Shown here: positions 1-63,665 of the stretch, piece by piece
Layout of the letters: each line of letters begins with the position of its first letter
How positions within the stretch are numbered: position 1 is the stretch's first letter
From: Lachnospiraceae bacterium
GTDB lineage: Bacteria > Bacillota > Clostridia > Lachnospirales > Lachnospiraceae
DNA: 63,665 nt
Direction: 5' to 3'
Assembly: GCA_017546025.1 (NCBI GenBank)
Contig: JAFYYS010000013.1
Coordinates: forward strand, 1 to 63,665
Position numbers and translations under genes: made by a program
Notes under the pieces: generated by a model
Told to the model about the DNA's origin: nothing
Databases searched by the model: none
What the model saw: the letters and a program-made list of their open reading frames with translations, nothing else

Positions 1-581
1 CCCGGGAGGAACTGCGCCGGATCCAGCGGGAAACGGGCGTCACGACGATTTTTGTCACACACGAACAGGAAGAAGCCATGAGCATCAGCGACCTGATTGT
101 CGTCATGAAGGAAGGCGTCATTCACCAGATCGGAAAGCCGCAGGAGGTTTACGATTATCCGTGCAACCTCTTCGTTGCGAAATTCCTCGGCACCCCGCCG
201 ATTAACGTATTCGAAGGCGAGCTGAAGGACGGTAAGGTTTACATCGGCGACGAAGCCGTTTTGGATGCTCCCGTTAAGGACAGCAAAAAAGTCTATGTCG
301 GCATCCGTCCCGAGGGCTTTGTTCCGGATAAAAACGGAAGCCTCACGGTGAACCTTAAGAAGATCGAAGTCATGGGCCGTGACACGAGCATCGTGGCCGA
401 GCATCCCGCCTTCACCGGCACGACCATCCGCGCCATCGTTCCTTCCGAGGATACCGAGGGCATCGGCGGCGAAACCGTGAAATTCAACCTGAAGCCGAAG
501 AAGGTACACCTCTTTGATTTTGAAACGGAGCTTGTGATTGCGAAGGACGCTTCGCCGAAATCCGAACAGACGGAGGCATGA
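1..581 (+). CDS. Sugar ABC transporter ATP-binding protein, C-terminal part (5' truncated by window edge)
   Basis: This is the end of an ATPase of the MalK/UgpC (CUT1) class, which powers carbohydrate import from the cytoplasmic face. The open frame runs in from base 3 without a start. The first residues include the H-loop region (FVTHEQEEAM), followed by the typical stretch ending in GKPQEVYDYP. The last ~110 residues look like the TOBE-type regulatory domain (VYVGIRPEGF). Walker A, Walker B and the signature motif lie outside the window. Two permease genes and a binding lipoprotein follow directly, so this is the first visible gene of an importer operon. The sugar cannot be told from the sequence. 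Confidence 0.93.
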   Translation, partial: REELRRIQRETGVTTIFVTHEQEEAMSISDLIVVMKEGVIHQIGKPQEVYDYPCNLFVAKFLGTPPINVFEGELKDGKVYIGDEAVLDAPVKDSKKVYVGIRPEGFVPDKNGSLTVNLKKIEVMGRDTSIVAEHPAFTGTTIRAIVPSEDTEGIGGETVKFNLKPKKVHLFDFETELVIAKDASPKSEQTEA

Positions 582-582
582 T

Positions 583-1473
583 ATGAAACAGAAACAATTG
601 AAGGGCTGGCTGTATCTGCTGCCCGCAATCGTCTTTCTCGGCGTGTTCATGGTGTATCCGTTAATCGACGTAATCATCTACTCCTTCGAGGAAGGCTACA
701 ATTTCGTCACGCAGACCTCCAAAGGAACCGGTCTTTACAATTTCCGGTATGTCCTGCATGACCCTTACTTCGTCCAGGCGCTTCGCAACACATTTATCAT
801 CGTTATCATTACGGTGCCTGTTTCGACGGGACTAGCGCTTCTCATCAGCCTTGCGCTCAACTCGATTAAGCCGCTTCGAAACGCCTTCCAGACGATCTAT
901 TTCCTGCCCTATGTGACCAACACCCTCGCTGTCGGTCTTGTTTTCATGGTGCTTTTCAAGAAGACCGAATACACAGACGGCATGGTAAACCTTTTGATTC
1001 ATGCATTCGGCGGCAAAACCGTTGACTTCATCGACGGACCGTACTGGGCCAAAATGTTCGTCATGTGCCTGTATACCGTCTGGATTGTGCTGCCCTTCAA
1101 AATCCTGATTTTAACGAGCGCGCTCGCGTCCGTGAAGGAGGACTACTACAAGGCAGCCCGTGTGGACGGCACGCGCCCCGGAAGAATCTTCCGTAAGATT
1201 ACCCTCCCGATGATTTCCCCGATGATCTTCTATCTCGTCATCACCGGTTTCATCGGCGCGTTCAAGGCATACAGCGACGAGGTTGCGCTGTTCGGAACGG
1301 ATCTGAACGCAGCCGGCATGAACACGATGGTCGGCTATATCTACGACATGCTTTACGGCAACAGCGGCGGCTATCCGTCATTTGCTTCGGCCGCCGCGCT
1401 CATTCTGTTCGCCGTTGTCTTCACCATCACCTGCATCAACCTGATGGTGTCCAAGAACAAAATACATTACTAG
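583..1473 (+). CDS. Sugar ABC transporter permease (MalF/UgpA-like)
   Basis: This is a 296-residue inner-membrane permease of the CUT1 family, one of the two channel-forming subunits of the importer. About six hydrophobic helices are visible, starting with GWLYLLPAIVFLGVFMVYPL. The EAA loop that docks onto the ATPase is recognisable (YYKAARVDGTRPGRIFRKITLP). I chose the ATG at 583 because a GGAGG lies just upstream inside the end of the ATPase gene; the frame is open further upstream, but that part would overlap the ATPase and reads as low-complexity Arg/Asn. It is one base from the ATPase stop and translationally coupled. Confidence 0.93.
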   Translation: MKQKQLKGWLYLLPAIVFLGVFMVYPLIDVIIYSFEEGYNFVTQTSKGTGLYNFRYVLHDPYFVQALRNTFIIVIITVPVSTGLALLISLALNSIKPLRNAFQTIYFLPYVTNTLAVGLVFMVLFKKTEYTDGMVNLLIHAFGGKTVDFIDGPYWAKMFVMCLYTVWIVLPFKILILTSALASVKEDYYKAARVDGTRPGRIFRKITLPMISPMIFYLVITGFIGAFKAYSDEVALFGTDLNAAGMNTMVGYIYDMLYGNSGGYPSFASAAALILFAVVFTITCINLMVSKNKIHY

Positions 1474-1483
1474 GAGGACCGCC

Positions 1484-2389
1484 ATGGCAAATGATACGAA
1501 ATATCAAAGCGGTCCGCTGACCGCGCAGGATTACAAGGCCATTGAACAGGCGGCAAGAAGACGCCTTCTCATCCGCCGCATCCTGATTTACACCTTCCTC
1601 GTGCTTGCCGCGCTCGCCGTTTTGTTCCCGTTTTACTGGATGCTTCTGACCTCCTTTAAGACGCAGGGCGCGTACAACGCGGAAGAGATTCCGAAGTTCT
1701 ATACGTTTGCGCCGACACTCAAAAACTATGAGGTCGCATTTACCGCAGTACCGCTTGCGAAATACTTCCTTAACACGCTGATCTTCACCGTCATCACGAC
1801 TGCCGCGATGATGGTTGTCATCGTGCTTGCAGCGTACGGCTTCGCGCGCATGGAATTTAAAGGAAAGACGCTTGTCTTCTCGCTCTTTCTGAGCCTGATG
1901 ATGATCCCGAACGAGCTCGTCATCATCACGAACTATGTCACGATTACCTCGTGGAACATGCGGAACACCTTCATCGGCCTGATTCTGCCGTCGATTACGT
2001 CGGTGTTCTACATCTACCTCTTAAAGGAGAACTTCGAGCAGATTCCCGAAGAGCTCTATAAAGCCGCGAAGGTGGACGGCACGTCCGATTTCAAATACCT
2101 TCTGCGCGTCATGGTTCCGATTTCAAAGCCGACGCTTGTGACCATCACGATTTTAAAGGTCATCGAGTGCTGGAACTCCTACGTATGGCCGCGCCTGATC
2201 ACGGATGACCGAAACTACTTCCTTGTATCAAACGGCATCCAGGAAATCCGCCAGAACGGCTTCGGCCGCGACAACATTCCCGCGATGATGGCGGCGGTTG
2301 TCGTCATCTCCGTCCCGCTCATCATTTTGTTCCTCTGCTTCCGGAACAAGATCATGGAGGGCGTTTCGAGAGGAGGGACCAAGGGATGA
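1484..2389 (+). CDS. Sugar ABC transporter permease (MalG/UgpE-like)
   Basis: This is the second permease, 301 residues, partner of the preceding gene. It has a cytoplasmic N-terminal tail of ~30 residues, about six membrane helices, and an EAA loop (ELYKAAKVDGTSDFKYLLRV). The AGGAGG just before the ATG at 1484 fixes the start. The stop overlaps the start of the binding-protein gene as ATGA, so the two are probably translated in a coupled fashion. The order ATPase-permease-permease-binding protein is unusual only in placing the binding protein last. Confidence 0.94.
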   Translation: MANDTKYQSGPLTAQDYKAIEQAARRRLLIRRILIYTFLVLAALAVLFPFYWMLLTSFKTQGAYNAEEIPKFYTFAPTLKNYEVAFTAVPLAKYFLNTLIFTVITTAAMMVVIVLAAYGFARMEFKGKTLVFSLFLSLMMIPNELVIITNYVTITSWNMRNTFIGLILPSITSVFYIYLLKENFEQIPEELYKAAKVDGTSDFKYLLRVMVPISKPTLVTITILKVIECWNSYVWPRLITDDRNYFLVSNGIQEIRQNGFGRDNIPAMMAAVVVISVPLIILFLCFRNKIMEGVSRGGTKG

Positions 2390-3978
2390 AACGATTTACC
2401 AAAGCTTTCTCTCTCCTTTTTGTCCTTCTGCTTCTTTGCGGCACGCTGACGGGCTGCCACGGCGGCAGGAAGCGGGTTGCGTTCCGGGTGCCTATGGAAT
2501 TTGACACGGAAAAGGAATACAACATCTCCTTCTGGGCGAAAAACGATACGAACATCACGCAGGTCAACATTTATAAAAAGGCCATCGCGGATTTCGAAAA
2601 GCTGTATCCGAACATCCACGTGACATTAAAGACCTACACGGATTACGCCACCATCTATCAGGATGTCATCACGAACATTTCAACCGACACGACGCCGAAT
2701 GTGTGCATCACCTACCCGGACCACATCGCGACCTACCAAAAGGGAAGCAACGTCGTCGTGCAGCTTGACCAGCTGATCATGGACCCGAATTACGGGCTCG
2801 GCGGCAGCAAGCTCAAATTCGACGGTCCGACGAAGGAAGAAATCGTGCCGAAGTTCCTGGAGGAATGCCACATCGGCGACGGCACCTATGCCCTTCCTTA
2901 CATGCGTTCGACCGAGGCTCTTTATATCAACAAAGACCTCGTCACGAAGCTCGGCTACGACATTCCGGATGTCCCGACCTGGGATTACATCTGGGAGGTT
3001 TCCGAGGCCGCGATGAAGCAGGATGCGGAAGGCACGTTCCTCGTGAACGGCCAGACGACGCTGATTCCGTTCATCTACAAATCGACCGATAACATGATGA
3101 TTTCGATGCTGAAGCAGAAGAACGCTCCGTACTCCGATTCGGAGGGCCATGTGCTTTTGTTCAACGACGTGACAAAGGAAATCCTCTTCTCCATCGTGCC
3201 GCATGCGAAATCCCGCTCGTTCTCGACCTTTAAGATTTCGAGCTACCCCGGCAACTACTTAAACGCCGGTCAGTGCATCTTCGCGATTGACTCGACCGCA
3301 GGCGCAACCTGGATGGGCAGCAATGCACCGAACTCGGACATTCATTCCGAGAACATCGTGCAGTTTGAAACCGTCGTCCGCCCGATTCCGCAGTACGACC
3401 CGTCCGAGCCTTACATGATCTCCCAGGGCCCTTCGCTCTGCATCTTCACGAAGGAGGACGAGGGCGAGGTCATGGCCTCCTGGCTGTTCATGCAGTACAT
3501 GCTCACGAACGACGTGCAGATTGCCTACTCGCAGACCGAGGGCTACATTCCGGTAACCATAAAGGCGCAGAACTCCGACACCTATCAGGAATACCTTGCC
3601 GCCGAAGGAACCGACAACGGCCTGCACTACGACGTCAAGATCAAAGCCGCCAAGCTGTTTCTTACTAACATCGACCGCACCTTTGTCACGCCCGTATTCG
3701 CCGGCTCCGCTTCGGTCCGTGAGGCCGCAGGCGAGCTCGTGGAAAATGTGACGCGTTCCGTCCGGCGTAAGAAAACCGTCGATGACGAATTCATCGCACA
3801 GTTATATGAGGATACTTCGGCATTAAAGCACTTGGACCAGATTGAAGTATCCGAAGGAAAGAAGTTCGGTCCGCTGCCGAAAACCTCGGCCGTACTGCTT
3901 GTTTCGCTCGCGGTTGTATGGGCGGCGCTGATTTCCGTCTACATGATCAGGCGAATGAAAGCACAAACAAATCAATAA
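2386..3978 (+). CDS. Extracellular sugar-binding lipoprotein with an extra C-terminal membrane helix
   Basis: This 530-residue protein is the extracytoplasmic solute-binding component of the importer. The N-terminus is a lipoprotein signal (hydrophobic stretch then LTGC, Cys24), so it should be lipid-anchored to the outer face of the membrane. The body resembles family 1 binding proteins (YALPYMRSTEALYINKDL; TWDYIWEVSEAAMK). The last ~30 residues form a hydrophobic helix (about residues 499-519) followed by a basic tail, RRMKAQ, which looks like a second membrane anchor. Binding lipoproteins normally lack this. The family's usual length is 420-450, so the C-terminal ~80 residues are additional. 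Confidence 0.9.
   Translation: MKRFTKAFSLLFVLLLLCGTLTGCHGGRKRVAFRVPMEFDTEKEYNISFWAKNDTNITQVNIYKKAIADFEKLYPNIHVTLKTYTDYATIYQDVITNISTDTTPNVCITYPDHIATYQKGSNVVVQLDQLIMDPNYGLGGSKLKFDGPTKEEIVPKFLEECHIGDGTYALPYMRSTEALYINKDLVTKLGYDIPDVPTWDYIWEVSEAAMKQDAEGTFLVNGQTTLIPFIYKSTDNMMISMLKQKNAPYSDSEGHVLLFNDVTKEILFSIVPHAKSRSFSTFKISSYPGNYLNAGQCIFAIDSTAGATWMGSNAPNSDIHSENIVQFETVVRPIPQYDPSEPYMISQGPSLCIFTKEDEGEVMASWLFMQYMLTNDVQIAYSQTEGYIPVTIKAQNSDTYQEYLAAEGTDNGLHYDVKIKAAKLFLTNIDRTFVTPVFAGSASVREAAGELVENVTRSVRRKKTVDDEFIAQLYEDTSALKHLDQIEVSEGKKFGPLPKTSAVLLVSLAVVWAALISVYMIRRMKAQTNQ
3741..3751 (+). repeat. Copy of repeated 11-mer GGAAAATGTGA (coding, read as E-N-V-T)
   Basis: First of ten exact copies of this word in the window. 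The other exact copies begin at 7043, 10630, 20762, 21553, 34076 and 54331 on the plus strand and at 21718, 24308 and 46178 as the reverse complement TCACATTTTCC. Here it lies inside the binding-protein gene. Purpose unknown. Confidence 0.6.
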
Positions 3979-3987
3979 GATAAACTA

Positions 3988-4015
3988 TTGCATTTTCCAT
4001 TCGAATCAGTATAAT
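3988..4015 (+). promoter_or_regulatory. Sigma-A-type promoter for the duplicated-domain lipoprotein
   Basis: TTGCAT at 3988-3993 and a perfect TATAAT at 4010-4015 are separated by 16 bp. The site sits between the importer operon and the lipoprotein gene, so that gene has its own transcript. Confidence 0.75.
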
Positions 4016-4030
4016 AAGTGCAGCAGTGTA

Positions 4031-4046
4031 CGGGAAGCGATTCCCG
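4031..4046 (+). other. 5'UTR hairpin with GCGA tetraloop
   Basis: CGGGAA-GCGA-TTCCCG forms a perfect 6-bp stem capped by a GNRA-type loop, about 20 bases before the ribosome-binding site of the following gene. There is no U-run, so it is not a terminator. It may stabilise the 5' end of the mRNA. Confidence 0.5.
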
Positions 4047-4075
4047 GAACTAAGCACAAAAAGGAGAAATATATC

Positions 4076-5512
4076 ATGAAGAAAATACTGGTGATTGTTT
4101 TGGCGCTGGTTCTTGTTCTCAGCTTTGCTGCGTGCGAGAAGAAGCAGAAAAACCCCACCGCCACTCCTACCGTTGAAGCTACCACGGAGCCTACGGCAAC
4201 CCCTACGGCTACCCCCGATGCTCCCGACGTTAAGGGTGAAGGCGTTATGACCCACGCACAGTATGTTGCCGCTGCCGATGAGGACGAAGTGGTAATCGAG
4301 TGCTATGTTCAGGACCATCAAAAGATGAAGGACGGAAAGGTAAGTGTTTACGCCGCTGACCCGGACGGTGGATACTTTATCTTCGGCATGACCTGTTCTG
4401 AAGCTGATTTCAATAAGCTGACTCCCGGAACCAAGATTAAGGTTAAGGGTTACCGTGCCACCTGGGCAGATGAAATCGAAGTTGCAGAAGGCGCTACGTT
4501 CGAGATTCTTGACGGCAATTACATTGCTCCCGTTACCGATGTTACAAACCTTCTCGGAACCTCCGATCTGATCGGCAATCAGAACCTTCCCGTTGCCTTT
4601 AACGGTCTTACCGTTGTCAGTGCTCCGACCTACGGCTGGGATGGCTCCGGAAACCGCGGAAGCGATCTTTACTTCAATGTTGCTCTTGACAACCAGGTTT
4701 TCACCTTTACCGTTGAGGCAGATCTTCGCAACGAGGATACCGATGTTTACAAGGCTGTTGAAGCTTTAAAGGCCGGTGATATCGTAAACCTTGAGGGCTT
4801 CCTCTACTGGTACAAAGGTGCGAACCCGCACATCACGAAGGCAACTGTTGTCGGCAACGCAAACGCAAAGAGCGAAGGTGTTATGAGCTGGGCACAGTTC
4901 ATTGCCGCAGAGGACGAGGACGAAGTTACAATTGAGTGCTATGTTCAGGATCATCAGGCATGGTGGGAAAACAAGATTACCGTTTATGCCGCTGACCTTG
5001 ACGGCGCATACTTCATCTATGAGATGCAGTGTTCCGAGGAAGACGCAAAGAAGCTTGTTCCCGGTACGAAGATTCGTGTAAAGGGTTACCGTGCCACATG
5101 GTCCGGTGAAATCGAAGTTGCACAGGGTGCTACGTTTGAGTTCCTGGAAGGCAGCTACATTGCTCCTTCTGTTGACATTACGCCTTACCTTACCGGCGAG
5201 ACAATTGTCAGCGAAATCCCGGAAGTCGTTGCTCTCATGAACCACCTTGTAACCATGAAGGGTCTTAAGGTTGTCAATGATCCTTCCTATAAGGGTGAAT
5301 CCCGCGGCGATGACATCTATCTTCGCGTTTCCATCAACGGCGTATCTTTCAACCTTGTTGTGGAATCATTTTTCCGCAATGCCGATACCGAAGTGTACAA
5401 GACTGTTGAAAGTCTTAAGGCCGGTGACATCATTGATGTCGACGCATATCTTTACTGGTACCTCGGTGCTAATCCGCATATTGTTAATGTAACCAAAAAG
5501 ACCGCTGAGTAA
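4076..5512 (+). CDS. Secreted lipoprotein with two tandem ~205-residue repeats, function unknown
   Basis: The protein has 478 residues. The N-terminus is a lipoprotein signal ending in SFAAC (Cys20), followed by a Thr/Pro-rich linker (to about residue 55) that would hold the domains off the membrane. Two copies of one domain follow, each opening with EGVM(T/S)xAQ(Y/F) and containing DEVxIECYVQDHQ, PGTKI(K/R)VKGYRATW, and ending (Y/L)WYxGANPHI. The repeats are close enough in sequence to indicate an internal duplication. The beta-rich pattern with KVKGY recalls OB-fold-like domains in Clostridia lipoproteins, but this is only a resemblance. AAAAAGGAG precedes the ATG. A promoter and terminator flank it, so it is monocistronic. 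Confidence 0.85.
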   Translation: MKKILVIVLALVLVLSFAACEKKQKNPTATPTVEATTEPTATPTATPDAPDVKGEGVMTHAQYVAAADEDEVVIECYVQDHQKMKDGKVSVYAADPDGGYFIFGMTCSEADFNKLTPGTKIKVKGYRATWADEIEVAEGATFEILDGNYIAPVTDVTNLLGTSDLIGNQNLPVAFNGLTVVSAPTYGWDGSGNRGSDLYFNVALDNQVFTFTVEADLRNEDTDVYKAVEALKAGDIVNLEGFLYWYKGANPHITKATVVGNANAKSEGVMSWAQFIAAEDEDEVTIECYVQDHQAWWENKITVYAADLDGAYFIYEMQCSEEDAKKLVPGTKIRVKGYRATWSGEIEVAQGATFEFLEGSYIAPSVDITPYLTGETIVSEIPEVVALMNHLVTMKGLKVVNDPSYKGESRGDDIYLRVSINGVSFNLVVESFFRNADTEVYKTVESLKAGDIIDVDAYLYWYLGANPHIVNVTKKTAE

Positions 5513-5538
5513 TTCAGAAAACAATCCAATAAACAGTT

Positions 5539-5570
5539 ACGGCACGGAGCCTTGGCCCCGTGCCGTTTTC
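5539..5570 (+). terminator. Intrinsic terminator after the lipoprotein gene
   Basis: ACGGCACGG pairs with CCGTGCCGT (9 bp) and is followed by TTTTC TTTG. It lies 26 bases after the stop codon. Confidence 0.85.
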
Positions 5571-5625
5571 TTTGTTTCTTACTCTTCTTTTTCTTTCCCG
5601 GCGAAGCCCTGTCCGTCGGAAAATA

Positions 5626-6051
5626 CTATTCCTGCCCCTTTATGAACTGCATCTGCGGGCTCTTCTCGTCAAGCTGCATCAGTTCAATCTTGATGCCGTC
5701 CGGGTCGTGCGTCCAGCACTGCCAGTTGAAGTCGGCGCCCTGCTTCGGCGCATCGTCCTGCGGCGCACCGGTCTTCACGATGCGGTCCCAGATTTCATGG
5801 ATATCATCTACAGCAACGCAGATGTGGAAAAAACCAATGTTTTCGTCCTTATACGGGTTCTCCTTCGTCGCGCCGTAGAAAAGCTCGATAAACTGCCCTC
5901 CGCCGCCGTACAGGTACACAATCCAGGGCTCTCCGTTCTCCGGTCTCGGGATATCGAAGGCCTTCTTAAAGCCGAGCGTATTCTCATAAAACGCCACCGT
6001 CGTATCCATGTCTTTTACATTAAATGCCGCATGGGCAATTCCTTTAATCAT
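5626..6051 (-). CDS. VOC-family (glyoxalase-like) protein
   Basis: This is a 141-residue single-domain vicinal-oxygen-chelate protein, the fold of lactoylglutathione lyase and methylmalonyl-CoA epimerase. The two beta-alpha-beta-beta-beta halves and probable metal ligands can be seen: His in GIAHAAFNV, Glu in QFIELFYG, His in GFFHICVAV and Glu in GIKIELMQ. The start at 6051 is chosen because GGAGG lies 9 bases upstream and the protein then begins MIKGIAHAAF as the family does. It sits 66 bases downstream of the aldo/keto reductase gene and could be co-transcribed. A role in methylglyoxal or reactive-carbonyl handling would fit both but is not shown. Confidence 0.88.
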   Translation of the reverse strand: MIKGIAHAAFNVKDMDTTVAFYENTLGFKKAFDIPRPENGEPWIVYLYGGGGQFIELFYGATKENPYKDENIGFFHICVAVDDIHEIWDRIVKTGAPQDDAPKQGADFNWQCWTHDPDGIKIELMQLDEKSPQMQFIKGQE

Positions 6052-6117
6052 CCTGAATTCCTCCGTTAATGGGGTTATCGCTGAAACCGGAAGGCGGCTT
6101 CGCATTTGTCACAGAAG

Positions 6118-6969
6118 TCAGAACGGCATCTTGTCGGGGTCACCGGACAGTCCGACACAGCCTTTGAGGTTTGCAATCAGCTGTACGTCTGCATCGGTCA
6201 GCTCGAAATCAAAGACCTTCAGATTGTCTTCGATTCTCGACGGCGTAACGGACTTCGGAAGCGGCAGATAGCCCTGCTGCAGTCCCCAGCGGATGCAAAT
6301 CTGTGCGATGCTCTTGCCGTACTTATCGGCCAGCGCCTTCATCTCCGGCACTTCAAAAATCTTACCGTTTCCAAGCGGGCTGTATGCCTCTAAAATCATA
6401 CCCTGCGCCTTGCAGTATTCGACCAGCTCGTCCTGCGTCTCGCCGGGGCAAAGCCGGATCTGGTTGACCATCGGCTTAATCTTTGCGGTCTTCATAAGCG
6501 CTTCAATGTGATGTTCCCGGAAGTTGCTGATGCCGATGGCGCGAATCTTGCCGGCCTCGTAAAGCTCTTCCATCGCCTTCCAGGACTCTGCGTTCGCCTG
6601 CTCCCAGCGGCTTCTGTACATCGCCGGATTCGGCCAGTGGATCAGGAAGAGGTCCACATAGTCAAGGCCGAGCTTTTTCAGTGACTCCTCGAACGTCCGC
6701 ATCGTCAGGTCATAGGTATGATTGGTGTTCCAAAGCTTGGTTGTGATGAAGAGCTTCTCGCGGGGCACGCTGCCCTGCCGGATTCCCTCTCCGACGCCCT
6801 CCTCATTGCCGTACGCCTGCGCGGTGTCGATATGACGGTACCCCGCCTGAATCGCGCACTTCACGGAATTTACCGCTACGTCTCCGTCCGGTGTCTGCCA
6901 CGTTCCGAAGCCGATGCACGGAATCTCCACGCCGTTCAAAAGCCGGTACGTATCCTTTTCGTTTCTCAT
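6118..6969 (-). CDS. Aldo/keto reductase (2,5-diketogluconate reductase-like)
   Basis: This is a 283-residue NADPH-dependent carbonyl reductase of the aldo/keto reductase superfamily. The catalytic tetrad is complete: Asp48 (HIDTAQAYGNE), Tyr53, Lys78 (TTKLWN) and His111 (LIHWPNP). The C-terminal cofactor region reads PLPKSVTPSRIEDNL, where Lys-Ser-Val-Thr binds the NADPH phosphate. Length is normal for the family. GAAAGGATGGGG precedes the ATG at 6969. The substrate cannot be assigned. It is followed by the VOC protein gene on the same strand. Confidence 0.93.
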   Translation of the reverse strand: MRNEKDTYRLLNGVEIPCIGFGTWQTPDGDVAVNSVKCAIQAGYRHIDTAQAYGNEEGVGEGIRQGSVPREKLFITTKLWNTNHTYDLTMRTFEESLKKLGLDYVDLFLIHWPNPAMYRSRWEQANAESWKAMEELYEAGKIRAIGISNFREHHIEALMKTAKIKPMVNQIRLCPGETQDELVEYCKAQGMILEAYSPLGNGKIFEVPEMKALADKYGKSIAQICIRWGLQQGYLPLPKSVTPSRIEDNLKVFDFELTDADVQLIANLKGCVGLSGDPDKMPF

Positions 6970-7042
6970 TTGCCATCCCCATCCTTTCTTTTATTCGGTT
7001 AACCTTCCCCGTTATTCCGATTCTATCATGAATCCCCTCCGC

Positions 7043-7053
7043 GGAAAATGTGA
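7043..7053 (+). repeat. Copy of repeated 11-mer GGAAAATGTGA (intergenic)
   Basis: An exact intergenic copy upstream of the aldo/keto reductase gene, where no protein-coding constraint explains it. Confidence 0.6.
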
Positions 7054-7087
7054 TATGTCATCTTCCGGTGGAGAATCGCATACAAAA

Positions 7088-7112
7088 CAGAGCCTCCTTT
7101 CGGGAGGCTCCT
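7088..7112 (-). terminator. Intrinsic terminator downstream of the ABC/YtrA operon
   Basis: GAGCCTCC and GGGAGGCTC form an 8-9 bp stem with a TTTC loop. T-runs lie on both sides (TTTTT on plus, TGTTTTG on minus), so it may work in either direction. It ends the operon whose last gene stops at 7138. Confidence 0.8.
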
Positions 7113-7137
7113 TTTTCAGTTCAAACTCTGATAAATG

Positions 7138-7686
7138 CTACCGCCATCTCTCATATTCTTCGCGGTATTTTAAGACTGCCTTCTGCCTGCGCTCTTCCAT
7201 GGAGATGCGCCGTCTGCCCATCTCTTCCGGAGTTTCCGGAGGGCAGGTGAAATCCATCAGCCGCTCCATGATGCGGTTCATTCTTGCGCCGAGCGATGTC
7301 CGTTGGCAGAACAGCTTACAGCCGCTGTCCCTGCTGCGAAGCCGTGAGCCCATGTATTCGATGACGGATATCTTATTGTCTGCATCAAGCTCCGTCATTC
7401 CTTCCAGGACCTCAAGAAGTCTTAAGCCGCACCGCTCGGTATCGCAATACTCATATTCCATGAGATCAAGGATGTTCGCGAACCAGAGCCAGGAGCGCTC
7501 CGGATGGCTTTGAAACGCGGCAAAATGCTGCTCCGCCAGTTCCGACACCCACTGCCGCTTCGTCTCAAACGGAATCTTCAGGTCATGATATTCGTGTAAT
7601 GTCTTCTCTCCGGCCTCATGCCAGATCAGATACGGGTCTTCCCCGTTCAGCTGCTTAAACAGTTCTTCTGCTTCCTTCAGTGTCAT
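7138..7686 (-). CDS. Hypothetical protein, last gene of the ABC operon
   Basis: I do not recognise this 182-residue protein. It is predicted soluble, helical and highly charged, with an Arg/Glu-rich C-terminus (RRISMEERRQKAVLKYREEY) and several Trp and Cys residues. It begins 21 bases after the stop of the second permease gene, on the same strand, and is followed by an intrinsic terminator, so it is probably the last cistron of that operon. GGAGG(A) precedes the ATG. Position suggests a link to the transporter, but there is no motif to support one. Confidence 0.7.
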   Translation of the reverse strand: MTLKEAEELFKQLNGEDPYLIWHEAGEKTLHEYHDLKIPFETKRQWVSELAEQHFAAFQSHPERSWLWFANILDLMEYEYCDTERCGLRLLEVLEGMTELDADNKISVIEYMGSRLRSRDSGCKLFCQRTSLGARMNRIMERLMDFTCPPETPEEMGRRRISMEERRQKAVLKYREEYERWR

Positions 7687-7707
7687 ATTTTCCTCCGATT
7701 CATGCCG

Positions 7708-8493
7708 TCAGTCTTCCGAAAGCCCGTCCCTGCCGAGTTCTCTCTTTCGGACAATCCGGTAGGACAGATAATACCATGAAAGAGCAGCCAGGGGGAATAG
7801 TACGGAAAGCGCGCGGACCAGCCCCTTATGTGCCCTGTACCAGCGAAGAATCGCATTGTAATTGAGATTCGACAGCGCCGAAAGGTTCCCGAAGAACAGA
7901 AACCAGGCGGCGAACAGTCCGAGCGGGCACAGTGTCAAAAGAACAAGCGCCTCCCCGACCTTTCTTCCGAATCCGAGATAAGCTAGAAAATCAATCCCGC
8001 CGATGATTAACGGTATACCGAGGAACACGCCTCCCATACGAAGCATCACCTGCATATGCTCCGAGAACCGGTTGTGTCCGGCACCGACAAGAAAGATTCC
8101 GGCAATCATAGCTGCGGTCGCCATGATAAGCAGATCCGCCAGCAGGAAGAACAGGTACTTCGCTTTAATGAGCGACGCCTTCGGAAGCGGCATGGCCTTG
8201 TAATAGGACTGAATCACACGGCTGCGGTCGTTGCCGGAAAGAATCTTCATCACAACAACGAGCTCCAGCATGCCGGCCACCAGAATCACATAGGCAAAGC
8301 TCCCTAAAAAACTGTCATACATCTCTCCGAGGTTAATGGAGTTCATCTCCTCAAAGGTTTCCTCAAGATTTCGGGAATCTCCACCCGGAAGCGCAATCCG
8401 CATGCATAAAAAGAACACCAGAAGGCAGCCCATCAGCCCGAGAATCTTCTTCGCGCCCGTGCTGACATATTCTTTGTACAAAAGCCCTTTCAT
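7708..8493 (-). CDS. ABC-2 type transporter permease (second subunit)
   Basis: This is a 261-residue integral membrane protein with about six hydrophobic helices. It begins MKGLLYKEYV, the amphipathic N-terminus seen in ABC-2 export permeases of the YtrC/D and bacitracin-type group. It directly abuts the preceding permease gene (stop and start adjacent at 8493/8494), and both lie behind the ATPase gene. The pair would form the membrane channel of a heterodimeric exporter. The substrate is unknown; relatives controlled by YtrA-type regulators respond to cell-wall antibiotics. Confidence 0.85.
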   Translation of the reverse strand: MKGLLYKEYVSTGAKKILGLMGCLLVFFLCMRIALPGGDSRNLEETFEEMNSINLGEMYDSFLGSFAYVILVAGMLELVVVMKILSGNDRSRVIQSYYKAMPLPKASLIKAKYLFFLLADLLIMATAAMIAGIFLVGAGHNRFSEHMQVMLRMGGVFLGIPLIIGGIDFLAYLGFGRKVGEALVLLTLCPLGLFAAWFLFFGNLSALSNLNYNAILRWYRAHKGLVRALSVLFPLAALSWYYLSYRIVRKRELGRDGLSED

Positions 8494-9288
8494 CTATGCA
8501 ACACCCCGCTTTCGCACCGCTGCCGAGCAGGCGGCAAAATAACAGACTGCAAAGACCGGAACCGCAATTAACAGTACAAAATGTCCTTTGTTCTCAAGAA
8601 ACGAAACCGCCTTATCAAAGAGGTCATACAGGTATCCGCTCTTCAGCTCGTCAGGCGCGGTAAACGTCCGCTTCAAAAGCTTCAGGTTCCCTAAAACGGT
8701 CAATACAGCGAGCCCTGCCAGCGTCAGCAGATTCCCGTACATCGCCGTCTGTGCGCCGAAGCGGTACCCAAACCAGAGCGCAACCGACTGACATAACAGC
8801 GCGACTCCGGCAAATGCCATCACAACCTCCATTGCCTCGCGATACGTCAACAGATCCGTCGCCGGCACGCAGAAGGCAAGAAGGATCATATCAATCACAA
8901 TGCCCGAAGAAAGCGCTGCGGCAATCAGCGTTGCTCTCGCGCCGACCCGTTCAAACCGGCTCACCGGAAGCGACGCGGCGACCTTATAAAACGATGCATT
9001 TTCATCATCCGTGAAAACGCTCTGCACGAGGTCAAATGCAGCCGCAAGCGGAAGCAGCAGAAAGATGCTCAAAACCCACTTGCAAAGAAACGGTATCATA
9101 AAAACCGCATCAGCTGCCGATTCCGGGTCTTCGGTATTCTCCCATTCCGCAAAGAATTTTGCAAGATTCCCGTGCTTCGAGGAAATCACGAACATCAGGC
9201 ACACCGCTCCTGCCATGAAAACGGTGATGCCCCAGTAAAACAGTTTTCGTTTCAGACAGTAAACGTCCTTGATGAGTATTCCCTTCAT
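8494..9288 (-). CDS. ABC-2 type transporter permease (first subunit)
   Basis: This is a 264-residue membrane protein with about six helices, beginning MKGILIKDVYCLKRKLFYWG. Its start overlaps the ATPase stop by four bases (ATGA), indicating translational coupling. It shares the N-terminal MKG(I/L)L.K pattern with the next gene, so the two are probably paralogous half-channels. Cytoplasmic loops are short and no extracellular domain is seen. Confidence 0.87.
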   Translation of the reverse strand: MKGILIKDVYCLKRKLFYWGITVFMAGAVCLMFVISSKHGNLAKFFAEWENTEDPESAADAVFMIPFLCKWVLSIFLLLPLAAAFDLVQSVFTDDENASFYKVAASLPVSRFERVGARATLIAAALSSGIVIDMILLAFCVPATDLLTYREAMEVVMAFAGVALLCQSVALWFGYRFGAQTAMYGNLLTLAGLAVLTVLGNLKLLKRTFTAPDELKSGYLYDLFDKAVSFLENKGHFVLLIAVPVFAVCYFAACSAAVRKRGVA

Positions 9289-10172
9289 ACGCCCTCCCGT
9301 CCCGACGTCTTCATCCGGTTCACGTAGTGAATCATGATTTCCTCAAGCGTCGCGGGTTCGATGACGGCATTCGGATAGAGCTTTGAGCAGGACTCCCTGT
9401 CATTTACCAATATCTCCGCGTGGAAATCGTCAATCTCACGGTATACGGCGAAGGAATCGCTGATTTTGTCCGCATCTTCTTTTTTGCACTTCAAAAGGCC
9501 GTGCTTCATCAGTATTTCGTCCTTGTTGCCCGAAAGCACAATCCGGCCGCCCTCGATGAAAACAACCTCGTCCGCAATCTTCTCAAGGTCCGTCGTGATG
9601 TGTGACGAAAGCAGGATTGTGTGGTCCTCCTCCAGAACGAATTCGCGGAAAATCTGAATCATTTCGTTCCGCACAATCGGGTCCAGTCCGCTTGTCGGCT
9701 CGTCCATGATCAAAAGCTTCGCGTCGTGCGACAATGCGACCGCGATCTGCAGCTTCATCCGCATGCCGCGTGAATAGTCGCCGCACTTCTTTCCGGACGG
9801 AAGTCCGAATCTCGTCAGGTATATGAAAAACAGCTCCGAATTCCAGTTTTTATACACATGCTTCATGATCTTATCAATCTGTTTCGGTGTCAGGAATTCG
9901 TGAAAGCCCATCTCGTCAAATACGACGCCGACGTCTTCTCGGAGGCTGTCGCTCTTTCCGGGAATCACTTCCTGCCCGAACATCGTAATCGTTCCGCCGT
10001 CCCGCTGCACGGAATCTAAAATCAGCCGGATGGTCGTCGTCTTACCGGCTCCGTTCTGTCCGATGAACCCGCAAACGGTTCCCTTCGGAACGGAAAAGCT
10101 CACCTTATCCAGCCGGAAATCCCCGTAATTCTTTGTAACCTCTTTAAGCTCCAATACCGTTTCCGCTGTCAT
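9285..10172 (-). CDS. ABC transporter ATP-binding protein (YtrB-like)
   Basis: This is a 295-residue ATPase subunit. Visible motifs are Walker A (GQNGAGKTTT), a signature of the form YSRGMRMKLQIA in place of LSGGQ, Walker B (LLIMDEPTSGLDP) and the H-loop (LLSSHITTDLEK). The C-terminal ~80 residues follow the extension common in antibiotic-type exporters. Its start overlaps the stop of the GntR regulator gene as ATGA, so regulator, ATPase and both permeases form one tightly coupled operon. Confidence 0.94.
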   Translation of the reverse strand: MTAETVLELKEVTKNYGDFRLDKVSFSVPKGTVCGFIGQNGAGKTTTIRLILDSVQRDGGTITMFGQEVIPGKSDSLREDVGVVFDEMGFHEFLTPKQIDKIMKHVYKNWNSELFFIYLTRFGLPSGKKCGDYSRGMRMKLQIAVALSHDAKLLIMDEPTSGLDPIVRNEMIQIFREFVLEEDHTILLSSHITTDLEKIADEVVFIEGGRIVLSGNKDEILMKHGLLKCKKEDADKISDSFAVYREIDDFHAEILVNDRESCSKLYPNAVIEPATLEEIMIHYVNRMKTSGREGV

Positions 10173-10549
10173 TTCCGTTTCTCCTTTATCATAATCACAA
10201 GCATTTCTTTCAGCTCGTCGTCAGAGACATTGCCGACCGTTGCCTTGTCGATTGCCGCGTCGAACAGCTCCTCGATGGCAAATCGGATGTTGTTCCTCAC
10301 GTACTCTTCGCTGAGCCCTCTGACAAAGCTTCCCTTGCCGGTCACGGACACGATGTAGCCGTCCCGTTCCAGATCCTCATACGCGCGCTTTGTCGTGATG
10401 ATGCTGATTTTCAGGTCCTTCGCCAGCACGCGCATCGAAGGAAGGGCGTCCCCCTCCTTAAGCTCGCCGGAAAGAATCTGGTTCTTCACCTGCTCTTCTA
10501 TCTGCTCATACAAAGGCTGTCCCGAGCTGTTGTTAATCAGTATAGTCAT
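10169..10549 (-). CDS. GntR-family transcriptional regulator, YtrA subfamily
   Basis: This is a 126-residue regulator. The N-terminal winged helix-turn-helix is typical of GntR (QPLYEQIEEQVKNQILSGEL; LPSMRVLAKDLKISIITTKR; ERDGYIVSVTGKGSFV). The effector part is only ~45 residues, as in the YtrA subfamily, whose members repress adjacent ABC transporter operons. I chose the ATG at 10549 because AAGGAA lies in the proper place; the open frame continues upstream but across the promoter and operator. It very likely represses its own operon through the inverted repeat at 10585-10605. Confidence 0.9.
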   Translation of the reverse strand: MTILINNSSGQPLYEQIEEQVKNQILSGELKEGDALPSMRVLAKDLKISIITTKRAYEDLERDGYIVSVTGKGSFVRGLSEEYVRNNIRFAIEELFDAAIDKATVGNVSDDELKEMLVIMIKEKRK

Positions 10550-10584
10550 AATGGTTCCTTTCCATCGACGGTGTAGGAAATATT

Positions 10585-10605
10585 GTGTATATCCAATATA
10601 TACAC
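10585..10605 (-). promoter_or_regulatory. Probable YtrA-type operator overlapping the -10 element
   Basis: GTGTATAT and ATATACAC form a perfect 8-bp inverted repeat around a 5-base spacer. The right arm contains the TATATA -10 hexamer (10597-10602) of the operon promoter. A dimeric GntR protein bound here would block RNA polymerase. Confidence 0.75.
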
Positions 10606-10626
10606 CTATGCACACTGTTTTGTCAA
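10597..10626 (-). promoter_or_regulatory. Promoter of the YtrA/ABC operon
   Basis: On the minus strand, consensus TTGACA (10626-10621) is followed after 18 bp by TATATA (10602-10597). It drives the regulator-ATPase-permease operon and overlaps the operator. Confidence 0.75.
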
Positions 10627-10629
10627 TAC

Positions 10630-10640
10630 GGAAAATGTGA
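10630..10640 (+). repeat. Copy of repeated 11-mer GGAAAATGTGA (intergenic)
   Basis: An exact copy between the divergent YtrA and FRG genes, just upstream of the YtrA -35 element. Confidence 0.6.
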
Positions 10641-10655
10641 TTTCTTCGTCTTTTC

Positions 10656-10684
10656 TTTACTTCGGTCTTCAAAAAAGGTATAAT
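10656..10684 (+). promoter_or_regulatory. Promoter of the FRG-domain gene
   Basis: TTTACT (10656-10661), 17 bp, then perfect TATAAT (10679-10684), 24 bases before the ATG. Confidence 0.65.
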
Positions 10685-10708
10685 ACTGTTATCCGAAAGG
10701 AGGAGCCT

Positions 10709-11458
10709 ATGATTACGATTGATATCAGCACCATAGATGAATTACTCCAGTTTTTGAAGGCTTTGGCCGCAAGACATAAGCAGGGACTTTGGTACCGCGG
10801 TGAGGAGAACTCCCAGCTTACGCTTGTTCCGTCGATCCAGCGAAGCGAGAAGCGTCTGGAAATCGAGCGCTTCATCACCAATGATTTTTATATCCGCTGC
10901 CGGCAGATCATGAAGAATCCGCCCGAAAAGCACGATTACTCCGGCTGGGTTGCGCTGATGCAGCACCACGGGCTTCCGACGAGAATGCTCGACTGGTCAC
11001 GCTCTCCGCTGACCGCCGTATTCTTTGCTACCGAGACCTACCAGAAGGCACCCGATACGGACGCCTGCGTTTGGGTGCTTGCCCCGAACCGGCTGAATGA
11101 AAAGGAAGGCTTCGGCAACTGCATCTACCCGATTGACGCCGACACCGCGCAGGAAATGCTGCTCCCGGCCTTCAAGCATCTGCACCACAATCCGGTGCTT
11201 GAAGACAAAATATTAGCCTGCTATTCGACCGACAGCCACTTACGGCTGTACTCCCAGCAGGCCTGCTTCACGGTACACAATTCGCTTCGCCGCCTCGAAG
11301 ACATATGCGACGACAGCATGCTTTACAAAATCATCATTCCGAAGGAACGGAAGGAATATTTCATCGAGAGTCTCAGAGTATTCGGCATCACCGAAGGCTC
11401 GCTTTATCCGGATCTCGATCATATCTGCCACGAGCTTCGCGAAGTATACGAAATCTAA
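10709..11458 (+). CDS. FRG domain-containing protein
   Basis: This is a 249-residue protein carrying an FRG domain, named for its conserved Phe-Arg-Gly-type motif. The visible signature is LWYRGEENSQ near residue 30 and LMQHHGLPTRMLDWSRSPLTAVFFAT in the middle, shown here as part of a longer conserved stretch. The biochemical function of the family is not settled. GGAGGAG lies seven bases before the chosen ATG. The gene is divergent from the YtrA/ABC operon, has its own promoter, and is closed by a strong terminator, so it is a single-gene unit. FRG proteins occur as scattered accessory genes, sometimes near defence genes, but no defence partner is present here. Confidence 0.88.
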   Translation: MITIDISTIDELLQFLKALAARHKQGLWYRGEENSQLTLVPSIQRSEKRLEIERFITNDFYIRCRQIMKNPPEKHDYSGWVALMQHHGLPTRMLDWSRSPLTAVFFATETYQKAPDTDACVWVLAPNRLNEKEGFGNCIYPIDADTAQEMLLPAFKHLHHNPVLEDKILACYSTDSHLRLYSQQACFTVHNSLRRLEDICDDSMLYKIIIPKERKEYFIESLRVFGITEGSLYPDLDHICHELREVYEI

Positions 11459-11490
11459 GAAGAAGGGACCCTCGAAAGGGTCCCTTCTTC
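11459..11490. terminator. Strong bidirectional terminator between convergent genes
   Basis: GAAGAAGGGACCC and GGGTCCCTTCTTC form a perfect 13-bp stem (14 with T-A closure) around a short loop. It separates the FRG gene (+) from the ANTAR gene (-) and starts directly after the FRG stop codon. Confidence 0.85.
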
Positions 11491-11495
11491 TCACA

Positions 11496-12080
11496 CTATG
11501 AATACGTTCTGATAATCTCCTCTGCCACCTGTCCGCGTGTCACGCATCGGTCCATCGCCTGCTTTTCGATATAGCGGTGGGCCTCCGGCTCGGACATATG
11601 CAATTCGCTGATGATCAGCCATTTGGCACGGTTCACCAGGCGAATCTCTTTCATTTTTTCTTCAAAGGTCAGCTCCTTCTTCTCCGTTACCCGAAGCCGT
11701 TCTCTCGAGGCTGCCATCCACGCGAGCGCAACCGCCGTCGTCGCCCTTGTGAGCGGCTTGGCAAGCATATAGACACCGTTGTTGATGGTCCGCTCCAGAA
11801 TGTCCGGATACTCCTCGTTCTTTACGAGAAGAAGCGGGATGACGTTCTTCTCCTCCGCAATATCGGTTGCGAGCCTGAGCCCGTTGCTGTCCGTAAGCGG
11901 CGAGTTGATGATGACGAAATCGAAGGAACGCTCCGAAAGGATTCTTTTTGCCGCGCTGACACTGCCGGCGACCCCGACCGGTGCGTATTTATTCTCCGGA
12001 AGGAGGGAACGCATATGCTCGACGAAGCTCGATGAAGACGACACTAGTAGAACGCTGTAAATACGTACTTCCAAGCTCAT
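11496..12080 (-). CDS. ANTAR-domain RNA-binding antiterminator with a pseudo-receiver (NitR-like)
   Basis: This is a 194-residue response-regulator-like protein. Residues 1-~120 have the receiver fold, but the phosphoacceptor position is Asn (FVIINSPLTD) where the family has Asp, so classical phosphorylation is unlikely; the conserved Lys remains (LAKPL). Residues ~135-194 are an ANTAR domain (AKWLIISELHMSEPEAHRYI; VAEEII), which binds paired or single hexaloop hairpins in leader RNA and prevents terminator formation. It is the last gene after glnA, as known for NitR beside glnA in clostridia. Matching hairpins occur in its own operon leader and twice before glnN. Confidence 0.92.
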   Translation of the reverse strand: MSLEVRIYSVLLVSSSSSFVEHMRSLLPENKYAPVGVAGSVSAAKRILSERSFDFVIINSPLTDSNGLRLATDIAEEKNVIPLLLVKNEEYPDILERTINNGVYMLAKPLTRATTAVALAWMAASRERLRVTEKKELTFEEKMKEIRLVNRAKWLIISELHMSEPEAHRYIEKQAMDRCVTRGQVAEEIIRTYS

Positions 12081-12125
12081 TCGACGTTCCTCCTTTCCGG
12101 GTAATCCGTGGTATTTTCCATTATC

Positions 12126-12148
12126 GCCGCAAGTTGCGGCCGTTTTTT
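12126..12148 (+). terminator. Hairpin plus T-run between glnA and the ANTAR gene
   Basis: GCCGCAA-G-TTGCGGC is followed on the plus strand by CGTTTTTT. No plus-strand gene ends here, so it could stop antisense transcription. On the minus strand it lies between glnA and the ANTAR gene without a U-run, where it may mark a processing or stabilising hairpin. Confidence 0.45.
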
Positions 12149-13352
12149 ATGAGCAGTAAATCCGAAGCACCGACTCCGGGATGCATCCTTTGATGAATTC
12201 GCTGTCGCCGGCGACCTTTCTCGCATCGGCAAGACAGCCGGGCAGCTTCTTAAAGCCCTTCAGCTCCTCTTCCTCCGCCTTGAAGAAGTTGATGTTTGCT
12301 TCCGCAGGAAGCTCGGCCTTCGCCCCGATGCCTTCCATCGCAGCCTGAATCAGAATGGCAAATGCCAGGTAAGGATTCGCGGAGGGGTCAGCCGAACGAA
12401 GCTCCGCACGCGGGCTGCCGCCTGTGACAGCGGGGATGCGGACGAGCTGGGAACGGTTCTCTCTCGACCACGAAACGTAGCCGGGTGCCTTGCGCTGCCC
12501 GAGTCTTCTGTAAGAATCCTCGGTCGGGTTCAGGAACGCTGTCATCTCTTCGACGCGGTTCAGAATTCCGGCAATCATTCCGTTAAACGTTTCCCCGCTC
12601 TCCGGCGTTACCGACATATTGATGTGGAAGCCGTTACCGGGCATATCCGGAATCGGCTTCGGGGAAAAGTCTGCATACAAACCGTTTCTCGCGGCTACGG
12701 TGCGGACGACGGTCTGGAATGTCATTGCCTGATCGGCGGCCGTAAGCGCATCGGAATAGCGGAAATCGATTTCGTTCTGGCCCGGGCCTTCCTCATGGTG
12801 CGAGCTCTCGGGACGGATTCCCATCTGCTCAAGCGTCAGACAGATTTCACGGCGGATGTTCTCGCCGCGGTCCTCGGGCGCGATGTCCATGTAGCCGGCC
12901 TGGTCGTAAGGTCTTCCGGTCGAGCGGCCGTTCTCATCAAGCTCAAACAGATAGAACTCCTGCTCCGCACCGAAACGGAACGTATAGCCTGCCGCAGCCG
13001 CATCCTTAACAGCCTTCTTCAGAATGCTTCTCGTGTCGCATTCAAACGGCGTTCCGTCCGGATAGGTAATGTTACAGAACATTCTGACAACCCTGCCGTG
13101 CTCCGGTCTCCACGGAAGCGGCGTTAACGTATCGGCTTCCGGATGAAGAATCAGATCCGAATGGGTTTCGTCGCCGAAGCCCGTAATTGCGGACGCGTCA
13201 AATGCCACGCCGTAAGCAAACGCGCGCGGTAACTCCTCCGCCAGTATGGAAATGTTCTTCTGCCGTCCGAACACATCGCAGAACGCAAGTCTGATGAACT
13301 TGACGTCCTCCTCCGCTACATACTGCAGTACTTCTTTCTCTGAGAAATTCAT
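12147..13352 (-). CDS. glnA: Glutamine synthetase (GSI-class, short form)
   Basis: This 401-residue enzyme makes glutamine from glutamate, ammonia and ATP. Family motifs are RFGAEQEFYLFE, SSHHEEGPGQNEIDFRY, GNGFHINMS and the arginine-containing APGYVSWSRENRSQLVRIPA, then RAELRSADPSANPYLAFAI. It is shorter than the usual ~440 residues of GSI, mainly at the N-terminus and in loops. It follows the five-gene glutamate synthase set on the same strand and precedes the ANTAR antiterminator, giving a complete GS/GOGAT ammonia assimilation operon. GGGAGG precedes the ATG. A second, type III enzyme is encoded at 27460. Confidence 0.93.
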   Translation of the reverse strand: MNFSEKEVLQYVAEEDVKFIRLAFCDVFGRQKNISILAEELPRAFAYGVAFDASAITGFGDETHSDLILHPEADTLTPLPWRPEHGRVVRMFCNITYPDGTPFECDTRSILKKAVKDAAAAGYTFRFGAEQEFYLFELDENGRSTGRPYDQAGYMDIAPEDRGENIRREICLTLEQMGIRPESSHHEEGPGQNEIDFRYSDALTAADQAMTFQTVVRTVAARNGLYADFSPKPIPDMPGNGFHINMSVTPESGETFNGMIAGILNRVEEMTAFLNPTEDSYRRLGQRKAPGYVSWSRENRSQLVRIPAVTGGSPRAELRSADPSANPYLAFAILIQAAMEGIGAKAELPAEANINFFKAEEEELKGFKKLPGCLADARKVAGDSEFIKGCIPESVLRIYCS

Positions 13353-13403
13353 GGCATCCTCCCTGCTCTCGCCCGCTATACGTGCAGGCCTTTATAAACC
13401 CCT

Positions 13404-13429
13404 ATACCGGCGGATAAGGCCGCCGGTAT
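13404..13429 (-). other. Intercistronic hairpin upstream of glnA
   Basis: ATACCGGCGG and CCGCCGGTAT form a perfect 10-bp stem with a six-base loop (CCTTAT on the mRNA strand). The loop lacks the A1/G4 ANTAR signature and no U-run follows. It probably stabilises or separates the upstream glutamate synthase message from glnA. Confidence 0.55.
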
Positions 13430-13433
13430 TCAC

Positions 13434-14147
13434 TCAGTTCGCAACATACAGTTGTTTGTAAGGATTCTTGCTCTCGGGCGTTACAACCGTGAACGGGGCA
13501 TTCATAATCTTCTCCTCGTCACAGCCGAACAGCTTGCAATATTCCTTTACATATCCGCGGATTTCCTTGAGATCCGCTGCATCCGCCGGTCTTGCGGATA
13601 CCTGCTTCGGGAACGTGATTCCCTTTCCGTCGGTCCGAAGGAACATTTTGCCGCCGTGCATTCCCGTGCAGGGGAAATTTCCGACGATTCTGCCGCCCTT
13701 AAGACCTAAGACAACGATGACACCGCCCGCCTGGTATTCCCCGAGAAAGCTTCCTGCGGAGCCTCCGATGACCATCACCGGAATCTTATCCTGATAAGCT
13801 TTCATATGAATGCCTGCGCGGTATCCGGCATTGTCTCTTACGAAGATCCTGCCGCCCCGCATCGCGTAGCCTGCCGCGTCGCCGATGTTGCCGTTCACGA
13901 CAATCCGTCCGGCATTCATCGTATCACCGACCGCATCCTGCGCGTTTCCGAGAACCGTAATCTCCGCTCCGTTCAGATAGGCCCCGAGCGCATTGCCCGG
14001 TACACCTTCGAGCGTAATCTTTTTATCCGACATTCCGGCTGCAAGAAACCGCTGCCCCAGGCAGCCCGTCAGTTTGCACGAGCCGGTCGCTTCACGAAGC
14101 TTTTCGTTTACTTCCCGGTATCCGAGATTTCTTACATCGACTTTCAT
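13434..14147 (-). CDS. Glutamate synthase GXGXG-domain subunit (GltB3-type)
   Basis: This 237-residue protein is the right-handed beta-helix GXGXG domain that in large glutamate synthases forms the C-terminal part of the alpha subunit. Repeated glycine-rich turns are clear (GNALGAYLNGAEITVLGNAQ; GNIGDAAGYAMRGGRIFVRD; GGSAGSFLGEY). It has no catalytic centre and serves as a structural piece joining the amidotransferase and FMN domains. Its start overlaps the upstream oxidoreductase stop (TAATG). The separate gene is the split arrangement known from archaea and many Clostridia. Confidence 0.92.
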   Translation of the reverse strand: MKVDVRNLGYREVNEKLREATGSCKLTGCLGQRFLAAGMSDKKITLEGVPGNALGAYLNGAEITVLGNAQDAVGDTMNAGRIVVNGNIGDAAGYAMRGGRIFVRDNAGYRAGIHMKAYQDKIPVMVIGGSAGSFLGEYQAGGVIVVLGLKGGRIVGNFPCTGMHGGKMFLRTDGKGITFPKQVSARPADAADLKEIRGYVKEYCKLFGCDEEKIMNAPFTVVTPESKNPYKQLYVAN

Positions 14148-15379
14148 TATACAGTACCTCCGAACTTTTTTCTACGGGAATCTGCGGAAAATACGATGGA
14201 ACCTGCCTTTTCCGTCACGGCATCGAAATTGATCTCACTGAGCGGCGTCTTCTCGCGGACAAGCGCGGTATAAATGCCGGCACGGTCCGTCTCGCCGATC
14301 AGCATGTAGCCGCCGAGCTTTCCGTCCTTCACGAAGAACCGTTTCAGCACGTCTCCGTGTCTGATTTCCTTCCGTTCTCCGTCGTAGGCGCCGGCCGACA
14401 TGATATGAAGCCCGAAGAATCCGATTGAGTTCATCGGTATTCCCGTGTCAAATGTGACCGTTCCGCCCGCCATGTTGATGCCTGCCGTTCTGCCCTGCAT
14501 ATATGCGTTCGGGAGAATGGCCAGAACGCGGTTAGCATCAATCGAGGCATCGTAGCCTTCCGCGCAGTCACCTGCGGCATATATATCTTCGAGGGATGTT
14601 TTCTGTTCCTCATTCACGACGATGCCGCGGTTCACGGTACCGCCGATTTCTTTGATGAGCCCGATGTTGGCCCGGACACCGACGGCAAGCACCAGAATGT
14701 CGAATTCGACCTCTGCGCCGCTCTTCATAATAGCTTTATTGCCTTCAAACTTAGCCACGCTGTCCGAAAGCAGGAAGCTGATGCCGTGTGCCTCAAGGTG
14801 CTTTTGCACGATGCCCGCACACTCGGAATCAAGGATGCTCGAGAGCACTCTGTCGGCAAGGTCGCATACCGTGATGCTTCCGACGCGCTCTTTAATGCCT
14901 TCTGCACATTTAAGACCGATCAGGCCGGCTCCGACAATCAGGACCCTTGCCTCCTTAGTCAGCTCCTTCTCTAAAGAAAGCGCATCGTCAAGCGTCATGA
15001 AACCGAACTTCTTCTCTACGCTGTCAAGTCCCTGCATCGGCGGAACGAACGGGGAGGAGCCTGCTGCCACGCAGATATCGTCATACTTAAGCGTCGTTCC
15101 GTCCGAGAGCTTTATCTTCTTTTTCGCCGTATCGATATGCTCCGCCGTTACGCCGTACCGGATGTCCACGCCGTTCTTTTTGTAAAAGTCCTCGTCACGG
15201 TAAAGCATTCTTTTCAGGTCGGTTTTGCCCTCCAGATAGTAGGAAATCAGCGGGCGGCTGTACACCGGATGCGGCTCCTTTGAAATTACCGTAATCCGGT
15301 CCTCGCTGCTTATGCTGCGGATTCCTTCAATGCAGCCGACAGCGGCTGTACCGTTGCCGATGATGACATGATTTTTCAA
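14147..15379 (-). CDS. NAD(P)H/FAD-dependent oxidoreductase of the glutamate synthase complex
   Basis: This 410-residue flavoprotein resembles NADH-rubredoxin reductases and nitrite-reductase-type FAD subunits. Two Rossmann motifs are visible: an N-terminal FAD-binding one (IIGNGTAAVGCIEGI) and a central NAD(P)-binding one (VLIVGAGLIGLKCAEGI). AAGDCAE near residue 280 is the second FAD motif. I place the start at the TTG at 15379, because AGGAGG sits five bases upstream and the protein then begins directly at the FAD strand; an upstream ATG would add a weakly supported dozen residues. It probably supplies electrons to the glutamate synthase through the adjacent ferredoxin. Confidence 0.88.
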   Translation of the reverse strand: MKNHVIIGNGTAAVGCIEGIRSISSEDRITVISKEPHPVYSRPLISYYLEGKTDLKRMLYRDEDFYKKNGVDIRYGVTAEHIDTAKKKIKLSDGTTLKYDDICVAAGSSPFVPPMQGLDSVEKKFGFMTLDDALSLEKELTKEARVLIVGAGLIGLKCAEGIKERVGSITVCDLADRVLSSILDSECAGIVQKHLEAHGISFLLSDSVAKFEGNKAIMKSGAEVEFDILVLAVGVRANIGLIKEIGGTVNRGIVVNEEQKTSLEDIYAAGDCAEGYDASIDANRVLAILPNAYMQGRTAGINMAGGTVTFDTGIPMNSIGFFGLHIMSAGAYDGERKEIRHGDVLKRFFVKDGKLGGYMLIGETDRAGIYTALVREKTPLSEINFDAVTEKAGSIVFSADSRRKKFGGTV

Positions 15380-15438
15380 CGCTTCCTCCTTGTCTCCGAC
15401 ACATTCGGCCGGCACGGGATACTCCGTTTTGCCCCGCT

Positions 15439-15867
15439 TTATCTCTCTTCGTACACGATCGCATGGTTCGGGCAGCCCTTAACGCAGGCCGGCTCGCCGC
15501 AGGAATTCGTGAGACACAGCTCACATTTCTGCATGATGCCGTCCTCTGCGGGCGTCAGCGCGCCGTACGGACATACCAGAACACAGGTGAGGCAGCCGAC
15601 ACATTTTTCACGGTTGATTCTCACGACGCCGTCTTCCTTGCGGATGGCGCCTGCGATGCAGCTTTTCACGCACATCGGGTCTTCGCAGTGTCTGCAGGAT
15701 ACGGCAAATGTGATTTTATCGTCGCCTTCAACATGAATGCGGGGATAAATCTTACGTCCCTTCAGCGCGTCCGACATTTCTTTGATCCCGGAATTGGCCC
15801 ACGCGCAGTTATATTCGCACAAATGGCAGCCGAGGCACCATTCTTCGTTGACATAGACTCGTTTCAT
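15439..15867 (-). CDS. Polyferredoxin-type 4Fe-4S protein of the glutamate synthase operon
   Basis: This 142-residue electron carrier has four cysteine clusters: CLGCHLCEYNC, CRHCEDPMCVKSC, CVGCLTCVLVCP and CELC...CGEPACVKGC, enough for about four 4Fe-4S clusters in the manner of HycB/DmsB-like subunits. It lies between the FMN subunit and the NAD(P)H oxidoreductase genes, so it probably shuttles electrons between them. GGAGAG precedes the ATG. Spacing to the upstream gene is three bases. Confidence 0.92.
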   Translation of the reverse strand: MKRVYVNEEWCLGCHLCEYNCAWANSGIKEMSDALKGRKIYPRIHVEGDDKITFAVSCRHCEDPMCVKSCIAGAIRKEDGVVRINREKCVGCLTCVLVCPYGALTPAEDGIMQKCELCLTNSCGEPACVKGCPNHAIVYEER

Positions 15868-15870
15868 AGT

Positions 15871-17376
15871 TTACTCTCCTGCGTGTGAAATACCGAGAAT
15901 CTCAAGCTCCTTCGAGGTCAGTCCGACGCCGCGAAGCATCAGGCGGTTGCCTCTTAAGGCTTCAATCGAGTTGATGCCCATGCCGCCGAGGATTTCCATG
16001 ATCTCATGTCTCCAGGCGGTCATCAGGTTCACAAGTCTCTGGCTTCCGATATCCGGATTCAGTCTCTTTACGAGATCCGGACGCTGGGTCGCGATGCCCC
16101 AGTTGCATTTGCCGCTCTGGCATGTACGGCACAGATGACAGCCGAGCGCCAAAAGGGCCGCCGTAGCAACGTAGCAGGCGTCCGCGCCGAGTGCGATGGC
16201 CTTTACGACATCTGCCGCGCTTCGGATGGAACCGCCGACCACAAGGGATACGTTTCCGCGGATTCCTTCGTCACGAAGCCGCTGGTCAACTGCCGCGAGC
16301 GCAAGCTCAATCGGGATGCCGACGTTATCGCGGATTCGGGTCGGTGCAGCACCGGTACCGCCGCGGAAACCGTCGATCGCAATGATGTCGGCGCCGCTTC
16401 GTGCGATGCCGCTTGCGATTGCCGCAATGTTATGAACCGCTGCCACCTTAACGATGACGGGTTTCTTGTAATTCGTTGCTTCCTTTAAGGAGAAAACAAG
16501 CTGTCTCAGGTCTTCGATGGAATAAATGTCATGGTGCGGTGCGGGGGAAATGGCATCCGAACCCTCGGGAATCATACGGGTTCTCGATACATCGCCGACG
16601 ATCTTCGCACCGGGCAGATGACCGCCGATGCCGGGCTTAGCACCCTGGCCCATCTTGATTTCCACTGCTGCGCCGGCTTCGAGATACTGCTCATGCACGC
16701 CGAAACGGCCGCTCGCTACCTGGACAATCGTATTCGGTCCGTATACGTAGAAATCCTCGTGCAGGCCGCCCTCACCGGTGTTATACAGGATGCCGAGTTC
16801 CGTAGCTGCTCTTGCAAGCGAAGCATGGGCATTGTAGCTGATGGAGCCGTAGCTCATGGCCGAAAACATCACGGGCATCGAGAGCTCAATCTGCGGCTCT
16901 AACTTACAGGTAAGCTTGCCGTTTTCGTCCCGTTCAACCTTCTGCGGCTTCTTGCCGAGGAATACCTTTGTCTCCATCGGCTCACGAAGCGGATCAATCG
17001 GCGGGTTGGTAACCTGCGAAGCATTGATCAGAATCTTGTCCCAATAAACCGGAAGCGGTTTCGGGTTACCCATGGAGCTTAAAAGAACGCCGCCGCTGTT
17101 AGCCTGTTTGTAAATCTCTTTGATGGTATCGTCCTGCCAATTGGCATTTTCCCTAAGCCTGCAGTCGCTCTTCACAATCTTGAGCGCTCTCGTCGGACAC
17201 AGCGATACGCAGCGCTGGCAATTGACGCATTTGGTTTCGTCACTGATCATCACGCCGCGTTCCGGGCTGTAGGAATGCACCTCGTTCGCGCACTGTCTCT
17301 CGCAGACACGGCAGGCGATGCAGCGGTTATCATTTCTGACGACTTCGAATTCCGGATAGATAAAATCGACTCCCAT
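15871..17376 (-). CDS. Glutamate synthase FMN/Fe-S subunit (GltB2-type)
   Basis: This 501-residue protein is the synthase core that reductively transfers ammonia to 2-oxoglutarate. Residues 1-~75 hold two 4Fe-4S motifs (CIACRVCERQC, CVNCQRCVSLCP). The rest is the FMN-binding TIM-barrel of the GltS family (PVMFSAMSYGSIS; GQGAKPGIGGHLPG; IAIDGFRGGTGAAP). A further cysteine group, GCHLCRTCQSGKC, matches the 3Fe-4S site. The amidotransferase and GXGXG parts are separate genes in this operon. The stop lies three bases before the ferredoxin gene. Confidence 0.94.
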   Translation of the reverse strand: MGVDFIYPEFEVVRNDNRCIACRVCERQCANEVHSYSPERGVMISDETKCVNCQRCVSLCPTRALKIVKSDCRLRENANWQDDTIKEIYKQANSGGVLLSSMGNPKPLPVYWDKILINASQVTNPPIDPLREPMETKVFLGKKPQKVERDENGKLTCKLEPQIELSMPVMFSAMSYGSISYNAHASLARAATELGILYNTGEGGLHEDFYVYGPNTIVQVASGRFGVHEQYLEAGAAVEIKMGQGAKPGIGGHLPGAKIVGDVSRTRMIPEGSDAISPAPHHDIYSIEDLRQLVFSLKEATNYKKPVIVKVAAVHNIAAIASGIARSGADIIAIDGFRGGTGAAPTRIRDNVGIPIELALAAVDQRLRDEGIRGNVSLVVGGSIRSAADVVKAIALGADACYVATAALLALGCHLCRTCQSGKCNWGIATQRPDLVKRLNPDIGSQRLVNLMTAWRHEIMEILGGMGINSIEALRGNRLMLRGVGLTSKELEILGISHAGE

Positions 17377-17377
17377 A

Positions 17378-18478
17378 CTAGTACGCCCCTTCCTTGACCT
17401 TTACAATGACGGGCTCTCCGCCGGCCGGTGCCCAGATGTTCTTAACATCGGGCTCCATCACGCGGATGGCTGCTTCTTCACTGGCGATGTAAACCTTATC
17501 GGCCTTCTCACCGACCACCATGGACCGAAGCTTCAGCCGGTCATTCAGTGCCATCAGGCCTCCGTCAAAGCCGAGCACGATGGAGAACGGCCCGGTCACG
17601 AGAAGGCTCGGGAAAATGGTACGCAGGTATTGCAGCTTCTGCTTTTCATAAAGATCGCTCTTGCCCTCGATGGTGCTCCAGAAAGGCGCTGCGATGACAG
17701 CGGCTGCTTCCTCAAGCGTCAGGCCCTGCACACGGAGGAGGTAATCGAGAATGTAGGTGATGACCTCGGTATCGGTCTGCAGGTTGCATTTATAACCGAA
17801 CATTTCGATGAAACGGCGGTTGGCGTCATAGGAGGAAATCTCGCCGTTATGAACAACCGAATAATCCAGAAGTGTGAAGGGATGTGCGCCGCCCCACCAG
17901 CCGGGGGTGTTGGTCGGATAACGGCCGTGCGCGGTCCAGCAGTAACCCTCGTACTCGTCAAGGCGGTAGAATCTTCCGACGTCCTCGGGGAAGCCGACTG
18001 CCTTGAAGGTACCCATATTCTTGCCGCTCGAGAAGACGTACGCGCCCTTCATGTCGGTGTTGATCTTCATAACCGTCCGCGCAACGAACTCCTTCTCGTC
18101 AAGCTGCAGGTCGCGAAGCACCGAAGGAAGCGGCGTTACGAAGTAGCGCCAGATAATCGGCTCATCCGTGATTTCGGGAATCTTTCTGGTCGGGATCAGT
18201 TCGCCCTTAACGACCTCGAAGTGCTCCTTTAGGAACGCCTCGCAGGCCTTTCTGGTATCCCGGCAGTCAAAGAACAGATGAAATGCATAGTAATCCTTGT
18301 ACTCCGGATAAATGCCGTAGCCTGCAAAACCGCCGCCCAGTCCGTTCGAACGGTCGTGCATCGGCTTCATCGATTCCATGATGGCCGCACCGGTCATCTT
18401 CTTCCCTTCCTTTGATATCACGGCGGCTATCGCACATCCGGACGGAATCCGGACTTCGCCTTCTCGCATCCCTGCCAT
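17378..18478 (-). CDS. Glutamate synthase class II glutamine amidotransferase subunit (GltB1-type)
   Basis: This 366-residue Ntn-type amidotransferase releases ammonia from glutamine for the synthase. The probable nucleophile is Cys15 (RIPSGCAIAAV); about 14 residues would have to be removed to expose it. Other family features are GRYPTNTPGWWGGAHPF and LDYSVVHNGEISSYDANRR, shown in two parts. I chose the ATG at 18478 because AGGAGG lies eight bases upstream; the frame is open for seven codons further, but those lie in the terminator-RBS interval. It is the first gene of the operon and is preceded by an ANTAR-type attenuator. Confidence 0.92.
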   Translation of the reverse strand: MAGMREGEVRIPSGCAIAAVISKEGKKMTGAAIMESMKPMHDRSNGLGGGFAGYGIYPEYKDYYAFHLFFDCRDTRKACEAFLKEHFEVVKGELIPTRKIPEITDEPIIWRYFVTPLPSVLRDLQLDEKEFVARTVMKINTDMKGAYVFSSGKNMGTFKAVGFPEDVGRFYRLDEYEGYCWTAHGRYPTNTPGWWGGAHPFTLLDYSVVHNGEISSYDANRRFIEMFGYKCNLQTDTEVITYILDYLLRVQGLTLEEAAAVIAAPFWSTIEGKSDLYEKQKLQYLRTIFPSLLVTGPFSIVLGFDGGLMALNDRLKLRSMVVGEKADKVYIASEEAAIRVMEPDVKNIWAPAGGEPVIVKVKEGAY

Positions 18479-18496
18479 GGTTTTATCCTCCTGAAA

Positions 18497-18549
18497 CAAA
18501 AAAAGAAGGCGTCACTTCCGCACCGATTCGGTACGAAAATGAACGCCTT
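18497..18549 (-). terminator. Leader terminator (attenuator) of the glutamate synthase operon
   Basis: On the mRNA strand AAGGCGT pairs with ACGCCTT, the stem continues CATTTTCG with CGGAAGTG and then TACC with GGTG (one bulged U), and CTTTTTTTG follows. This near-perfect ~19-bp hairpin with U7 ends just before the AGGAGG of the first gene, so transcription would stop unless it is prevented from folding. Confidence 0.88.
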
Positions 18550-18557
18550 TGCTCATT
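18538..18557 (-). promoter_or_regulatory. ANTAR-type hexaloop hairpin overlapping the attenuator
   Basis: AAUGAGC-AAAGGC-GUUCAUU: a 7-bp stem with a six-base loop that has A at position 1 and G at position 4, the residues reported as invariant in ANTAR targets. Its loop and 3' arm are the 5' arm of the terminator, so the two folds exclude each other. Binding by the ANTAR protein encoded at the operon's end would let transcription continue. Confidence 0.78.
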
Positions 18558-18564
18558 TACCCGC

Positions 18565-18593
18565 ATTGTAATGTCTTGTTTTGCATTTGTCAA
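18565..18593 (-). promoter_or_regulatory. Possible own promoter of the glutamate synthase operon
   Basis: TTGACA (18593-18588), 17 bp, TACAAT (18570-18565) is near consensus. The -35 element contains the TGA stop of the amidase gene. If this promoter is used, the transcript starts almost at the hexaloop; if transcription comes from the amidase promoter, a further upstream stem (18554-18573) would also be transcribed. Confidence 0.6.
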
Positions 18594-19846
18594 GAACTTT
18601 TTTTGTTAAGCAGTTTTTCTACCGTCAGTGCCGCGGCGTAAAGCCTTAGCTCGTCCGTTCCGTACAGCATCAGGGCCTGTCTCACGCCGTTTGAATCAAG
18701 GCTGCTGCCGGCGACGGTGATCGTCGGAAGACCGCACAGATGATTGACATAGGTCGGGCCGGTAATCAGCACGGCGTCGAAATCCGCAATCTCCTCCGTT
18801 ACCTTTCGGATCTGCTCCGCGCGGGACTTCATGGCCTTTTGGTACTCTTCCTCGACCGAGGCCTCCTCCGATTCATCGTACAGTGCTCCCCGCAGCAGAT
18901 CGTACCCGTACCTCATCATCGTATCCGGGTGCGCTTCGAAGTATTCGACGATTTCCTTAAGCGTCTTAAGCTTTGCATTGTGCTTTCCCAGATACTCCGC
19001 AAGCCCGGGACCGAACTCCCGTTTCATAATGGCGGGAAGCTCCGGTGTCGGCGGCTCGTTAACCTCAGCGATCACGGCGCCGTTTTTCTTAAGCGTCCCG
19101 ATTACTTCATTAAAGAACGCTTTCTGCTCCTCGGAATTCATATGGCCGTTGGCTGTATTCACCGCAATCCGAAGCTTCGATGCGGGAGTCGGTTTAATCT
19201 CCGGCAGCGGCTCATCCCGCATGGCAGAGTACAGCTTGAGGGTATCGGTTACATTTTCCGCCATAGCGCCCGCGCTGTCGAACGTCTTTGAAATCGGAAT
19301 GATTCCCTCCTGCGAAAGCGTGCCCGCCGGCGGCTTCAATCCGCAGATGCCGTTGTTCATTGCACAGGCCGTAACCGAGTGGCTGGTGTCGGTTCCGACC
19401 GCCATCGGCACAATGCCTGCTGCCACCGCGACAGCCGAACCGGAGGATGAACCAGACGGGTCGAGCTTCGGATTGGCCGCGTGAATAACCTGCCCGCCGC
19501 GGGAACTGTACCCGCCCGGCATCTTCGTCGAAACAAAGTTTGCGAACTCGGTCATGTTCGTCTTTCCGATGATGACGGCGCCGTTTCTGCGAAGATTCCG
19601 GATGACCGGGGCGTCGGAAACAGGCATATTGTCCTCTAAAGCAAGGCTTCCGGCAGTCGTCGGAAACCCTTCAACATCAATATTGTCCTTAACCAGCACG
19701 GGAACGCCGGCGAGCATACCTTCTTCGGAGCTTTTCGCAGCTGTTTGTTCTACAGCTGTAGTCTCGATTAAGCCCGCGATGCAGTTTAACCCGGTCTTAC
19801 CGCCGGTCTTCGTCGCATTTTCCAAAGCCTCTTTTACGGATATCAT
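18590..19846 (-). CDS. Amidase-signature family hydrolase
   Basis: This 418-residue enzyme belongs to the amidase-signature family, which hydrolyses amides to acid and ammonia. The Ser-Ser-Lys triad region is visible: catalytic Lys in VPVLVKDNID, the GSSSGSAVAVA stretch and GTDTSHSVTACAMNNGICG with the nucleophilic Ser. In the nucleophile motif the usual DTGGS is DTSHS, so the cis-Ser/Gly surroundings are not canonical. It is shorter than GatA (~480) and no gatC/gatB is adjacent, so tRNA transamidation is unlikely. It has its own promoter and ends at the promoter of the glutamate synthase operon, so it may feed ammonia into assimilation. Confidence 0.88.
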   Translation of the reverse strand: MISVKEALENATKTGGKTGLNCIAGLIETTAVEQTAAKSSEEGMLAGVPVLVKDNIDVEGFPTTAGSLALEDNMPVSDAPVIRNLRRNGAVIIGKTNMTEFANFVSTKMPGGYSSRGGQVIHAANPKLDPSGSSSGSAVAVAAGIVPMAVGTDTSHSVTACAMNNGICGLKPPAGTLSQEGIIPISKTFDSAGAMAENVTDTLKLYSAMRDEPLPEIKPTPASKLRIAVNTANGHMNSEEQKAFFNEVIGTLKKNGAVIAEVNEPPTPELPAIMKREFGPGLAEYLGKHNAKLKTLKEIVEYFEAHPDTMMRYGYDLLRGALYDESEEASVEEEYQKAMKSRAEQIRKVTEEIADFDAVLITGPTYVNHLCGLPTITVAGSSLDSNGVRQALMLYGTDELRLYAAALTVEKLLNKKSS

Positions 19847-19867
19847 GGCGCACCTCCTTTTCCGCTC

Positions 19868-19896
19868 ATTATAGCATAGAAAAGGCTCCCCCGCAA
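19868..19896 (-). promoter_or_regulatory. Promoter of the amidase gene
   Basis: TTGCGG (19896-19891), 17 bp, TATAAT (19873-19868) with a TGC extension (TGCTATAAT) forms a strong extended -10 promoter, 20-odd bases before the ATG. Confidence 0.75.
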
Positions 19897-19927
19897 ATCA
19901 AATCGAGCCGGTCATGAAGACCGGCCC
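19895..19927 (-). terminator. Probable terminator of htrA
   Basis: GGGCCGGTC and GACCGGCTC form a 9-bp stem with loop TTCAT, followed by a loose T-rich stretch (GATTTGATTTG). It lies 25 bases after the htrA stop. Confidence 0.6.
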
Positions 19928-19951
19928 GACAATATGTTAACCTATCTCTTT

Positions 19952-21478
19952 TCAGTTTCCGTAATTCCCGCCGGGGAAGGTGTTGCCGTTCATTTCAGGC
20001 AGTTCGCTCTGGGAGAACGGGAACGTTCCGTCACTAAACGGGAAGCCGCCGTCTCCGAACGGATTGGTTCCGGACTGCCCCTGTTGTCCCTGCGATCCGT
20101 TCGGATACTGCTGCCCCTGCTGACCCTGCGATCCATTCGGGTACTGACCCTGGGAACCGTTCGGATACTGCTGCGTGCTGTTGTCGTTTGTATCATCAGG
20201 AAGGTAGGATTGACGACGGATGGCAACAGTCACTTCGATGTCCAATGTTTTACCTTGGCGATATATGGTGAGGGTGATGACGTCTCCTTTTTCACAGGCG
20301 GTGATGATTTTTATCAGCTCATCCGTTCCGCTGATTTCCTTACCGTTCACGGCGGTAATCACATCGTTCTTCTGAAGACCTGCCTGCTCTGCGGGACTTC
20401 CGCTCTCAACGCTTTGTACGGCTGCTCCGGAAAGACCGAAGGCCTGATACTGGCTGTCGAGACCGTATACGGTAACACCGATGTACGGCTTCTCCACATA
20501 ACCGTCTTCGATGATGGCACGGATGGTGTTCACAACGCTGTTGATCGGGATTGCGAAGCCTACGTTATCAATGCTGGCCGTACCGGAGGATCCGTTTCCT
20601 GAATACTTGGCATTGGTGATACCGATTACTTCGCCGTACGAGTTGAACAGTGCGCCGCCGGAGTTGCCGGAGTTGATGGCGCAGTCCGTCTGAATCAGCG
20701 TCATCGCGTTGTTGCTTATGGTAATCTTACGGTTCAGCGCGCTTACTGCACCGTGCGTGAGGGAAAATGTGAGCTCGCCGAGCGGGTTGCCGATTGCCAC
20801 CACGCTGTCGCCGACGCGAAGCTGATCGGAATCTCCGAGGACAACTGCCTGAAGACCGGTTGCTTCGATTTTCAGAACCGCAAGGTCATTGTTTTCGTCG
20901 TAGCCGACAAGCTTTGCCGCATAGGATTTGTCATCGTAGGTGGTAACCTTAATCTCGCTGGCATCCTCGATGACATGATAGTTGGTAACGATGTAACCGT
21001 CAGCGGTAAGAATGAAGCCGGAGCCGGAAGCTGCGGACGTTGTCCGGTAGCCCCAGTAATTGGTCGTCACCGATGTTGTGATGCCGACAGTGGCATTCAC
21101 ATTGGCCTCATAGATTTCTGCTGCGGACATCTCTCTTCCGTTTGTTACGCTCTTTACGGAAAGCGTCTGGTTTTCACGCTGTCCGATCTGAACCTCGGAA
21201 GCGGTTCTTTCCACGCCGGCCTCAGCCGCGGTGCTGTCTTTTTGGAACAGTCCGCTGTACGCTGCCACACCGCCGGCTCCTGCGGCACCGCCGAGAAGCG
21301 AGCAGCAAAGCGCCAAAGCAATCACCTTTCCGACGCCGCTCTTTTTGGATTTCTTTGCGGGCTCCGTGTTGGCCGGTACAACCGGTACAGGGCCTGCCGT
21401 AATCTCTCTCATTTCGGGATTGACGGGGTTCATAAGGTTTTCCGTATTATTAAGATTCATATTGTTTTCATTCATCAT
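19952..21478 (-). CDS. htrA: HtrA/DegP-like membrane-anchored serine protease with PDZ domain
   Basis: This 508-residue protease handles misfolded or regulatory proteins outside the membrane. Order: cytoplasmic N-terminal ~48 residues rich in Asn and Pro, one membrane helix (~50-75), trypsin-like domain with His168 (TNYHVI), Asp198 (NNDLAVL) and Ser273 (GNSGGALF), a PDZ domain (~330-420; AGLQKNDVITAVNG), and a C-terminal low-complexity tail with YPNGSQGQ repeats and a Phe/Pro-rich end. GGAGATG precedes the ATG. A CiaR-like box lies in its promoter, and the two-component system encoded upstream in the same block is the probable regulator. Confidence 0.94.
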   Translation of the reverse strand: MMNENNMNLNNTENLMNPVNPEMREITAGPVPVVPANTEPAKKSKKSGVGKVIALALCCSLLGGAAGAGGVAAYSGLFQKDSTAAEAGVERTASEVQIGQRENQTLSVKSVTNGREMSAAEIYEANVNATVGITTSVTTNYWGYRTTSAASGSGFILTADGYIVTNYHVIEDASEIKVTTYDDKSYAAKLVGYDENNDLAVLKIEATGLQAVVLGDSDQLRVGDSVVAIGNPLGELTFSLTHGAVSALNRKITISNNAMTLIQTDCAINSGNSGGALFNSYGEVIGITNAKYSGNGSSGTASIDNVGFAIPINSVVNTIRAIIEDGYVEKPYIGVTVYGLDSQYQAFGLSGAAVQSVESGSPAEQAGLQKNDVITAVNGKEISGTDELIKIITACEKGDVITLTIYRQGKTLDIEVTVAIRRQSYLPDDTNDNSTQQYPNGSQGQYPNGSQGQQGQQYPNGSQGQQGQSGTNPFGDGGFPFSDGTFPFSQSELPEMNGNTFPGGNYGN

Positions 21479-21510
21479 GATTAAGCATCTCCTTTGCTTT
21501 TGTTGAGCTC

Positions 21511-21543
21511 ATTGTAACAACGGAATCTTAAGTGAACCTTAAA
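21511..21543 (-). promoter_or_regulatory. htrA promoter with CiaR-like direct repeat
   Basis: On the minus strand TTTAAG-GTTCA-CTTAAG (21543-21527) is followed after 10 bases by TACAAT (21516-21511). The repeat takes the place of a -35 element. The same layout occurs before the VTC gene and the response regulator gene. Confidence 0.75.
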
Positions 21544-21552
21544 GTAATTCAA

Positions 21553-21563
21553 GGAAAATGTGA
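21553..21563 (+). repeat. Copy of repeated 11-mer GGAAAATGTGA (intergenic)
   Basis: An exact copy just upstream of the htrA promoter. With the inverted copy at 21718-21728 it brackets the long hairpin at 21597-21668. Confidence 0.6.
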
Positions 21564-21596
21564 AAAAATCCTGAACAAAACCGCCCCGAAAAAGTG

Positions 21597-21668
21597 CGAG
21601 ACGGCCTGCCCGAAGCAGGCGTTACTCGGATTGTTCCTCATAACTCCCGGATCGGGCAGACCGCCTCG
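21597..21668 (-). other. Long hairpin with 16-bp stem and 40-base apical region between cotH and htrA
   Basis: On the minus strand CGAGGCGGUCUGCCCG pairs without interruption (two G-U pairs) with CGGGCAGGCCGUCUCG. The enclosed 40 bases can also make a competing small hairpin, GCCUGC-UUCGG-GCAGGC, so two folds are possible. CACUUUUUC follows the stem. It may be the terminator of the VTC/cotH operon in unusual form, or a small structured RNA; I do not recognise a known family. Confidence 0.6.
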
Positions 21669-21717
21669 ACAGGTGGGGGAATAAATATTCGTCAAACGGT
21701 TGTCAACCGTGTAGCCG

Positions 21718-21728
21718 TCACATTTTCC
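21718..21728 (-). repeat. Copy of repeated 11-mer GGAAAATGTGA forming the cotH stop
   Basis: The minus strand reads AGG AAA ATG TGA in frame, so the word supplies the last codons and the stop of cotH. It is inverted relative to the copy at 21553. Confidence 0.6.
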
Positions 21729-23670
21729 TGTACTTTCTCTTCTTACCGATTGATGCGAAGAGCATTGCTGCAAGTATAATCATAAGACATACCCCGTAAA
21801 TGATCAGATTCTGCGCCGTGGCAGAGAGTCCTTTTCCGTTTTGGTTCGGAGCGCCGGAGAAGTTTCCGTTGAACGAGGACGGTCTGTTGCGGCCGGAGGA
21901 TCTGCTGTCTGAAGACTTCTGACCGGTTTCCTGCGAATCCTTTTCGGAACCGTCGCCGGCATCGGCGTCCTTATCGCCTTCGCTGCTGTTTCCGCCTTTG
22001 CCGCCGGGGAAAGAGGAACCGCCGCGGCCGCCCATGCTGCCCGAATCAAAACCGTCCGGCATATTGTTCGGATCAAAATCACCCATGCTGCTTGGGTCGA
22101 AGCCGCCCATGCTGCTTGGATCGAAGCCACCCATGCTGCTTGGATCGAAATCACCCATGCTGCTTGGATCGAAACCGTCCGGCATGCTGCCGCCGGGGAA
22201 GGAGAAGCCGCCTCCGCCTTCTTCACCGTCGCCGCTCTTACTGCCGCCCATGCTGAACTGTCCCATTTCCTTCACGTTGATGTGCGAAGCATCCACCAAA
22301 GAAGTCTTGTCCTGCCGCTGCCCGGCATCCGTTGACGGAATCGTGCCGGCAAGCTGGCCCTGAATGCTTTCCGCGCGGAGCTTCACCGTCTCGTAAAGGA
22401 TTTCAACTGCGTTCTCATATTCTTCGTAAGTATAAAAAGCAGTCGGGTCGGTCTCCACCAAAGAATCAATCTGACTGCGGATCCGGTTGTAAACCTCGTC
22501 AAACCGTCCGCCGTCCACATAAGCGTCGGTAAGCTGCTTCAGATAGGCATGGTATTTTTCAAGGTACTCCTCATTCGCCAGAAGCGAATCAAAGAATTTC
22601 GTTCCTGAAAAAGGCGTGTCAATCGCGTCGTTGACCATGTCGGTCGCGTTGCCGCTGCTGCCCATCGACATGCCGCCGAGCGAGAGGTTGTAATCCCACG
22701 GGAAGATGTTCAGCTGCCCTTTGTACTCATACAGGTAATAGTTGTGCGACATCGAGCCGGACAGGCTGTCCATATTGACGGAAAATGTGTGGACCGCCAT
22801 ATAGCGGAGCACATTGTCCACATCAAGATACGTCTCGAGGTCAGTTCCTGCGCTGATGTTTTTGAAGGCAGTCACCACTCTTTTGTGGTCTGAATCCGTG
22901 GTTCCCGTAAGAGCGCTGTCCCAGATTGTCTGGTAGCTGCTCAGCTCGTCGTTCGTGTAATTCAGGTCGGCACCGCCGCCGCGGGAACCGGAGTTGCCGC
23001 CGGAGGAGCCTGCCGAGCCGGAGTTTCCGCCCATTTCCATCGTATCGGGCTTATACAGTTCTCCGTCCTGCGTACCGAAGTTCCGAAGCATGAAGCTTTC
23101 CTCGACACCCTCCAATGCCAGGTATACGCCCCAATAGGTTCCGTTCACGGAAACCTTGGCGTAGTTATATAACGAGGCGTCTGCGCCGAGGTATTGAAAC
23201 ATGTCATAGATGACTGCTTCCTTCATATTGGTCGCATCGGCGTAATTGTTGTTGAGAATCAGCTTGTCTAAACCGTAGCATGTCTGCCCGTCTACGAAAT
23301 GGTCGAACTCGAGTTTCAGACTGTAACGGTCGCTTGTCGGATCCATGGCAATGGCCGAGAGACTCGTGTTGCCCTTCGGACGGATTGCCACATTAGAAAC
23401 CTTCAAACCGTTGATGACCACGTCACAGACGTAATATTCTTCGCTCATCGCGTTATTAAGCATCTGATTCCATGTGTCTTCATCCATTCGGATGTCGATC
23501 TCCATGATCTCGTCCGTATCAAAAAGCTTCGTCTCATATTCCATGCTTACGCAGGTTCCGCCGAGCTTTTCACTGAGCTCTTCGGAGTACGCAATCGCGC
23601 CGAAACACAGAAGGACTGCTATTGCCGTAACCATGATTATGATTTTTGAAAAATGCCTGCTGTGAACCAT
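21718..23670 (-). CDS. CotH-family protein kinase-like secreted protein with Gly/Ser/Met-rich repeats
   Basis: This 650-residue protein begins with a signal or anchor helix and has a CotH domain across about residues 40-440. Recognisable parts are NVAIRPKGNTSLS, GTYWGVYLALEGVEESF and LNIFPWDYNLSLGG, the last holding the D of the kinase-like active site known from spore-coat CotH. The C-terminal ~170 residues are low complexity with 8-residue repeats (FDPSSMGD/G), Gly/Ser-rich stretches, then a membrane helix (LIIYGVCLMIILAAMLFASI) and a basic tail. It is thus probably surface-exposed and anchored at both ends. It is last in the VTC-DUF4956-CotH operon, a common association in Firmicutes. Confidence 0.9.
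   Translation of the reverse strand: MVHSRHFSKIIIMVTAIAVLLCFGAIAYSEELSEKLGGTCVSMEYETKLFDTDEIMEIDIRMDEDTWNQMLNNAMSEEYYVCDVVINGLKVSNVAIRPKGNTSLSAIAMDPTSDRYSLKLEFDHFVDGQTCYGLDKLILNNNYADATNMKEAVIYDMFQYLGADASLYNYAKVSVNGTYWGVYLALEGVEESFMLRNFGTQDGELYKPDTMEMGGNSGSAGSSGGNSGSRGGGADLNYTNDELSSYQTIWDSALTGTTDSDHKRVVTAFKNISAGTDLETYLDVDNVLRYMAVHTFSVNMDSLSGSMSHNYYLYEYKGQLNIFPWDYNLSLGGMSMGSSGNATDMVNDAIDTPFSGTKFFDSLLANEEYLEKYHAYLKQLTDAYVDGGRFDEVYNRIRSQIDSLVETDPTAFYTYEEYENAVEILYETVKLRAESIQGQLAGTIPSTDAGQRQDKTSLVDASHINVKEMGQFSMGGSKSGDGEEGGGGFSFPGGSMPDGFDPSSMGDFDPSSMGGFDPSSMGGFDPSSMGDFDPNNMPDGFDSGSMGGRGGSSFPGGKGGNSSEGDKDADAGDGSEKDSQETGQKSSDSRSSGRNRPSSFNGNFSGAPNQNGKGLSATAQNLIIYGVCLMIILAAMLFASIGKKRKYRKM
22082..22177 (-). 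repeat. Four 24-bp tandem repeats inside cotH
   Basis: Units begin CCCATGCTGCTTGG on the plus strand at 22082, 22106, 22130 and 22154 and encode FDPSSMGD or FDPSSMGG. Flanking degenerate units (MPDGFD) suggest expansion and decay by slippage. Confidence 0.85.
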
Positions 23671-23681
23671 GAGGTCCTCCT

Positions 23682-24365
23682 TTATGCCATGTACTCGCCG
23701 TTAAACATGACAAGCGTTGCCTCGGACACACCGGCAATATCCTGAACCCGGTTTACAAAGCCCGTCGCCTCATTCTTAATGCGGATTTCGGCTGTCAGCT
23801 CGATTCCGGCGGTGCTGACGGTCTTCGACTTCACGAGGAAGCGGTCAACAGACTGACCGATCAGGGAAAGGGCGTTCTCTTCCGCTTTTTCATCGGCGCA
23901 GCTGACAATCAGGATGTAAGGGGTGTTGCGGTATTTCCGGTTGGAAATCAGAATCAGGACAACACCGATGATGACGGAACCGATGACCGCAAGCGGAATC
24001 ATTCCGGCACCGATGACAATGCCTGCTGCCAGTGACCAGAACAAAAAGACGATTTCCATCGGCTCCTTAATGGCTGCACGGAAACGGACTATGGAAAGAG
24101 CGCCGACCATGCCGAGTGACAGAACGACGTTCGAGGTAACGGCCATGATGACAAGCGTCGTGACGAGCGAGAGCCCGATCAGTGCCATCGCGAAGCCGGT
24201 CGAATACATGACGCCGCTGAAGGTTTTCTTATAAACCAGAAAGACGAACAGGCCGATGACCAACGCAAACAGCATGCCGATCAGGGTGTCAATGACGGAA
24301 AACTCTTTCACATTTTCCAAAAAGCTGGATTTGAAAATATCGCTGAAAGTAACTAAGAAATTCAT
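23682..24365 (-). CDS. DUF4956 family membrane protein
   Basis: This 227-residue protein has about four membrane helices in residues 25-140 followed by a ~80-residue soluble C-terminal domain. The most conserved-looking stretch is SLGMVGALSIVRFRAAIKEP at the membrane border. DUF4956 proteins are typically encoded next to VTC-domain and CotH proteins, as here; their activity is not established. It lies 24 bases after the VTC gene and 11 bases before cotH. GGAGGG precedes the ATG. Confidence 0.9.
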   Translation of the reverse strand: MNFLVTFSDIFKSSFLENVKEFSVIDTLIGMLFALVIGLFVFLVYKKTFSGVMYSTGFAMALIGLSLVTTLVIMAVTSNVVLSLGMVGALSIVRFRAAIKEPMEIVFLFWSLAAGIVIGAGMIPLAVIGSVIIGVVLILISNRKYRNTPYILIVSCADEKAEENALSLIGQSVDRFLVKSKTVSTAGIELTAEIRIKNEATGFVNRVQDIAGVSEATLVMFNGEYMA

Positions 24366-24389
24366 GGGATGTACCCTCCTGTAAATGAT

Positions 24390-25082
24390 TTAACCGAATC
24401 TGCGGCATGCGCCGTATTTCGAGAATGCCTGCTGCCGGATGCCGTTCACCTGAATCAGGTCCCGGATGATTTCCGGCAGGAATGCGTCGTATTTGACTTC
24501 GAGAATGATGTCCTGCGGCGTGTCCGTCGCGCTGATATCGGAAACCTGCTTTGTGAGGAATTCCCGGTGAAATAAGCTCGTCCGGATTTCCGAATCAAAG
24601 GTCACTCTCACGTTTCCGGCGCGGAAGATGTACGGTTCCCTCGTGTAGGAAACGAGCACCCTCGGCCGCAATGCCTGGTACCGCATCTTTGCGTACAGCT
24701 CGCGGACCAGACCGCTTTCGTGCGTCTTCATGAAACTGAGATCGCCGGCAAGAATCTTCCGGCACTCTTCCTCCGTAATTCTTGCGTCCACCTTCTTACA
24801 GAGGTTGTCAATCTTCATCTTCTTCTCTAACGTGATAAATGTGAAGTCATCGTTGTAGTAACGAATCCGGAACTTCTCACGCTTGGCAACGCCGTCGACT
24901 TTTTCTCTTAAGGCCTTATCGTCGCAGTTGTCGAAATAAATGCTGCGGATCCGGTATCGGCCGTCCCCGTTCGTGTGCGGGTCCTCTTTCATGACGGCAC
25001 GGAGCCTCTTTCGCATGGCCAGATATTCCGCATACGGGATGCTGTATTTCATCTCGTGGCGGTAATTGCTCTGCTGCTCCAT
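24390..25082 (-). CDS. VTC-domain protein (polyphosphate polymerase-like)
   Basis: This 230-residue cytoplasmic protein resembles the catalytic tunnel domain of the eukaryotic VTC polyphosphate polymerase. The basic and acidic tunnel residues are present: RHEMKYSI, RIRSIYFDN, KREKFRIRYY, LEKKMK, VLVSYTREPY, DIILEVKYDAFLP and FSKYGAC. It is the first gene of a three-gene operon with DUF4956 and CotH, controlled from a promoter carrying a CiaR-like repeat. Polyphosphate synthesis coupled to membrane transfer is the family-based expectation; whether this bacterial homologue polymerises phosphate is inferred only. Confidence 0.9.
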   Translation of the reverse strand: MEQQSNYRHEMKYSIPYAEYLAMRKRLRAVMKEDPHTNGDGRYRIRSIYFDNCDDKALREKVDGVAKREKFRIRYYNDDFTFITLEKKMKIDNLCKKVDARITEEECRKILAGDLSFMKTHESGLVRELYAKMRYQALRPRVLVSYTREPYIFRAGNVRVTFDSEIRTSLFHREFLTKQVSDISATDTPQDIILEVKYDAFLPEIIRDLIQVNGIRQQAFSKYGACRRFG

Positions 25083-25112
25083 CTCGTGCCCTCCCTTCGT
25101 TGTACTGGTGCC

Positions 25113-25145
25113 ATTCTATACGGCGAACTTAAAATACACTTTAAA
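25113..25145 (-). promoter_or_regulatory. VTC operon promoter with CiaR-like direct repeat
   Basis: Minus strand TTTAAA (25145-25140) and TTTAAG (25133-25128) with 6 bases between, then 9 bases to TAGAAT (25118-25113). Spacer is one longer than in the other two sites. Confidence 0.65.
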
Positions 25146-25156
25146 GAAACAAAAAT

Positions 25157-25185
25157 AGCGGGACTTTTTCAGTCCCGCAGTTCTT
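25157..25185 (-). terminator. Terminator of the two-component operon
   Basis: GCGGGACT and AGTCCCGC form an 8-bp stem around TTTTC, on the minus strand followed by ATTTTTGTTTC. It lies just after the kinase stop and before the VTC promoter. Confidence 0.75.
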
Positions 25186-25199
25186 TGGTATTCTGTTGT

Positions 25200-26429
25200 C
25201 TATCCCGGAAACGTTGCCGCTATGATGAATGCCCGCCCGTCAGGCGAGGCAGCGGCAATCTTCCCGCCGTGATCCTCCACGATGGCCTGCGCCGTCGAGA
25301 GCCCGATTCCGTGTCCGCCCGTTTCGGAATTCCGCGATGCGTCCGGACGGTAGAACCGCTCGAATACATGCTTTAAAGAATCCTGGGAAATCGGTACCGC
25401 ACTTATGTTGCCGACGGTCAGCATGATCTTCCGCCCCTGCTTTTCTAGGAACAGATCAATCTGGCTTCCCTGGTCGGAATATTTCATCGCATTATCAAGA
25501 AGCAAAGAAACAAGCTTCGAAATCGCCTTGTCGTTTCCGTTTAGCGTAAGCATCGGCTGAATGTTGCAGTTCAGTTCCTTGCCCTGTGCCTGCGCAAGCG
25601 TCTTAAACTGCTCCGCCGCCTCCGTCACGATTTCGGAAACGGGGAAATCCACCATCGTCAGCCTGCTCTGCGACTCTTCCATCTTCGAAAGATAAACAAG
25701 GTCGTTCGTAAGCCCCGTAAGCCGTTCCGCCTGCTGCCTGATGTCCTTAAGACTCTCGTTTTCATCTCCGAGCTCCATCTGCAGCAGATCGACATTGGCC
25801 GAAATGATTGTAAGCGGCGTTTTGATTTCATGTCCGGCGTCGGTGATGAACCGCTTCTGCCGCTCCTGGCTCTCCGCCACCGGACGGACAAAGCGGCCTG
25901 CCACAATGCAGATAACCAATGCCGTGATTACATACCCGATTAACGAAATGAGGACGCTGAACTTCACGAAATCATGGAAAATGCCAAGCTTCCGTCCGCA
26001 ATCCAGAAGAATGATTCTCGTATTGCTGCCCTCTGCGACCTTAAGATACCGGAAGTCTCCGACGAAACCCGTGTCCTGATTCGCTTCATAGGCTTCAAAC
26101 GCATAATCCACCGCCGTAGCCTGGTCAATCGTAATCCGGTTCAGGTCGGTGTAAACGGTTGTCTGTTTTTCATCAAAAACAACCGTGAAATACCGGCTCT
26201 CATACGGCGTTTCAGGCGACATGTCCTTCGGAAGCCGCATCGGTCTCGGCGCGCCGTCAAAGCCCGGGAATGTTCCCTTATTCTCCGACAGAAGTTCGAG
26301 CGTGGAATCCGCTTCCTTCACAACCGAGCGGTAATTGAGCAGATTCATGCCGAGAACAATGATTGCCAGAAGCACGAACAGAGCCGTCAGTGCCAGCGCA
26401 ATGAATTTTCTCTTCAGTTTGCGAATCAT
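25200..26429 (-). CDS. Sensor histidine kinase
   Basis: This 409-residue membrane kinase has two helices (about 10-32 and 157-179) enclosing a ~125-residue extracytoplasmic sensor, then a short cytoplasmic linker, the phosphoacceptor His200 (FITDAGHEIKTPLTII), and an ATPase domain with N box (LLLDNAMKYS), and G boxes (HGIGLSTAQAIV). The DAGHEIKTP form is typical of OmpR-family partners. It overlaps the response regulator gene by ATGA. Location next to htrA and the shared promoter boxes suggest an envelope-stress role like CiaH, but overall similarity to CiaH was not tested. Confidence 0.93.
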   Translation of the reverse strand: MIRKLKRKFIALALTALFVLLAIIVLGMNLLNYRSVVKEADSTLELLSENKGTFPGFDGAPRPMRLPKDMSPETPYESRYFTVVFDEKQTTVYTDLNRITIDQATAVDYAFEAYEANQDTGFVGDFRYLKVAEGSNTRIILLDCGRKLGIFHDFVKFSVLISLIGYVITALVICIVAGRFVRPVAESQERQKRFITDAGHEIKTPLTIISANVDLLQMELGDENESLKDIRQQAERLTGLTNDLVYLSKMEESQSRLTMVDFPVSEIVTEAAEQFKTLAQAQGKELNCNIQPMLTLNGNDKAISKLVSLLLDNAMKYSDQGSQIDLFLEKQGRKIMLTVGNISAVPISQDSLKHVFERFYRPDASRNSETGGHGIGLSTAQAIVEDHGGKIAAASPDGRAFIIAATFPG

Positions 26430-27097
26430 GCCTTGTCCTCCAAAGAGTAGCCTGCGTTTCTCGAGGCTTTAATCTGAATGTTCGCCTGCAGGGCGTCAAG
26501 CTTCTTACGAAGATACGAAATATATACCCAGACGACGTTCACCTCAACGTCGGTATCGTAGCCCCAGATTTTCTCCATGAACCGCTCGGTCGGAATGACG
26601 TGATGCGGGTTCGACATGAAGAATTCCATCATCTGGTATTCCTTATTGGCAAGACGGAAGCTGCCGTTCGCGGAGGAAAGCTCGAACGTGGAACGGTCCA
26701 GTGTCACATTTCCCATCCGCAGTTTCGTATCCGCAGCCGCCTGGCTCCTCGTGATGGCACGGACACGCGCCAGGAGCTCCTTCGTATCGAACGGCTTTGC
26801 CAGATAATCGTTGGCGCCGGAATCGAGCCCGAGCACCTTGTCCTCGACCTCCGATTTGGCCGTTAACATCAGAATCGGAATCCGGTTTCCGGCCTCGCGG
26901 ACCTTCTTCAAAACGGTAATCCCGTCCATTTTCGGCATCATGATGTCGAGAATCGCCGCATCGTAATTCGACGCCTGCAAATACTCGAGTGCATCCTCCC
27001 CGTTGTAGACCGGGTCCACCGAATAATTGTTTTTTTCAAAAATCGTAACCAGAACGCGCGACAGCGCTTTTTCATCTTCCGCAAGCAGAATTCTCAT
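26426..27097 (-). CDS. OmpR-family response regulator
   Basis: This is a 223-residue regulator. The receiver has acidic residues at 7-9 (AEDE), phosphoacceptor Asp51 (AAILDIMMPKMDG) and conserved Lys (LAKPF). The C-terminal winged helix binds DNA (MEKIWGYDTDVEVNVVWVYI). The ATG at 27097 is chosen because AGGAGG lies eight bases upstream and MRILLAEDE is the normal family start. It is first in its operon with the kinase, and its own promoter carries the direct repeat TTTAAA-N5-ATTAAG, so it is probably autoregulated. Confidence 0.94.
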   Translation of the reverse strand: MRILLAEDEKALSRVLVTIFEKNNYSVDPVYNGEDALEYLQASNYDAAILDIMMPKMDGITVLKKVREAGNRIPILMLTAKSEVEDKVLGLDSGANDYLAKPFDTKELLARVRAITRSQAAADTKLRMGNVTLDRSTFELSSANGSFRLANKEYQMMEFFMSNPHHVIPTERFMEKIWGYDTDVEVNVVWVYISYLRKKLDALQANIQIKASRNAGYSLEDKA

Positions 27098-27131
27098 ATT
27101 CCGTACCTCCTGTACCACCTGTGCTGCCATT

Positions 27132-27161
27132 ATTACACGGAAATCTTAATTCTACTTTAAA
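27132..27161 (-). promoter_or_regulatory. Response regulator promoter with CiaR-like direct repeat
   Basis: Minus strand TTTAAA-GTAGA-ATTAAG (27161-27145), then nine bases to a TAATAA -10-like element. Geometry matches the htrA and VTC promoters. Confidence 0.65.
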
Positions 27162-27255
27162 TATCCGATAAAAGAATACCATACCTTAAGTGTCGTTGCA
27201 ATCCCGCCGGAGCGCTCCATGGAAAATGCCATGAAAACTTTTTTCAAAAAAGGTA

Positions 27256-27284
27256 TTGACAATCCGGCGCGGCGGGTGTATAAA
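27256..27284 (+). promoter_or_regulatory. Promoter of the glnN-amt operon
   Basis: Consensus TTGACA (27256-27261), 17 bp, TATAAA (27279-27284). The expected start near 27291 puts the first hexaloop hairpin at the very 5' end of the transcript. Confidence 0.8.
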
Positions 27285-27293
27285 TGGCACATG

Positions 27294-27311
27294 AAAGGCA
27301 ACGGCGTCTTT
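27294..27311 (+). promoter_or_regulatory. ANTAR-type hexaloop hairpin 1 in glnN leader
   Basis: AAAGGC-AACGGC-GUCUUU: six-base stem with loop A1, G4. Its 3' arm is also the 5' arm of the terminator at 27304, so the folds compete. Confidence 0.78.
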
Positions 27312-27342
27312 GAGTTACACACTCAGAGGCGCTTTCTCTTTT
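27304..27342 (+). terminator. Leader terminator 1 (attenuator) of glnN
   Basis: GCGTCTTTGAGT and ACTCAGAGGCGC form a 12-bp stem (G-U pairs included) with loop TACAC, followed by TTTCTCTTTT. Confidence 0.8.
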
Positions 27343-27381
27343 ATGAAAAGTAAATAAACCATATACCAGTTTTCGGACTAT

Positions 27382-27401
27382 GAAAGGCAATGGCGTCTTT
27401 C
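27382..27401 (+). promoter_or_regulatory. ANTAR-type hexaloop hairpin 2 in glnN leader
   Basis: GAAAGGC-AAUGGC-GUCUUUC: seven-base stem with loop A1, G4. Thirteen of the first fourteen bases match hairpin 1, indicating duplication. Its 3' arm overlaps the second terminator. Confidence 0.8.
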
Positions 27402-27434
27402 GTGCTTTACGGCATGAGAGGCGCCTTCTTTTTT
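27392..27434 (+). terminator. Leader terminator 2 (attenuator) of glnN
   Basis: GGCGTCTTTCGTGC pairs along 14 bp with GCATGAGAGGCGCC, followed by TTCTTTTTT. It ends 26 bases before the glnN start. Confidence 0.85.
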
Positions 27435-27459
27435 CCCGGAAACCGAAAGGAGACACAGA

Positions 27460-29562
27460 ATGGAAACGAAAAAAGTATCGGATTATTTCGGATGTCAGGT
27501 GTTTGACGACAGAGTTATGAAGGCAACGCTTTCCGCAAAGGTTTATGCCTCTCTCCGCCGCACAATCGATGAGGGCGCGGAGCTTGATCCAAGCGTTGCG
27601 AACGCTGTAGCGCAGGCCATGAAGGATTGGGCGCTCAGCAAGGGAGCAACCCATTTTACCCATTGGTTCCAGCCGCTCACCGGCATCACAGCCGAGAAGC
27701 ACGACAGTTTCATTTCCCCGTCTCCGGACGGCGGCGTAATCATGGAATTCTCCGGTAAAGAGCTCATTAAGGGCGAGCCGGATGCCAGCTCCTTCCCGTC
27801 GGGCGGTCTTCGCGCCACCTTCGAGGCAAGAGGCTACACCGCATGGGACCCGACCTCCTATGCATTCATTAAAGGAAAGACCCTTTGCATTCCGACCGCG
27901 TTCTGCTCTTACGGCGGACATGCTCTTGATAAGAAGACTCCTCTTCTTCGTTCCATGGAAGCACTCAGCAAGCAGGCACTCAGAATTCTGAGACTGTTCG
28001 GCAACACGACCGCAAAACGCGTCATTTCTTCCGTAGGACCCGAGCAGGAATACTTCCTTGTAACGAAAGAAATGTACGAGAAGCGTCCCGACCTTCGTTT
28101 CACGGGCCGCACGCTCTTCGGTTCCAAGCCTCCGAAAGGACAGGAACTCGACGATCATTACTTCGGTGTCATCAAGCCCGGTGTTCAGGCTTACATGGAA
28201 GACCTGAACGAAGAGCTTTGGAAGCTCGGCATTCTTGCCAAGACCGAGCATAACGAAGTGGCTCCCGCACAGCACGAGCTCGCTCCGATTTACTCGACCA
28301 CGAACATCGCAACCGACCACAACCAGCTGACGATGGAAATCATGCAGAAGGTTGCAGCAAAGCACGGTCTCGTATGTCTGCTTCATGAGAAGCCGTTTGC
28401 AGGCGTGAACGGTTCCGGTAAGCACAACAACTGGTCCATCGCTACGGACAACGGCCAGAACCTCCTTTCTCCCGGCGATACGCCTTATGAGAATGCACAG
28501 TTCCTGTTGTTCCTGTGTGCGGTCATCAAAGCTGTTGACGATTATCAGGATCTGCTTCGTCTCTCCGTTGCCACCGCCGGTAACGACCACCGTCTCGGCG
28601 CCAACGAGGCACCGCCCGCCGTTATCTCGATGTTCCTCGGCGACGAGCTGAACGCAGTCCTTGAAGCCATCGATACCGATACGCCTTATGCCGGTGCAGA
28701 AAAGACCGTCATGAAGCTCGGTGTAGACGTTCTGCCGAAGTTCAACCGCGACACGACCGACCGTAACCGTACGTCACCGTTCGCATTTACCGGAAACAAA
28801 TTCGAATTCCGTATGCTCGGCTCTTCGAACAGCATTGCCTGTGCAAACATCATGCTGAACAGTGCCGTAGCAGAATCCCTGAAGATTTACGCCGACCGTC
28901 TTGAGGGCGCTGAGAACTTTGAGGATGCTCTTCATGCAATGATTAAGAAGACCATCAAGGATCATAAGCGCATCATCTTCAACGGCAACGGTTATGACGA
29001 TGCATGGATTAAGGAAGCAACCGAGGTCCGCGGTCTTTCGAACTACCGCACGACGGCCGACTGCATGCCTCACCTTCTGGATAAGAAGAACACCGATATG
29101 CTCATCAGCCACGGCGTATTCACGATGGAAGAACTGAAGTCCCGTGTTGACATCATGCTTGAGAACTACTGCAAGACGATTGTCATCGAGGCAAATACGA
29201 TGGTTGACATGGCCAAGACGCAGATTGCTCCGGCCGTTGACCGTTACGCTTCCGATCTTGCCAAGGACGTTGCCGCCAGAAAAGCCGTTGACGCTTCTCT
29301 TCCGTGCCGCCGCGACGGCAAGCTGATTGCCCGTCTTTCCGCACTGACCGATGAAATCGACGAACGTACGGAAGCACTGGAAAGCGCCATGGTTGCCATT
29401 AAGGAAACCGAAGGCATCATCGCTGAATCCGCTTACATCCGTGACAGTGTTCTGCCTGCCATGAGCGCACTCAGAATTGCCTGTGACGAAGCGGAAACGC
29501 TGACCGCGAAGGAATACTGGCCTTATCCTTCCTACGGCGACATCCTGTTCAGCGTAAAATAA
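27460..29562 (+). CDS. glnN: Glutamine synthetase type III
   Basis: This 700-residue enzyme is a GSIII, a dodecameric ATP-dependent glutamine synthetase unrelated in length to GlnA. Characteristic stretches are [60 protein letters not shown] and [25 protein letters not shown] precedes the ATG. It heads a plus-strand series with the ammonium channel and glutamine-using enzymes and has a leader with two attenuators of ANTAR type. Together with GlnA at 12147 the cell has two unrelated GS forms, probably under the same antiterminator. Confidence 0.96.
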
Positions 29563-29574
29563 TCAGGTATCCTC

Positions 29575-29606
29575 GCGGACGACGGCCGGTGGAGCCGATC
29601 GTCCGC
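29575..29606 (+). other. Hairpin in the glnN-amt intergenic region
   Basis: GCGGACGA-CGGC pairs with GCCG-(A)-TCGTCCGC, twelve base pairs with one bulge, directly after glnN. No U-run follows, so it is more likely a stabilising or processing hairpin than a terminator. Confidence 0.55.
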
Positions 29607-29623
29607 AGGACATAAAAATCCAT

Positions 29624-29666
29624 CTTCACGCAGGCAGCGGTCAGAGGAACCGTATGATCCGTGAAG
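29624..29666 (+). promoter_or_regulatory. Hairpin immediately upstream of the amt ribosome site
   Basis: CTTCACG and CGTGAAG (7 bp) enclose an inner CGGT/ACCG hairpin with loop CAGAGGA. The 3' arm ends about ten bases before AAGGAGG, so it could affect amt translation. The inner loop is not a clean A1/G4 hexaloop. Confidence 0.45.
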
Positions 29667-29690
29667 AAATTCACTAAGGAGGTGTTTGCT

Positions 29691-31460
29691 ATGACATACA
29701 CCGCAATCTCCCTCACAGACGAAATCACTGAAATCGTCACAAAAGAAGCTTTTGGCATCTGGTTCTTAATCGGTGCCGCACTCGTGTTCTTCATGCAGGC
29801 CGGCTTTGCCATGGTCGAAACCGGTTTCACCCGCGCGAAAAACGCCGGTAACATCATCATGAAGAACCTCATGGACTTCTGTATCGGTACTGTCGTATTC
29901 GTACTCCTCGGCTTTTCCTTAATGATGGCTGAAGACTACGCGTTCGGCGTAATCGGAATCCCGAATCTTCAGATTTTCACGGATTTCGGCAAATTCCTTT
30001 CGGACGGCATGGCTCCCTCCTTTGTATTCAACCTTGTGTTCTGTGCAACGGCCGCTACCATCGTATCCGGTTCCATGGCAGAACGTACCAAGTTCATCTC
30101 CTATTGCATCTATTCCGGAGTTATCTCCCTTTTCGTATACCCGATCGAAGCAGGCTGGGTATGGAACAGCCAGGGCTGGCTTGTCAAGCTCGGCTTCCAT
30201 GATTTCGCCGGTTCCGCTGCGATTCACTCGGTCGGCGGCATCACCGCTTTGATCGGTGCCATTCTCGTCGGTCCGCGTCTCGGCAAATATGTCCGCGACA
30301 AGGAAGGCAAAGTGACCAAGGTAAATGCCATCCCCGGTCACGCCATTACCCTCGGCGCTTTGGGATGCTTCATCCTGTGGTTCGGCTGGTACGGCTTCAA
30401 CGGCGCAGCTGCCTGGGACGGAACTTCTCTTGCATCCATCTTCGTTACCACGACAATCGCTCCTGCGGTTGCCACCTGCACGACGCTTCTTTATACCTGG
30501 ATTAAAAACGGCAAGCCCGATGTTTCGATGTGCCTGAACGCCTCTTTGGCCGGTCTGGTCGGCATCACGGCAGGCTGTGACGCACTCGATGCACTCGGTT
30601 CAGTAATCGTCGGCATCGTATCCGGCATCCTGGTTGTCGTAGTTGTAGAAGTACTTGACCTGAAATGCCATATCGACGATCCCGTCGGTGCCGTAGGCGT
30701 TCATTTCGCAAACGGTGTCTGGGGTACGATTGCTGTAGGTCTTCTGGCTAACCCCGATGCTCCCGCCGGCTTGAAAGGTTTATTCTACACCGGTAGTCCG
30801 AAGCTTCTGGGCATCCAGTCTCTCGGCATTGCAACGATCCTTGCATGGACCGCTCTCTGCATGACGATCACATTTATCATCATTAAGAAAACCATCGGTC
30901 TTCGTGTCACGGTTGAAGAAGAAATCCGCGGTCTTGACAGCACCGAGCACGGTCTGCCGAGTTCCTACGCAGACTTCGCTCCGGCCGTTTCGGAAATGAC
31001 CTATGCATTCCCCGAGGCTGCTGAAGCAGTTGTTGTAAGCGGCGACACTCCCGTTGCCGAAGCTGTTCCGGTTAAGAAGGTTGCATCGCTTGATGACGGA
31101 ACACCGAAGTTCACCAAGATTGAAATCGTGTGCCGCGAGTCCCGCTTCGAACAGTTGAAGAGCGCGATGATGGACATCGGCATCACCGGCATGACAGTCT
31201 CCCACGTACTCGGCTGCGGCGTGCAGAAGGGTAAGCCCGAATTCTACCGTGGCGTTCCCGTTGAAGCCACTCTGCTTCCGAAGATTCAGGTCGACATCGT
31301 CGTTGTTGCGGTTCCCGTCCGTAAGGTCATCGAGACCGCCAAGAAGGTTCTATACACCGGCCATATCGGCGATGGCAAGATCTTCGTATACGATGTGGAA
31401 AATGTCATTAAAGTCCGTACGGGTGAGGAAGGCTATGACGCTCTGCAGGACGTTGAATAA
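29691..31460 (+). CDS. amt: Ammonium transporter fused to a PII signal-transduction domain
   Basis: This 589-residue membrane protein is an Amt/Rh ammonium channel with about eleven helices (residues ~15-420; AMVETGFTRAKNAGNI, FAGSAAIHSVGGITALIGA part, HFANGVWGTIAVGLL), a ~60-residue acidic linker, and a C-terminal PII domain (~475-589). The PII part keeps GITGMTVSHVLGCG, the T-loop EFYRGVPV with the Tyr that GlnD modifies in others, HIGDGKIFVYDV and RTGEEG. Fusion puts the GlnK-type gate on the channel itself. I chose the ATG at 29691, eight bases after AAGGAGG. It follows glnN and may share its transcript. Confidence 0.94.
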   Translation: MTYTAISLTDEITEIVTKEAFGIWFLIGAALVFFMQAGFAMVETGFTRAKNAGNIIMKNLMDFCIGTVVFVLLGFSLMMAEDYAFGVIGIPNLQIFTDFGKFLSDGMAPSFVFNLVFCATAATIVSGSMAERTKFISYCIYSGVISLFVYPIEAGWVWNSQGWLVKLGFHDFAGSAAIHSVGGITALIGAILVGPRLGKYVRDKEGKVTKVNAIPGHAITLGALGCFILWFGWYGFNGAAAWDGTSLASIFVTTTIAPAVATCTTLLYTWIKNGKPDVSMCLNASLAGLVGITAGCDALDALGSVIVGIVSGILVVVVVEVLDLKCHIDDPVGAVGVHFANGVWGTIAVGLLANPDAPAGLKGLFYTGSPKLLGIQSLGIATILAWTALCMTITFIIIKKTIGLRVTVEEEIRGLDSTEHGLPSSYADFAPAVSEMTYAFPEAAEAVVVSGDTPVAEAVPVKKVASLDDGTPKFTKIEIVCRESRFEQLKSAMMDIGITGMTVSHVLGCGVQKGKPEFYRGVPVEATLLPKIQVDIVVVAVPVRKVIETAKKVLYTGHIGDGKIFVYDVENVIKVRTGEEGYDALQDVE

Positions 31461-31487
31461 AGCATCATAAATGAATGGTTTCCGGAT

Positions 31488-31531
31488 CGGCGTCATGCCG
31501 TAAAGCATGACGCCGATTACGGGTATTTTTT
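31488..31531 (+). terminator. Terminator/attenuator between amt and asnB
   Basis: CGGCGTCATGC and GCATGACGCCG form a perfect 11-bp stem (13 with AT pairs) with loop CGTAAA; TTTTTT follows ten bases later. It ends the glnN-amt unit or limits read-through into asnB. No A1/G4 hexaloop competes with it. Confidence 0.7.
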
Positions 31532-31562
31532 GAGAAATCAGAACGAATCGAGGACAAAGGAT

Positions 31563-33146
31563 ATGTGTTCCATTATCGGATATTGCGGGCCGGTTGCAGA
31601 CCCGAAAGCTTTTACGGAAGGATTTGCCCAGACGGTCTCAAGAGGTCCCGATGACACCCGGATTGTCGACACCGGAAACGGCGTGCTCGGCTTTCACCGG
31701 CTGGCCATCATGGATCTCACGAGCGGCGGAATGCAGCCGTTTGAGCTGAACGGAAGCTATGTTGTCTGCAACGGGGAGCTGTATGATTTTCCGAAGGACA
31801 GAAAGATTCTTGCGGCGAAGGGCTATCAGTTCACGAGTGACAGCGACTGCGAGATTCTGCTCCCGATGTATCACGAGTACGGAACGGACATGTTCAACAA
31901 GCTCGACGCGGAGTTTGCGTGCATCATTTACGACGGGGCAACCGGCGATTACATTGCGGCACGCGATCCGATCGGCATCCGTCCTCTGTATTACGGCTAC
32001 GATAAAAACGGCGTCATCGTATTTGCCAGCGAACCGAAGAACCTGACCGGCATGTGCGACCGGATCATGCCCTTCCCGCCCGGCTTTTACTGGAAGCGCG
32101 GCGAGTTCCACTGCTATGAGGACATTTCCACGCCGAAGACGCTTTGTAAGGACGACGCCGAAACTGCCTGCAAAAACATCCGCGAGAAGCTGATTGCGGG
32201 CGTTGAGAAACGGCTTGTGGCCGATGCCAAGGTCGGCTTCCTGCTCTCCGGCGGACTCGATTCCTCTCTTGTCTGCGGTATCGCGGCAAGAAGAAGCACC
32301 GCGCCAATCCGCACCTTTGCCATCGGCATGAGCAAGGATGCGATTGACCTCAAATATGCGAAACAGGTTGCCGAATACATCGGCGCCGACCATACCGAGG
32401 TGTTCATGACACCCGAGGAGGTCATCTCCTCTCTTCCCGAAGTCATTCACCTTTTGGGTACCTTTGATATCACGACCATCCGCGCCAGCATGGGCATGTA
32501 TCTGGTCTGCAAGGCCATTCACGAAAAGACCGATGTCCGCGTGCTTTTAACCGGTGAAATCAGCGATGAGCTGTTCGGCTACAAATATACCGATTTTGCA
32601 CCGAGCGCGGAGGCCTTCCAGAAGGAAGCGGAAAAGCGCATTCACGAGCTTCATATGTACGACGTGCTCCGCGCGGACCGCTGCATCAGCGTGAACTCCT
32701 TAGAGGCACGCGTACCGTTCGGCGATCTCGATTTCGTCCGCTACGTCATGTCGCTTGATCCGGCCATCAAGATCAACACGTACGGCATGGGCAAATACCT
32801 GCTCCGCCACGCGTTTGAAGGTCTTCATTACATTCCGGACTCGATCCTGTGGCGTGAAAAAGCCGCCTTCTCCGATGCCGTCGGTCACTCGATGGTAGAT
32901 TACCTGAAGGAGTACGCGGAGTCCTGCTACACCGATGAGGAGTTTGCGGAAAAGCGGAAGCAATATACACATGCGCAGCCGTTCACGAAGGAATCGCTTC
33001 TGTACCGCGAAATCTTCGAGCAGTACTATCCCGGCCAGGGCGACATGATTGTCGACTTCTGGATGCCGAACCGCGAATGGGAAGGCTGCAACGTGAACGA
33101 TCCGTCCGCAAGAGTGCTCTCCAACTACGGAGCAAGCGGTGTTTAA
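31563..33146 (+). CDS. asnB: Glutamine-hydrolysing asparagine synthetase B
   Basis: This 527-residue cytoplasmic enzyme makes asparagine from aspartate, ATP and glutamine. The start at 31563 places the nucleophilic Cys2 correctly (MCSIIGYCG). The amidotransferase domain continues with FHRLAIMDL and GELYDFP; the synthetase domain has the pyrophosphate loop LLSGGLDSSLV and LLTGEISDELFGYKY. Length is typical. It lies 102 bases after amt, behind a hairpin with U-run, and begins a run of four glutamine-dependent enzymes. Confidence 0.96.
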   Translation: MCSIIGYCGPVADPKAFTEGFAQTVSRGPDDTRIVDTGNGVLGFHRLAIMDLTSGGMQPFELNGSYVVCNGELYDFPKDRKILAAKGYQFTSDSDCEILLPMYHEYGTDMFNKLDAEFACIIYDGATGDYIAARDPIGIRPLYYGYDKNGVIVFASEPKNLTGMCDRIMPFPPGFYWKRGEFHCYEDISTPKTLCKDDAETACKNIREKLIAGVEKRLVADAKVGFLLSGGLDSSLVCGIAARRSTAPIRTFAIGMSKDAIDLKYAKQVAEYIGADHTEVFMTPEEVISSLPEVIHLLGTFDITTIRASMGMYLVCKAIHEKTDVRVLLTGEISDELFGYKYTDFAPSAEAFQKEAEKRIHELHMYDVLRADRCISVNSLEARVPFGDLDFVRYVMSLDPAIKINTYGMGKYLLRHAFEGLHYIPDSILWREKAAFSDAVGHSMVDYLKEYAESCYTDEEFAEKRKQYTHAQPFTKESLLYREIFEQYYPGQGDMIVDFWMPNREWEGCNVNDPSARVLSNYGASGV

Positions 33147-33155
33147 GAAGAATAA

Positions 33156-34823
<1,668 letters not shown>

Positions 34824-34865
34824 CGGCTTTTCTGCTATTATCTATGAATGTATGAGGCACTGATT

Positions 34866-36290
34866 ATGAATCGGTTATCTGACAAACTCCATGAAGAATG
34901 CGGCGTCTTCGGCGTCTACTCTCCCAACCCGGCGCCGGTCGCAGAATACTGCTACTACGGTCTCTACGCCCTGCAGCACCGCGGCCAGGAGGGTTGCGGC
35001 ATCGTGGTCAATGACGACGGTGTTTTCGTCTCCCACAAGGACACGGGACTCGTAAGCGATGTCTTCCCGCGGGAGGTGCTCGCCTCCTTCCCCGACGCCA
35101 CAATGGCGGTCGCCCATACGAGATATGCGACGACGGGCGGCTCGGGACGAAGCAATGTCCAGCCGATTGAAGTCAACCACCAGAAGGGACGCATGGCGAT
35201 TGCCCATAACGGTAACATCAGCAACGCTGCCGAACTGCGTTCGGAGCTGGAGCTTTCGGGTGCTATCTTCCATACGACAAGCGATACCGAAATCATCGCC
35301 TACCTGGTCACCAAGGAACGGCTCCGCACGCCTTCGATTGAGGAGGCCGTAAGCCGCGCCGTGGAAGCCCTGGAGGGTGCTTACTCCTTAATCATCATGT
35401 CGCCGCAAAAGCTCATCTGCGTGCGCGATCCGCACGGCTTCAGACCTCTGTGCTACGGGCAGATGCGCGACGGCACGTATATCGTTGCTTCCGAATCGTG
35501 TGCCTTGCATGCGGTCGGCGCAACCGAGGTTCGTGATGTCGAGCCGGGCGAAATGCTTGTGTTCGGCAGAACCGGCGTACAGTCAAGGAAGGAGCACTGT
35601 AACACCGAGCCGATCAGACGGTGCATTTTCGAATACATTTATTTTGCAAGACCCGATTCGGTCATCGACGGCGTGTCCGTGCATGCCTCGAGAATCCGAG
35701 CAGGCGAAATTCTCGCGCAGGCACACCCGGCCGACGCGGATATCGTCATCGGCGTTCCGGACTCCGGTCTCGACGCTGCCATCGGTTACTCGAGAGCGTC
35801 CGGAATCCCTTACGGAATCTGCTTAATCAAAAACAAATACATCGGCCGCACGTTCATCAAGCCGTCCGGCCGAATGGACGCCGTCCGCATTAAACTCGCC
35901 GCCGTTGAGGAAACGGTAAAGGGCAAAAAGATTGTTTTGATTGACGACTCCATCGTGCGCGGCACGACATGCGCACATATCGTCAGAATGCTGCGCGAAG
36001 CCGGCGCAAAAGAAATCCACATGCGTGTCACCGCCCCGCCTTTCCTGCATCCGTGCTACTACGGAACGGATGTCGATTCGGAGGAGCATCTGATTGCCTG
36101 TAAGCATACGGTAGAAGAAATCGCCGAAATGATCGGCGTTGACACACTCGGCTATCTTCCGGTCGACGAGCTTCCGGGACTTTGCGGCAATTCGGACTTC
36201 TGCTCCGCCTGCTTTGACGGCTCCTATCCTACCCCGGTTCCTTCCGACACGCGAAAGGACCGCTTTGAGCAGAAGCTCTCGGAACGCTGA
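34866..36290 (+). CDS. purF: Amidophosphoribosyltransferase
   Basis: This 474-residue enzyme commits PRPP to purine synthesis using glutamine. From the ATG at 34866 the protein has an 11-residue propeptide ending HEE and then the nucleophile Cys12 (CGVFGVYS), as in the Bacillus-type enzyme; GAGG lies eight bases upstream. The PRPP site reads IVLIDDSIVRGTT. Cysteines in CKHT and GNSDFCSACF indicate the [4Fe-4S] form. It is separated from the other purine genes, which are not in this window, and instead sits among glutamine-consuming enzymes. Confidence 0.96.
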   Translation: MNRLSDKLHEECGVFGVYSPNPAPVAEYCYYGLYALQHRGQEGCGIVVNDDGVFVSHKDTGLVSDVFPREVLASFPDATMAVAHTRYATTGGSGRSNVQPIEVNHQKGRMAIAHNGNISNAAELRSELELSGAIFHTTSDTEIIAYLVTKERLRTPSIEEAVSRAVEALEGAYSLIIMSPQKLICVRDPHGFRPLCYGQMRDGTYIVASESCALHAVGATEVRDVEPGEMLVFGRTGVQSRKEHCNTEPIRRCIFEYIYFARPDSVIDGVSVHASRIRAGEILAQAHPADADIVIGVPDSGLDAAIGYSRASGIPYGICLIKNKYIGRTFIKPSGRMDAVRIKLAAVEETVKGKKIVLIDDSIVRGTTCAHIVRMLREAGAKEIHMRVTAPPFLHPCYYGTDVDSEEHLIACKHTVEEIAEMIGVDTLGYLPVDELPGLCGNSDFCSACFDGSYPTPVPSDTRKDRFEQKLSER

Positions 36291-36363
36291 AAACCGGCCC
36301 GCGAAAAGCGCTGAACCGGCTGAAATAAAGACTTTCTGAATGCTGAAGAAAGAAGGATGAAAA

Positions 36364-37500
36364 ATGCTACGCGAATATGATCGAAAACTCATCACGGAAG
36401 ACGGTGCGGAATACCTTGGTTACGGCTTCGGTGCAAGTAAGGAAGCCGTACTGGAACTCGTGTTCAACACCTCTCCGGTCGGTTATCAGGAGATTCTCTC
36501 CGACCCTTCCTACACCGACCAGGCCGTCGTGATGACCTATCCGCTGATCGGAAATTACGGCATGTGTGCCGACGATTACGAAACCGAAACACCGACCATC
36601 GGTGCGCTTGTCGTGCGCGAATATAACGATGAACCGTCCAACTTCCGCGCAGAGGAATCGCTCGGAAGCGTCATGAAGCGTTACGGCATCCCGGGCATCA
36701 GCGGACTCGACACAAGAAAACTGAACCGCTCGATTCGCGACCTCGGCTCCAGAAAAGCCTTGATTACATCCGCTGACACGCCACTTGAAAAGGGACTTTC
36801 CATCATCAGAAGCACATCTCTTCCGAAGGATGCGGTATCCAGAGTCAGCAGCAAGGAAATCAAAACCTATACGGCTGCGGATCTCGGCGTAAAGAGCCTT
36901 CGAAACGATACCGGCGGGCTTGCGCCGAAGGTCGTGTTGATTGACTGCGGCGCAAAACAGAACATCCTCCGCTCTCTTCTTGCAAGAAGCTGCCAGGTGA
37001 CCGTCGTTCCGTGGAACACCGACAGCGAAACGATTCTTTCGATGGAACCGGACGGCGTGATGCTCTCAAACGGCCCGGGCGACCCGACCGACGTTCCGGA
37101 AACGATTGCAACCGTAAAAGCACTGATCGGAAAGCTTCCGATCTTCGGCATCTGCTTAGGGCATCAGATTCTTTCTCTTGCCTACGGCGCGAAAACGTAT
37201 AAACTCCTGTTCGGACACAGAGGCGGAAACCATCCGGTCCGCGACCTGTTGACCGGAAGAATCGAAATCACCTCGCAGAACCACTCCTACGCGGTAGATG
37301 AGGCAAGCCTTGAGGGTACCGGTCTTTCGGTCACGCACCGCAATATCCTCGACAATACCGTCGAAGGCGTTGCCTGCCTCCCGGACCTCGCTTTCAGCGT
37401 ACAGTACCACCCCGAGAGTTCTCCGGGGCCGCAGGACAGCACATACCTGTTTGACCGATTCCTTAACTACATGGAGGCGCAATATGCCGAAGCGGACTGA
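36364..37500 (+). CDS. carA: Carbamoyl-phosphate synthase small subunit
   Basis: This 378-residue glutaminase subunit supplies ammonia to CarB. The N-terminal domain reads [20 protein letters not shown] and [12 protein letters not shown]. The class I amidotransferase shows [13 protein letters not shown] with the nucleophilic Cys and [13 protein letters not shown] with His-Glu. AAGGATGAA precedes the ATG. The stop overlaps the carB start by 17 bases, indicating coupled translation. Carbamoyl phosphate serves both arginine and pyrimidine synthesis; no pathway-specific neighbours are visible. Confidence 0.96.
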
Positions 37501-40500
37501 CATCAAAAAAGTATTAATCATCGGCTCCGGACCGATTGTCATCGGCCAGGCCGCCGAGTTTGACTACGCCGGCACACAGGCATGCCTCGCGCTTAAGGAG
37601 GAGGGTTATGAGGTCATCCTCTGTAACTCAAACCCCGCGACCATCATGACCGATACGTCCATCGCCGACAAGGTTTACATGGAGCCGTTGACGCTCGAGT
37701 TCATCGCCAAGATCATCCGGTACGAAAGACCCGACGCGCTGCTTCCGGGCATCGGCGGCCAGACCGGTCTGAACCTTGCCATGCAGCTTGCCAAGAAGGG
37801 CGTTTTGGATGAGTGCCGCGTCGAGCTTTTGGGCACCGACAGCCGTTCCATTGAACGCGCTGAGGACCGTGAGCTCTTTAAGGAACTCTGCGAGGAGCTC
37901 GGCGAGCCCGTGCTTCCTTCCGACATCGCAACGACTGAGGAGGAAGGCATTCGGATTGCCGAAAAGATCGGCTATCCCGTCGTTTTAAGGCCGGCCTTTA
38001 CCTTAGGCGGAACCGGCGGCGGTTTTGCGGACAGCGAGGAGGAAATGCTTCCGCTTCTTAAAAACGGCCTGTCCCTCTCTCCTGTTCATCAGGTATTGAT
38101 TGAGAAAAGCATCAAGGGCTTCAAGGAAATCGAATATGAGGTAATCCGCGATCAGAACGATACCGCCATCACGGTTTGTAACATGGAGAACCTCGATCCG
38201 GTCGGCATCCATACCGGCGACTCGATTGTCGTATGCCCTTCCCAGACACTGACCAACAAAGAATACCATATGCTTCGGGACAGCGCGCTTCGCATCATCC
38301 GCGCGCTCAAAATCGAAGGCGGCTGCAACGTCCAGTTCGCGCTCGACCCGAACTCGTTCCAATACTATGTCATCGAGGTTAACCCGCGTGTATCGCGTTC
38401 TTCTGCCCTTGCCTCCAAGGCGAGCGGCTATCCGATTGCCAGGGTTTCCGCCAAGATCGGCATCGGCATGACGCTTGACGAAATCCGGCTTGCGAACACG
38501 CCCGCTTCGTTTGAACCGGCGCTTGACTATGTCGTAACCAAGATGCCGCGTTTCCCGTTTGACAAATTCGCGGACGCCGACAATTCCCTCTCCACCCAGA
38601 TGAAGGCTACCGGTGAGGCCATGAGTGTCGGCCGTACCTTTGAGGAAAGCCTGTTAAAGGGCATCCGTTCCCTCGAAATCGGCATCAAGCATCTTTACAT
38701 GCACAAATTCGACAACATGTCCGAGAAGGAACTGCTCTCCTACATCCACATCGGTACCGACGACCGGATTTACGCGATTGCGCAGCTGCTTCGGTTAAAC
38801 TGCGACATCGACCGCATCTTCGACGAAACGAAGATTGACCGGTTCTTCCTCAGAAAGCTTCGTAACATCATTGATATGGAGCGCGCACTGCAAAGCCGCC
38901 CCGCTGATGCGGCGGTGCTTTATGAAGCGAAACGCATGGGATTTTCCGACAGCACGATTGCGGGCTTCTGGAATCAGAAGGAAAGTGAGGTCCGCGCGCT
39001 TCGTAAGAAAGCCGGCATCGTTCCGGTTTATAAGATGATTGATACATGCGCATCCGAGTTTGCCAGCTACGTGCCGTATTTCTACTCGACCTACGAGACC
39101 GAGAACGAGTCGGTCATCTCCGACCGTAAAAAGATTATCGTACTCGGGTCCGGCCCAATCCGAATCGGTCAGGGCGTGGAATTCGATTACTCCACTGTGC
39201 ATGCTGTGAAGACCATCCGCTCTGCCGGCTATGAGGCCATCATCATCAACAATAACCCCGAGACCGTATCGACTGACTATACGTGCTCGGATAAGCTCTA
39301 TTTCGAGCCGCTGTGCACCGAGGACGTCATGAACGTCATCGAGCTCGAGCAGGCCGAGGGCGTCATTGCAACGCTCGGCGGACAGACCGCCATCAACCTT
39401 GCCGATTCGCTTGCCGCATACGGCGTCAGAATCATCGGTACCGACTGCGCCGCCATCGACCGCGCGGAGGACCGTGACCAGTTTGAGCATCTTCTCATCG
39501 AACTCGGCATCCCGCAGCCAAAAGGTCGCGCCGTCACAAGCATCGAGGAGGGTGTCGCCGCTGCAGCGGAAATCGGCTATCCGGTACTCGTCAGACCGAG
39601 TTTCGTGCTCGGCGGCCGTGCGATGCAGATTGTTTCCAAAGAGGAAACCCTTCGCGAATACCTGATGCACGCGGTCGAAATCGACAAAGACAAGCCGGTA
39701 CTCGTGGACCGTTACATCCGCGGAAAGGAAGTCGAGGTCGACGCCGTCTGTGACGGAAAGAAGGTCTTCGTTCCCGGCATCATGGAACTCGTGGAGCGGA
39801 CCGGCGTCCACTCCGGCGACTCAATCAGCGTATATCCGCCCTACACGCTTTCCGACAACGTCAAAAAGACGATTCTGCACTACGCCGAAATGCTCGGCTT
39901 AGGCATCGGAATCGTCGGGCTGTTCAACATTCAGTTCATTGTCGACTCTTCGGAAAATGTGTACATCATCGAGGTCAACCCCCGTTCCTCCAGAACGGTT
40001 CCGTTCCTCTCGAAGGCAACCGGCTACAGCCTTGCCGACATCGGAACGCTTGTCATGCTCGGACACTCCCTTGAAGAACAGGGCATCACCTGCCTGTACC
40101 CCGAAGAGAAGAAGCGCTACTACGTAAAGGTGCCTTCGTTCTCATTTTCCAAGCTTCGCGGCATGGACGCTTACCTCTCTCCCGAGATGAAGTCCACCGG
40201 TGAGGCAATCGGCTACGACAAGCTGATTCACCGTGCCGCATACAAGGCTCTGATTGCGTCCGGACTTACGCTCCGTAACTACGGAACGGTTCTTGTAAGC
40301 GTCGCCGATGAGGACAAGGAAGAGGTCGTTCCGCTGATCCGCCGCTTCTACAATATGGGCTTCAACATCGAAGCGACCACACTGACCGGCGAAGTGCTCC
40401 GCGAGCACGGCATCCGCACGAGAATCCGCCGGAAGCCGAGCGAGCACAGTGACGAGGTTCTCGACTCCATCCGCGCCGGCTACGTCAGCTACATCATCAA

Positions 40501-40657
40501 TACAAGAGCCATTCTCTCCGGCATCCATTACGGCGACGGCGTGGCCATCAGACGGTGCGCCGCCCAGCAGGGCATCGCGATGCTCACCTCGCTTGACACC
40601 GTCCGCCTGCTGCTTGATGTTCTCGAAGAAGTGACGCTCGGAATCTCGACCATCTAA
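37484..40657 (+). CDS. carB: Carbamoyl-phosphate synthase large subunit
   Basis: This 1057-residue synthetase makes carbamoyl phosphate from bicarbonate, ammonia and two ATP. The internal duplication is obvious: [19 protein letters not shown] near residue 10 and [20 protein letters not shown] near residue 560, each followed by an ATP-grasp domain. The last ~120 residues form the allosteric MGS-like domain. I chose the ATG at 37484 since GGAGG lies seven bases upstream within carA; a longer open frame upstream reads out of frame through carA. Last gene of the glutamine-use series. Confidence 0.97.
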
Positions 40658-40685
40658 CCAACAGTTTATGGAAAATGCCACGAAA

Positions 40686-40724
40686 AATGCGCCGGCTGCC
40701 GAAGCAGTCGACGCATTTCTTTAT
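40686..40724. terminator. Terminator after carB
   Basis: AATGCGCCGGCTGC pairs with GCAGTCGACGCATT (14 positions, one mismatch) around CGAA and is followed by TCTTTAT. It lies between the convergent carB and anti-sigma genes. Confidence 0.82.
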
Positions 40725-40735
40725 GTGCAGGATTT

Positions 40736-41773
40736 TTACTGATTTTGCGGAAAGCTGTTCATCCAATCCGTGAGAGACTGTTCAGCGGCTTCCGAATATG
40801 CCGCTCCGAAACCGCTCATCTTAAACGTATAGGTAACTCTGTTCTCAACCAGGATGACACTCTTTACATATCCCCCGGTCATTTCCGGCTGATAGGTCAT
40901 AACCGTGAATTCCCTGCCTCCGACGGTGCGGGTTTCCGAAGAGAGCTCAGCGTTTGCACTGTCCGAAATGATTGTCGTACGGGGACCGTCATAATTCATG
41001 GTGTCGATTTGGGCGGAGGTGACAACCGTATAATCGCTAAACCGGTAACTTGCGTACAAACCGACACTGTAGATTTCAAACTCCGAATCCGGTGTCGCGT
41101 TTAACAGCCCCCCCTCGTTCACACCTTCCACAAGCACTCCGATCTGAAGCGGGGTCTCATTCAGCGCAGGCATATGAAGTCCCGCATAACCGATGAAAGC
41201 TTCGCCTTCCGCAATCGAATCGAAAGGCTTATAGATTCTTCCGGGAAGACCGACGTTGAAGGAGTACGGAAGGTTCGGGCTTTCTTCGTCTTCATACCCG
41301 ATGACATGAATCCTCGAAAGGATCTCAGCTCCGCTCGGATTCGGGCCGATTCCCTCATCGTCCACCGTAAACATCCCGATCATCTCATCGTTCGGAAGCG
41401 GCTCACCGGCCAGGTAATACTGCAGCCGGTCATTCATCTGTACGGTCATGTTCTGAACATCTGCGGAAAGCTCACTGACCGGAACAAAATGGTTCTCCGG
41501 AGGCGTAAACGTGAACATTTTATTTCCGTCGTCATCCGTTCCGATATGAATCAGTCCGTCAAGGGCGCCCGAAGCATAAGCGGCAAATCCGCCGAGCATC
41601 AGCACAAGGCACGCAGCAACCGGAACAAGCCATCTGCGCATGCTTCTCTTCTTTGTGCGAATCGGAACAATATCTGCCGTTTTTACGGTACTTTCCGCTC
41701 TCAGTTTTACAATCTCATCGAACATTTCGGCATCCAGCTTGCCGATGGCATCAATCAACTGTTCTTCTCTCAT
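40736..41773 (-). CDS. Anti-sigma factor-like membrane protein (DUF4179-type)
   Basis: This 345-residue protein has a ~45-residue cytoplasmic N-terminus, one membrane helix (about 47-69, WLVPVAACLVLMLGGFAAYA) and a large extracytoplasmic domain of ~275 residues without recognised catalytic motifs. The topology and the position, overlapping the ECF sigma gene by four bases, are those of DUF4179-type anti-sigma factors, which hold the sigma factor until an external signal arrives. The signal is unknown. Convergent to carB. Confidence 0.8.
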   Translation of the reverse strand: MREEQLIDAIGKLDAEMFDEIVKLRAESTVKTADIVPIRTKKRSMRRWLVPVAACLVLMLGGFAAYASGALDGLIHIGTDDDGNKMFTFTPPENHFVPVSELSADVQNMTVQMNDRLQYYLAGEPLPNDEMIGMFTVDDEGIGPNPSGAEILSRIHVIGYEDEESPNLPYSFNVGLPGRIYKPFDSIAEGEAFIGYAGLHMPALNETPLQIGVLVEGVNEGGLLNATPDSEFEIYSVGLYASYRFSDYTVVTSAQIDTMNYDGPRTTIISDSANAELSSETRTVGGREFTVMTYQPEMTGGYVKSVILVENRVTYTFKMSGFGAAYSEAAEQSLTDWMNSFPQNQ

Positions 41774-42330
41774 ATGATGAATCCCTCCTTACGCAGGAAA
41801 CGTCTTAGTTTGCGGCGCAGGCGCAAAAGCATGCTCTTGGCCTTCGACTCACTCATATGAAGGTACGCCGCCGTTTCCTTCAGGGAATCAAAATAGAAAT
41901 ATCTCCCGAGGAACAGGTTCCTCGCATCGTCCGGCAGTCCTTTTACGAAACGGGCAATTGCTTCCTTCAAAAAGGCGGCATCCGCTTCCTGCTCCGGCGT
42001 CCGTCCCCCTGCGACAACTTCACTGAGTTCCTCTAAGGATGCGGCATATTCCGTTCCCTGCCGCTTGACTCGCTGTCTTGCGCGAAGCCGGTCGATTGCC
42101 TCCTGCCTGACGATCTTTCCGAGATAGACGGAAAGCGTTTCCGGCCGCTGCTCGGGGATTGACAGCCATGCGGCCTGGTACGTGTCGTTCACGCACTCCT
42201 CCGCATCCTGCTCATCCCCGAGAATCTGCACGGCAATCTTCATCAGATAGTTCCGGTACTGCTCCATCGTCACCTGTATGGCGCGCTCGTCCCGATTCCG
42301 ATACAATTGTACAATCTCTGCATCGCTCAT
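41770..42330 (-). CDS. ECF-type RNA polymerase sigma factor
   Basis: This 186-residue sigma-70 family protein has region 2 (ILGDEQDAEECVNDTYQAAW) and region 4 (LKETAAYLHMSESKAKSMLL), joined by a ~50-residue linker. I chose the ATG at 42330, with GGAGG five bases upstream, over a TTG nine codons earlier. It is followed by its overlapping anti-sigma gene. Sigma factors of this type usually activate their own operon; a candidate site with GCAACC lies upstream. Confidence 0.9.
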   Translation of the reverse strand: MSDAEIVQLYRNRDERAIQVTMEQYRNYLMKIAVQILGDEQDAEECVNDTYQAAWLSIPEQRPETLSVYLGKIVRQEAIDRLRARQRVKRQGTEYAASLEELSEVVAGGRTPEQEADAAFLKEAIARFVKGLPDDARNLFLGRYFYFDSLKETAAYLHMSESKAKSMLLRLRRKLRRFLRKEGFII

Positions 42331-42369
42331 AACTGCCTCCGAAAGATTTCGTTTCAATCCCTGTCACCT

Positions 42370-42400
42370 CTATACCCGACAGAAGTTTAAAACGGTTGCA
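42370..42400 (-). promoter_or_regulatory. Candidate autoregulated ECF promoter
   Basis: Minus strand TGCAACC is followed after about 16 bases by GGGTATAG. ECF -35 elements frequently contain an AAC core like this. The -10 assignment is uncertain. Confidence 0.35.
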
Positions 42401-42421
42401 ACTTTTTCTCCCGTCCCCGAA

Positions 42422-43078
42422 TTATTTTCTCTTTTCGTAATCCGCTGCGACTTCCTCTGCCCAGTCACAGGCTACCGCACCGCTTTCGCGAACGGATTGC
42501 ATCGCACGTGCGACGCTGCCGAACAGCTTGTTCGTACCGATTCCGTCTGCCTTGTAATTCACGGAATTCTCTTTGGCAAATCCGAAACGCTCTCCCGTTT
42601 CCACGGCGTCAATGTTTGCACCGAGGAACAGGAATTCCCAGCCCTGCTTCTGCTTTGCTTTAAGCGTCTTCCGGACATCGTCGGCACGGTAATTCCGGCT
42701 GGCGTTCTCGAGGCCGTCCGTCGTTACGACGAAGATCACGTGCTCCGGCACATCCTCCGCGCGGATATACTTGTGAATGTCTTCGATGTGCTTCACGGTG
42801 CTGCCGATGGCATCAATCAGTGCCGTGCAGCCGCCGACGCGGTATTCCTTTTCGGTCATGACCGGAACCTCGGTAAGGTCAATGCGGTCGTGCAGCGTGC
42901 TGACCGTCGAGTCGAATAAAACCGTCGTGACATAAGCCTTGCCTTCAACCTTCTTCTGCTGCTCAATCATGCCGTTAAAGCCGCCGATCGTGTCGCTCAC
43001 AAGCGGTGCCATCGAGCCGCTTCGGTCAAGGATGAATACCATCTCGGTAATGCCGTTCTGATTCGTTGTCTTTTTCAT
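42422..43078 (-). CDS. VWA-domain protein (TerY-like)
   Basis: This 218-residue cytoplasmic protein is a single von Willebrand A domain. The metal-dependent adhesion site is complete: DRSGSM near residue 18, a Thr in VGGCTALIDAIG, and VVTTDGLEN. There is no signal peptide. Similar stand-alone VWA proteins occur in tellurite-resistance-type (Ter) and kinase-phosphatase modules, but no other ter gene is seen. AGGAGG precedes the ATG. It lies downstream of the HTH-tail gene with a strong terminator between them. Confidence 0.9.
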   Translation of the reverse strand: MKKTTNQNGITEMVFILDRSGSMAPLVSDTIGGFNGMIEQQKKVEGKAYVTTVLFDSTVSTLHDRIDLTEVPVMTEKEYRVGGCTALIDAIGSTVKHIEDIHKYIRAEDVPEHVIFVVTTDGLENASRNYRADDVRKTLKAKQKQGWEFLFLGANIDAVETGERFGFAKENSVNYKADGIGTNKLFGSVARAMQSVRESGAVACDWAEEVAADYEKRK

Positions 43079-43142
43079 AATTGTTTCCTCCTGATTCGGT
43101 TGTTAAGGATTCTCTTTGCTCCTTACAGCCCAATCATAAAGG

Positions 43143-43186
43143 AAAAAAGCCGCCCGAAGGTCGCTTCGCAAGCGACATCGGACGGC
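43143..43186 (-). terminator. Terminator between the HTH-tail gene and the VWA gene
   Basis: Minus strand GCCGTCCGATGTCGCTT pairs with AAGCGACCTTCGGGCGGC (minor mismatches) around a short GCG loop and is followed by TTTTTT. It separates two neighbouring genes on the same strand. Confidence 0.8.
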
Positions 43187-43207
43187 ACTTTCATGTCTTC
43201 ATCCCGA

Positions 43208-43948
43208 TCAGGCCCCTAAAAGCGCCTGGTCATACCGGTAGAGTTCTTCATTGATTTTGAAAACGTCATACTCTCCCTTTTCCACAAAGAAACGGATAAT
43301 GACATCGAAAAGCGAACTGTCGGAAAGCGCAAACCCCGCTTTCTTCAGAAGCTCTTCCGTTTCGACCGTCCCGAGCTCCAGCGCGATGGCAAATGCGACG
43401 GCCGTCGGTTTGCTCGGCCGGTAATTCCGGTCGCTCCGGATCTTCGAGAACAGCTTCCGGTCAATCCCTGCCTTGCGGTAGCATGCCGCATCCGTGATGC
43501 CCTTCTCGTCAATCTTTCGAAGAAGCATCTCCGAGAAGCTTTCGTCGAGCATCTTCCGGAAATCCGGCGCGTTCTCCTGCATGACGAACTCGTCGGCCTT
43601 GAACGAAATCGACTGGACCGAGGCCATGCCCGCTTCTTTCGCCGCGGAACTCATCGCCTGCGCGGCAGCTCCGACAAACGCTTCCTCTTCCGCCGCGAAG
43701 TCCGCTGCTTCCGCCATATCGTCCTCGTGTTTCGCGCCAAAATCCTCTGCGTTCGGTGCTGCGTCGTACATCACATTGTGAAGCGCAGCCGGCGCGGATT
43801 CCTTTTGCGCGCACTTTCTTCCGGCGCGGCTCTCCGTTTTGGCAAGAGAATTCGCCTGCAGCTTCGGCGCTCGGTAATGCGCGGCAATATAAGCGGCAAG
43901 CTCCGGATTCTCACCCGTCGGTTTCTTCATTTTCCTGAAAAATGCCAT
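43208..43948 (-). CDS. Protein with Ala-rich N-terminus and a C-terminal HTH-like domain
   Basis: This 246-residue protein is in two parts. Residues 1-~140 are Ala/Glu-rich and probably disordered. Residues ~145-246 form a helical domain with [20 protein letters not shown] and [20 protein letters not shown], which I recall as the tail of some Firmicutes macro-domain (O-acetyl-ADP-ribose deacetylase) proteins and which resembles an Xre-type helix-turn-helix. No macro domain is present here. Its neighbour is a VWA protein. GGGAGG precedes the ATG. Function unknown; a link to ADP-ribose signalling is speculation. Confidence 0.8.
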
Positions 43949-43965
43949 GCTCGTCCTCCCGAAGC

Positions 43966-44232
43966 CTACAGCTTCTCCGAATAGCGGTTAACCTTTTGGG
44001 TCTTATGGGAGAAATTCTTTAATTTGTCAGTGTATTCAATTATTCTACTTCTGTAGTATGTAATCTGCTTTTCGTTCAGCTTTCCGGCACTCTTTAACGC
44101 CTCATACCGCTCCGAAAGCTCCGCAAGGTCCTCCTTCGTCGCGTCGCGGTAATTGTTCGAGGCATTCAGCTTAAGCCTTGTCACGATGCCTTCCAGTTCA
44201 CTGTGGGTTTCTTTTTGTAAGAAGGAAAACAT
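43966..44232 (-). CDS. Small helical hypothetical protein downstream of ddl
   Basis: This 88-residue protein is charged and predicted helical ([34 protein letters not shown]). No known motif and no membrane segment. It begins two bases after the ddl stop on the same strand, so it is co-translated with it, and the Shine-Dalgarno-like AAGGGGG is within the ddl end. I do not recognise it. Confidence 0.7.
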
Positions 44233-44234
44233 AA

Positions 44235-45410
44235 CTATTTCACCCCCTTGCTGCCTCCGAAGGACGCACTGTCGAGAATATTCGTGTCAAAGGTAAATGT
44301 GATAGCCTGCTCTTCGCGGGCTCTCTTCTGCGCCAGGATGATCATTCTGTCGAGAAGCACCTTATACGGAACGCCGATCGGCTCCCAAAGGTAGAATGCG
44401 AGGGAACCCGGAATCGTATTGATTTCGTTGAAGTAAAGCTCGCCGTTGTCCTCATCAATCATGAAGTCGATTCTGGCTACGCCGTTACAGCCGAGCGCCT
44501 TGAAGGATTTGACGGCGATGGCGCGGATTTTTTCGCGCATTTCGGGAGAAACCTCTGCGGGAATCTTCCGTGCGACGCTTGCCATGCCCTTCTGACCGCT
44601 TCCTTTGGCGTTGCTGACGTATTTGTCCTCATAGCTGAGGATTTCCTTGCTGTGCATCGGTTCTTCGATTTCTGAGGCTTCTGCGTCGTTCTCGTCGCCG
44701 AGTACCGCGCAGTTGATCTCGCGAAGATTCGTGATGGCATGCTCAACCAGGACCTTGGTTGCGTAACGGAACGCGTCGTCCACGGAACGGGTCAGCTCCT
44801 CGCGGTCCTTCGCCACGCTGATGCCGACACTCGAGCCGAGGTTGACCGGCTTTACAATGACCGGATAACCGAAGGTCTTCTCAACCGTGTCGAGCAGGTA
44901 CTCCATCCGCGCATAGTCGGAAAGGGTGAAGATCTTGGCGGGAAGAAGCGGTACGTTGCTCTCCCGCAGAATCGCCTTCATAATGAATTTGTCCATGCCG
45001 ACTGCGGAAGCCGTCACGTCACAGCCGACGAACGGAATGCCGACCGTCTTCAGATAACCCTGGAAGCCGCCGTCCTCCACGTTCGTGCCGTGCACGCAGG
45101 GAAATGCGATGTCAATCCCGACGGGCTTTGCGCCGAACATCTTCTTCGGGTACGGCTGCAGATATACGTTGCCGCCCTCGTTTACCAAAATGACGCGGGT
45201 CGAGCGCTTCAAAAGCTCCGGAATGTTCCGGTAGCTTTCAATTTTGCCGATATCCTCGCCGATGTACATTTCGTTGTTCTTGGTCAGATAAACGGGGATT
45301 GCGTCGTATTTGTCAGTGTCCATGCTGAGATAAGCCTGAATGCCGGTGATGACCGACACCTCATGCTCCACGCTCTTTCCTCCGAACATCATTGCCACTC
45401 TTGTCTTCAT
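44235..45410 (-). CDS. ddl: D-alanine--D-alanine ligase
   Basis: This 391-residue ATP-grasp enzyme makes the D-Ala-D-Ala dipeptide for peptidoglycan. Motifs are MMFGGKSVEHEVS at the start, HGTNVEDGGFQGYL, KPVNLGSSVGIS and YFNEINTIPGS. The second motif has Val where most ligases have Gly (GED), which is a small deviation. An acidic insert around DAEASEIEEPMHSKE is notable and helps explain the extra length over the usual ~350. It follows murF, its pathway partner, with a 30-base gap. Confidence 0.94.
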   Translation of the reverse strand: MKTRVAMMFGGKSVEHEVSVITGIQAYLSMDTDKYDAIPVYLTKNNEMYIGEDIGKIESYRNIPELLKRSTRVILVNEGGNVYLQPYPKKMFGAKPVGIDIAFPCVHGTNVEDGGFQGYLKTVGIPFVGCDVTASAVGMDKFIMKAILRESNVPLLPAKIFTLSDYARMEYLLDTVEKTFGYPVIVKPVNLGSSVGISVAKDREELTRSVDDAFRYATKVLVEHAITNLREINCAVLGDENDAEASEIEEPMHSKEILSYEDKYVSNAKGSGQKGMASVARKIPAEVSPEMREKIRAIAVKSFKALGCNGVARIDFMIDEDNGELYFNEINTIPGSLAFYLWEPIGVPYKVLLDRMIILAQKRAREEQAITFTFDTNILDSASFGGSKGVK

Positions 45411-45440
45411 AAAACCCTCCCAAACATCTTTGCAATATTC

Positions 45441-47000
45441 CTAATAATTGTCCGGCAGATCGTTCTCCAGAAGGATGTACTTTCTGCCTTCTCCGGGCAC
45501 GGTGTACGCGTAGCTCACCGCGTCGTTAAGCCGGTCAAATACCTTAAGCTTTTCTTCCGGGAAGCCTGCCTGCTTCACACCCTCCGCAATCGGAACGGTA
45601 CGCTTTCTGCCGACCAGACAGATGTAATCGCAGCACTTCGCTGCGTATCCGCCGAATGCCCGGTTGAACTCTTCCTCCCGGTCTCCGAGTTCGACCATGC
45701 CGGGCGTGATCAGAATCCTGATGCCGTCGAACATGGCAAGCGTTTCCACTGCTGCCTTGCTGCCGACCGGATTCGAATTGTATGCGTCGTCGATGATGGT
45801 CACCGTGCCGCGCTCGATTAGCTGCATGCGATGTTCAACCGGCTCGAGCCTTCTTACGGGAACAATCAGCTCGGAAAGTGCCACACCGAGGCTGTTCGCC
45901 GCGGCAATCGCACCGACAACATTGATGACGTTGTGACCGCCGACCAGTCTCGTTTGGAAGCTCTGCCGCTCGCCCGAGGGCGTCACGACCGTGAATTCGG
46001 TTCCGAGCGACGACACCTTGATGTTCTCCGCGCGGTAGCCGTCCGTCGCGCCGGCTGCATGATAGAGAATCGCTCCCTTATATTCGGGCGCCTTCGAAAG
46101 GATCGCCTCGTTGTCGCCGTTTAAGAATAACATCCCGTCCCCGGGGAGCGCATCCGCAAGTTCGAACTTGGTGTTCTTCACATTTTCCAATGTAAAGAAA
46201 GTCTCGAGATGCTGCGGTCCGACGGAGGTGATGATGCCGTGCTTCGGGTGCACGATGTCGCAGATTTCCCTGATGTCTCCGACATGTCTCGCGCCCATCT
46301 CGCAGAGGAAAATCTCATGGCCGGGGCGGAGTCTTTCCCGAATCGTCCGTACAACGCCCATCGGCGTATTGAAGCTTTCCGGGGTGACCAGGACCTGGTA
46401 CTTCACGGAAAGAAGCTTTTCCAGATAAAACTTTACGCTCGTCTTGCCGTAGCTGCCGGTGATGCCGACGACTGTCATGTTCGCGTCGCGGAGCTTCCGC
46501 TTCGCATCTCTGATATAATGGTTGCCGACTGCCTTCTCGGCGGGCTTCATCAAAACGTTCGAAAGAATCAGAAGAATCCACTGCAGGCCGACAACCAGAA
46601 GGATGCTGCCGTTCACCGGAGTAAGCCCGGGAAGAAGCCAAACCAGAAGCGGAATCGCAACGGAAAGCACCGTGTGCGCCGTCAGAAGCCGCTTCACTCT
46701 CGCCGTATAAACGAGTTTCTTCTTGGCTTTTGCCTTCCGCATCAGGTTGTAGATGAATGACGTGAACAAAAGGCTGCATGCGCCGACGATATCAAGCCAG
46801 AGAGGGCTGAAGACGAGTCTGACCGCGCCGATTACCGTCAGTAAAAGAAGCAGCCACTGACGTCCGGCCGTCTTCAGGGTGCGCCTTAAGTGCTCGCCGC
46901 TCTTATAGCCGTTCAGCTGCAGCATGTGCACGTTATAACGCATGCATAAAAACCAGGCAGGCAGTGCCAAAACGGCCATGCCGATAGTTCTGTAAATCAT
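45441..47000 (-). CDS. murF: MurF-like UDP-MurNAc-tripeptide--D-Ala-D-Ala ligase with N-terminal membrane domain
   Basis: This 519-residue protein has an unusual N-terminus: residues 1-~165 contain four to five membrane helices (IGMAVLALPAWFLC, LLLLLTVIGAVRLVF, SVAIPLLVWLLPG, ILLVVGLQWILLIL). A Mur ligase follows, with P-loop VVGITGSYGKTSVKFYL, then NTPMG, CEMGARHVGDI, and the substrate stretch EPVEHRMQ and DDAYNSNP. The canonical MurF N-terminal UMP-binding domain is replaced. The enzyme would add D-Ala-D-Ala at the membrane. Gene order murF-ddl supports the assignment. Confidence 0.9.
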   Translation of the reverse strand: MIYRTIGMAVLALPAWFLCMRYNVHMLQLNGYKSGEHLRRTLKTAGRQWLLLLLTVIGAVRLVFSPLWLDIVGACSLLFTSFIYNLMRKAKAKKKLVYTARVKRLLTAHTVLSVAIPLLVWLLPGLTPVNGSILLVVGLQWILLILSNVLMKPAEKAVGNHYIRDAKRKLRDANMTVVGITGSYGKTSVKFYLEKLLSVKYQVLVTPESFNTPMGVVRTIRERLRPGHEIFLCEMGARHVGDIREICDIVHPKHGIITSVGPQHLETFFTLENVKNTKFELADALPGDGMLFLNGDNEAILSKAPEYKGAILYHAAGATDGYRAENIKVSSLGTEFTVVTPSGERQSFQTRLVGGHNVINVVGAIAAANSLGVALSELIVPVRRLEPVEHRMQLIERGTVTIIDDAYNSNPVGSKAAVETLAMFDGIRILITPGMVELGDREEEFNRAFGGYAAKCCDYICLVGRKRTVPIAEGVKQAGFPEEKLKVFDRLNDAVSYAYTVPGEGRKYILLENDLPDNY

Positions 47001-47021
47001 TCTTTCCTCCGTCCGAGGGGT

Positions 47022-47795
47022 TTAGGATAATTTGAAATACGACCGAAGCACGCTTCTGAAAACCTGCGGCTTATCAAGGAAGCTGAAGTGTCCGGCGGGC
47101 GAAAGCACGACAAGCCCGTTGTTCGGAATCTTCTCCTCCATGAGCTTCGCATCCTTTAAAGGCGTCGCGGTGTCCTGATCGCCCCAGATGAGAAGCACCT
47201 CCTGCCTGATCTTCGGCAGCAGGTCCGTAAGGTCTTCGTTGATGGCCTTGACCATGCACTGCTTCATCATCGGCGAAGCGTTCCGGTAATCTGCCGAGCC
47301 CTGCTTTGCCTTCCAGTCGTCAATCAGCTCCGGGAAGAGCGCGTGCACGGGCTTCCACATGAGCACTTTCTTTAAAACCTTATAGCGGCGCTGCTTCCTC
47401 TTCTGCTTTCCGGTAAGCTGCGCGCGGATGCCGGCCGCATCGTTTAAGATAATCCGGTCAATCGTAAACGGAAGGTTCTCGCGGGCCGCGAGCTTGATGA
47501 TGATTCTGCCGCCGAACGAGTGCCCGTAAAGCACACCCTTCCCGATGCCGATTTCTTTGGCAAATGCCAGGAAGAAATCCGCGAATCCGTCCACGCCCCA
47601 GCTTTCCTTCGGCTCTTCGCTTCCGCCGAAGCCCGGCAGGTCGAACTGCACGACACGCATGCCGTCCGAAACCGCAGCCGCAACCGAGTCGTAAACCTCG
47701 AGCTTGGTGCCCCATCCCTGCAGGATGAAAAGCGTCTGCTCGCCCTCTCCGGTTATCTTGTAATTGACCTCATATCCATTGACCGATATTTTCAT
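47022..47795 (-). CDS. Alpha/beta hydrolase
   Basis: This 257-residue protein has the alpha/beta-hydrolase fold. The oxyanion region is ILQGWGT, the nucleophile elbow is LYGHSFGGRI (Ser), the acid is probably in IWGDQDTATP, and the His is in SPAGHFSFLD. I chose the ATG at 47795 because AGAGGTGA precedes it and the protein then starts MKISVNGYEVNYK. It lies between murF and the LTA-synthase-like gene on the same strand. The substrate is unknown. Confidence 0.9.
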   Translation of the reverse strand: MKISVNGYEVNYKITGEGEQTLFILQGWGTKLEVYDSVAAAVSDGMRVVQFDLPGFGGSEEPKESWGVDGFADFFLAFAKEIGIGKGVLYGHSFGGRIIIKLAARENLPFTIDRIILNDAAGIRAQLTGKQKRKQRRYKVLKKVLMWKPVHALFPELIDDWKAKQGSADYRNASPMMKQCMVKAINEDLTDLLPKIRQEVLLIWGDQDTATPLKDAKLMEEKIPNNGLVVLSPAGHFSFLDKPQVFRSVLRSYFKLS

Positions 47796-47799
47796 ATAG

Positions 47800-49683
47800 T
47801 CACCTCTGCCCGGCCTCGTCCGCCATGCGGAACCAGTCATATTTCAAAGCCAGGTCATTCTTTCTGATCAGGTCGGAAACACGGCCTGACAGTTCTTTGA
47901 TGTATTGTTCGGAAACGTTCTTTCCGGCGCAGACCTTACCGTTTTCCAGATAGGTCTCTCCATCGTAAACCGACCCGCGCGGGAAGAATACGGTTCCCGG
48001 GAAATCCTCCGCAAAGATATCGCGCCCGATATACCTTGAAGGCACATACGAAATGCCCATCAGATTCAGTACCGTCGGCAGAATGTCAATCTGCGAATTT
48101 GCAACCGTCACGGTCTCCGCCGGAAGATTGCTGCTCCAGATGAAGAACGGTGTCACATTTACCAGATCCGTATCGGCGAAGTCCTTGTACTTCTCAAGGA
48201 TTGCCTTGTCCGTCAGCGTGTACAGATAGTGGTCGGTGAAAACGACCAGCACCGTCTTCCCGTAAAGTCCGGACGCCTTCAGTTCGTCAAGAAGCATGCC
48301 GACCATGCGGTCTGTTTCAGCCGCCATCAGCCGAACCGTTTCCTCCTCGGAAAGCGTCTTCCTATACCCGAAGCGTTCCTCTGACAGGAAGCCTGCCACC
48401 GGGTTCTCGTGTACGTCAAACGGCGTATGCGGCGTGTACGTGATCAGATACGATACGGTCGGCGCATCGGTCGCAAAAAGCTTGCTGTGAAACGTCTCAT
48501 CCGTGATGAGTGTCCGGTCAAGCTGGTGCTCAATGTCCTTCTCCGCATACCTGCCGGTCGCAAGAAGGCTGTTATAGCTTTCATAGCCCCAGCAGTCGTA
48601 ATTGACGTCGCGCGAATAAAACGCGGCACTGTTCATATGAAATGCTTCCACCCGGTAGCCCTCGGCCTGAAACAGCCGCGGCATCGAGTACGGAAACAAA
48701 TTGTCGTTAAACGTATAAGCATTCCTCGAATACGAGGTCGGCGTGACAAAGCCGGTATTCACGGCAAACTCGGAATTGAACGTCGAGCCGCCGCCGTTGA
48801 AGAACGAATAGTGGTCCGTGAAATTCACGGACTCGCCCATCAGCCGGTACAGATTGGGCATGCCCTCTTCGGTCACAAGCCAGCTGTCGATTCCTTCAAG
48901 CTGCAGGAAAATGACATTCTTGCCCTTCAGGAGTCCTGTATACGCATTGGTCTTGGCAACGCTCTCATCCGCGAACGCTTCTCGAAGGAATGCTTCCTCC
49001 TCCGGGTTAATCTTCTCCCTGCCGCGCAGGAACGTGACATAGAAATCGCGGACGGTATACTCGGTCAAACCGCTGACCTTCAGGCTTTTATTCTTGTCGT
49101 TGTACATCCGGTAGATGTTCGCCGGATTGCGCCAGGCATCCCAGTGACTCGCATCCTTCGCCGGGCCGTATAAAAGCGGCAGCAGGGCGTGCAGGAGAAA
49201 CAGCGAACCGACAAGCACCATGCACTTTTTCACGGAAAGACGCTCCGTCGGGAACTTCACGATTGCCAAAACAAGCGAGGCAATGATCAAAACAAGGACC
49301 AGTGCCATCCCGAAGCCCATGTGCCTGATGACGCCGAGGATGTAGCCTTTGCCTTCGCCGGCCATCTGCATGAGGTTGAAACTGAAGCAATACCCGGTAT
49401 AGCGGAACGCAAGCGCGTTAGCCGTGTAAAATGCCAGAGTCGCCACGGTCAGTATGCCGTAAACGATTCGCCCCCATAAACGCGGAAGGGCGAAGGAAAT
49501 GCCGAGAAACAGCACCGTCCACAGACAGCTGAACAGAATGCTCGGTGCAAGCATCTCCCAACGGAAGTACCGCGCATCGATCAGAATGATGCGGAGGCTC
49601 AGTTCCATGAGGACATACGGGAGCACCGCAAGGATGTACGGCATCCGCTTTTTCATTGTATCCCCGAAGGCTTTCATTTGCAA
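47800..49683 (-). CDS. LTA synthase-like membrane sulfatase-fold protein
   Basis: This 627-residue protein has about five N-terminal membrane helices (to ~residue 165) and an extracellular sulfatase-fold domain of the LtaS type, which transfers phosphoglycerol to polymers or lipids. The probable catalytic Thr is in FFNGGGSTFNSEF; metal-binding stretches are FLQLEGIDSW, FHMNSAAFYSRD and VFTDHYLY. The start is uncertain: TTG at 49683 with GGGGGAG six bases upstream fits best, ATG codons at 49677 and 49656 are alternatives. Neighbouring genes are all concerned with the envelope. Confidence 0.88.
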   Translation of the reverse strand: MQMKAFGDTMKKRMPYILAVLPYVLMELSLRIILIDARYFRWEMLAPSILFSCLWTVLFLGISFALPRLWGRIVYGILTVATLAFYTANALAFRYTGYCFSFNLMQMAGEGKGYILGVIRHMGFGMALVLVLIIASLVLAIVKFPTERLSVKKCMVLVGSLFLLHALLPLLYGPAKDASHWDAWRNPANIYRMYNDKNKSLKVSGLTEYTVRDFYVTFLRGREKINPEEEAFLREAFADESVAKTNAYTGLLKGKNVIFLQLEGIDSWLVTEEGMPNLYRLMGESVNFTDHYSFFNGGGSTFNSEFAVNTGFVTPTSYSRNAYTFNDNLFPYSMPRLFQAEGYRVEAFHMNSAAFYSRDVNYDCWGYESYNSLLATGRYAEKDIEHQLDRTLITDETFHSKLFATDAPTVSYLITYTPHTPFDVHENPVAGFLSEERFGYRKTLSEEETVRLMAAETDRMVGMLLDELKASGLYGKTVLVVFTDHYLYTLTDKAILEKYKDFADTDLVNVTPFFIWSSNLPAETVTVANSQIDILPTVLNLMGISYVPSRYIGRDIFAEDFPGTVFFPRGSVYDGETYLENGKVCAGKNVSEQYIKELSGRVSDLIRKNDLALKYDWFRMADEAGQR

Positions 49684-49698
49684 GTATACTCCCCCGAA

Positions 49699-51183
49699 TT
49701 ATCCGTTTTCGAGATCCTCAATCGTGACATTGCTGGTATGGGGAATCTGCTTCCAGGTTACCTTCGTGAACAGCGCAATGTACATGGAATAACGATAGAA
49801 CAGATCGAACGTCGGCCACGTCAGAACGAACCAGATCTTTCTTTTAAGCGGCATCTTCGGAATGCGGTTCCGGTCCGTTATGAACAGGTAGATGCCGATG
49901 AAGATGTTGCCGAGCTCAATCTGGATGCGGGACAGGAAAAATACGAAAAATGTCAGTCCCGCGTTGCCCAAAACGGCACGCATGCCGGGGCTAATGGTCA
50001 CATTTCCCTTTCCTCCCGAAAGGAAACGAACGGCTGTTGAAATCCAGTCCCCGCCCCCGAACAGTTCGACGCTTGCGCCGCTTTCATAGCAGTGGCAGGA
50101 CATAAAAAGAACCGTTACGAATATATACAAAATGGCGCGGATTAACGCCGCAGGAATCAGCTGGGACAGCGTATCGTAGGCGGCAAACCGGTGCCGGATG
50201 CCCTCGACGATTCTCTCTCCGACGGGCTTTCCTTTGTTCTCACCCTTCTTTCGGAACACATTTCCGACGAAGATGTTCAGAAACAGATACCATCCCGTCT
50301 CAACGAAGGCCTGCAGATGGCCCTTCGACCAGCGGATCCGCTGACGGAACGCAATCTTCAGATCGGTCGGCTGCTCGTCATAGAACATCGCCTCGTGGTT
50401 ATACGAAATCGCGTAGCCGTGCGCAACCGCATCGGCCGTGAAGGCACGGTCCTCAGTCAGGCTCACATATTTCCATCCGTTTCTGACAAGCTCGCTTGCG
50501 AACAGAAAGCCGGTTCCCTGGATATTCGTTGCCAGGTGCAGCACCGATCTTGCGCGGTGCTTTAAGCGGCTTGAGCGAATCCAATGCAACGCATACGATG
50601 CGGAAACCCAGTTCTCGTCAAAGTTCTTGGAGTTCCGGTAAGAGGTGATGATCTTTTCTCCCGCATCAAACGCGTCGTTCATCCGCGAGATGTAATCGCG
50701 GTTCAAAAGATTGTCCGCGTCAAATACGAAATACCCCTCGAAGCTTTCGATTCCGTAATCTTCTTCAATCCGCTCAAACAGGTACTTAAGCGCGTAGCCC
50801 TTTGTGCGCTCGTTCGGATTTTGGTGCTCATAGCAGACCGCACCGAGCCCCCGCGCAATGTCCGCCGTTTGGTCCGTGCAGTTGTCCGCCACAACGAAAA
50901 CCGTCAGGCATTCCTTCGGATAATCCTGCCGCTCGATGCTTTTTAAGAGGTTGCCGATGACGGTTTCCTCATTTCTCGCGGGAATCAGGATGGCATAGCG
51001 GTGGTGCTTCTTCGCCTCGGGGAACTTTCTCGTGAAGAAAAGTCCGATGATGAAAAATGCCAGGTAGTGCACATTAAACAGCGACAGAAACGCCAACACC
51101 CAGCGGTACACGGCGTTAACCGGCGTATACCACTCTCCGAGCTTCTCTACTATGCTTGTGATGACTGATAAGAAATGGAACAT
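49699..51183 (-). CDS. Membrane glycosyltransferase family 2
   Basis: This 494-residue enzyme has a cytoplasmic GT-A domain between one N-terminal and three to four C-terminal helices. Motifs are AILIPARNEETVIGNLL, VADNCTDQTADIA, the metal-binding FDADN, GTGFLFAS, TEDRAFTADA and QRIRWSKGHLQ (the QxxRW type of processive transferases). It may extend a surface polysaccharide. It is 16 bases upstream of the LTA-synthase-like gene, so the pair is probably co-expressed. Product unknown. Confidence 0.9.
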   Translation of the reverse strand: MFHFLSVITSIVEKLGEWYTPVNAVYRWVLAFLSLFNVHYLAFFIIGLFFTRKFPEAKKHHRYAILIPARNEETVIGNLLKSIERQDYPKECLTVFVVADNCTDQTADIARGLGAVCYEHQNPNERTKGYALKYLFERIEEDYGIESFEGYFVFDADNLLNRDYISRMNDAFDAGEKIITSYRNSKNFDENWVSASYALHWIRSSRLKHRARSVLHLATNIQGTGFLFASELVRNGWKYVSLTEDRAFTADAVAHGYAISYNHEAMFYDEQPTDLKIAFRQRIRWSKGHLQAFVETGWYLFLNIFVGNVFRKKGENKGKPVGERIVEGIRHRFAAYDTLSQLIPAALIRAILYIFVTVLFMSCHCYESGASVELFGGGDWISTAVRFLSGGKGNVTISPGMRAVLGNAGLTFFVFFLSRIQIELGNIFIGIYLFITDRNRIPKMPLKRKIWFVLTWPTFDLFYRYSMYIALFTKVTWKQIPHTSNVTIEDLENG

Positions 51184-51231
51184 ACAAACTCCGGGATAAA
51201 CGACAGTGTGGTGAAGTCTGCGAAGGCATCC

Positions 51232-51246
51232 ACCGGCTTCGCCGGT
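51232..51246 (-). other. Small hairpin between the TPM and glycosyltransferase genes
   Basis: ACCGGC-GAA-GCCGGT forms a 6-bp stem with a three-base loop on the mRNA strand; no U-run follows. Confidence 0.4.
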
Positions 51247-51257
51247 CCCCCTTCCTA

Positions 51258-53027
51258 CTAAAAATGTCTTCCGCCTCCTCCACCGTGGGAAGTGCCACTG
51301 CTGCTGTGGTGAGTGCCGCCTCCGCTGCTTCTTCCTCCGCCGGAAGAGGACGAGGAAGGCTCAGGCCTTCTGGTCTTGGTGACCGCCGTGCGGATATAGT
51401 TCTCTTTCAGGTTCCGGATATGTGTGGATCCGGGAACCAGATATGCGCCTGCCGTGGAAGCCGTGGCAACGGTTTTGTTAGCAGCTTTCTTAATCGAAGC
51501 GATAATGAGTACGACAAGGAAGATTCCGAGAAGCCACAGAATAGCCATTCCGAAACTCATCGGATAGTGTTTGTATTTTTCAAGAAAGATTGTCTTTCTG
51601 ACGAACTTCTCCGCAGCGCCGTTAAAGCTGCCTCCGCCGAGTGCGGACTTCACGTAGTTTGAAAGAACAGTCAAATGGTCGTCCTTAAAGAGCTTCTGTG
51701 CTTCACCGGCAACGTAAATCTTATAGGCTGCCTTTCCGCCTTCGGAATACAGGTAAAGGGCAATGCCGCTTCGCTGGGTGCCTTCGCCGTACCCCATATA
51801 ATTGTAGTACTTCTTTACGTATTCTTCCGGGAAATACCAGTCGGTTGCATCCTCGTCCACGAGCACCAGAATGTCGGTGTTGTACCGGTCACGGGCCTCG
51901 GCAATCATATCCTCGAGTTCATCCTTGACGGAATCCTTCAAAACACCCTTCGGATCCACGACACGGTCCGCATCCGGGCGAAGCACGATATCCTCCGGAC
52001 GGATTCCGTTGAAGGAATTGCTTGCCGCGGTCAGTTTGCGGGCAACCGAATCCACAAATACTTCGATGCCGTCGCCGTAAGCGCCGGCGGCGAAATCGTC
52101 GAGCATCCAGTCGTAAATCTGCTCGATGTAGTCATTCGGAATGCTGTCAATACAGGAACCGCAGGTGGAAATGGTATAGTAACGGACATTGGGATCCATG
52201 TTGACGAACAGAATGATACCGTCCCGATCCGGTCCCACTCCGAAACCGCCGTAATCATAAAAATCGTCGTTGAAGACTTCGCTGTCCTTACCGTCGGCAT
52301 TCGGCGCCGTCAGGACAATGATATCGATGGCAAACATGTCTCGAATCTCCTGAAGTCTCTTGCGCATCTCGGTTGCCTGATCATCCGTGAGAAGTCCCGA
52401 GAAATCCAGAAGCCGGTCGGTATGATCGTTATGGAACGGCTTAAAGTATTCCTCGTTCATCATGTCGGTGCGGAGTTCCTTCGCCGTCACCGTAGGATCG
52501 ATATTCTTATAAAGCCGGTTGATGAAGTCAAGGCAGGCGTCATAATGGTTCCCGAGCCCTGCATAATACTCCGTCACGAGCTGGGCCTTGAAAACCTCCC
52601 AGGTCGAGAAGATAGAGCTCGTTCCGAAAAATACGACGTGGCACCGTCTCGTTTCCGTCTCATAAACCATGAACAGAACGGTTCTGTCCTTGCCGTAGCC
52701 GACCGGGTAATCCTTCGCCTCGTAATAGTACTCTGCGAACTCGTCCGCAGATGCAAAGTCGAGCCGCTCGAGGGAATTCAAAAAGCAGATCTGCAAATCG
52801 CACTTTGCGGCTTCCATGAACTCAAACACGTACATGCAGAGCTCTTTGCGCTCCTCAGCGGAAATGGTATCCGTAAGGTCGAGAACGCGGTTGTAATAGT
52901 AGTACTCTCCGTTCTCGGAAAGACCGGCCTTCAGTTCGTCCGAATCTCCTTCATCGGCTACCGCAATGCCGGCGAAGCCGAAAAACATGCTCCCCAAAAG
53001 GAGCAGGCAGATGAATAATTTCTTCAT
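51258..53027 (-). CDS. Secreted membrane-anchored protein with three TPM domains
   Basis: This 589-residue protein has a signal peptide (cleavage after about AVADEG), three consecutive TPM-type domains (about 40-200, 210-345, 360-495; the repeats open VLDLTDTISAEERKE, LLDFSGLLTDDQATE and VVDPKGVLKDSVKDE), a membrane helix near 505-525 (FGMAILWLLGIFLVVLIIAS), and a Ser/Gly/His-rich tail ending GGGGGRHF. TPM proteins have been linked to photosystem repair in plants and to membrane protein turnover in bacteria. Typical bacterial members have one domain. Confidence 0.88.
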   Translation of the reverse strand: MKKLFICLLLLGSMFFGFAGIAVADEGDSDELKAGLSENGEYYYYNRVLDLTDTISAEERKELCMYVFEFMEAAKCDLQICFLNSLERLDFASADEFAEYYYEAKDYPVGYGKDRTVLFMVYETETRRCHVVFFGTSSIFSTWEVFKAQLVTEYYAGLGNHYDACLDFINRLYKNIDPTVTAKELRTDMMNEEYFKPFHNDHTDRLLDFSGLLTDDQATEMRKRLQEIRDMFAIDIIVLTAPNADGKDSEVFNDDFYDYGGFGVGPDRDGIILFVNMDPNVRYYTISTCGSCIDSIPNDYIEQIYDWMLDDFAAGAYGDGIEVFVDSVARKLTAASNSFNGIRPEDIVLRPDADRVVDPKGVLKDSVKDELEDMIAEARDRYNTDILVLVDEDATDWYFPEEYVKKYYNYMGYGEGTQRSGIALYLYSEGGKAAYKIYVAGEAQKLFKDDHLTVLSNYVKSALGGGSFNGAAEKFVRKTIFLEKYKHYPMSFGMAILWLLGIFLVVLIIASIKKAANKTVATASTAGAYLVPGSTHIRNLKENYIRTAVTKTRRPEPSSSSSGGGRSSGGGTHHSSSGTSHGGGGGRHF

Positions 53028-53039
53028 GATGACCTCCTC

Positions 53040-54170
53040 CTAATGCAGGAAAAATGAAATGATATAAACGGCAGCGAAAACCACGCCGACACGCGACAGT
53101 ATCCACTTCCAGTAAAGTCCCTTCGAGAACGGGAGCTCTCCGACAATCTTGCCGGTCTGCCCGTTAACGGCGTAATGGTAATCCTTGCCCTGATAGCCGA
53201 TGTTGAACACATATACCGGGAACAGCGCATATCTCACATCCCGGTCAAACTGCTGCAGCGAGCCGCCGGTCTTCTTGACCGAACTGTAGCCCGTTACGCT
53301 TTCGCGAAGCACCGAGTCCGCGCTCGTCCACATTCTGCGTTTCACACGCTCGAGGTTCTGGTCGGCATCCTCATCGAAACGCTCCGCCATATGGCCGGAA
53401 AGGTATCCGGGCTCGAAATCGATCATGCGCGAATAATCGAACGGCTCCAAAGAGTCCATCATGTCATTTGCCAGACGCTTGCTGCCGTCGGCGGGAATGT
53501 TTGAAAAATGCATATCCCCGTCCACCGAGATGCTGTAATACTTCGTCTCGGTATAATCATAGGTCGCATCGCTCCAGGAACGGGTCTTCGTTCCCTCGAA
53601 GTTCGCGTGACCGTCAACGCCGGAGTCATACAGCCAGAACGGCTCGTAAACGCCCTCAACCTCTTTAAGAACCGGGTTGTTCTTAAAGACCTTCGGGACG
53701 AAATTCTTTTTCTTGACAAATGCGTTGAAAAGCCGCTCAAGCTCCGGTCTGTCAATGACAAAGGGGATGATTTTGTTCGGCTTCAGCATGCCGGAAATGC
53801 TGTCCGCGACGAGCAGCACATTGCCGCAGTACGGGCACTTGGTTGCCGACGTAACGGCCGTCGTGACAATCTCGGCGCCGCATGATTTGCAGACATAGGA
53901 ACGCGTTCCCGTCAGGACTTCCTCGTGAATCTCCTCGCGGTATTCATTCCAGTTATAACCGGTCTCTTCGTTCTCGGCGTTCTTAATCTGCTCAAGCGCA
54001 AACGTTCCGTCGCAGTACTCGCAGACGAACAGATTCTGATGCGGATCGAACTTTAACGGCATGGTACAGTTCGGGCACTTATACGAAAGATTGCCCGCAT
54101 TGCTGCCCTGCACGGGATCTGACGGATCGCGTTCTATCGCGAAATCGGGATTCCGATACTCTTCATTCAT
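53040..54170 (-). CDS. Zinc-ribbon protein with C-terminal membrane helix
   Basis: This 376-residue protein has two zinc ribbons in the first ~120 residues (CPNCTMPLKF...CEYC; CKSCGAEIV...CPYC), a ~220-residue beta-rich body (YEPFWLYDSGVDGHANFEGT; YSISVDGDMHFSNIP) and one C-terminal helix (ILSRVGVVFAAVYIISFF). No enzyme motif is visible. It is probably cytoplasmic and tail-anchored. I chose the ATG at 54170, with AAAGGAG upstream, over a longer frame overlapping the neighbour. The next gene is the triple-TPM protein 12 bases away; zinc-ribbon and TPM proteins occur together in many Firmicutes. Confidence 0.87.
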   Translation of the reverse strand: MNEEYRNPDFAIERDPSDPVQGSNAGNLSYKCPNCTMPLKFDPHQNLFVCEYCDGTFALEQIKNAENEETGYNWNEYREEIHEEVLTGTRSYVCKSCGAEIVTTAVTSATKCPYCGNVLLVADSISGMLKPNKIIPFVIDRPELERLFNAFVKKKNFVPKVFKNNPVLKEVEGVYEPFWLYDSGVDGHANFEGTKTRSWSDATYDYTETKYYSISVDGDMHFSNIPADGSKRLANDMMDSLEPFDYSRMIDFEPGYLSGHMAERFDEDADQNLERVKRRMWTSADSVLRESVTGYSSVKKTGGSLQQFDRDVRYALFPVYVFNIGYQGKDYHYAVNGQTGKIVGELPFSKGLYWKWILSRVGVVFAAVYIISFFLH

Positions 54171-54190
54171 GGATCCGGTTCTCCTTTCCG

Positions 54191-54952
54191 TTACATATTT
54201 CCGAACAAGAGGTCCTTTGTGACCCCGACAAATTCCCGAAGCAGATTCGTCGGAAGATAAAACGGCTTCGACGGCGCAACAATTCCGCACACGTCGTCAT
54301 AACCTTTCTTCTTCGCAATCCTGAGCGCGCGGAAAATGTGAAAGTTATTCGTGACGATACCTACTTTTCCGTGGTTTTCGGGAAGCATTTTCAAGCAGTT
54401 TTCAAGGTTTTCGGAGGTATTCATCGACGTATCTTCCAGAAAAATCCGGTCCTCCGAAATACCGGCGTCAATCAGGTAGCGGGACATTCCGTACGCTTCC
54501 GAAAACGGTTCGTTCGGACCCTGCCCGCCGGAGACAATGCATTTTGTATCCGGGTGCGATTTCAGGTATTCGGCCGCTTTGTCAAGCCGGTACTTCAGTA
54601 CCAGGCTCGGCCGGTCCTCAAAAACCTGCGCGCCGAGTACAACCAGCCAGTCTACATCCTCGTCCTTATCGCGAAAATGCGACAGAATCAGCAGCTCCGT
54701 AAGAAGCAAAAGCACGCAACCGATCAGAAACAGGGCAAGTCCCATGTTTCGCACCGCAGGCGGCAGCTTCTGCCGGAATCGGAAGACACATGATACCGCC
54801 ATCAGAAGAAGCAGGCTTCCCCCGAGAACCCAGACGCGGTAAAATGCGGTCCCCGTTGCCGCTCTTTTGACAGCCAGTCCGTACCAGATCATGACAATTC
54901 CGAGAACGGCAAATACGGCGATTCGAAAATACTCCCAAAAAGTAAATCTCAT
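54191..54952 (-). CDS. YdcF/SanA-like (DUF218) membrane protein
   Basis: This 253-residue protein has three N-terminal helices (~1-90) and a DUF218 domain with VDWLVVLGAQVFEDRPS, CIVSGGQGPNEPFSEA, DRIFLEDTSMNTSENL and IVTNNFHIFRA. The family is implicated in envelope barrier function and vancomycin sensitivity in enteric bacteria, with unclear chemistry. It lies between nth and the zinc-ribbon gene on the same strand, 20 bases from each. Confidence 0.9.
   Translation of the reverse strand: MRFTFWEYFRIAVFAVLGIVMIWYGLAVKRAATGTAFYRVWVLGGSLLLLMAVSCVFRFRQKLPPAVRNMGLALFLIGCVLLLLTELLILSHFRDKDEDVDWLVVLGAQVFEDRPSLVLKYRLDKAAEYLKSHPDTKCIVSGGQGPNEPFSEAYGMSRYLIDAGISEDRIFLEDTSMNTSENLENCLKMLPENHGKVGIVTNNFHIFRALRIAKKKGYDDVCGIVAPSKPFYLPTNLLREFVGVTKDLLFGNM
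54331..54341 (+). repeat. Copy of repeated 11-mer GGAAAATGTGA (coding, read as H-I-F on minus)
   Basis: An exact copy inside the ydcF-like gene, in a different frame from the E-N-V copies. Confidence 0.55.
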
Positions 54953-54974
54953 AACTCCCCTTTATATCACGCGC

Positions 54975-55616
54975 TCAGGCTTTCGTTCTTCCGGGACAGA
55001 TATCCCGAAGGAAGCATTCCTCACAGTGCGGATTTCTCGCCGGACAGATGCTCCTGCCGTGCGCAATGATCTGGATGTTCCAAAGAATCCACTGATCCTT
55101 CGGCAGAATCTTCATTAAATCCTTTTCAACCTGCACGGGATCGTCCGAACGGGTCAGCCCGAGCTTCTTCGAAATCCGCTTCACGTGTGTATCCACAACG
55201 ATGCTCGGCTTATGATACACATTGCCGAGAATGACGTTGGCGGTCTTTCGGCCGACGCCCGGAAGCTGCGTCAGAAGGTCGATATCATCCGGGACCTCTC
55301 CGCCGTACTGCTCCGCTATTACCTTGCTGCAGGCGATGATATGCTCCGCCTTCGCATGATAGAAGCCTGTGGAATGAATGATCTTCTCCACGTCCTTGAG
55401 CTTTGCGTTTCCGAGTGCCTCCGGTGTGGGATACTTGCGGAACAGGTCCTTCGTCACGATGTTCACCCGTGCGTCCGTACACTGCGCGCTTAATATCGTT
55501 GCCGTGAGCAGCTGCCACGCATCCACATGGTCGAGATAGCAGGTCAAATCTGTTGAATAGTATTCATTCAGGCGGCGGCAAATCTCCGCCGCCTTTGTTT
55601 TAATTGTTGATGCCAT
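54975..55616 (-). CDS. nth: Endonuclease III
   Basis: This 213-residue base-excision DNA glycosylase/AP lyase removes oxidised pyrimidines. The helix-hairpin-helix reads LLTQLPGVGRKTANVI with the catalytic Lys, and the Asp is in IVVDTHVKRIS. The 4Fe-4S ligands are spaced C-x6-C-x2-C-x5-C near the end (CPARNPHCEECFLRDIC). The start at 55616 gives the usual N-terminus; it has no good ribosome site, but overlaps the deacetylase end, so coupled translation is likely. An earlier ATG at 55670 is possible. Confidence 0.93.
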   Translation of the reverse strand: MASTIKTKAAEICRRLNEYYSTDLTCYLDHVDAWQLLTATILSAQCTDARVNIVTKDLFRKYPTPEALGNAKLKDVEKIIHSTGFYHAKAEHIIACSKVIAEQYGGEVPDDIDLLTQLPGVGRKTANVILGNVYHKPSIVVDTHVKRISKKLGLTRSDDPVQVEKDLMKILPKDQWILWNIQIIAHGRSICPARNPHCEECFLRDICPGRTKA

Positions 55617-57036
55617 GGTGTGCACCGAAGCTTGTCTCATCAAGAGGCAGGAACGTATAACCGTTCTCAAGTCCCCACTTGATGATTCTTTCTACCGCAT
55701 CCAGACTGAACTTCTTGATGTCATGCTGCAAAACAACTGCGGGCCTGCCCTTCAGTCCAGCGATGCCATTTGTTACGTTCTTATAGACTTCGTCCGTAGA
55801 AATCGGCTTTGCCTCGGCATCACCGCTAAGGACGTTCCAGTCAAAGTAATAATAGCCTTTCTCGCCCATCTGCTTTGCGAGCTTGGTCATCAGACCTTTC
55901 TCGTGCTTGCGGCTGACGGTGTTGGAGCTGCCGCCCGGGAAGCGTAACAGATTCGTGCGCTGGCCGGTCTGCTCCTCAATGACTGCCTGCATCTTCTCGA
56001 AATCTTCCCAGTATGCCGCTTCCGACTTATACACGACATTGTAATCATGGTTGTAGCAGTGAACGCCGACGGAATGACCGCGGCGGAACTCTTCTCCAAT
56101 CAGATCGCGGATTGCCTCTGTCCCGTTATAAACAACGAAAAATGTGACCTTTACGTCGTATTTGTCAAGGATATCAAGAAGCTGTCTCGTATACGGGCTC
56201 GGACCGTCGTCAAAGGTCAGATAGATGACCTTGCTCGTAGCTTCGACTTCATCGGCAATCGGACGGTCGCGCTCGATGACATGAATGATTCTTTCCGCGG
56301 TTCCGATGTTGCCGTAGGAATCCTTTACGGAATATGTAATCTTCTGGTCTCCGACAACTGCGGTATCCACCTCACCGGAAAGAACAATCTTATCCGTTAC
56401 GTCACCGTCGAAGTTGTCCTCGGCCGTTGCGCCCTCTTCCCTGTAAGGCTTCCGGCGCATGATAGTCTGCTCGGCTTCGCCGATCAGAGTAACCACGGGC
56501 GGTACCGGATCGGAATAGACGATGGTACGTTCCACAGACGTGCTGTTGCCGTTTGCATCCGTAACCGAGTAGTGAATGACGTCACCTTCCCGCTTAAGCT
56601 CTACGCGGTCGGTGATGTCTCCGTCATAGTTGTCAATGGCTGTGTAGCCTTCTTCCTCGTAGGTTCCGCCGGGAAGCGTGAAATAACCTTCCTTCGTCAG
56701 AAGCGTGATGACCGGAGCTTCCGTGTCCGTTACCTTAACCTGAAAGTTCTCCGTCTTCGACTTCTTTCCGTATCTGGCCGTTACAATCAGCGTATATTCG
56801 CCGACCTTATTCCAGTTGACGTTGCCGCCGATTTCCGGGGCAAGCTCAACGGCTTCTTCCTTGTACACGCCGGTTGCAAGTGCCTTCACCTGAATTTCGA
56901 CGCTTTTGCCGACCGGGAATTCGTTCTGCAAAAGTGTAATCGAAATGTTGAACTGATTATCCCGGTATTTCTTAATTCCCCAGAATGCCGTTGCCGCAAT
57001 GGCAAGGCATATCAGGGAAATCAAAACCTTTTTCAT
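55600..57036 (-). CDS. Secreted polysaccharide deacetylase with two Ig-like (DUF5011-type) repeats
   Basis: This 478-residue protein has an N-terminal anchor helix, one beta domain, two bacterial Ig-like repeats (GTYEEEGYTAIDNYDGDITD and KPYREEGATAEDNFDGDVTD) and a NodB deacetylase domain from about residue 265. The metal site is intact: TFDDGPSPYT with both Asp, HSVGVHCYNHDY with two His, and the downstream RFPGGSSN and VLQHD. It would remove acetyl groups from peptidoglycan or another surface polymer, giving lysozyme resistance in relatives. GGAGG precedes the ATG. Confidence 0.93.
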   Translation of the reverse strand: MKKVLISLICLAIAATAFWGIKKYRDNQFNISITLLQNEFPVGKSVEIQVKALATGVYKEEAVELAPEIGGNVNWNKVGEYTLIVTARYGKKSKTENFQVKVTDTEAPVITLLTKEGYFTLPGGTYEEEGYTAIDNYDGDITDRVELKREGDVIHYSVTDANGNSTSVERTIVYSDPVPPVVTLIGEAEQTIMRRKPYREEGATAEDNFDGDVTDKIVLSGEVDTAVVGDQKITYSVKDSYGNIGTAERIIHVIERDRPIADEVEATSKVIYLTFDDGPSPYTRQLLDILDKYDVKVTFFVVYNGTEAIRDLIGEEFRRGHSVGVHCYNHDYNVVYKSEAAYWEDFEKMQAVIEEQTGQRTNLLRFPGGSSNTVSRKHEKGLMTKLAKQMGEKGYYYFDWNVLSGDAEAKPISTDEVYKNVTNGIAGLKGRPAVVLQHDIKKFSLDAVERIIKWGLENGYTFLPLDETSFGAHHGINN

Positions 57037-57074
57037 TTTCTAACCTCCGTTTCCAAAACGCGACACGCCCGCTC

Positions 57075-57845
57075 TTACAACGAGGTGTATCCTCCGTCAA
57101 CCGGAAGAATGACGCCGTTTACATAAGAGCTTGCAGGCGAAGCAAGGAAAATCGCCGTTGTATCAAGCTCTCCTGCCTTGCCGTAACGGCAGAGCGGAAT
57201 CGTATTCTTAGCATACTCCTTGAAGAAATCGGACTCGAGCGTATCCTTTGTCAGATCCGTCTCAAAGTATCCGGGGCAGATGCAGTTTACATTGATGCCC
57301 TTCTCACCCCACTCACAGGCAAGCGCTCTCGTCATGTTGACCATACCGCCCTTTGCGGCATGATAAGGCGCTGCAGGTGCAATTCTGTTTCCGACAAGAC
57401 CGTACATCGAAGCGATGTTGATGATGCGGCCGTAACCGGCGGGAAGCATTGCCTGGTTGGCAACCGCTCTGGCTACCTTGAAGGAGCCGAACAGGTCAAC
57501 ATCCATCTCCCACTGAAACTGCTCATCGGTAATCTGCTCGGCCGGAGCAACTGCACCGGTACCGGCATTGTTAATCAGGATATCAATTCTTCCGAACGTA
57601 TCCATAACTTCTTTTACGGCTGCCTCCACACGTTCCGTATCCGTGATATCACAGGAAATGCCGATGGCCTTAACGCCGAAATCCTTGCGGATCTTCTCTG
57701 CAACTTCGTCGACAAGGTTCTTGCGGCGGGCAAGACATACGATATCGGCTCCCTGATTGGCAAGTGCGCGTGCCATCTGGACACCGAGCCCCGTAGAGCA
57801 TCCCGTTACGAGGGCAACATTTCCGGTAAGATCAAAATAGTTCAT
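57075..57845 (-). CDS. Short-chain dehydrogenase/reductase
   Basis: This 256-residue oxidoreductase has the cofactor motif TGCSTGLG, the NNAG motif, and the catalytic Ser (INIASMYG), Tyr and Lys (YHAAKGG). It most resembles gluconate 5-dehydrogenase and 3-oxoacyl-ACP reductase types; the substrate cannot be decided. The PGYFETDLT stretch is typical of the fold's end. AAAGGAAG precedes the ATG. It is 35 bases after glmS on the same strand. Confidence 0.92.
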   Translation of the reverse strand: MNYFDLTGNVALVTGCSTGLGVQMARALANQGADIVCLARRKNLVDEVAEKIRKDFGVKAIGISCDITDTERVEAAVKEVMDTFGRIDILINNAGTGAVAPAEQITDEQFQWEMDVDLFGSFKVARAVANQAMLPAGYGRIINIASMYGLVGNRIAPAAPYHAAKGGMVNMTRALACEWGEKGINVNCICPGYFETDLTKDTLESDFFKEYAKNTIPLCRYGKAGELDTTAIFLASPASSYVNGVILPVDGGYTSL

Positions 57846-57880
57846 AGTTCAACTTCCTTTCTGGCTTTCAGAGCATTTAT

Positions 57881-59761
57881 TTATTCCACCGTAACACTCT
57901 TTGCGAGGTTCCGGGGTTTATCTACATCAAGTCCCTTGGAGACGCTCAGGTAGTAACCGAGCAGCTGCAAAGGAACAATCGCGATGACACCGATGAAGTG
58001 TTCATCGACGCGCGGTACGTAAACCGCGAAGTTGACGTTGTCTTCGACGTCGTATTTGCCATAGGCCGTAAGACCCATCAGGTAAGCGCCGCGGCTCTTG
58101 CACTCCATCATGTTGCTTAACGTCTTCTCGTAAAGGTCGCTCTGCGTGAGCACACCGATGACGAGCGTGCCATCCTCAATCAGCGAGATGGTGCCGTGCT
58201 TCAGTTCGCCTGCCGCGTAGGCTTCGGAATGGATATAGCTGATCTCCTTCATCTTTAAGGAGCCTTCGAGACAAATGGCATAGTCAATGCCGCGCCCGAT
58301 GAAGAAGATGTCTTTTGCGTTTGCGTACTTGGCGGCAAACCACTGGATTCTTTCCTTGTCGGAAAGCGCCGCCTGAATCTTCTCCGGAATGGAGAAAAGC
58401 TCGGCAAGATAGGTCTGCGTCTGCGTCTCATCAAGCGTGCCGCGAACCTGTCCGAACGCAACCGCAAGCACGTAGGAACAGATCAGCTGGCAGCTGTATG
58501 CCTTCGTCGTCGCAACGGAAATCTCCGGGCCTGCAAGCGTATACATGCAGTAATCCGCCTCACGGGCAATCGAGCTTCCGACAACGTTGACAATCGCCAT
58601 CGTCTTAAGGCCGTTCTCCTTGGCCATGCGGAGCGCCGCAAGTGAATCGGCGGTCTCGCCGGACTGGGACACGACGATGACAAGTGCGTCCTTAGAAAGC
58701 TTTGCCTTACGGTAACGGAACTCGGAAGCGAGCTCCACGCGGACCGGAAGGTCCGTCAGCTCTTCGATCACGTACTGGGCCTGCATGCCGACATGCCATG
58801 CCGAACCGCAGGCTGCAATGTAAATCCGGGAGCAGCTCTTGATGAAATCATCCGTGATGCCGACCTCGGAAAGGTCAACGCGGAGGTCCTTGCCCTCTTC
58901 GCGGATGTATTTATGCAGCGTATCCTTTACCACCTTCGGCTGCTCATGAATCTCCTTCATCATGAAGTGCTCATAGCCGCCCTTTTCGGCTGCCTCGGCA
59001 TCCCACTCGATCTCGGTGATTTCTTTCTGAATCTTATCGCCGTCGAGGTTGTAAAATGTGACATCGCCCGCAGAGAGCTCAGCCATCTCGAGGTTGCCGA
59101 TGTAGTAAACCTGTCTCGTGTGGTTCAGGATTGCGGGAACGTCGGAAGCGAGGAACGTTTCTTTCTCGTTCTTTCCGATGATCATCGGGGAATCCTTACG
59201 GGCTACGAAGATCTTGTTCGGATAATCCTTGAACATCACGGCAAGCGCATAAGAACCGCGCACACGCACGATGGTCTTCGCAAGCGCGTCAATCGGGCCG
59301 ACCTTGTATTTGCGATAGTAATAATCGACAAGCTTAATCAGAACCTCGGTGTCGGTCTGGGAATAAAACGCATATCCGTGACGCTCCATCTTGGCCTTAA
59401 GCTCCTGATAGTTTTCAATGATTCCGTTGTGAACGCCGACAACAAGCGACTCTACCTTTCCGGATCCGGAACCGGTGCAGTTACCGGAAACATGAGGATG
59501 CGCATTCGAGCGGCTGGGTGCCCCGTGGGTTGCCCATCTGGTATGACCGATGCCGCATGTTCCGGCGACGGCCTTGCCGCCGTCCGTCCGCTCAATCAGA
59601 TTCTGCAGTCTGCCGAGCGTCTTCACAACCTCGGCTTCATTCTCACCGTCACGTACCGCGATTCCGGCCGAGTCATAGCCTCTGTATTCCAGTTTTGCAA
59701 GGCCCTCCAAAAGGATCGGGCCTGCCTGTTTATTTCCGACATATCCTACGATTCCGCACAT
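57881..59761 (-). CDS. glmS: Glutamine--fructose-6-phosphate aminotransferase
   Basis: This 626-residue enzyme makes glucosamine 6-phosphate, the entry to peptidoglycan amino sugars, from fructose 6-phosphate and glutamine. The start at 59761 exposes Cys2 (MCGIVGYVG) after Met removal; AAAGGGG lies upstream. The N-terminal Ntn amidotransferase is followed by two SIS domains (VVSQSGETADSLAALR; EGSLKMKEISYIHSEAYAAG) and the C-terminal DKPRNLAKSVTVE. The 5' region is too short and lacks the conserved core of a glmS ribozyme. Confidence 0.97.
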   Translation of the reverse strand: MCGIVGYVGNKQAGPILLEGLAKLEYRGYDSAGIAVRDGENEAEVVKTLGRLQNLIERTDGGKAVAGTCGIGHTRWATHGAPSRSNAHPHVSGNCTGSGSGKVESLVVGVHNGIIENYQELKAKMERHGYAFYSQTDTEVLIKLVDYYYRKYKVGPIDALAKTIVRVRGSYALAVMFKDYPNKIFVARKDSPMIIGKNEKETFLASDVPAILNHTRQVYYIGNLEMAELSAGDVTFYNLDGDKIQKEITEIEWDAEAAEKGGYEHFMMKEIHEQPKVVKDTLHKYIREEGKDLRVDLSEVGITDDFIKSCSRIYIAACGSAWHVGMQAQYVIEELTDLPVRVELASEFRYRKAKLSKDALVIVVSQSGETADSLAALRMAKENGLKTMAIVNVVGSSIAREADYCMYTLAGPEISVATTKAYSCQLICSYVLAVAFGQVRGTLDETQTQTYLAELFSIPEKIQAALSDKERIQWFAAKYANAKDIFFIGRGIDYAICLEGSLKMKEISYIHSEAYAAGELKHGTISLIEDGTLVIGVLTQSDLYEKTLSNMMECKSRGAYLMGLTAYGKYDVEDNVNFAVYVPRVDEHFIGVIAIVPLQLLGYYLSVSKGLDVDKPRNLAKSVTVE

Positions 59762-59813
59762 ATCTTCAGTCCCCTTTCTTACGGGATAAAAATGCTCATA
59801 GTACAACAGAATA

Positions 59814-59842
59814 ATAATACCATAATGTGACGTTTTTGTAAA
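59814..59842 (-). promoter_or_regulatory. Promoter of glmS
   Basis: TTTACA (59842-59837), 17 bp, TATTAT (59819-59814), 52 bases before the ATG. Confidence 0.7.
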
Positions 59843-59856
59843 TCTTTCAACCAAAC

Positions 59857-59885
59857 AAAAAAGACCGGCCAAACGGCCGGTCTTT
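59857..59885 (-). terminator. Terminator upstream of glmS, ending the membrane-protein gene
   Basis: AAAGACCGGCC and GGCCGGTCTTT form an 11-bp stem with loop GTTT, followed on the minus strand by TTTG. Confidence 0.85.
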
Positions 59886-59897
59886 CGGGAAAATTGC

Positions 59898-60695
59898 TTA
59901 TTTGGATGTCGTCTTAACATCGCGCTGGAACTGGATGTAGCTGATCTTTCCGCCTTTGCCGTCCATCGTGACTTTCATCTTGTTGGACACTGCGTACAGA
60001 TGGTCATCGCTGCCCTTTGCGAAATCCTTTACTTCCTTCTCCTTGAACGGGAGTTTTGCATCCTTTGCTGCCTTTGCAAGGTCATCGGAGGAAGCATCCT
60101 TAAAGTTCTGACCGTTGATCAGAACCTCAACGCCCGAAGCAGTCTTCTCCGGATAATACCAGAGGGTATAGAAGGACAGATCGCTGCCGTTCGTGGAGTT
60201 AAAGTTTCCGAGCCAGCCCTGGAAACCGGTCAGCTTTGCCTTGCCGCTTCCGTCCTTAACACCGATGTAATAGGTGGTAAGCTGGTTAATCGTCTTGCCG
60301 GGAAGCGTAGGGTTGCTTTCATAAACCTTTCCGGTGCTGTCGCAAAGAACAAGACCCATCTCGTTCAGTTTCTTTACGGAAGTCGTCATGTTGAATTCTT
60401 TGCCGTTCACGGAGAATTTGGGCTTATATGCAAAGAGAACCGAATATGCGAAATATCCGGCAGCTACCAGGATCAGGATTACCCAGATAATGCCTGAACC
60501 GCCCTTCTTTTTCTTCTTTCCGCCAACTTCCGGAACATCGCCTAAAACCGGAGCGGAAGCAACAACATCATTTACGGTCTGAGATGCAGCGTTTACCGTA
60601 TCAGCGGCAGCTTCAACGGTGTTTTCAACAGCATTTGTGACATTTTCCGCAGCGTTATCAACTGCGTCGTTAACCTTGTTCAGTTCGTCGTCCAT
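59898..60695 (-). CDS. Single-pass membrane protein with Val/Ala/Asn-rich N-terminus, function unknown
   Basis: This 265-residue protein has a ~60-residue acidic helical N-terminus of repeating NAVENTVEAA-like units, a Lys/Gly-rich stretch (GGKKKKKGGSG), one helix (IIWVILILVAAGYFAYSVLF) and a ~180-residue domain that would be outside the cell. The tail contains a repeated VNGKEF and INGQNF form. I do not recognise the family. The ATG at 60695, eight bases after AGAGG, is preferred to the GTG three codons earlier. It has its own promoter and terminator. Confidence 0.78.
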   Translation of the reverse strand: MDDELNKVNDAVDNAAENVTNAVENTVEAAADTVNAASQTVNDVVASAPVLGDVPEVGGKKKKKGGSGIIWVILILVAAGYFAYSVLFAYKPKFSVNGKEFNMTTSVKKLNEMGLVLCDSTGKVYESNPTLPGKTINQLTTYYIGVKDGSGKAKLTGFQGWLGNFNSTNGSDLSFYTLWYYPEKTASGVEVLINGQNFKDASSDDLAKAAKDAKLPFKEKEVKDFAKGSDDHLYAVSNKMKVTMDGKGGKISYIQFQRDVKTTSK

Positions 60696-60756
60696 GTGAT
60701 ACACCTCTCTTAGATTTATTCCTGCCTGTAAACCGATTATTCATCAGTTACTCAAG

Positions 60757-60785
60757 AGTATACATTATGGTGAAAGAAAATGCAA
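60757..60785 (-). promoter_or_regulatory. Promoter of the membrane-protein gene
   Basis: TTGCAT (60785-60780), 17 bp, TATACT (60762-60757) preceded by TG. The -35 and following TTTTC resemble the promoter at 3988. Confidence 0.72.
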
Positions 60786-60810
60786 CAAAACCTTTTGAAA
60801 GCTTTTGTTT

Positions 60811-62391
60811 TCAGTCGAGCCCCTTCTTACTAAGCTTCTCCATCTGGCGGTGCCATTTGGAAATCTGCTTCTTCAGGGCGTAATTGTTATGGTTTTCAAG
60901 ACTCAGGTTCTTGTAAAGGGTATAGCGTTGCTCGGAAAGCGTTCCGTCCGCAAGAGCCGCCTTAATCGCGCAGCCCGGTTCGGTCTGATGCCTGCAGTTA
61001 CTGAACCGGCACCGGCTTTCAAGCTCCAGGATATCTTCGAAGGTGTCGTCGAGTCCGCCCTGCACGTTGGCCATTCCGATCTCACGCATGCCGGGCGTGT
61101 CAATGACGGAAACACCGTTTCCAAGCGTGATCAGCTGCCGTCTCGTCGTCGTGTGACGTCCCTCTCCGTCCGACTCACGTATGGCGGAGGTCTTCATCAC
61201 CTCTTCACCTGCGAGCGCATTCAGAAGGGTCGACTTGCCGGCGCCGGACGAGCCTAAGAAGCAGACCGTAACGCCGGGCTTAAAGTACTCCTCCAGTTCG
61301 TCAAGCCCGATTCCGTAAAGCGCCGAAATCGCGTGCACACGGACCTTCTCGGAGATGCTCTCCACCTCGGTCACATAGCGCCCGACGTTTGGACACAGGT
61401 CGGATTTGGTCAGGACGGCAACCGGGGTTGCACCGCCCGCGAGAACGACGCTTGCGTATCTTGCAATACGGTTGTAACTGTAGTCTTCATTCAGCGATGT
61501 GACAATGAAAACATAGTCGACATTGGCCGCCATGTACTGCATCATACCCGTCTTTGCCTGGTCCATTCGCTGCAGGAAATTCGTCCGCTTGCAGACGGAC
61601 CGGATGACCGCCTCGCCCGAGGGATTCATGTCAAATACGACGTAATCGCCGACCACCGGCAGTTCCTCGGACTCCATCCGATAGAAGTTTCCTTTAAGCT
61701 TCGCCGGAAGTTCCTCTTCCCAGTATTGAATCTTAAAGCTGTTTCTTCCGACCTCGGAAATCCTTCCGAGACGGTGCCTGTGAAGCGGCTGTTCCGCAAG
61801 CTTCATTGCCTTACAGTAAGGGAAGTTTTTGTTGAACTCCGCGAGCTCCGCTTCGTCCTCACAGGTCTCAAAAACCGGACCTTCTGCGTAGATGCCGTGA
61901 ATCTCCTCAAACCCTTCATTCAGGGGAAGTGCCATGAATGCATCCGAGTTTCCGAACGCGCTATGATGAATGTCAAACTTATCGCATGTGACAAATCCGA
62001 ACCGCGGGTAGTATTCGGGCTCGCCGCACATGACAATGCCCTTGTAGCCCGCCTCTTTGATGAGCGGAATCACTGCTTCCATCAGTTTTGTGCCGATGCC
62101 GCGGTAACAAAGCGTCGGCTCGACCGCAACCGGTCCGATGGTAACGACTTCGTGGGATTGACCGTCGCTGTCCGTCACATTTGCCTTTGAAACATAAACG
62201 CAGCCGACAATCCGACCGTCAAGCTCCGCCACAAGGCTGCAATCCCTGACGTACTCCGGTGCCTCACGAAGCTTGTGCACGAGCAGATGCTCGTTGCAGC
62301 CGGGCCCGTACTGGTTGAAGAAGGCCCGCATGACCATAAGTTCCGTGTTGTAATAATCTTCTTTGGTTTCTTTTCTGATAATGATGTTCAA
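60811..62391 (-). CDS. rsgA: GNAT acetyltransferase fused to RsgA ribosome-assembly GTPase
   Basis: This 526-residue protein has an N-terminal GNAT acetyltransferase (~1-165) with the acetyl-CoA motif YRGIGTKL and a C-terminal RsgA/YjeQ unit (~205-526). RsgA is a circularly permuted GTPase acting in late 30S assembly: its OB-fold is followed by VLTKSD (G4), ISALYG (G5), LGSSGAGKSTLL (P-loop), HTTT (G2), DTPGM (G3) and a zinc site with CRFSNCRHQTEPGC. Both parts look intact and there is no internal stop. Start is TTG, seven bases after GGAG. Confidence 0.92.
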   Translation of the reverse strand: MNIIIRKETKEDYYNTELMVMRAFFNQYGPGCNEHLLVHKLREAPEYVRDCSLVAELDGRIVGCVYVSKANVTDSDGQSHEVVTIGPVAVEPTLCYRGIGTKLMEAVIPLIKEAGYKGIVMCGEPEYYPRFGFVTCDKFDIHHSAFGNSDAFMALPLNEGFEEIHGIYAEGPVFETCEDEAELAEFNKNFPYCKAMKLAEQPLHRHRLGRISEVGRNSFKIQYWEEELPAKLKGNFYRMESEELPVVGDYVVFDMNPSGEAVIRSVCKRTNFLQRMDQAKTGMMQYMAANVDYVFIVTSLNEDYSYNRIARYASVVLAGGATPVAVLTKSDLCPNVGRYVTEVESISEKVRVHAISALYGIGLDELEEYFKPGVTVCFLGSSGAGKSTLLNALAGEEVMKTSAIRESDGEGRHTTTRRQLITLGNGVSVIDTPGMREIGMANVQGGLDDTFEDILELESRCRFSNCRHQTEPGCAIKAALADGTLSEQRYTLYKNLSLENHNNYALKKQISKWHRQMEKLSKKGLD

Positions 62392-62439
62392 TGTTGTTCT
62401 CCGTTTCGTAATGTGGTTGGTTTCATAGCTCTGTTTGAG

Positions 62440-62454
62440 CCTGATTTAATCAGG
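62440..62454. other. Short inverted repeat upstream of the GNAT-RsgA gene
   Basis: CCTGAT-TTA-ATCAGG: perfect 6-bp arms, about 50 bases before the TTG start. It could be an operator; no regulator is assigned. Confidence 0.35.
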
Positions 62455-62517
62455 ATACGGACGGAGGCCTTAGAAAAAAGACGGGCGGCGGCAGTGGGAA
62501 AACGCTGCCCGAAAGAC

Positions 62518-62546
62518 ATAAAAATACCGTGACAAAACGCCACGGT
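62518..62546 (-). terminator. Probable terminator after the small ORF
   Basis: Minus strand ACCGTG and CACGGT enclose GCGTTTTGT and are followed by ATTTTTATG. Stem of only 6 bp, so moderate strength. The rest of 62392-62636 shows no further clear signal. Confidence 0.55.
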
Positions 62547-62636
62547 CAATGCATTCCTGATTTATTTCATTCCATCAAAAGAAGCATACCGAGGTCAACC
62601 TTCCGTATCCGTTAACAAGCTCAATTGTTGCGAACA

Positions 62637-62804
62637 TTAAATTGTACCTCGCTTTCTTTTGTATTTGACGGCTTTATTATAGCGATTCCGCTGAAAAATG
62701 TCAACCTCTCCAATCCCGGTAAAACTGTTCCCTGTACTCAAGAGGCTTGCCTGAAACAGTTCGACAAGAAACTCCCGATTATTGATATCGTCAACCAAAA
62801 GCAT
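62637..62804 (-). CDS. Possible 55-residue small protein downstream of the methyltransferase
   Basis: A short open frame starts with ATG at 62804, eight bases after CAGGAG, 13 bases past the methyltransferase stop. The product begins MLLVDDINNREFLVELF and ends in a basic tail (KYKRKRG). No domain is recognised; it might be a fragment of a larger gene. Only the ribosome site and location support it. Confidence 0.4.
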   Translation of the reverse strand: MLLVDDINNREFLVELFQASLLSTGNSFTGIGEVDIFQRNRYNKAVKYKRKRGTI

Positions 62805-62817
62805 TTGCGTTCTCCTG

Positions 62818-63504
62818 TCATGCGCTGAATTCTGCGAAGAAAAACAGCGGCAGATCACTGTTTCGGTTTCCTCCGTCATAGCTTCTCGGTTCCTCCGTGC
62901 GCCGGAGCACAAAACCGGCGTCGGCAGCCGCATTCAGATAATACGAAAGCGGGCGGTGAAAATGCATCGTCTCTCCCCAGAAGTGATTCGCAAGCGACCT
63001 TTGCGTGAGATACGAAGAGATCAGTTTTCCGTGGGCACCGGTATCCGCTTCCGTCTCCCATGCCCCGTTATAAAAGGCCGGATGAACGACGGAAAAATAG
63101 AAAATGCCACCGCGTTTCAGAACCCGGAAGCACTCCGCCAGCACACATTTTACGTCCTCCAGATCCATCAGCACCTGGTTACAAAAAACCAGATCAAAGG
63201 ATTCGGACCCGAACGGCAACGGCTTCGTAATATCGGCAGTTAGGAACGCGCAATCAGGATAATTTTTCTTCCCAATGTCAGTCATCGCACAGGCGCCGTC
63301 AACTCCGACAACATCGCCTCCGACGCTTCGGAAATAGTCGGTATAATAACCGTAACCGCAACCCAGATCGAGAATCCTCTCACCGTTAAACTTTGGAAAC
63401 CTCTTCTTCACAACCTCCCGATTGGACTCGGCGAACGCAGAATGTTCCTGTTCACCGGCATACGCCTCCGCCGCTTCGTTCCATTGTTGAATAGTATCAC
63501 ACAT
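62818..63504 (-). CDS. Class I SAM-dependent methyltransferase
   Basis: This 228-residue enzyme has the SAM-binding motif ILDLGCGYGYYTDYF, the acidic motif II GVDGACAM, and FDLVFCNQVLMDLED as motif IV. The C-terminal half carries aromatic substrate-binding residues. Methyl acceptor is unknown. GAGGAATAA precedes the ATG. Nearest upstream gene is outside the window. Confidence 0.9.
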   Translation of the reverse strand: MCDTIQQWNEAAEAYAGEQEHSAFAESNREVVKKRFPKFNGERILDLGCGYGYYTDYFRSVGGDVVGVDGACAMTDIGKKNYPDCAFLTADITKPLPFGSESFDLVFCNQVLMDLEDVKCVLAECFRVLKRGGIFYFSVVHPAFYNGAWETEADTGAHGKLISSYLTQRSLANHFWGETMHFHRPLSYYLNAAADAGFVLRRTEEPRSYDGGNRNSDLPLFFFAEFSA

Positions 63505-63526
63505 AGTTATTCCTCATTTTCCGTCT

Positions 63527-63558
63527 TGTATGATATTTACGAAGCAGTAAATCATACA
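63527..63558. promoter_or_regulatory. Inverted repeat upstream of the methyltransferase gene
   Basis: TGTATG-AT-ATTTAC and GTAAAT-CATACA flank GAAGCA; 12 of 14 positions match. It lies 24 bases before the start codon and could be an operator or an mRNA hairpin. I see nothing else in 63559-63665. Confidence 0.45.
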
Positions 63559-63665
63559 TTCCTTTCATTTTTGTACTGTGCCATAATACATTCAGATGCT
63601 GTGGACTTTTGATGTTTTTTTGTAGCTTTGACTACTCGACAGGAGTGTATTGCCGCTACATTATC

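Follow-up and report, generated by a model that had tools for sequence, protein, structure and literature searches.

The DNA analysed here, which we call the window, is a stretch of 63,665 nucleotides that makes up contig JAFYYS010000013.1 of a Lachnospiraceae genome (GCA_017546025.1). It includes glnN, the gene for a type III glutamine synthetase, and next downstream a gene for an ammonium transporter (amt) fused to a P-II domain. Divergent from glnN is a histidine kinase and response regulator gene pair (25200-27130, minus strand), and after glnN and amt comes a series of glutamine-using genes (31530-40657): asparagine synthase-like, CTP synthase, GATase/Pribosyltran (purF-like), carA and carB. 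The glnN leader contains two near-identical units, each a hairpin with a six-base loop that has A at position 1 and G at position 4 (an A1/G4 hexaloop), and each hairpin overlaps an intrinsic terminator of its own:

27256-27284, plus strand: glnN promoter, read from the sequence (TTGACA 27256-27261, 17-nt spacer, TATAAA 27279-27284)
27291-27311, plus strand: unit 1, A1/G4 hexaloop hairpin overlapping its own intrinsic terminator
27294-27311, plus strand: hexaloop (antiterminator) hairpin of unit 1, AAAGGC[AACGGC]GUCUUU, from pattern, fold and covariation
27303-27343, plus strand: intrinsic terminator of unit 1, 13-bp stem (27303-27333) and then a U-rich tail, -18.6 kcal/mol
27380-27400, plus strand: unit 2, near-identical to unit 1 at a spacing of 89 nt, with its own overlapping terminator
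27379-27404, plus strand: hexaloop hairpin of unit 2 in extended form (10 bp), core 27383-27400, AAAGGC[AAUGGC]GUCUUU, from pattern, scan and fold
27392-27434, plus strand: intrinsic terminator of unit 2, 15-bp stem (27392-27425) and then a U-rich tail, -24.4 kcal/mol
27460-29562, plus strand: glnN, glutamine synthetase type III (Pfam GSIII_N, Gln-synt_C)
29661-31460, plus strand: ammonium transporter fused to a P-II domain at its C terminus (Pfam Ammonium_transp, P-II)

A preliminary description of this DNA had proposed two such hairpins before glnN, each overlapping its own terminator. Both are there, and the 3' arm of each is part of the terminator stem. The units had been placed correctly, but two boundaries have moved: hairpin 2 starts at 27383 (27379 if extended) and terminator 1 at 27303. 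Within the window, the 18-nt core has exactly two matches with up to three mismatches, and these are units 1 and 2; shuffled sequence gives 0.12 matches on average, and two were reached in one shuffle of 100. A scan of both strands for an A1/G4 hexaloop with a strong overlapping terminator likewise returns only the two glnN units. The leader as a whole folds to -61.5 kcal/mol (z -5.64), a value that none of 200 shuffles attained. Taken in isolation the hairpins are weak, -3.5 kcal/mol each and -9.7 kcal/mol for extended hairpin 2, and since the terminators are much stronger, termination should be the default. No Rfam family matched the window at gathering scores; on the leader, ctRNA_pGA1 and Scr6925 alone came up, both far under the cut-off.

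Terminators by themselves are poor evidence. A simple scan finds five terminator-like sites against 4.8 in shuffles, and so we judged terminators by stem length and by comparison with relatives instead. Sites of this kind are common by chance in the region, as they would be if the leader held nothing but plain terminators, duplicated by accident and subject to no regulated antitermination. Both terminators lie between the promoter and the gene, however, and the hairpin that excludes each of them itself covaries across relatives, which makes chance duplication very improbable.

The relatives we compared are the best 80 of at least 588 confirmed glnN loci together with 19 loci of the genus, 98 leaders after one duplicate was removed. 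A scan blind to the bases of the loop found 62 hexaloop/terminator units in 46 of these unique leaders, and A1 and G4 are both present in 55 of the 62. The same scan came up empty on 294 dinucleotide shuffles of the leaders and on the leaders of 12 glnN paralogues. Of the seven units that depart from A1/G4, three have a loop beginning with G. Possible natural variants at A1 are seen in a genus member (L129, from genome G019), with an apparent hexaloop GAAGAC by eye, and in L084, with GACGGC. A second glnN gene of the window's own genome (L145, G000:C5:67673-68509; 67% identity over a 280-residue query) has a leader without a unit.

A broader scan, in which AA-G loops were imposed, counted 100 units in 68 of the 98 leaders: 37 leaders have one unit, 30 have two and one has three. 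Successive units are 58-182 nt apart, leaving out a lone spacing of 17 nt in L068, where one of the two is an artefact that lies over the -10 box. In the genus, units are present in 17 of the 19 leaders, in 14 of them as a pair. Of the 100 units so counted, 75 show an overlapping terminator when the settings are relaxed; some of the others may have none, or one whose stem is more broken. A few second or third units may also be transcribed separately from the first: for 6 of 32, a promoter-like site lies immediately 5' of the unit, and some pairs in our count may therefore be split between two transcripts. Both terminators were located in 18 tandem leaders (L068 being one of them), and in 14 of these the first stem is weaker than the second.

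Covariation was measured on 72 aligned units, 71 of them distinct. Double changes occupy 31 stem cells against 10.5 when shuffled, and the stem covariation score is 0.324 against 0.183 when shuffled and at most 0.121 for slid structures; both sides change at four of the six pairs of the 6-bp stem. The preliminary description had staked its reading on conservation of the loops in glnN homologues, and in this search loop and pairing are kept while the stem bases covary. Judged by conservation and covariation in relatives, the units are real, beyond what chance would produce.

The same comparison bears on a different idea, that the leader encodes short peptides (AUGAAAGGCAACGGCGUC = MKGNGV) and works by translation-coupled attenuation. 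Both glnN units start with AUG and open short frames, and AUGAGCAAAGGC recurs in a further unit, before the glutamate synthase genes (see below), where 14 of 15 genus loci have it unchanged. Yet unit 1 has no ribosome-binding site before it, and what relatives keep is the loop and the pairing: ATGAAAGGC occurs in only 8 of the 100 units. On that count leader-peptide attenuation is disfavoured, and we give it scarcely any credence.

The units have much in common with the targets described for EutV, those of the Enterococcus faecalis eut genes (PMC3369931, PMC8934654): A1/G4 hexaloops on short stems with a conserved closing pair, a last hairpin that overlaps an intrinsic terminator, and an ANTAR response regulator to act on them (PMC3369931). 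Here too the hexaloop is A1/G4, a stem of at least 3 bp is kept by pairing, the last hairpin overlaps the terminator, and the genome has an ANTAR gene. The difference is one of arrangement. EutV targets as described have two hairpins, a linker of 5-12 nt and one terminator, and dual-hexaloop elements in general have two adjacent hairpins with a linker of about 2-25 nt, whereas here each terminator has one hairpin, the first lies where the RNA is predicted to begin, and the units are 89 nt apart.

That position is itself informative. The glnN promoter is strong, as read from the sequence, and predicts a transcription start at about 27291, some three bases 5' of hairpin 1. Unit 1 therefore begins at approximately the predicted start, which would leave no room for an upstream hairpin, P1. 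Relatives show the same geometry. Promoters were accepted with at least 9 of 12 matches, under a rule that also requires T at position 6 of the -10 box (the window's own TATAAA fails it), and 53 of the 68 first units scanned have one. In 49 of these 53, a distance of 5-14 nt separates the first hairpin from the -10 box; a shifted control region gave 4 of 30. In single-unit leaders with a promoter, the predicted gap from start to hairpin is 2-9 nt in 29 of 32, and 14, 26 and 34 nt in the others; transcription starts throughout are predictions from promoter sequence. None of these 32 leaders has a P1 candidate, by a detector that had no clean positive control: only one of 14 eut regions from the family has an ANTAR gene inside it, and the leader there is roomy enough for two hairpins, but no A1/G4 P1 was detected. 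Given that outcome, we base the absence of P1 on the lack of room for it.

How, then, are two such widely separated hairpins read? The preliminary description had left two choices: each unit works alone, or an ANTAR dimer bridges the pair. Under the second, hairpin 1 would be P1 and hairpin 2 would be P2, and a single dimer would span the terminator between them, a stretched form of dual-hairpin recognition that agrees with the two A1/G4 hexaloops of this leader, with the two units in 14 of the 19 genus leaders, and with the requirement for both hairpins in described targets (PMC3369931). It fits poorly with the rest. Each unit here has its own terminator; glutamate synthase, nadE and many leaders of the family have a single unit; and EutV loses antitermination in vitro when its linker is made 20 nt longer (PMC8934654). 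Above all, with one unit in 37 of the 68 motif-bearing leaders, and spacings as variable as 58-182 nt in the remainder, we read the units as acting alone and regard bridging as unlikely. Action by a single hairpin has difficulties of its own, it must be said. EutV needs both hairpins in vivo (PMC3369931), and the effect of the longer linker tells against one hairpin, too; NasR is reported to bind a single hairpin less well, at ~12 uM (PMC7496416); and a terminator was found for 75, rather than all, of the 100 counted units. Why ANTAR antitermination needs both hairpins is described in the structural literature as an open question (PMC8934654).

The single-unit form is found in the window itself, before a second cluster of nitrogen genes that ends in the gene for the putative regulator:

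18565-18593, minus strand: promoter of the glutamate synthase operon, read from the sequence (TTGACA 18593-18588, 17-nt spacer, TACAAT 18570-18565)
18537-18558, minus strand: third unit, hexaloop hairpin AAAUGAGC[AAAGGC]GUUCAUUU in the glutamate synthase leader (covariance model R1, E 0.154)
18508-18547, minus strand: intrinsic terminator overlapping the third-unit hairpin, -26.1 kcal/mol, bulged and missed by the hexaloop/terminator scans
12147-18478, minus strand: split glutamate synthase genes and glnA (type I), upstream of the ANTAR gene and in the same direction; probably a single operon, from direction and gaps
11496-12080, minus strand: ANTAR response regulator (NitR-like by context), the only ANTAR gene found in the genome, with Asn at the phosphoacceptor position

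This third unit begins 6 nt after the -10 box, and 14 of 15 genus loci share its 18-nt core without a change. Because it precedes the glutamate synthase-glnA-ANTAR operon, the regulator probably controls itself. In the window's own genome, a covariance model of the hairpin ranks the glnN units at the top (E 3e-4 and 2e-3), followed by C6:37486 (E 0.06), C21:5528 (E 0.07) and the third unit (18558-18537, minus strand, E 0.15). By eye, each of these last three has a promoter-like site upstream and an overlapping terminator. Of the 16 other matches listed, two are the opposite strands of the C6 and C21 matches, and the rest, by eye, are unlike leaders. The C21 match (L149, G000:C21:5528-5549, minus strand; loop AAAGGA) precedes nadE, a glutamine-dependent NAD synthetase named by eye, and its -35 region (TGTACAAC) is unlike TTGACA. 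The nadE unit is kept in all six orthologues of at least 74% identity and is absent from eight more distant ones. The C6 match (L148, G000:C6:37486-37507, minus strand) precedes a gene with a PPDK_N domain; in another genus of the family (L324), too, the leader of the PPDK_N-domain gene has a unit.

The element extends well beyond this genome. In a sample of the family, 127 of 299 genomes have a covariance-model match at E <=0.02. In the 29 loci read from this search, the gene downstream is glnN in 18, amt in three, gdh in two, pyrG in two, and gltB, the PPDK_N gene and an asparagine synthase-like gene (L314, by eye) in one each; in L304 no downstream gene was assigned, although the locus includes glnN. 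One of the 29 (L311) belongs to the window's own genus. Promoter matches were found in 22 of the 28 loci scanned, and in 21 of the 22 the hairpin is 7-12 nt after the -10 box. This recurrence of the one-hairpin form before several nitrogen genes goes beyond anything in the preliminary description.

The ANTAR gene is the last of its cluster, after the glutamate synthase genes and glnA, which is the gene context of NitR, the ANTAR antiterminator of the GS/GOGAT genes in Clostridium saccharobutylicum (PMC6316151). We call the regulator NitR-like on the strength of this gene context. In both, an ANTAR protein goes with genes for glutamine synthetase and for glutamate synthase (PMC6316151), but here the element also stands before a type III glnN with an amt-P-II fusion; the likeness we draw is one of regulator and genes.

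Motif and regulator tend to occur together. In the 80 genomes that supplied glnN loci, an ANTAR match passes the family cut-off in 64; a further genome has a match that falls short of it, which we scored as absent. Counted in this way, ANTAR is present in 51 of 52 motif-bearing genomes and in 13 of 28 motif-free genomes (Fisher p 7e-8, uncorrected for kinship). The one motif-bearing genome with no ANTAR match is that of L090; two of those scored as having ANTAR and no motif (L073, L105) have A1/G4 hairpins visible by eye in their leaders. When kinship is taken into account on the glnN tree, 5.2 of seven independent pairs agree and none oppose, with a median p of 0.0625, and the link is then only suggestive.

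For closer inspection we aligned the window protein with 40 hand-chosen others, mostly from motif-bearing genomes, and read the alignment by the roles assigned to residues of EutV (PMC8934654). The residues that contact the loop are largely kept: E160 and M172 in all 41 proteins and K149 in 40. Other contact sites have changed: His replaces Y164 in 40 of the 41 proteins, Ile replaces R142 in 30, and 31 have Cys or Gly in place of R175, and thus the binding behavior of EutV is not simply transferable to this clade. The phosphoacceptor, D54 in EutV, is mostly gone; Asn occupies the position in 31 of 41 proteins, the window's among them, and Asp in three. A receiver without this Asp probably takes its signal from a partner protein or ligand rather than from a kinase, as does AmiR (PMC4395418). 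AmiR and other Asp-less receivers likewise have an ANTAR output domain (PMC4395418); AmiR itself is under the control of AmiC.

Might something else bind the hairpin—another RNA-binding protein, or a small molecule—and the link to ANTAR reflect no more than shared ancestry? That the ANTAR protein is the ligand is our inference, its clade does not share several of the RNA-contact residues of EutV, ANTAR genes occur in 13 of 28 motif-free genomes, and one genome with the motif has none; the last two counts weigh against the one-hairpin model as well. Against a different ligand stand the A1/G4 hexaloop, which is the ANTAR signature (PMC3369931), the 51 of 52 motif genomes with ANTAR, the invariance of E160 and M172, and the presence of the element at the head of a cluster whose last gene encodes the ANTAR protein. 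We consider a different ligand improbable. The ANTAR-type reading of the preliminary description gains from the hexaloops, the overlapping terminators, the co-occurrence, and the same element before the ANTAR operon.

We conclude, with a probability of roughly 0.7, that the glnN leader comprises two complete single-hairpin attenuators in series, under the control of the NitR-like ANTAR protein. In each unit the terminator would be the default state. As the leader is synthesized, the A1/G4 hexaloop hairpin would form first, using what is to become the 5' arm of the terminator. Under nitrogen limitation, presumably the signal, the ANTAR protein (11496-12080, minus strand) would bind and hold the single hairpin, the terminator would not form, and transcription would read through into glnN and amt. 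Since each unit would need its own hairpin alone, the polymerase would pass two gates, and read-through would be the product of both. A weaker first stem, as in 14 of the 18 tandems, would be in keeping with a first gate that leaks and a second that is tight. It is plausible that glnN and amt are controlled stepwise, as first proposed, or multiplicatively. The single units would put the glutamate synthase-glnA-ANTAR operon (with self-regulation), nadE and the PPDK_N gene under the same protein.

We further incline to the view that this is a separate class of ANTAR system, in which an Asp-less, NitR-like clade reads a lone hexaloop hairpin right at the start of the nascent RNA, without a recruitment hairpin, and governs a nitrogen regulon in this family and related Clostridia, with units stacked for tighter or graded control. 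Our literature search turned up no published one-hairpin ANTAR target that we recognized, although subscription papers lay mostly outside its coverage and it is weak evidence of absence. The target searches described in PMC3369931, and those in actinobacteria (PMC8164766), demanded two hairpins and may thus have passed over a class of targets in Clostridia. If our reading is right, the two-hairpin rule behind such searches is broken, and it may be that recruitment is unnecessary for a hairpin that emerges from the polymerase ahead of everything else. One RNA-level nitrogen switch would then govern both types of glutamine synthetase (I and III), glutamate synthase, the uptake of ammonium and further genes whose products use glutamine. 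Natural one-hairpin leaders, beside relatives with two or three units, make the requirement for both hairpins directly testable.

Several attenuators before one gene are not without precedent. The ANTAR regulon of Desulfotomaculum acetoxidans is described as having at least 13 attenuators in six transcription units, among them nitrogen genes (PMC3369931), and as the attenuators outnumber the transcription units, some of the latter must have several. Unlike the units here, those attenuators were found with a model that demanded two hairpins per element (PMC3369931). The longest series among the leaders we scanned is in L049 (2818-2960), where three units, 58 and 63 nt apart, precede glnN. Two glnN loci with a unit (L086, L096) come from records titled Spirochaetales and Treponema, by gene transfer or from misassigned metagenome bins.
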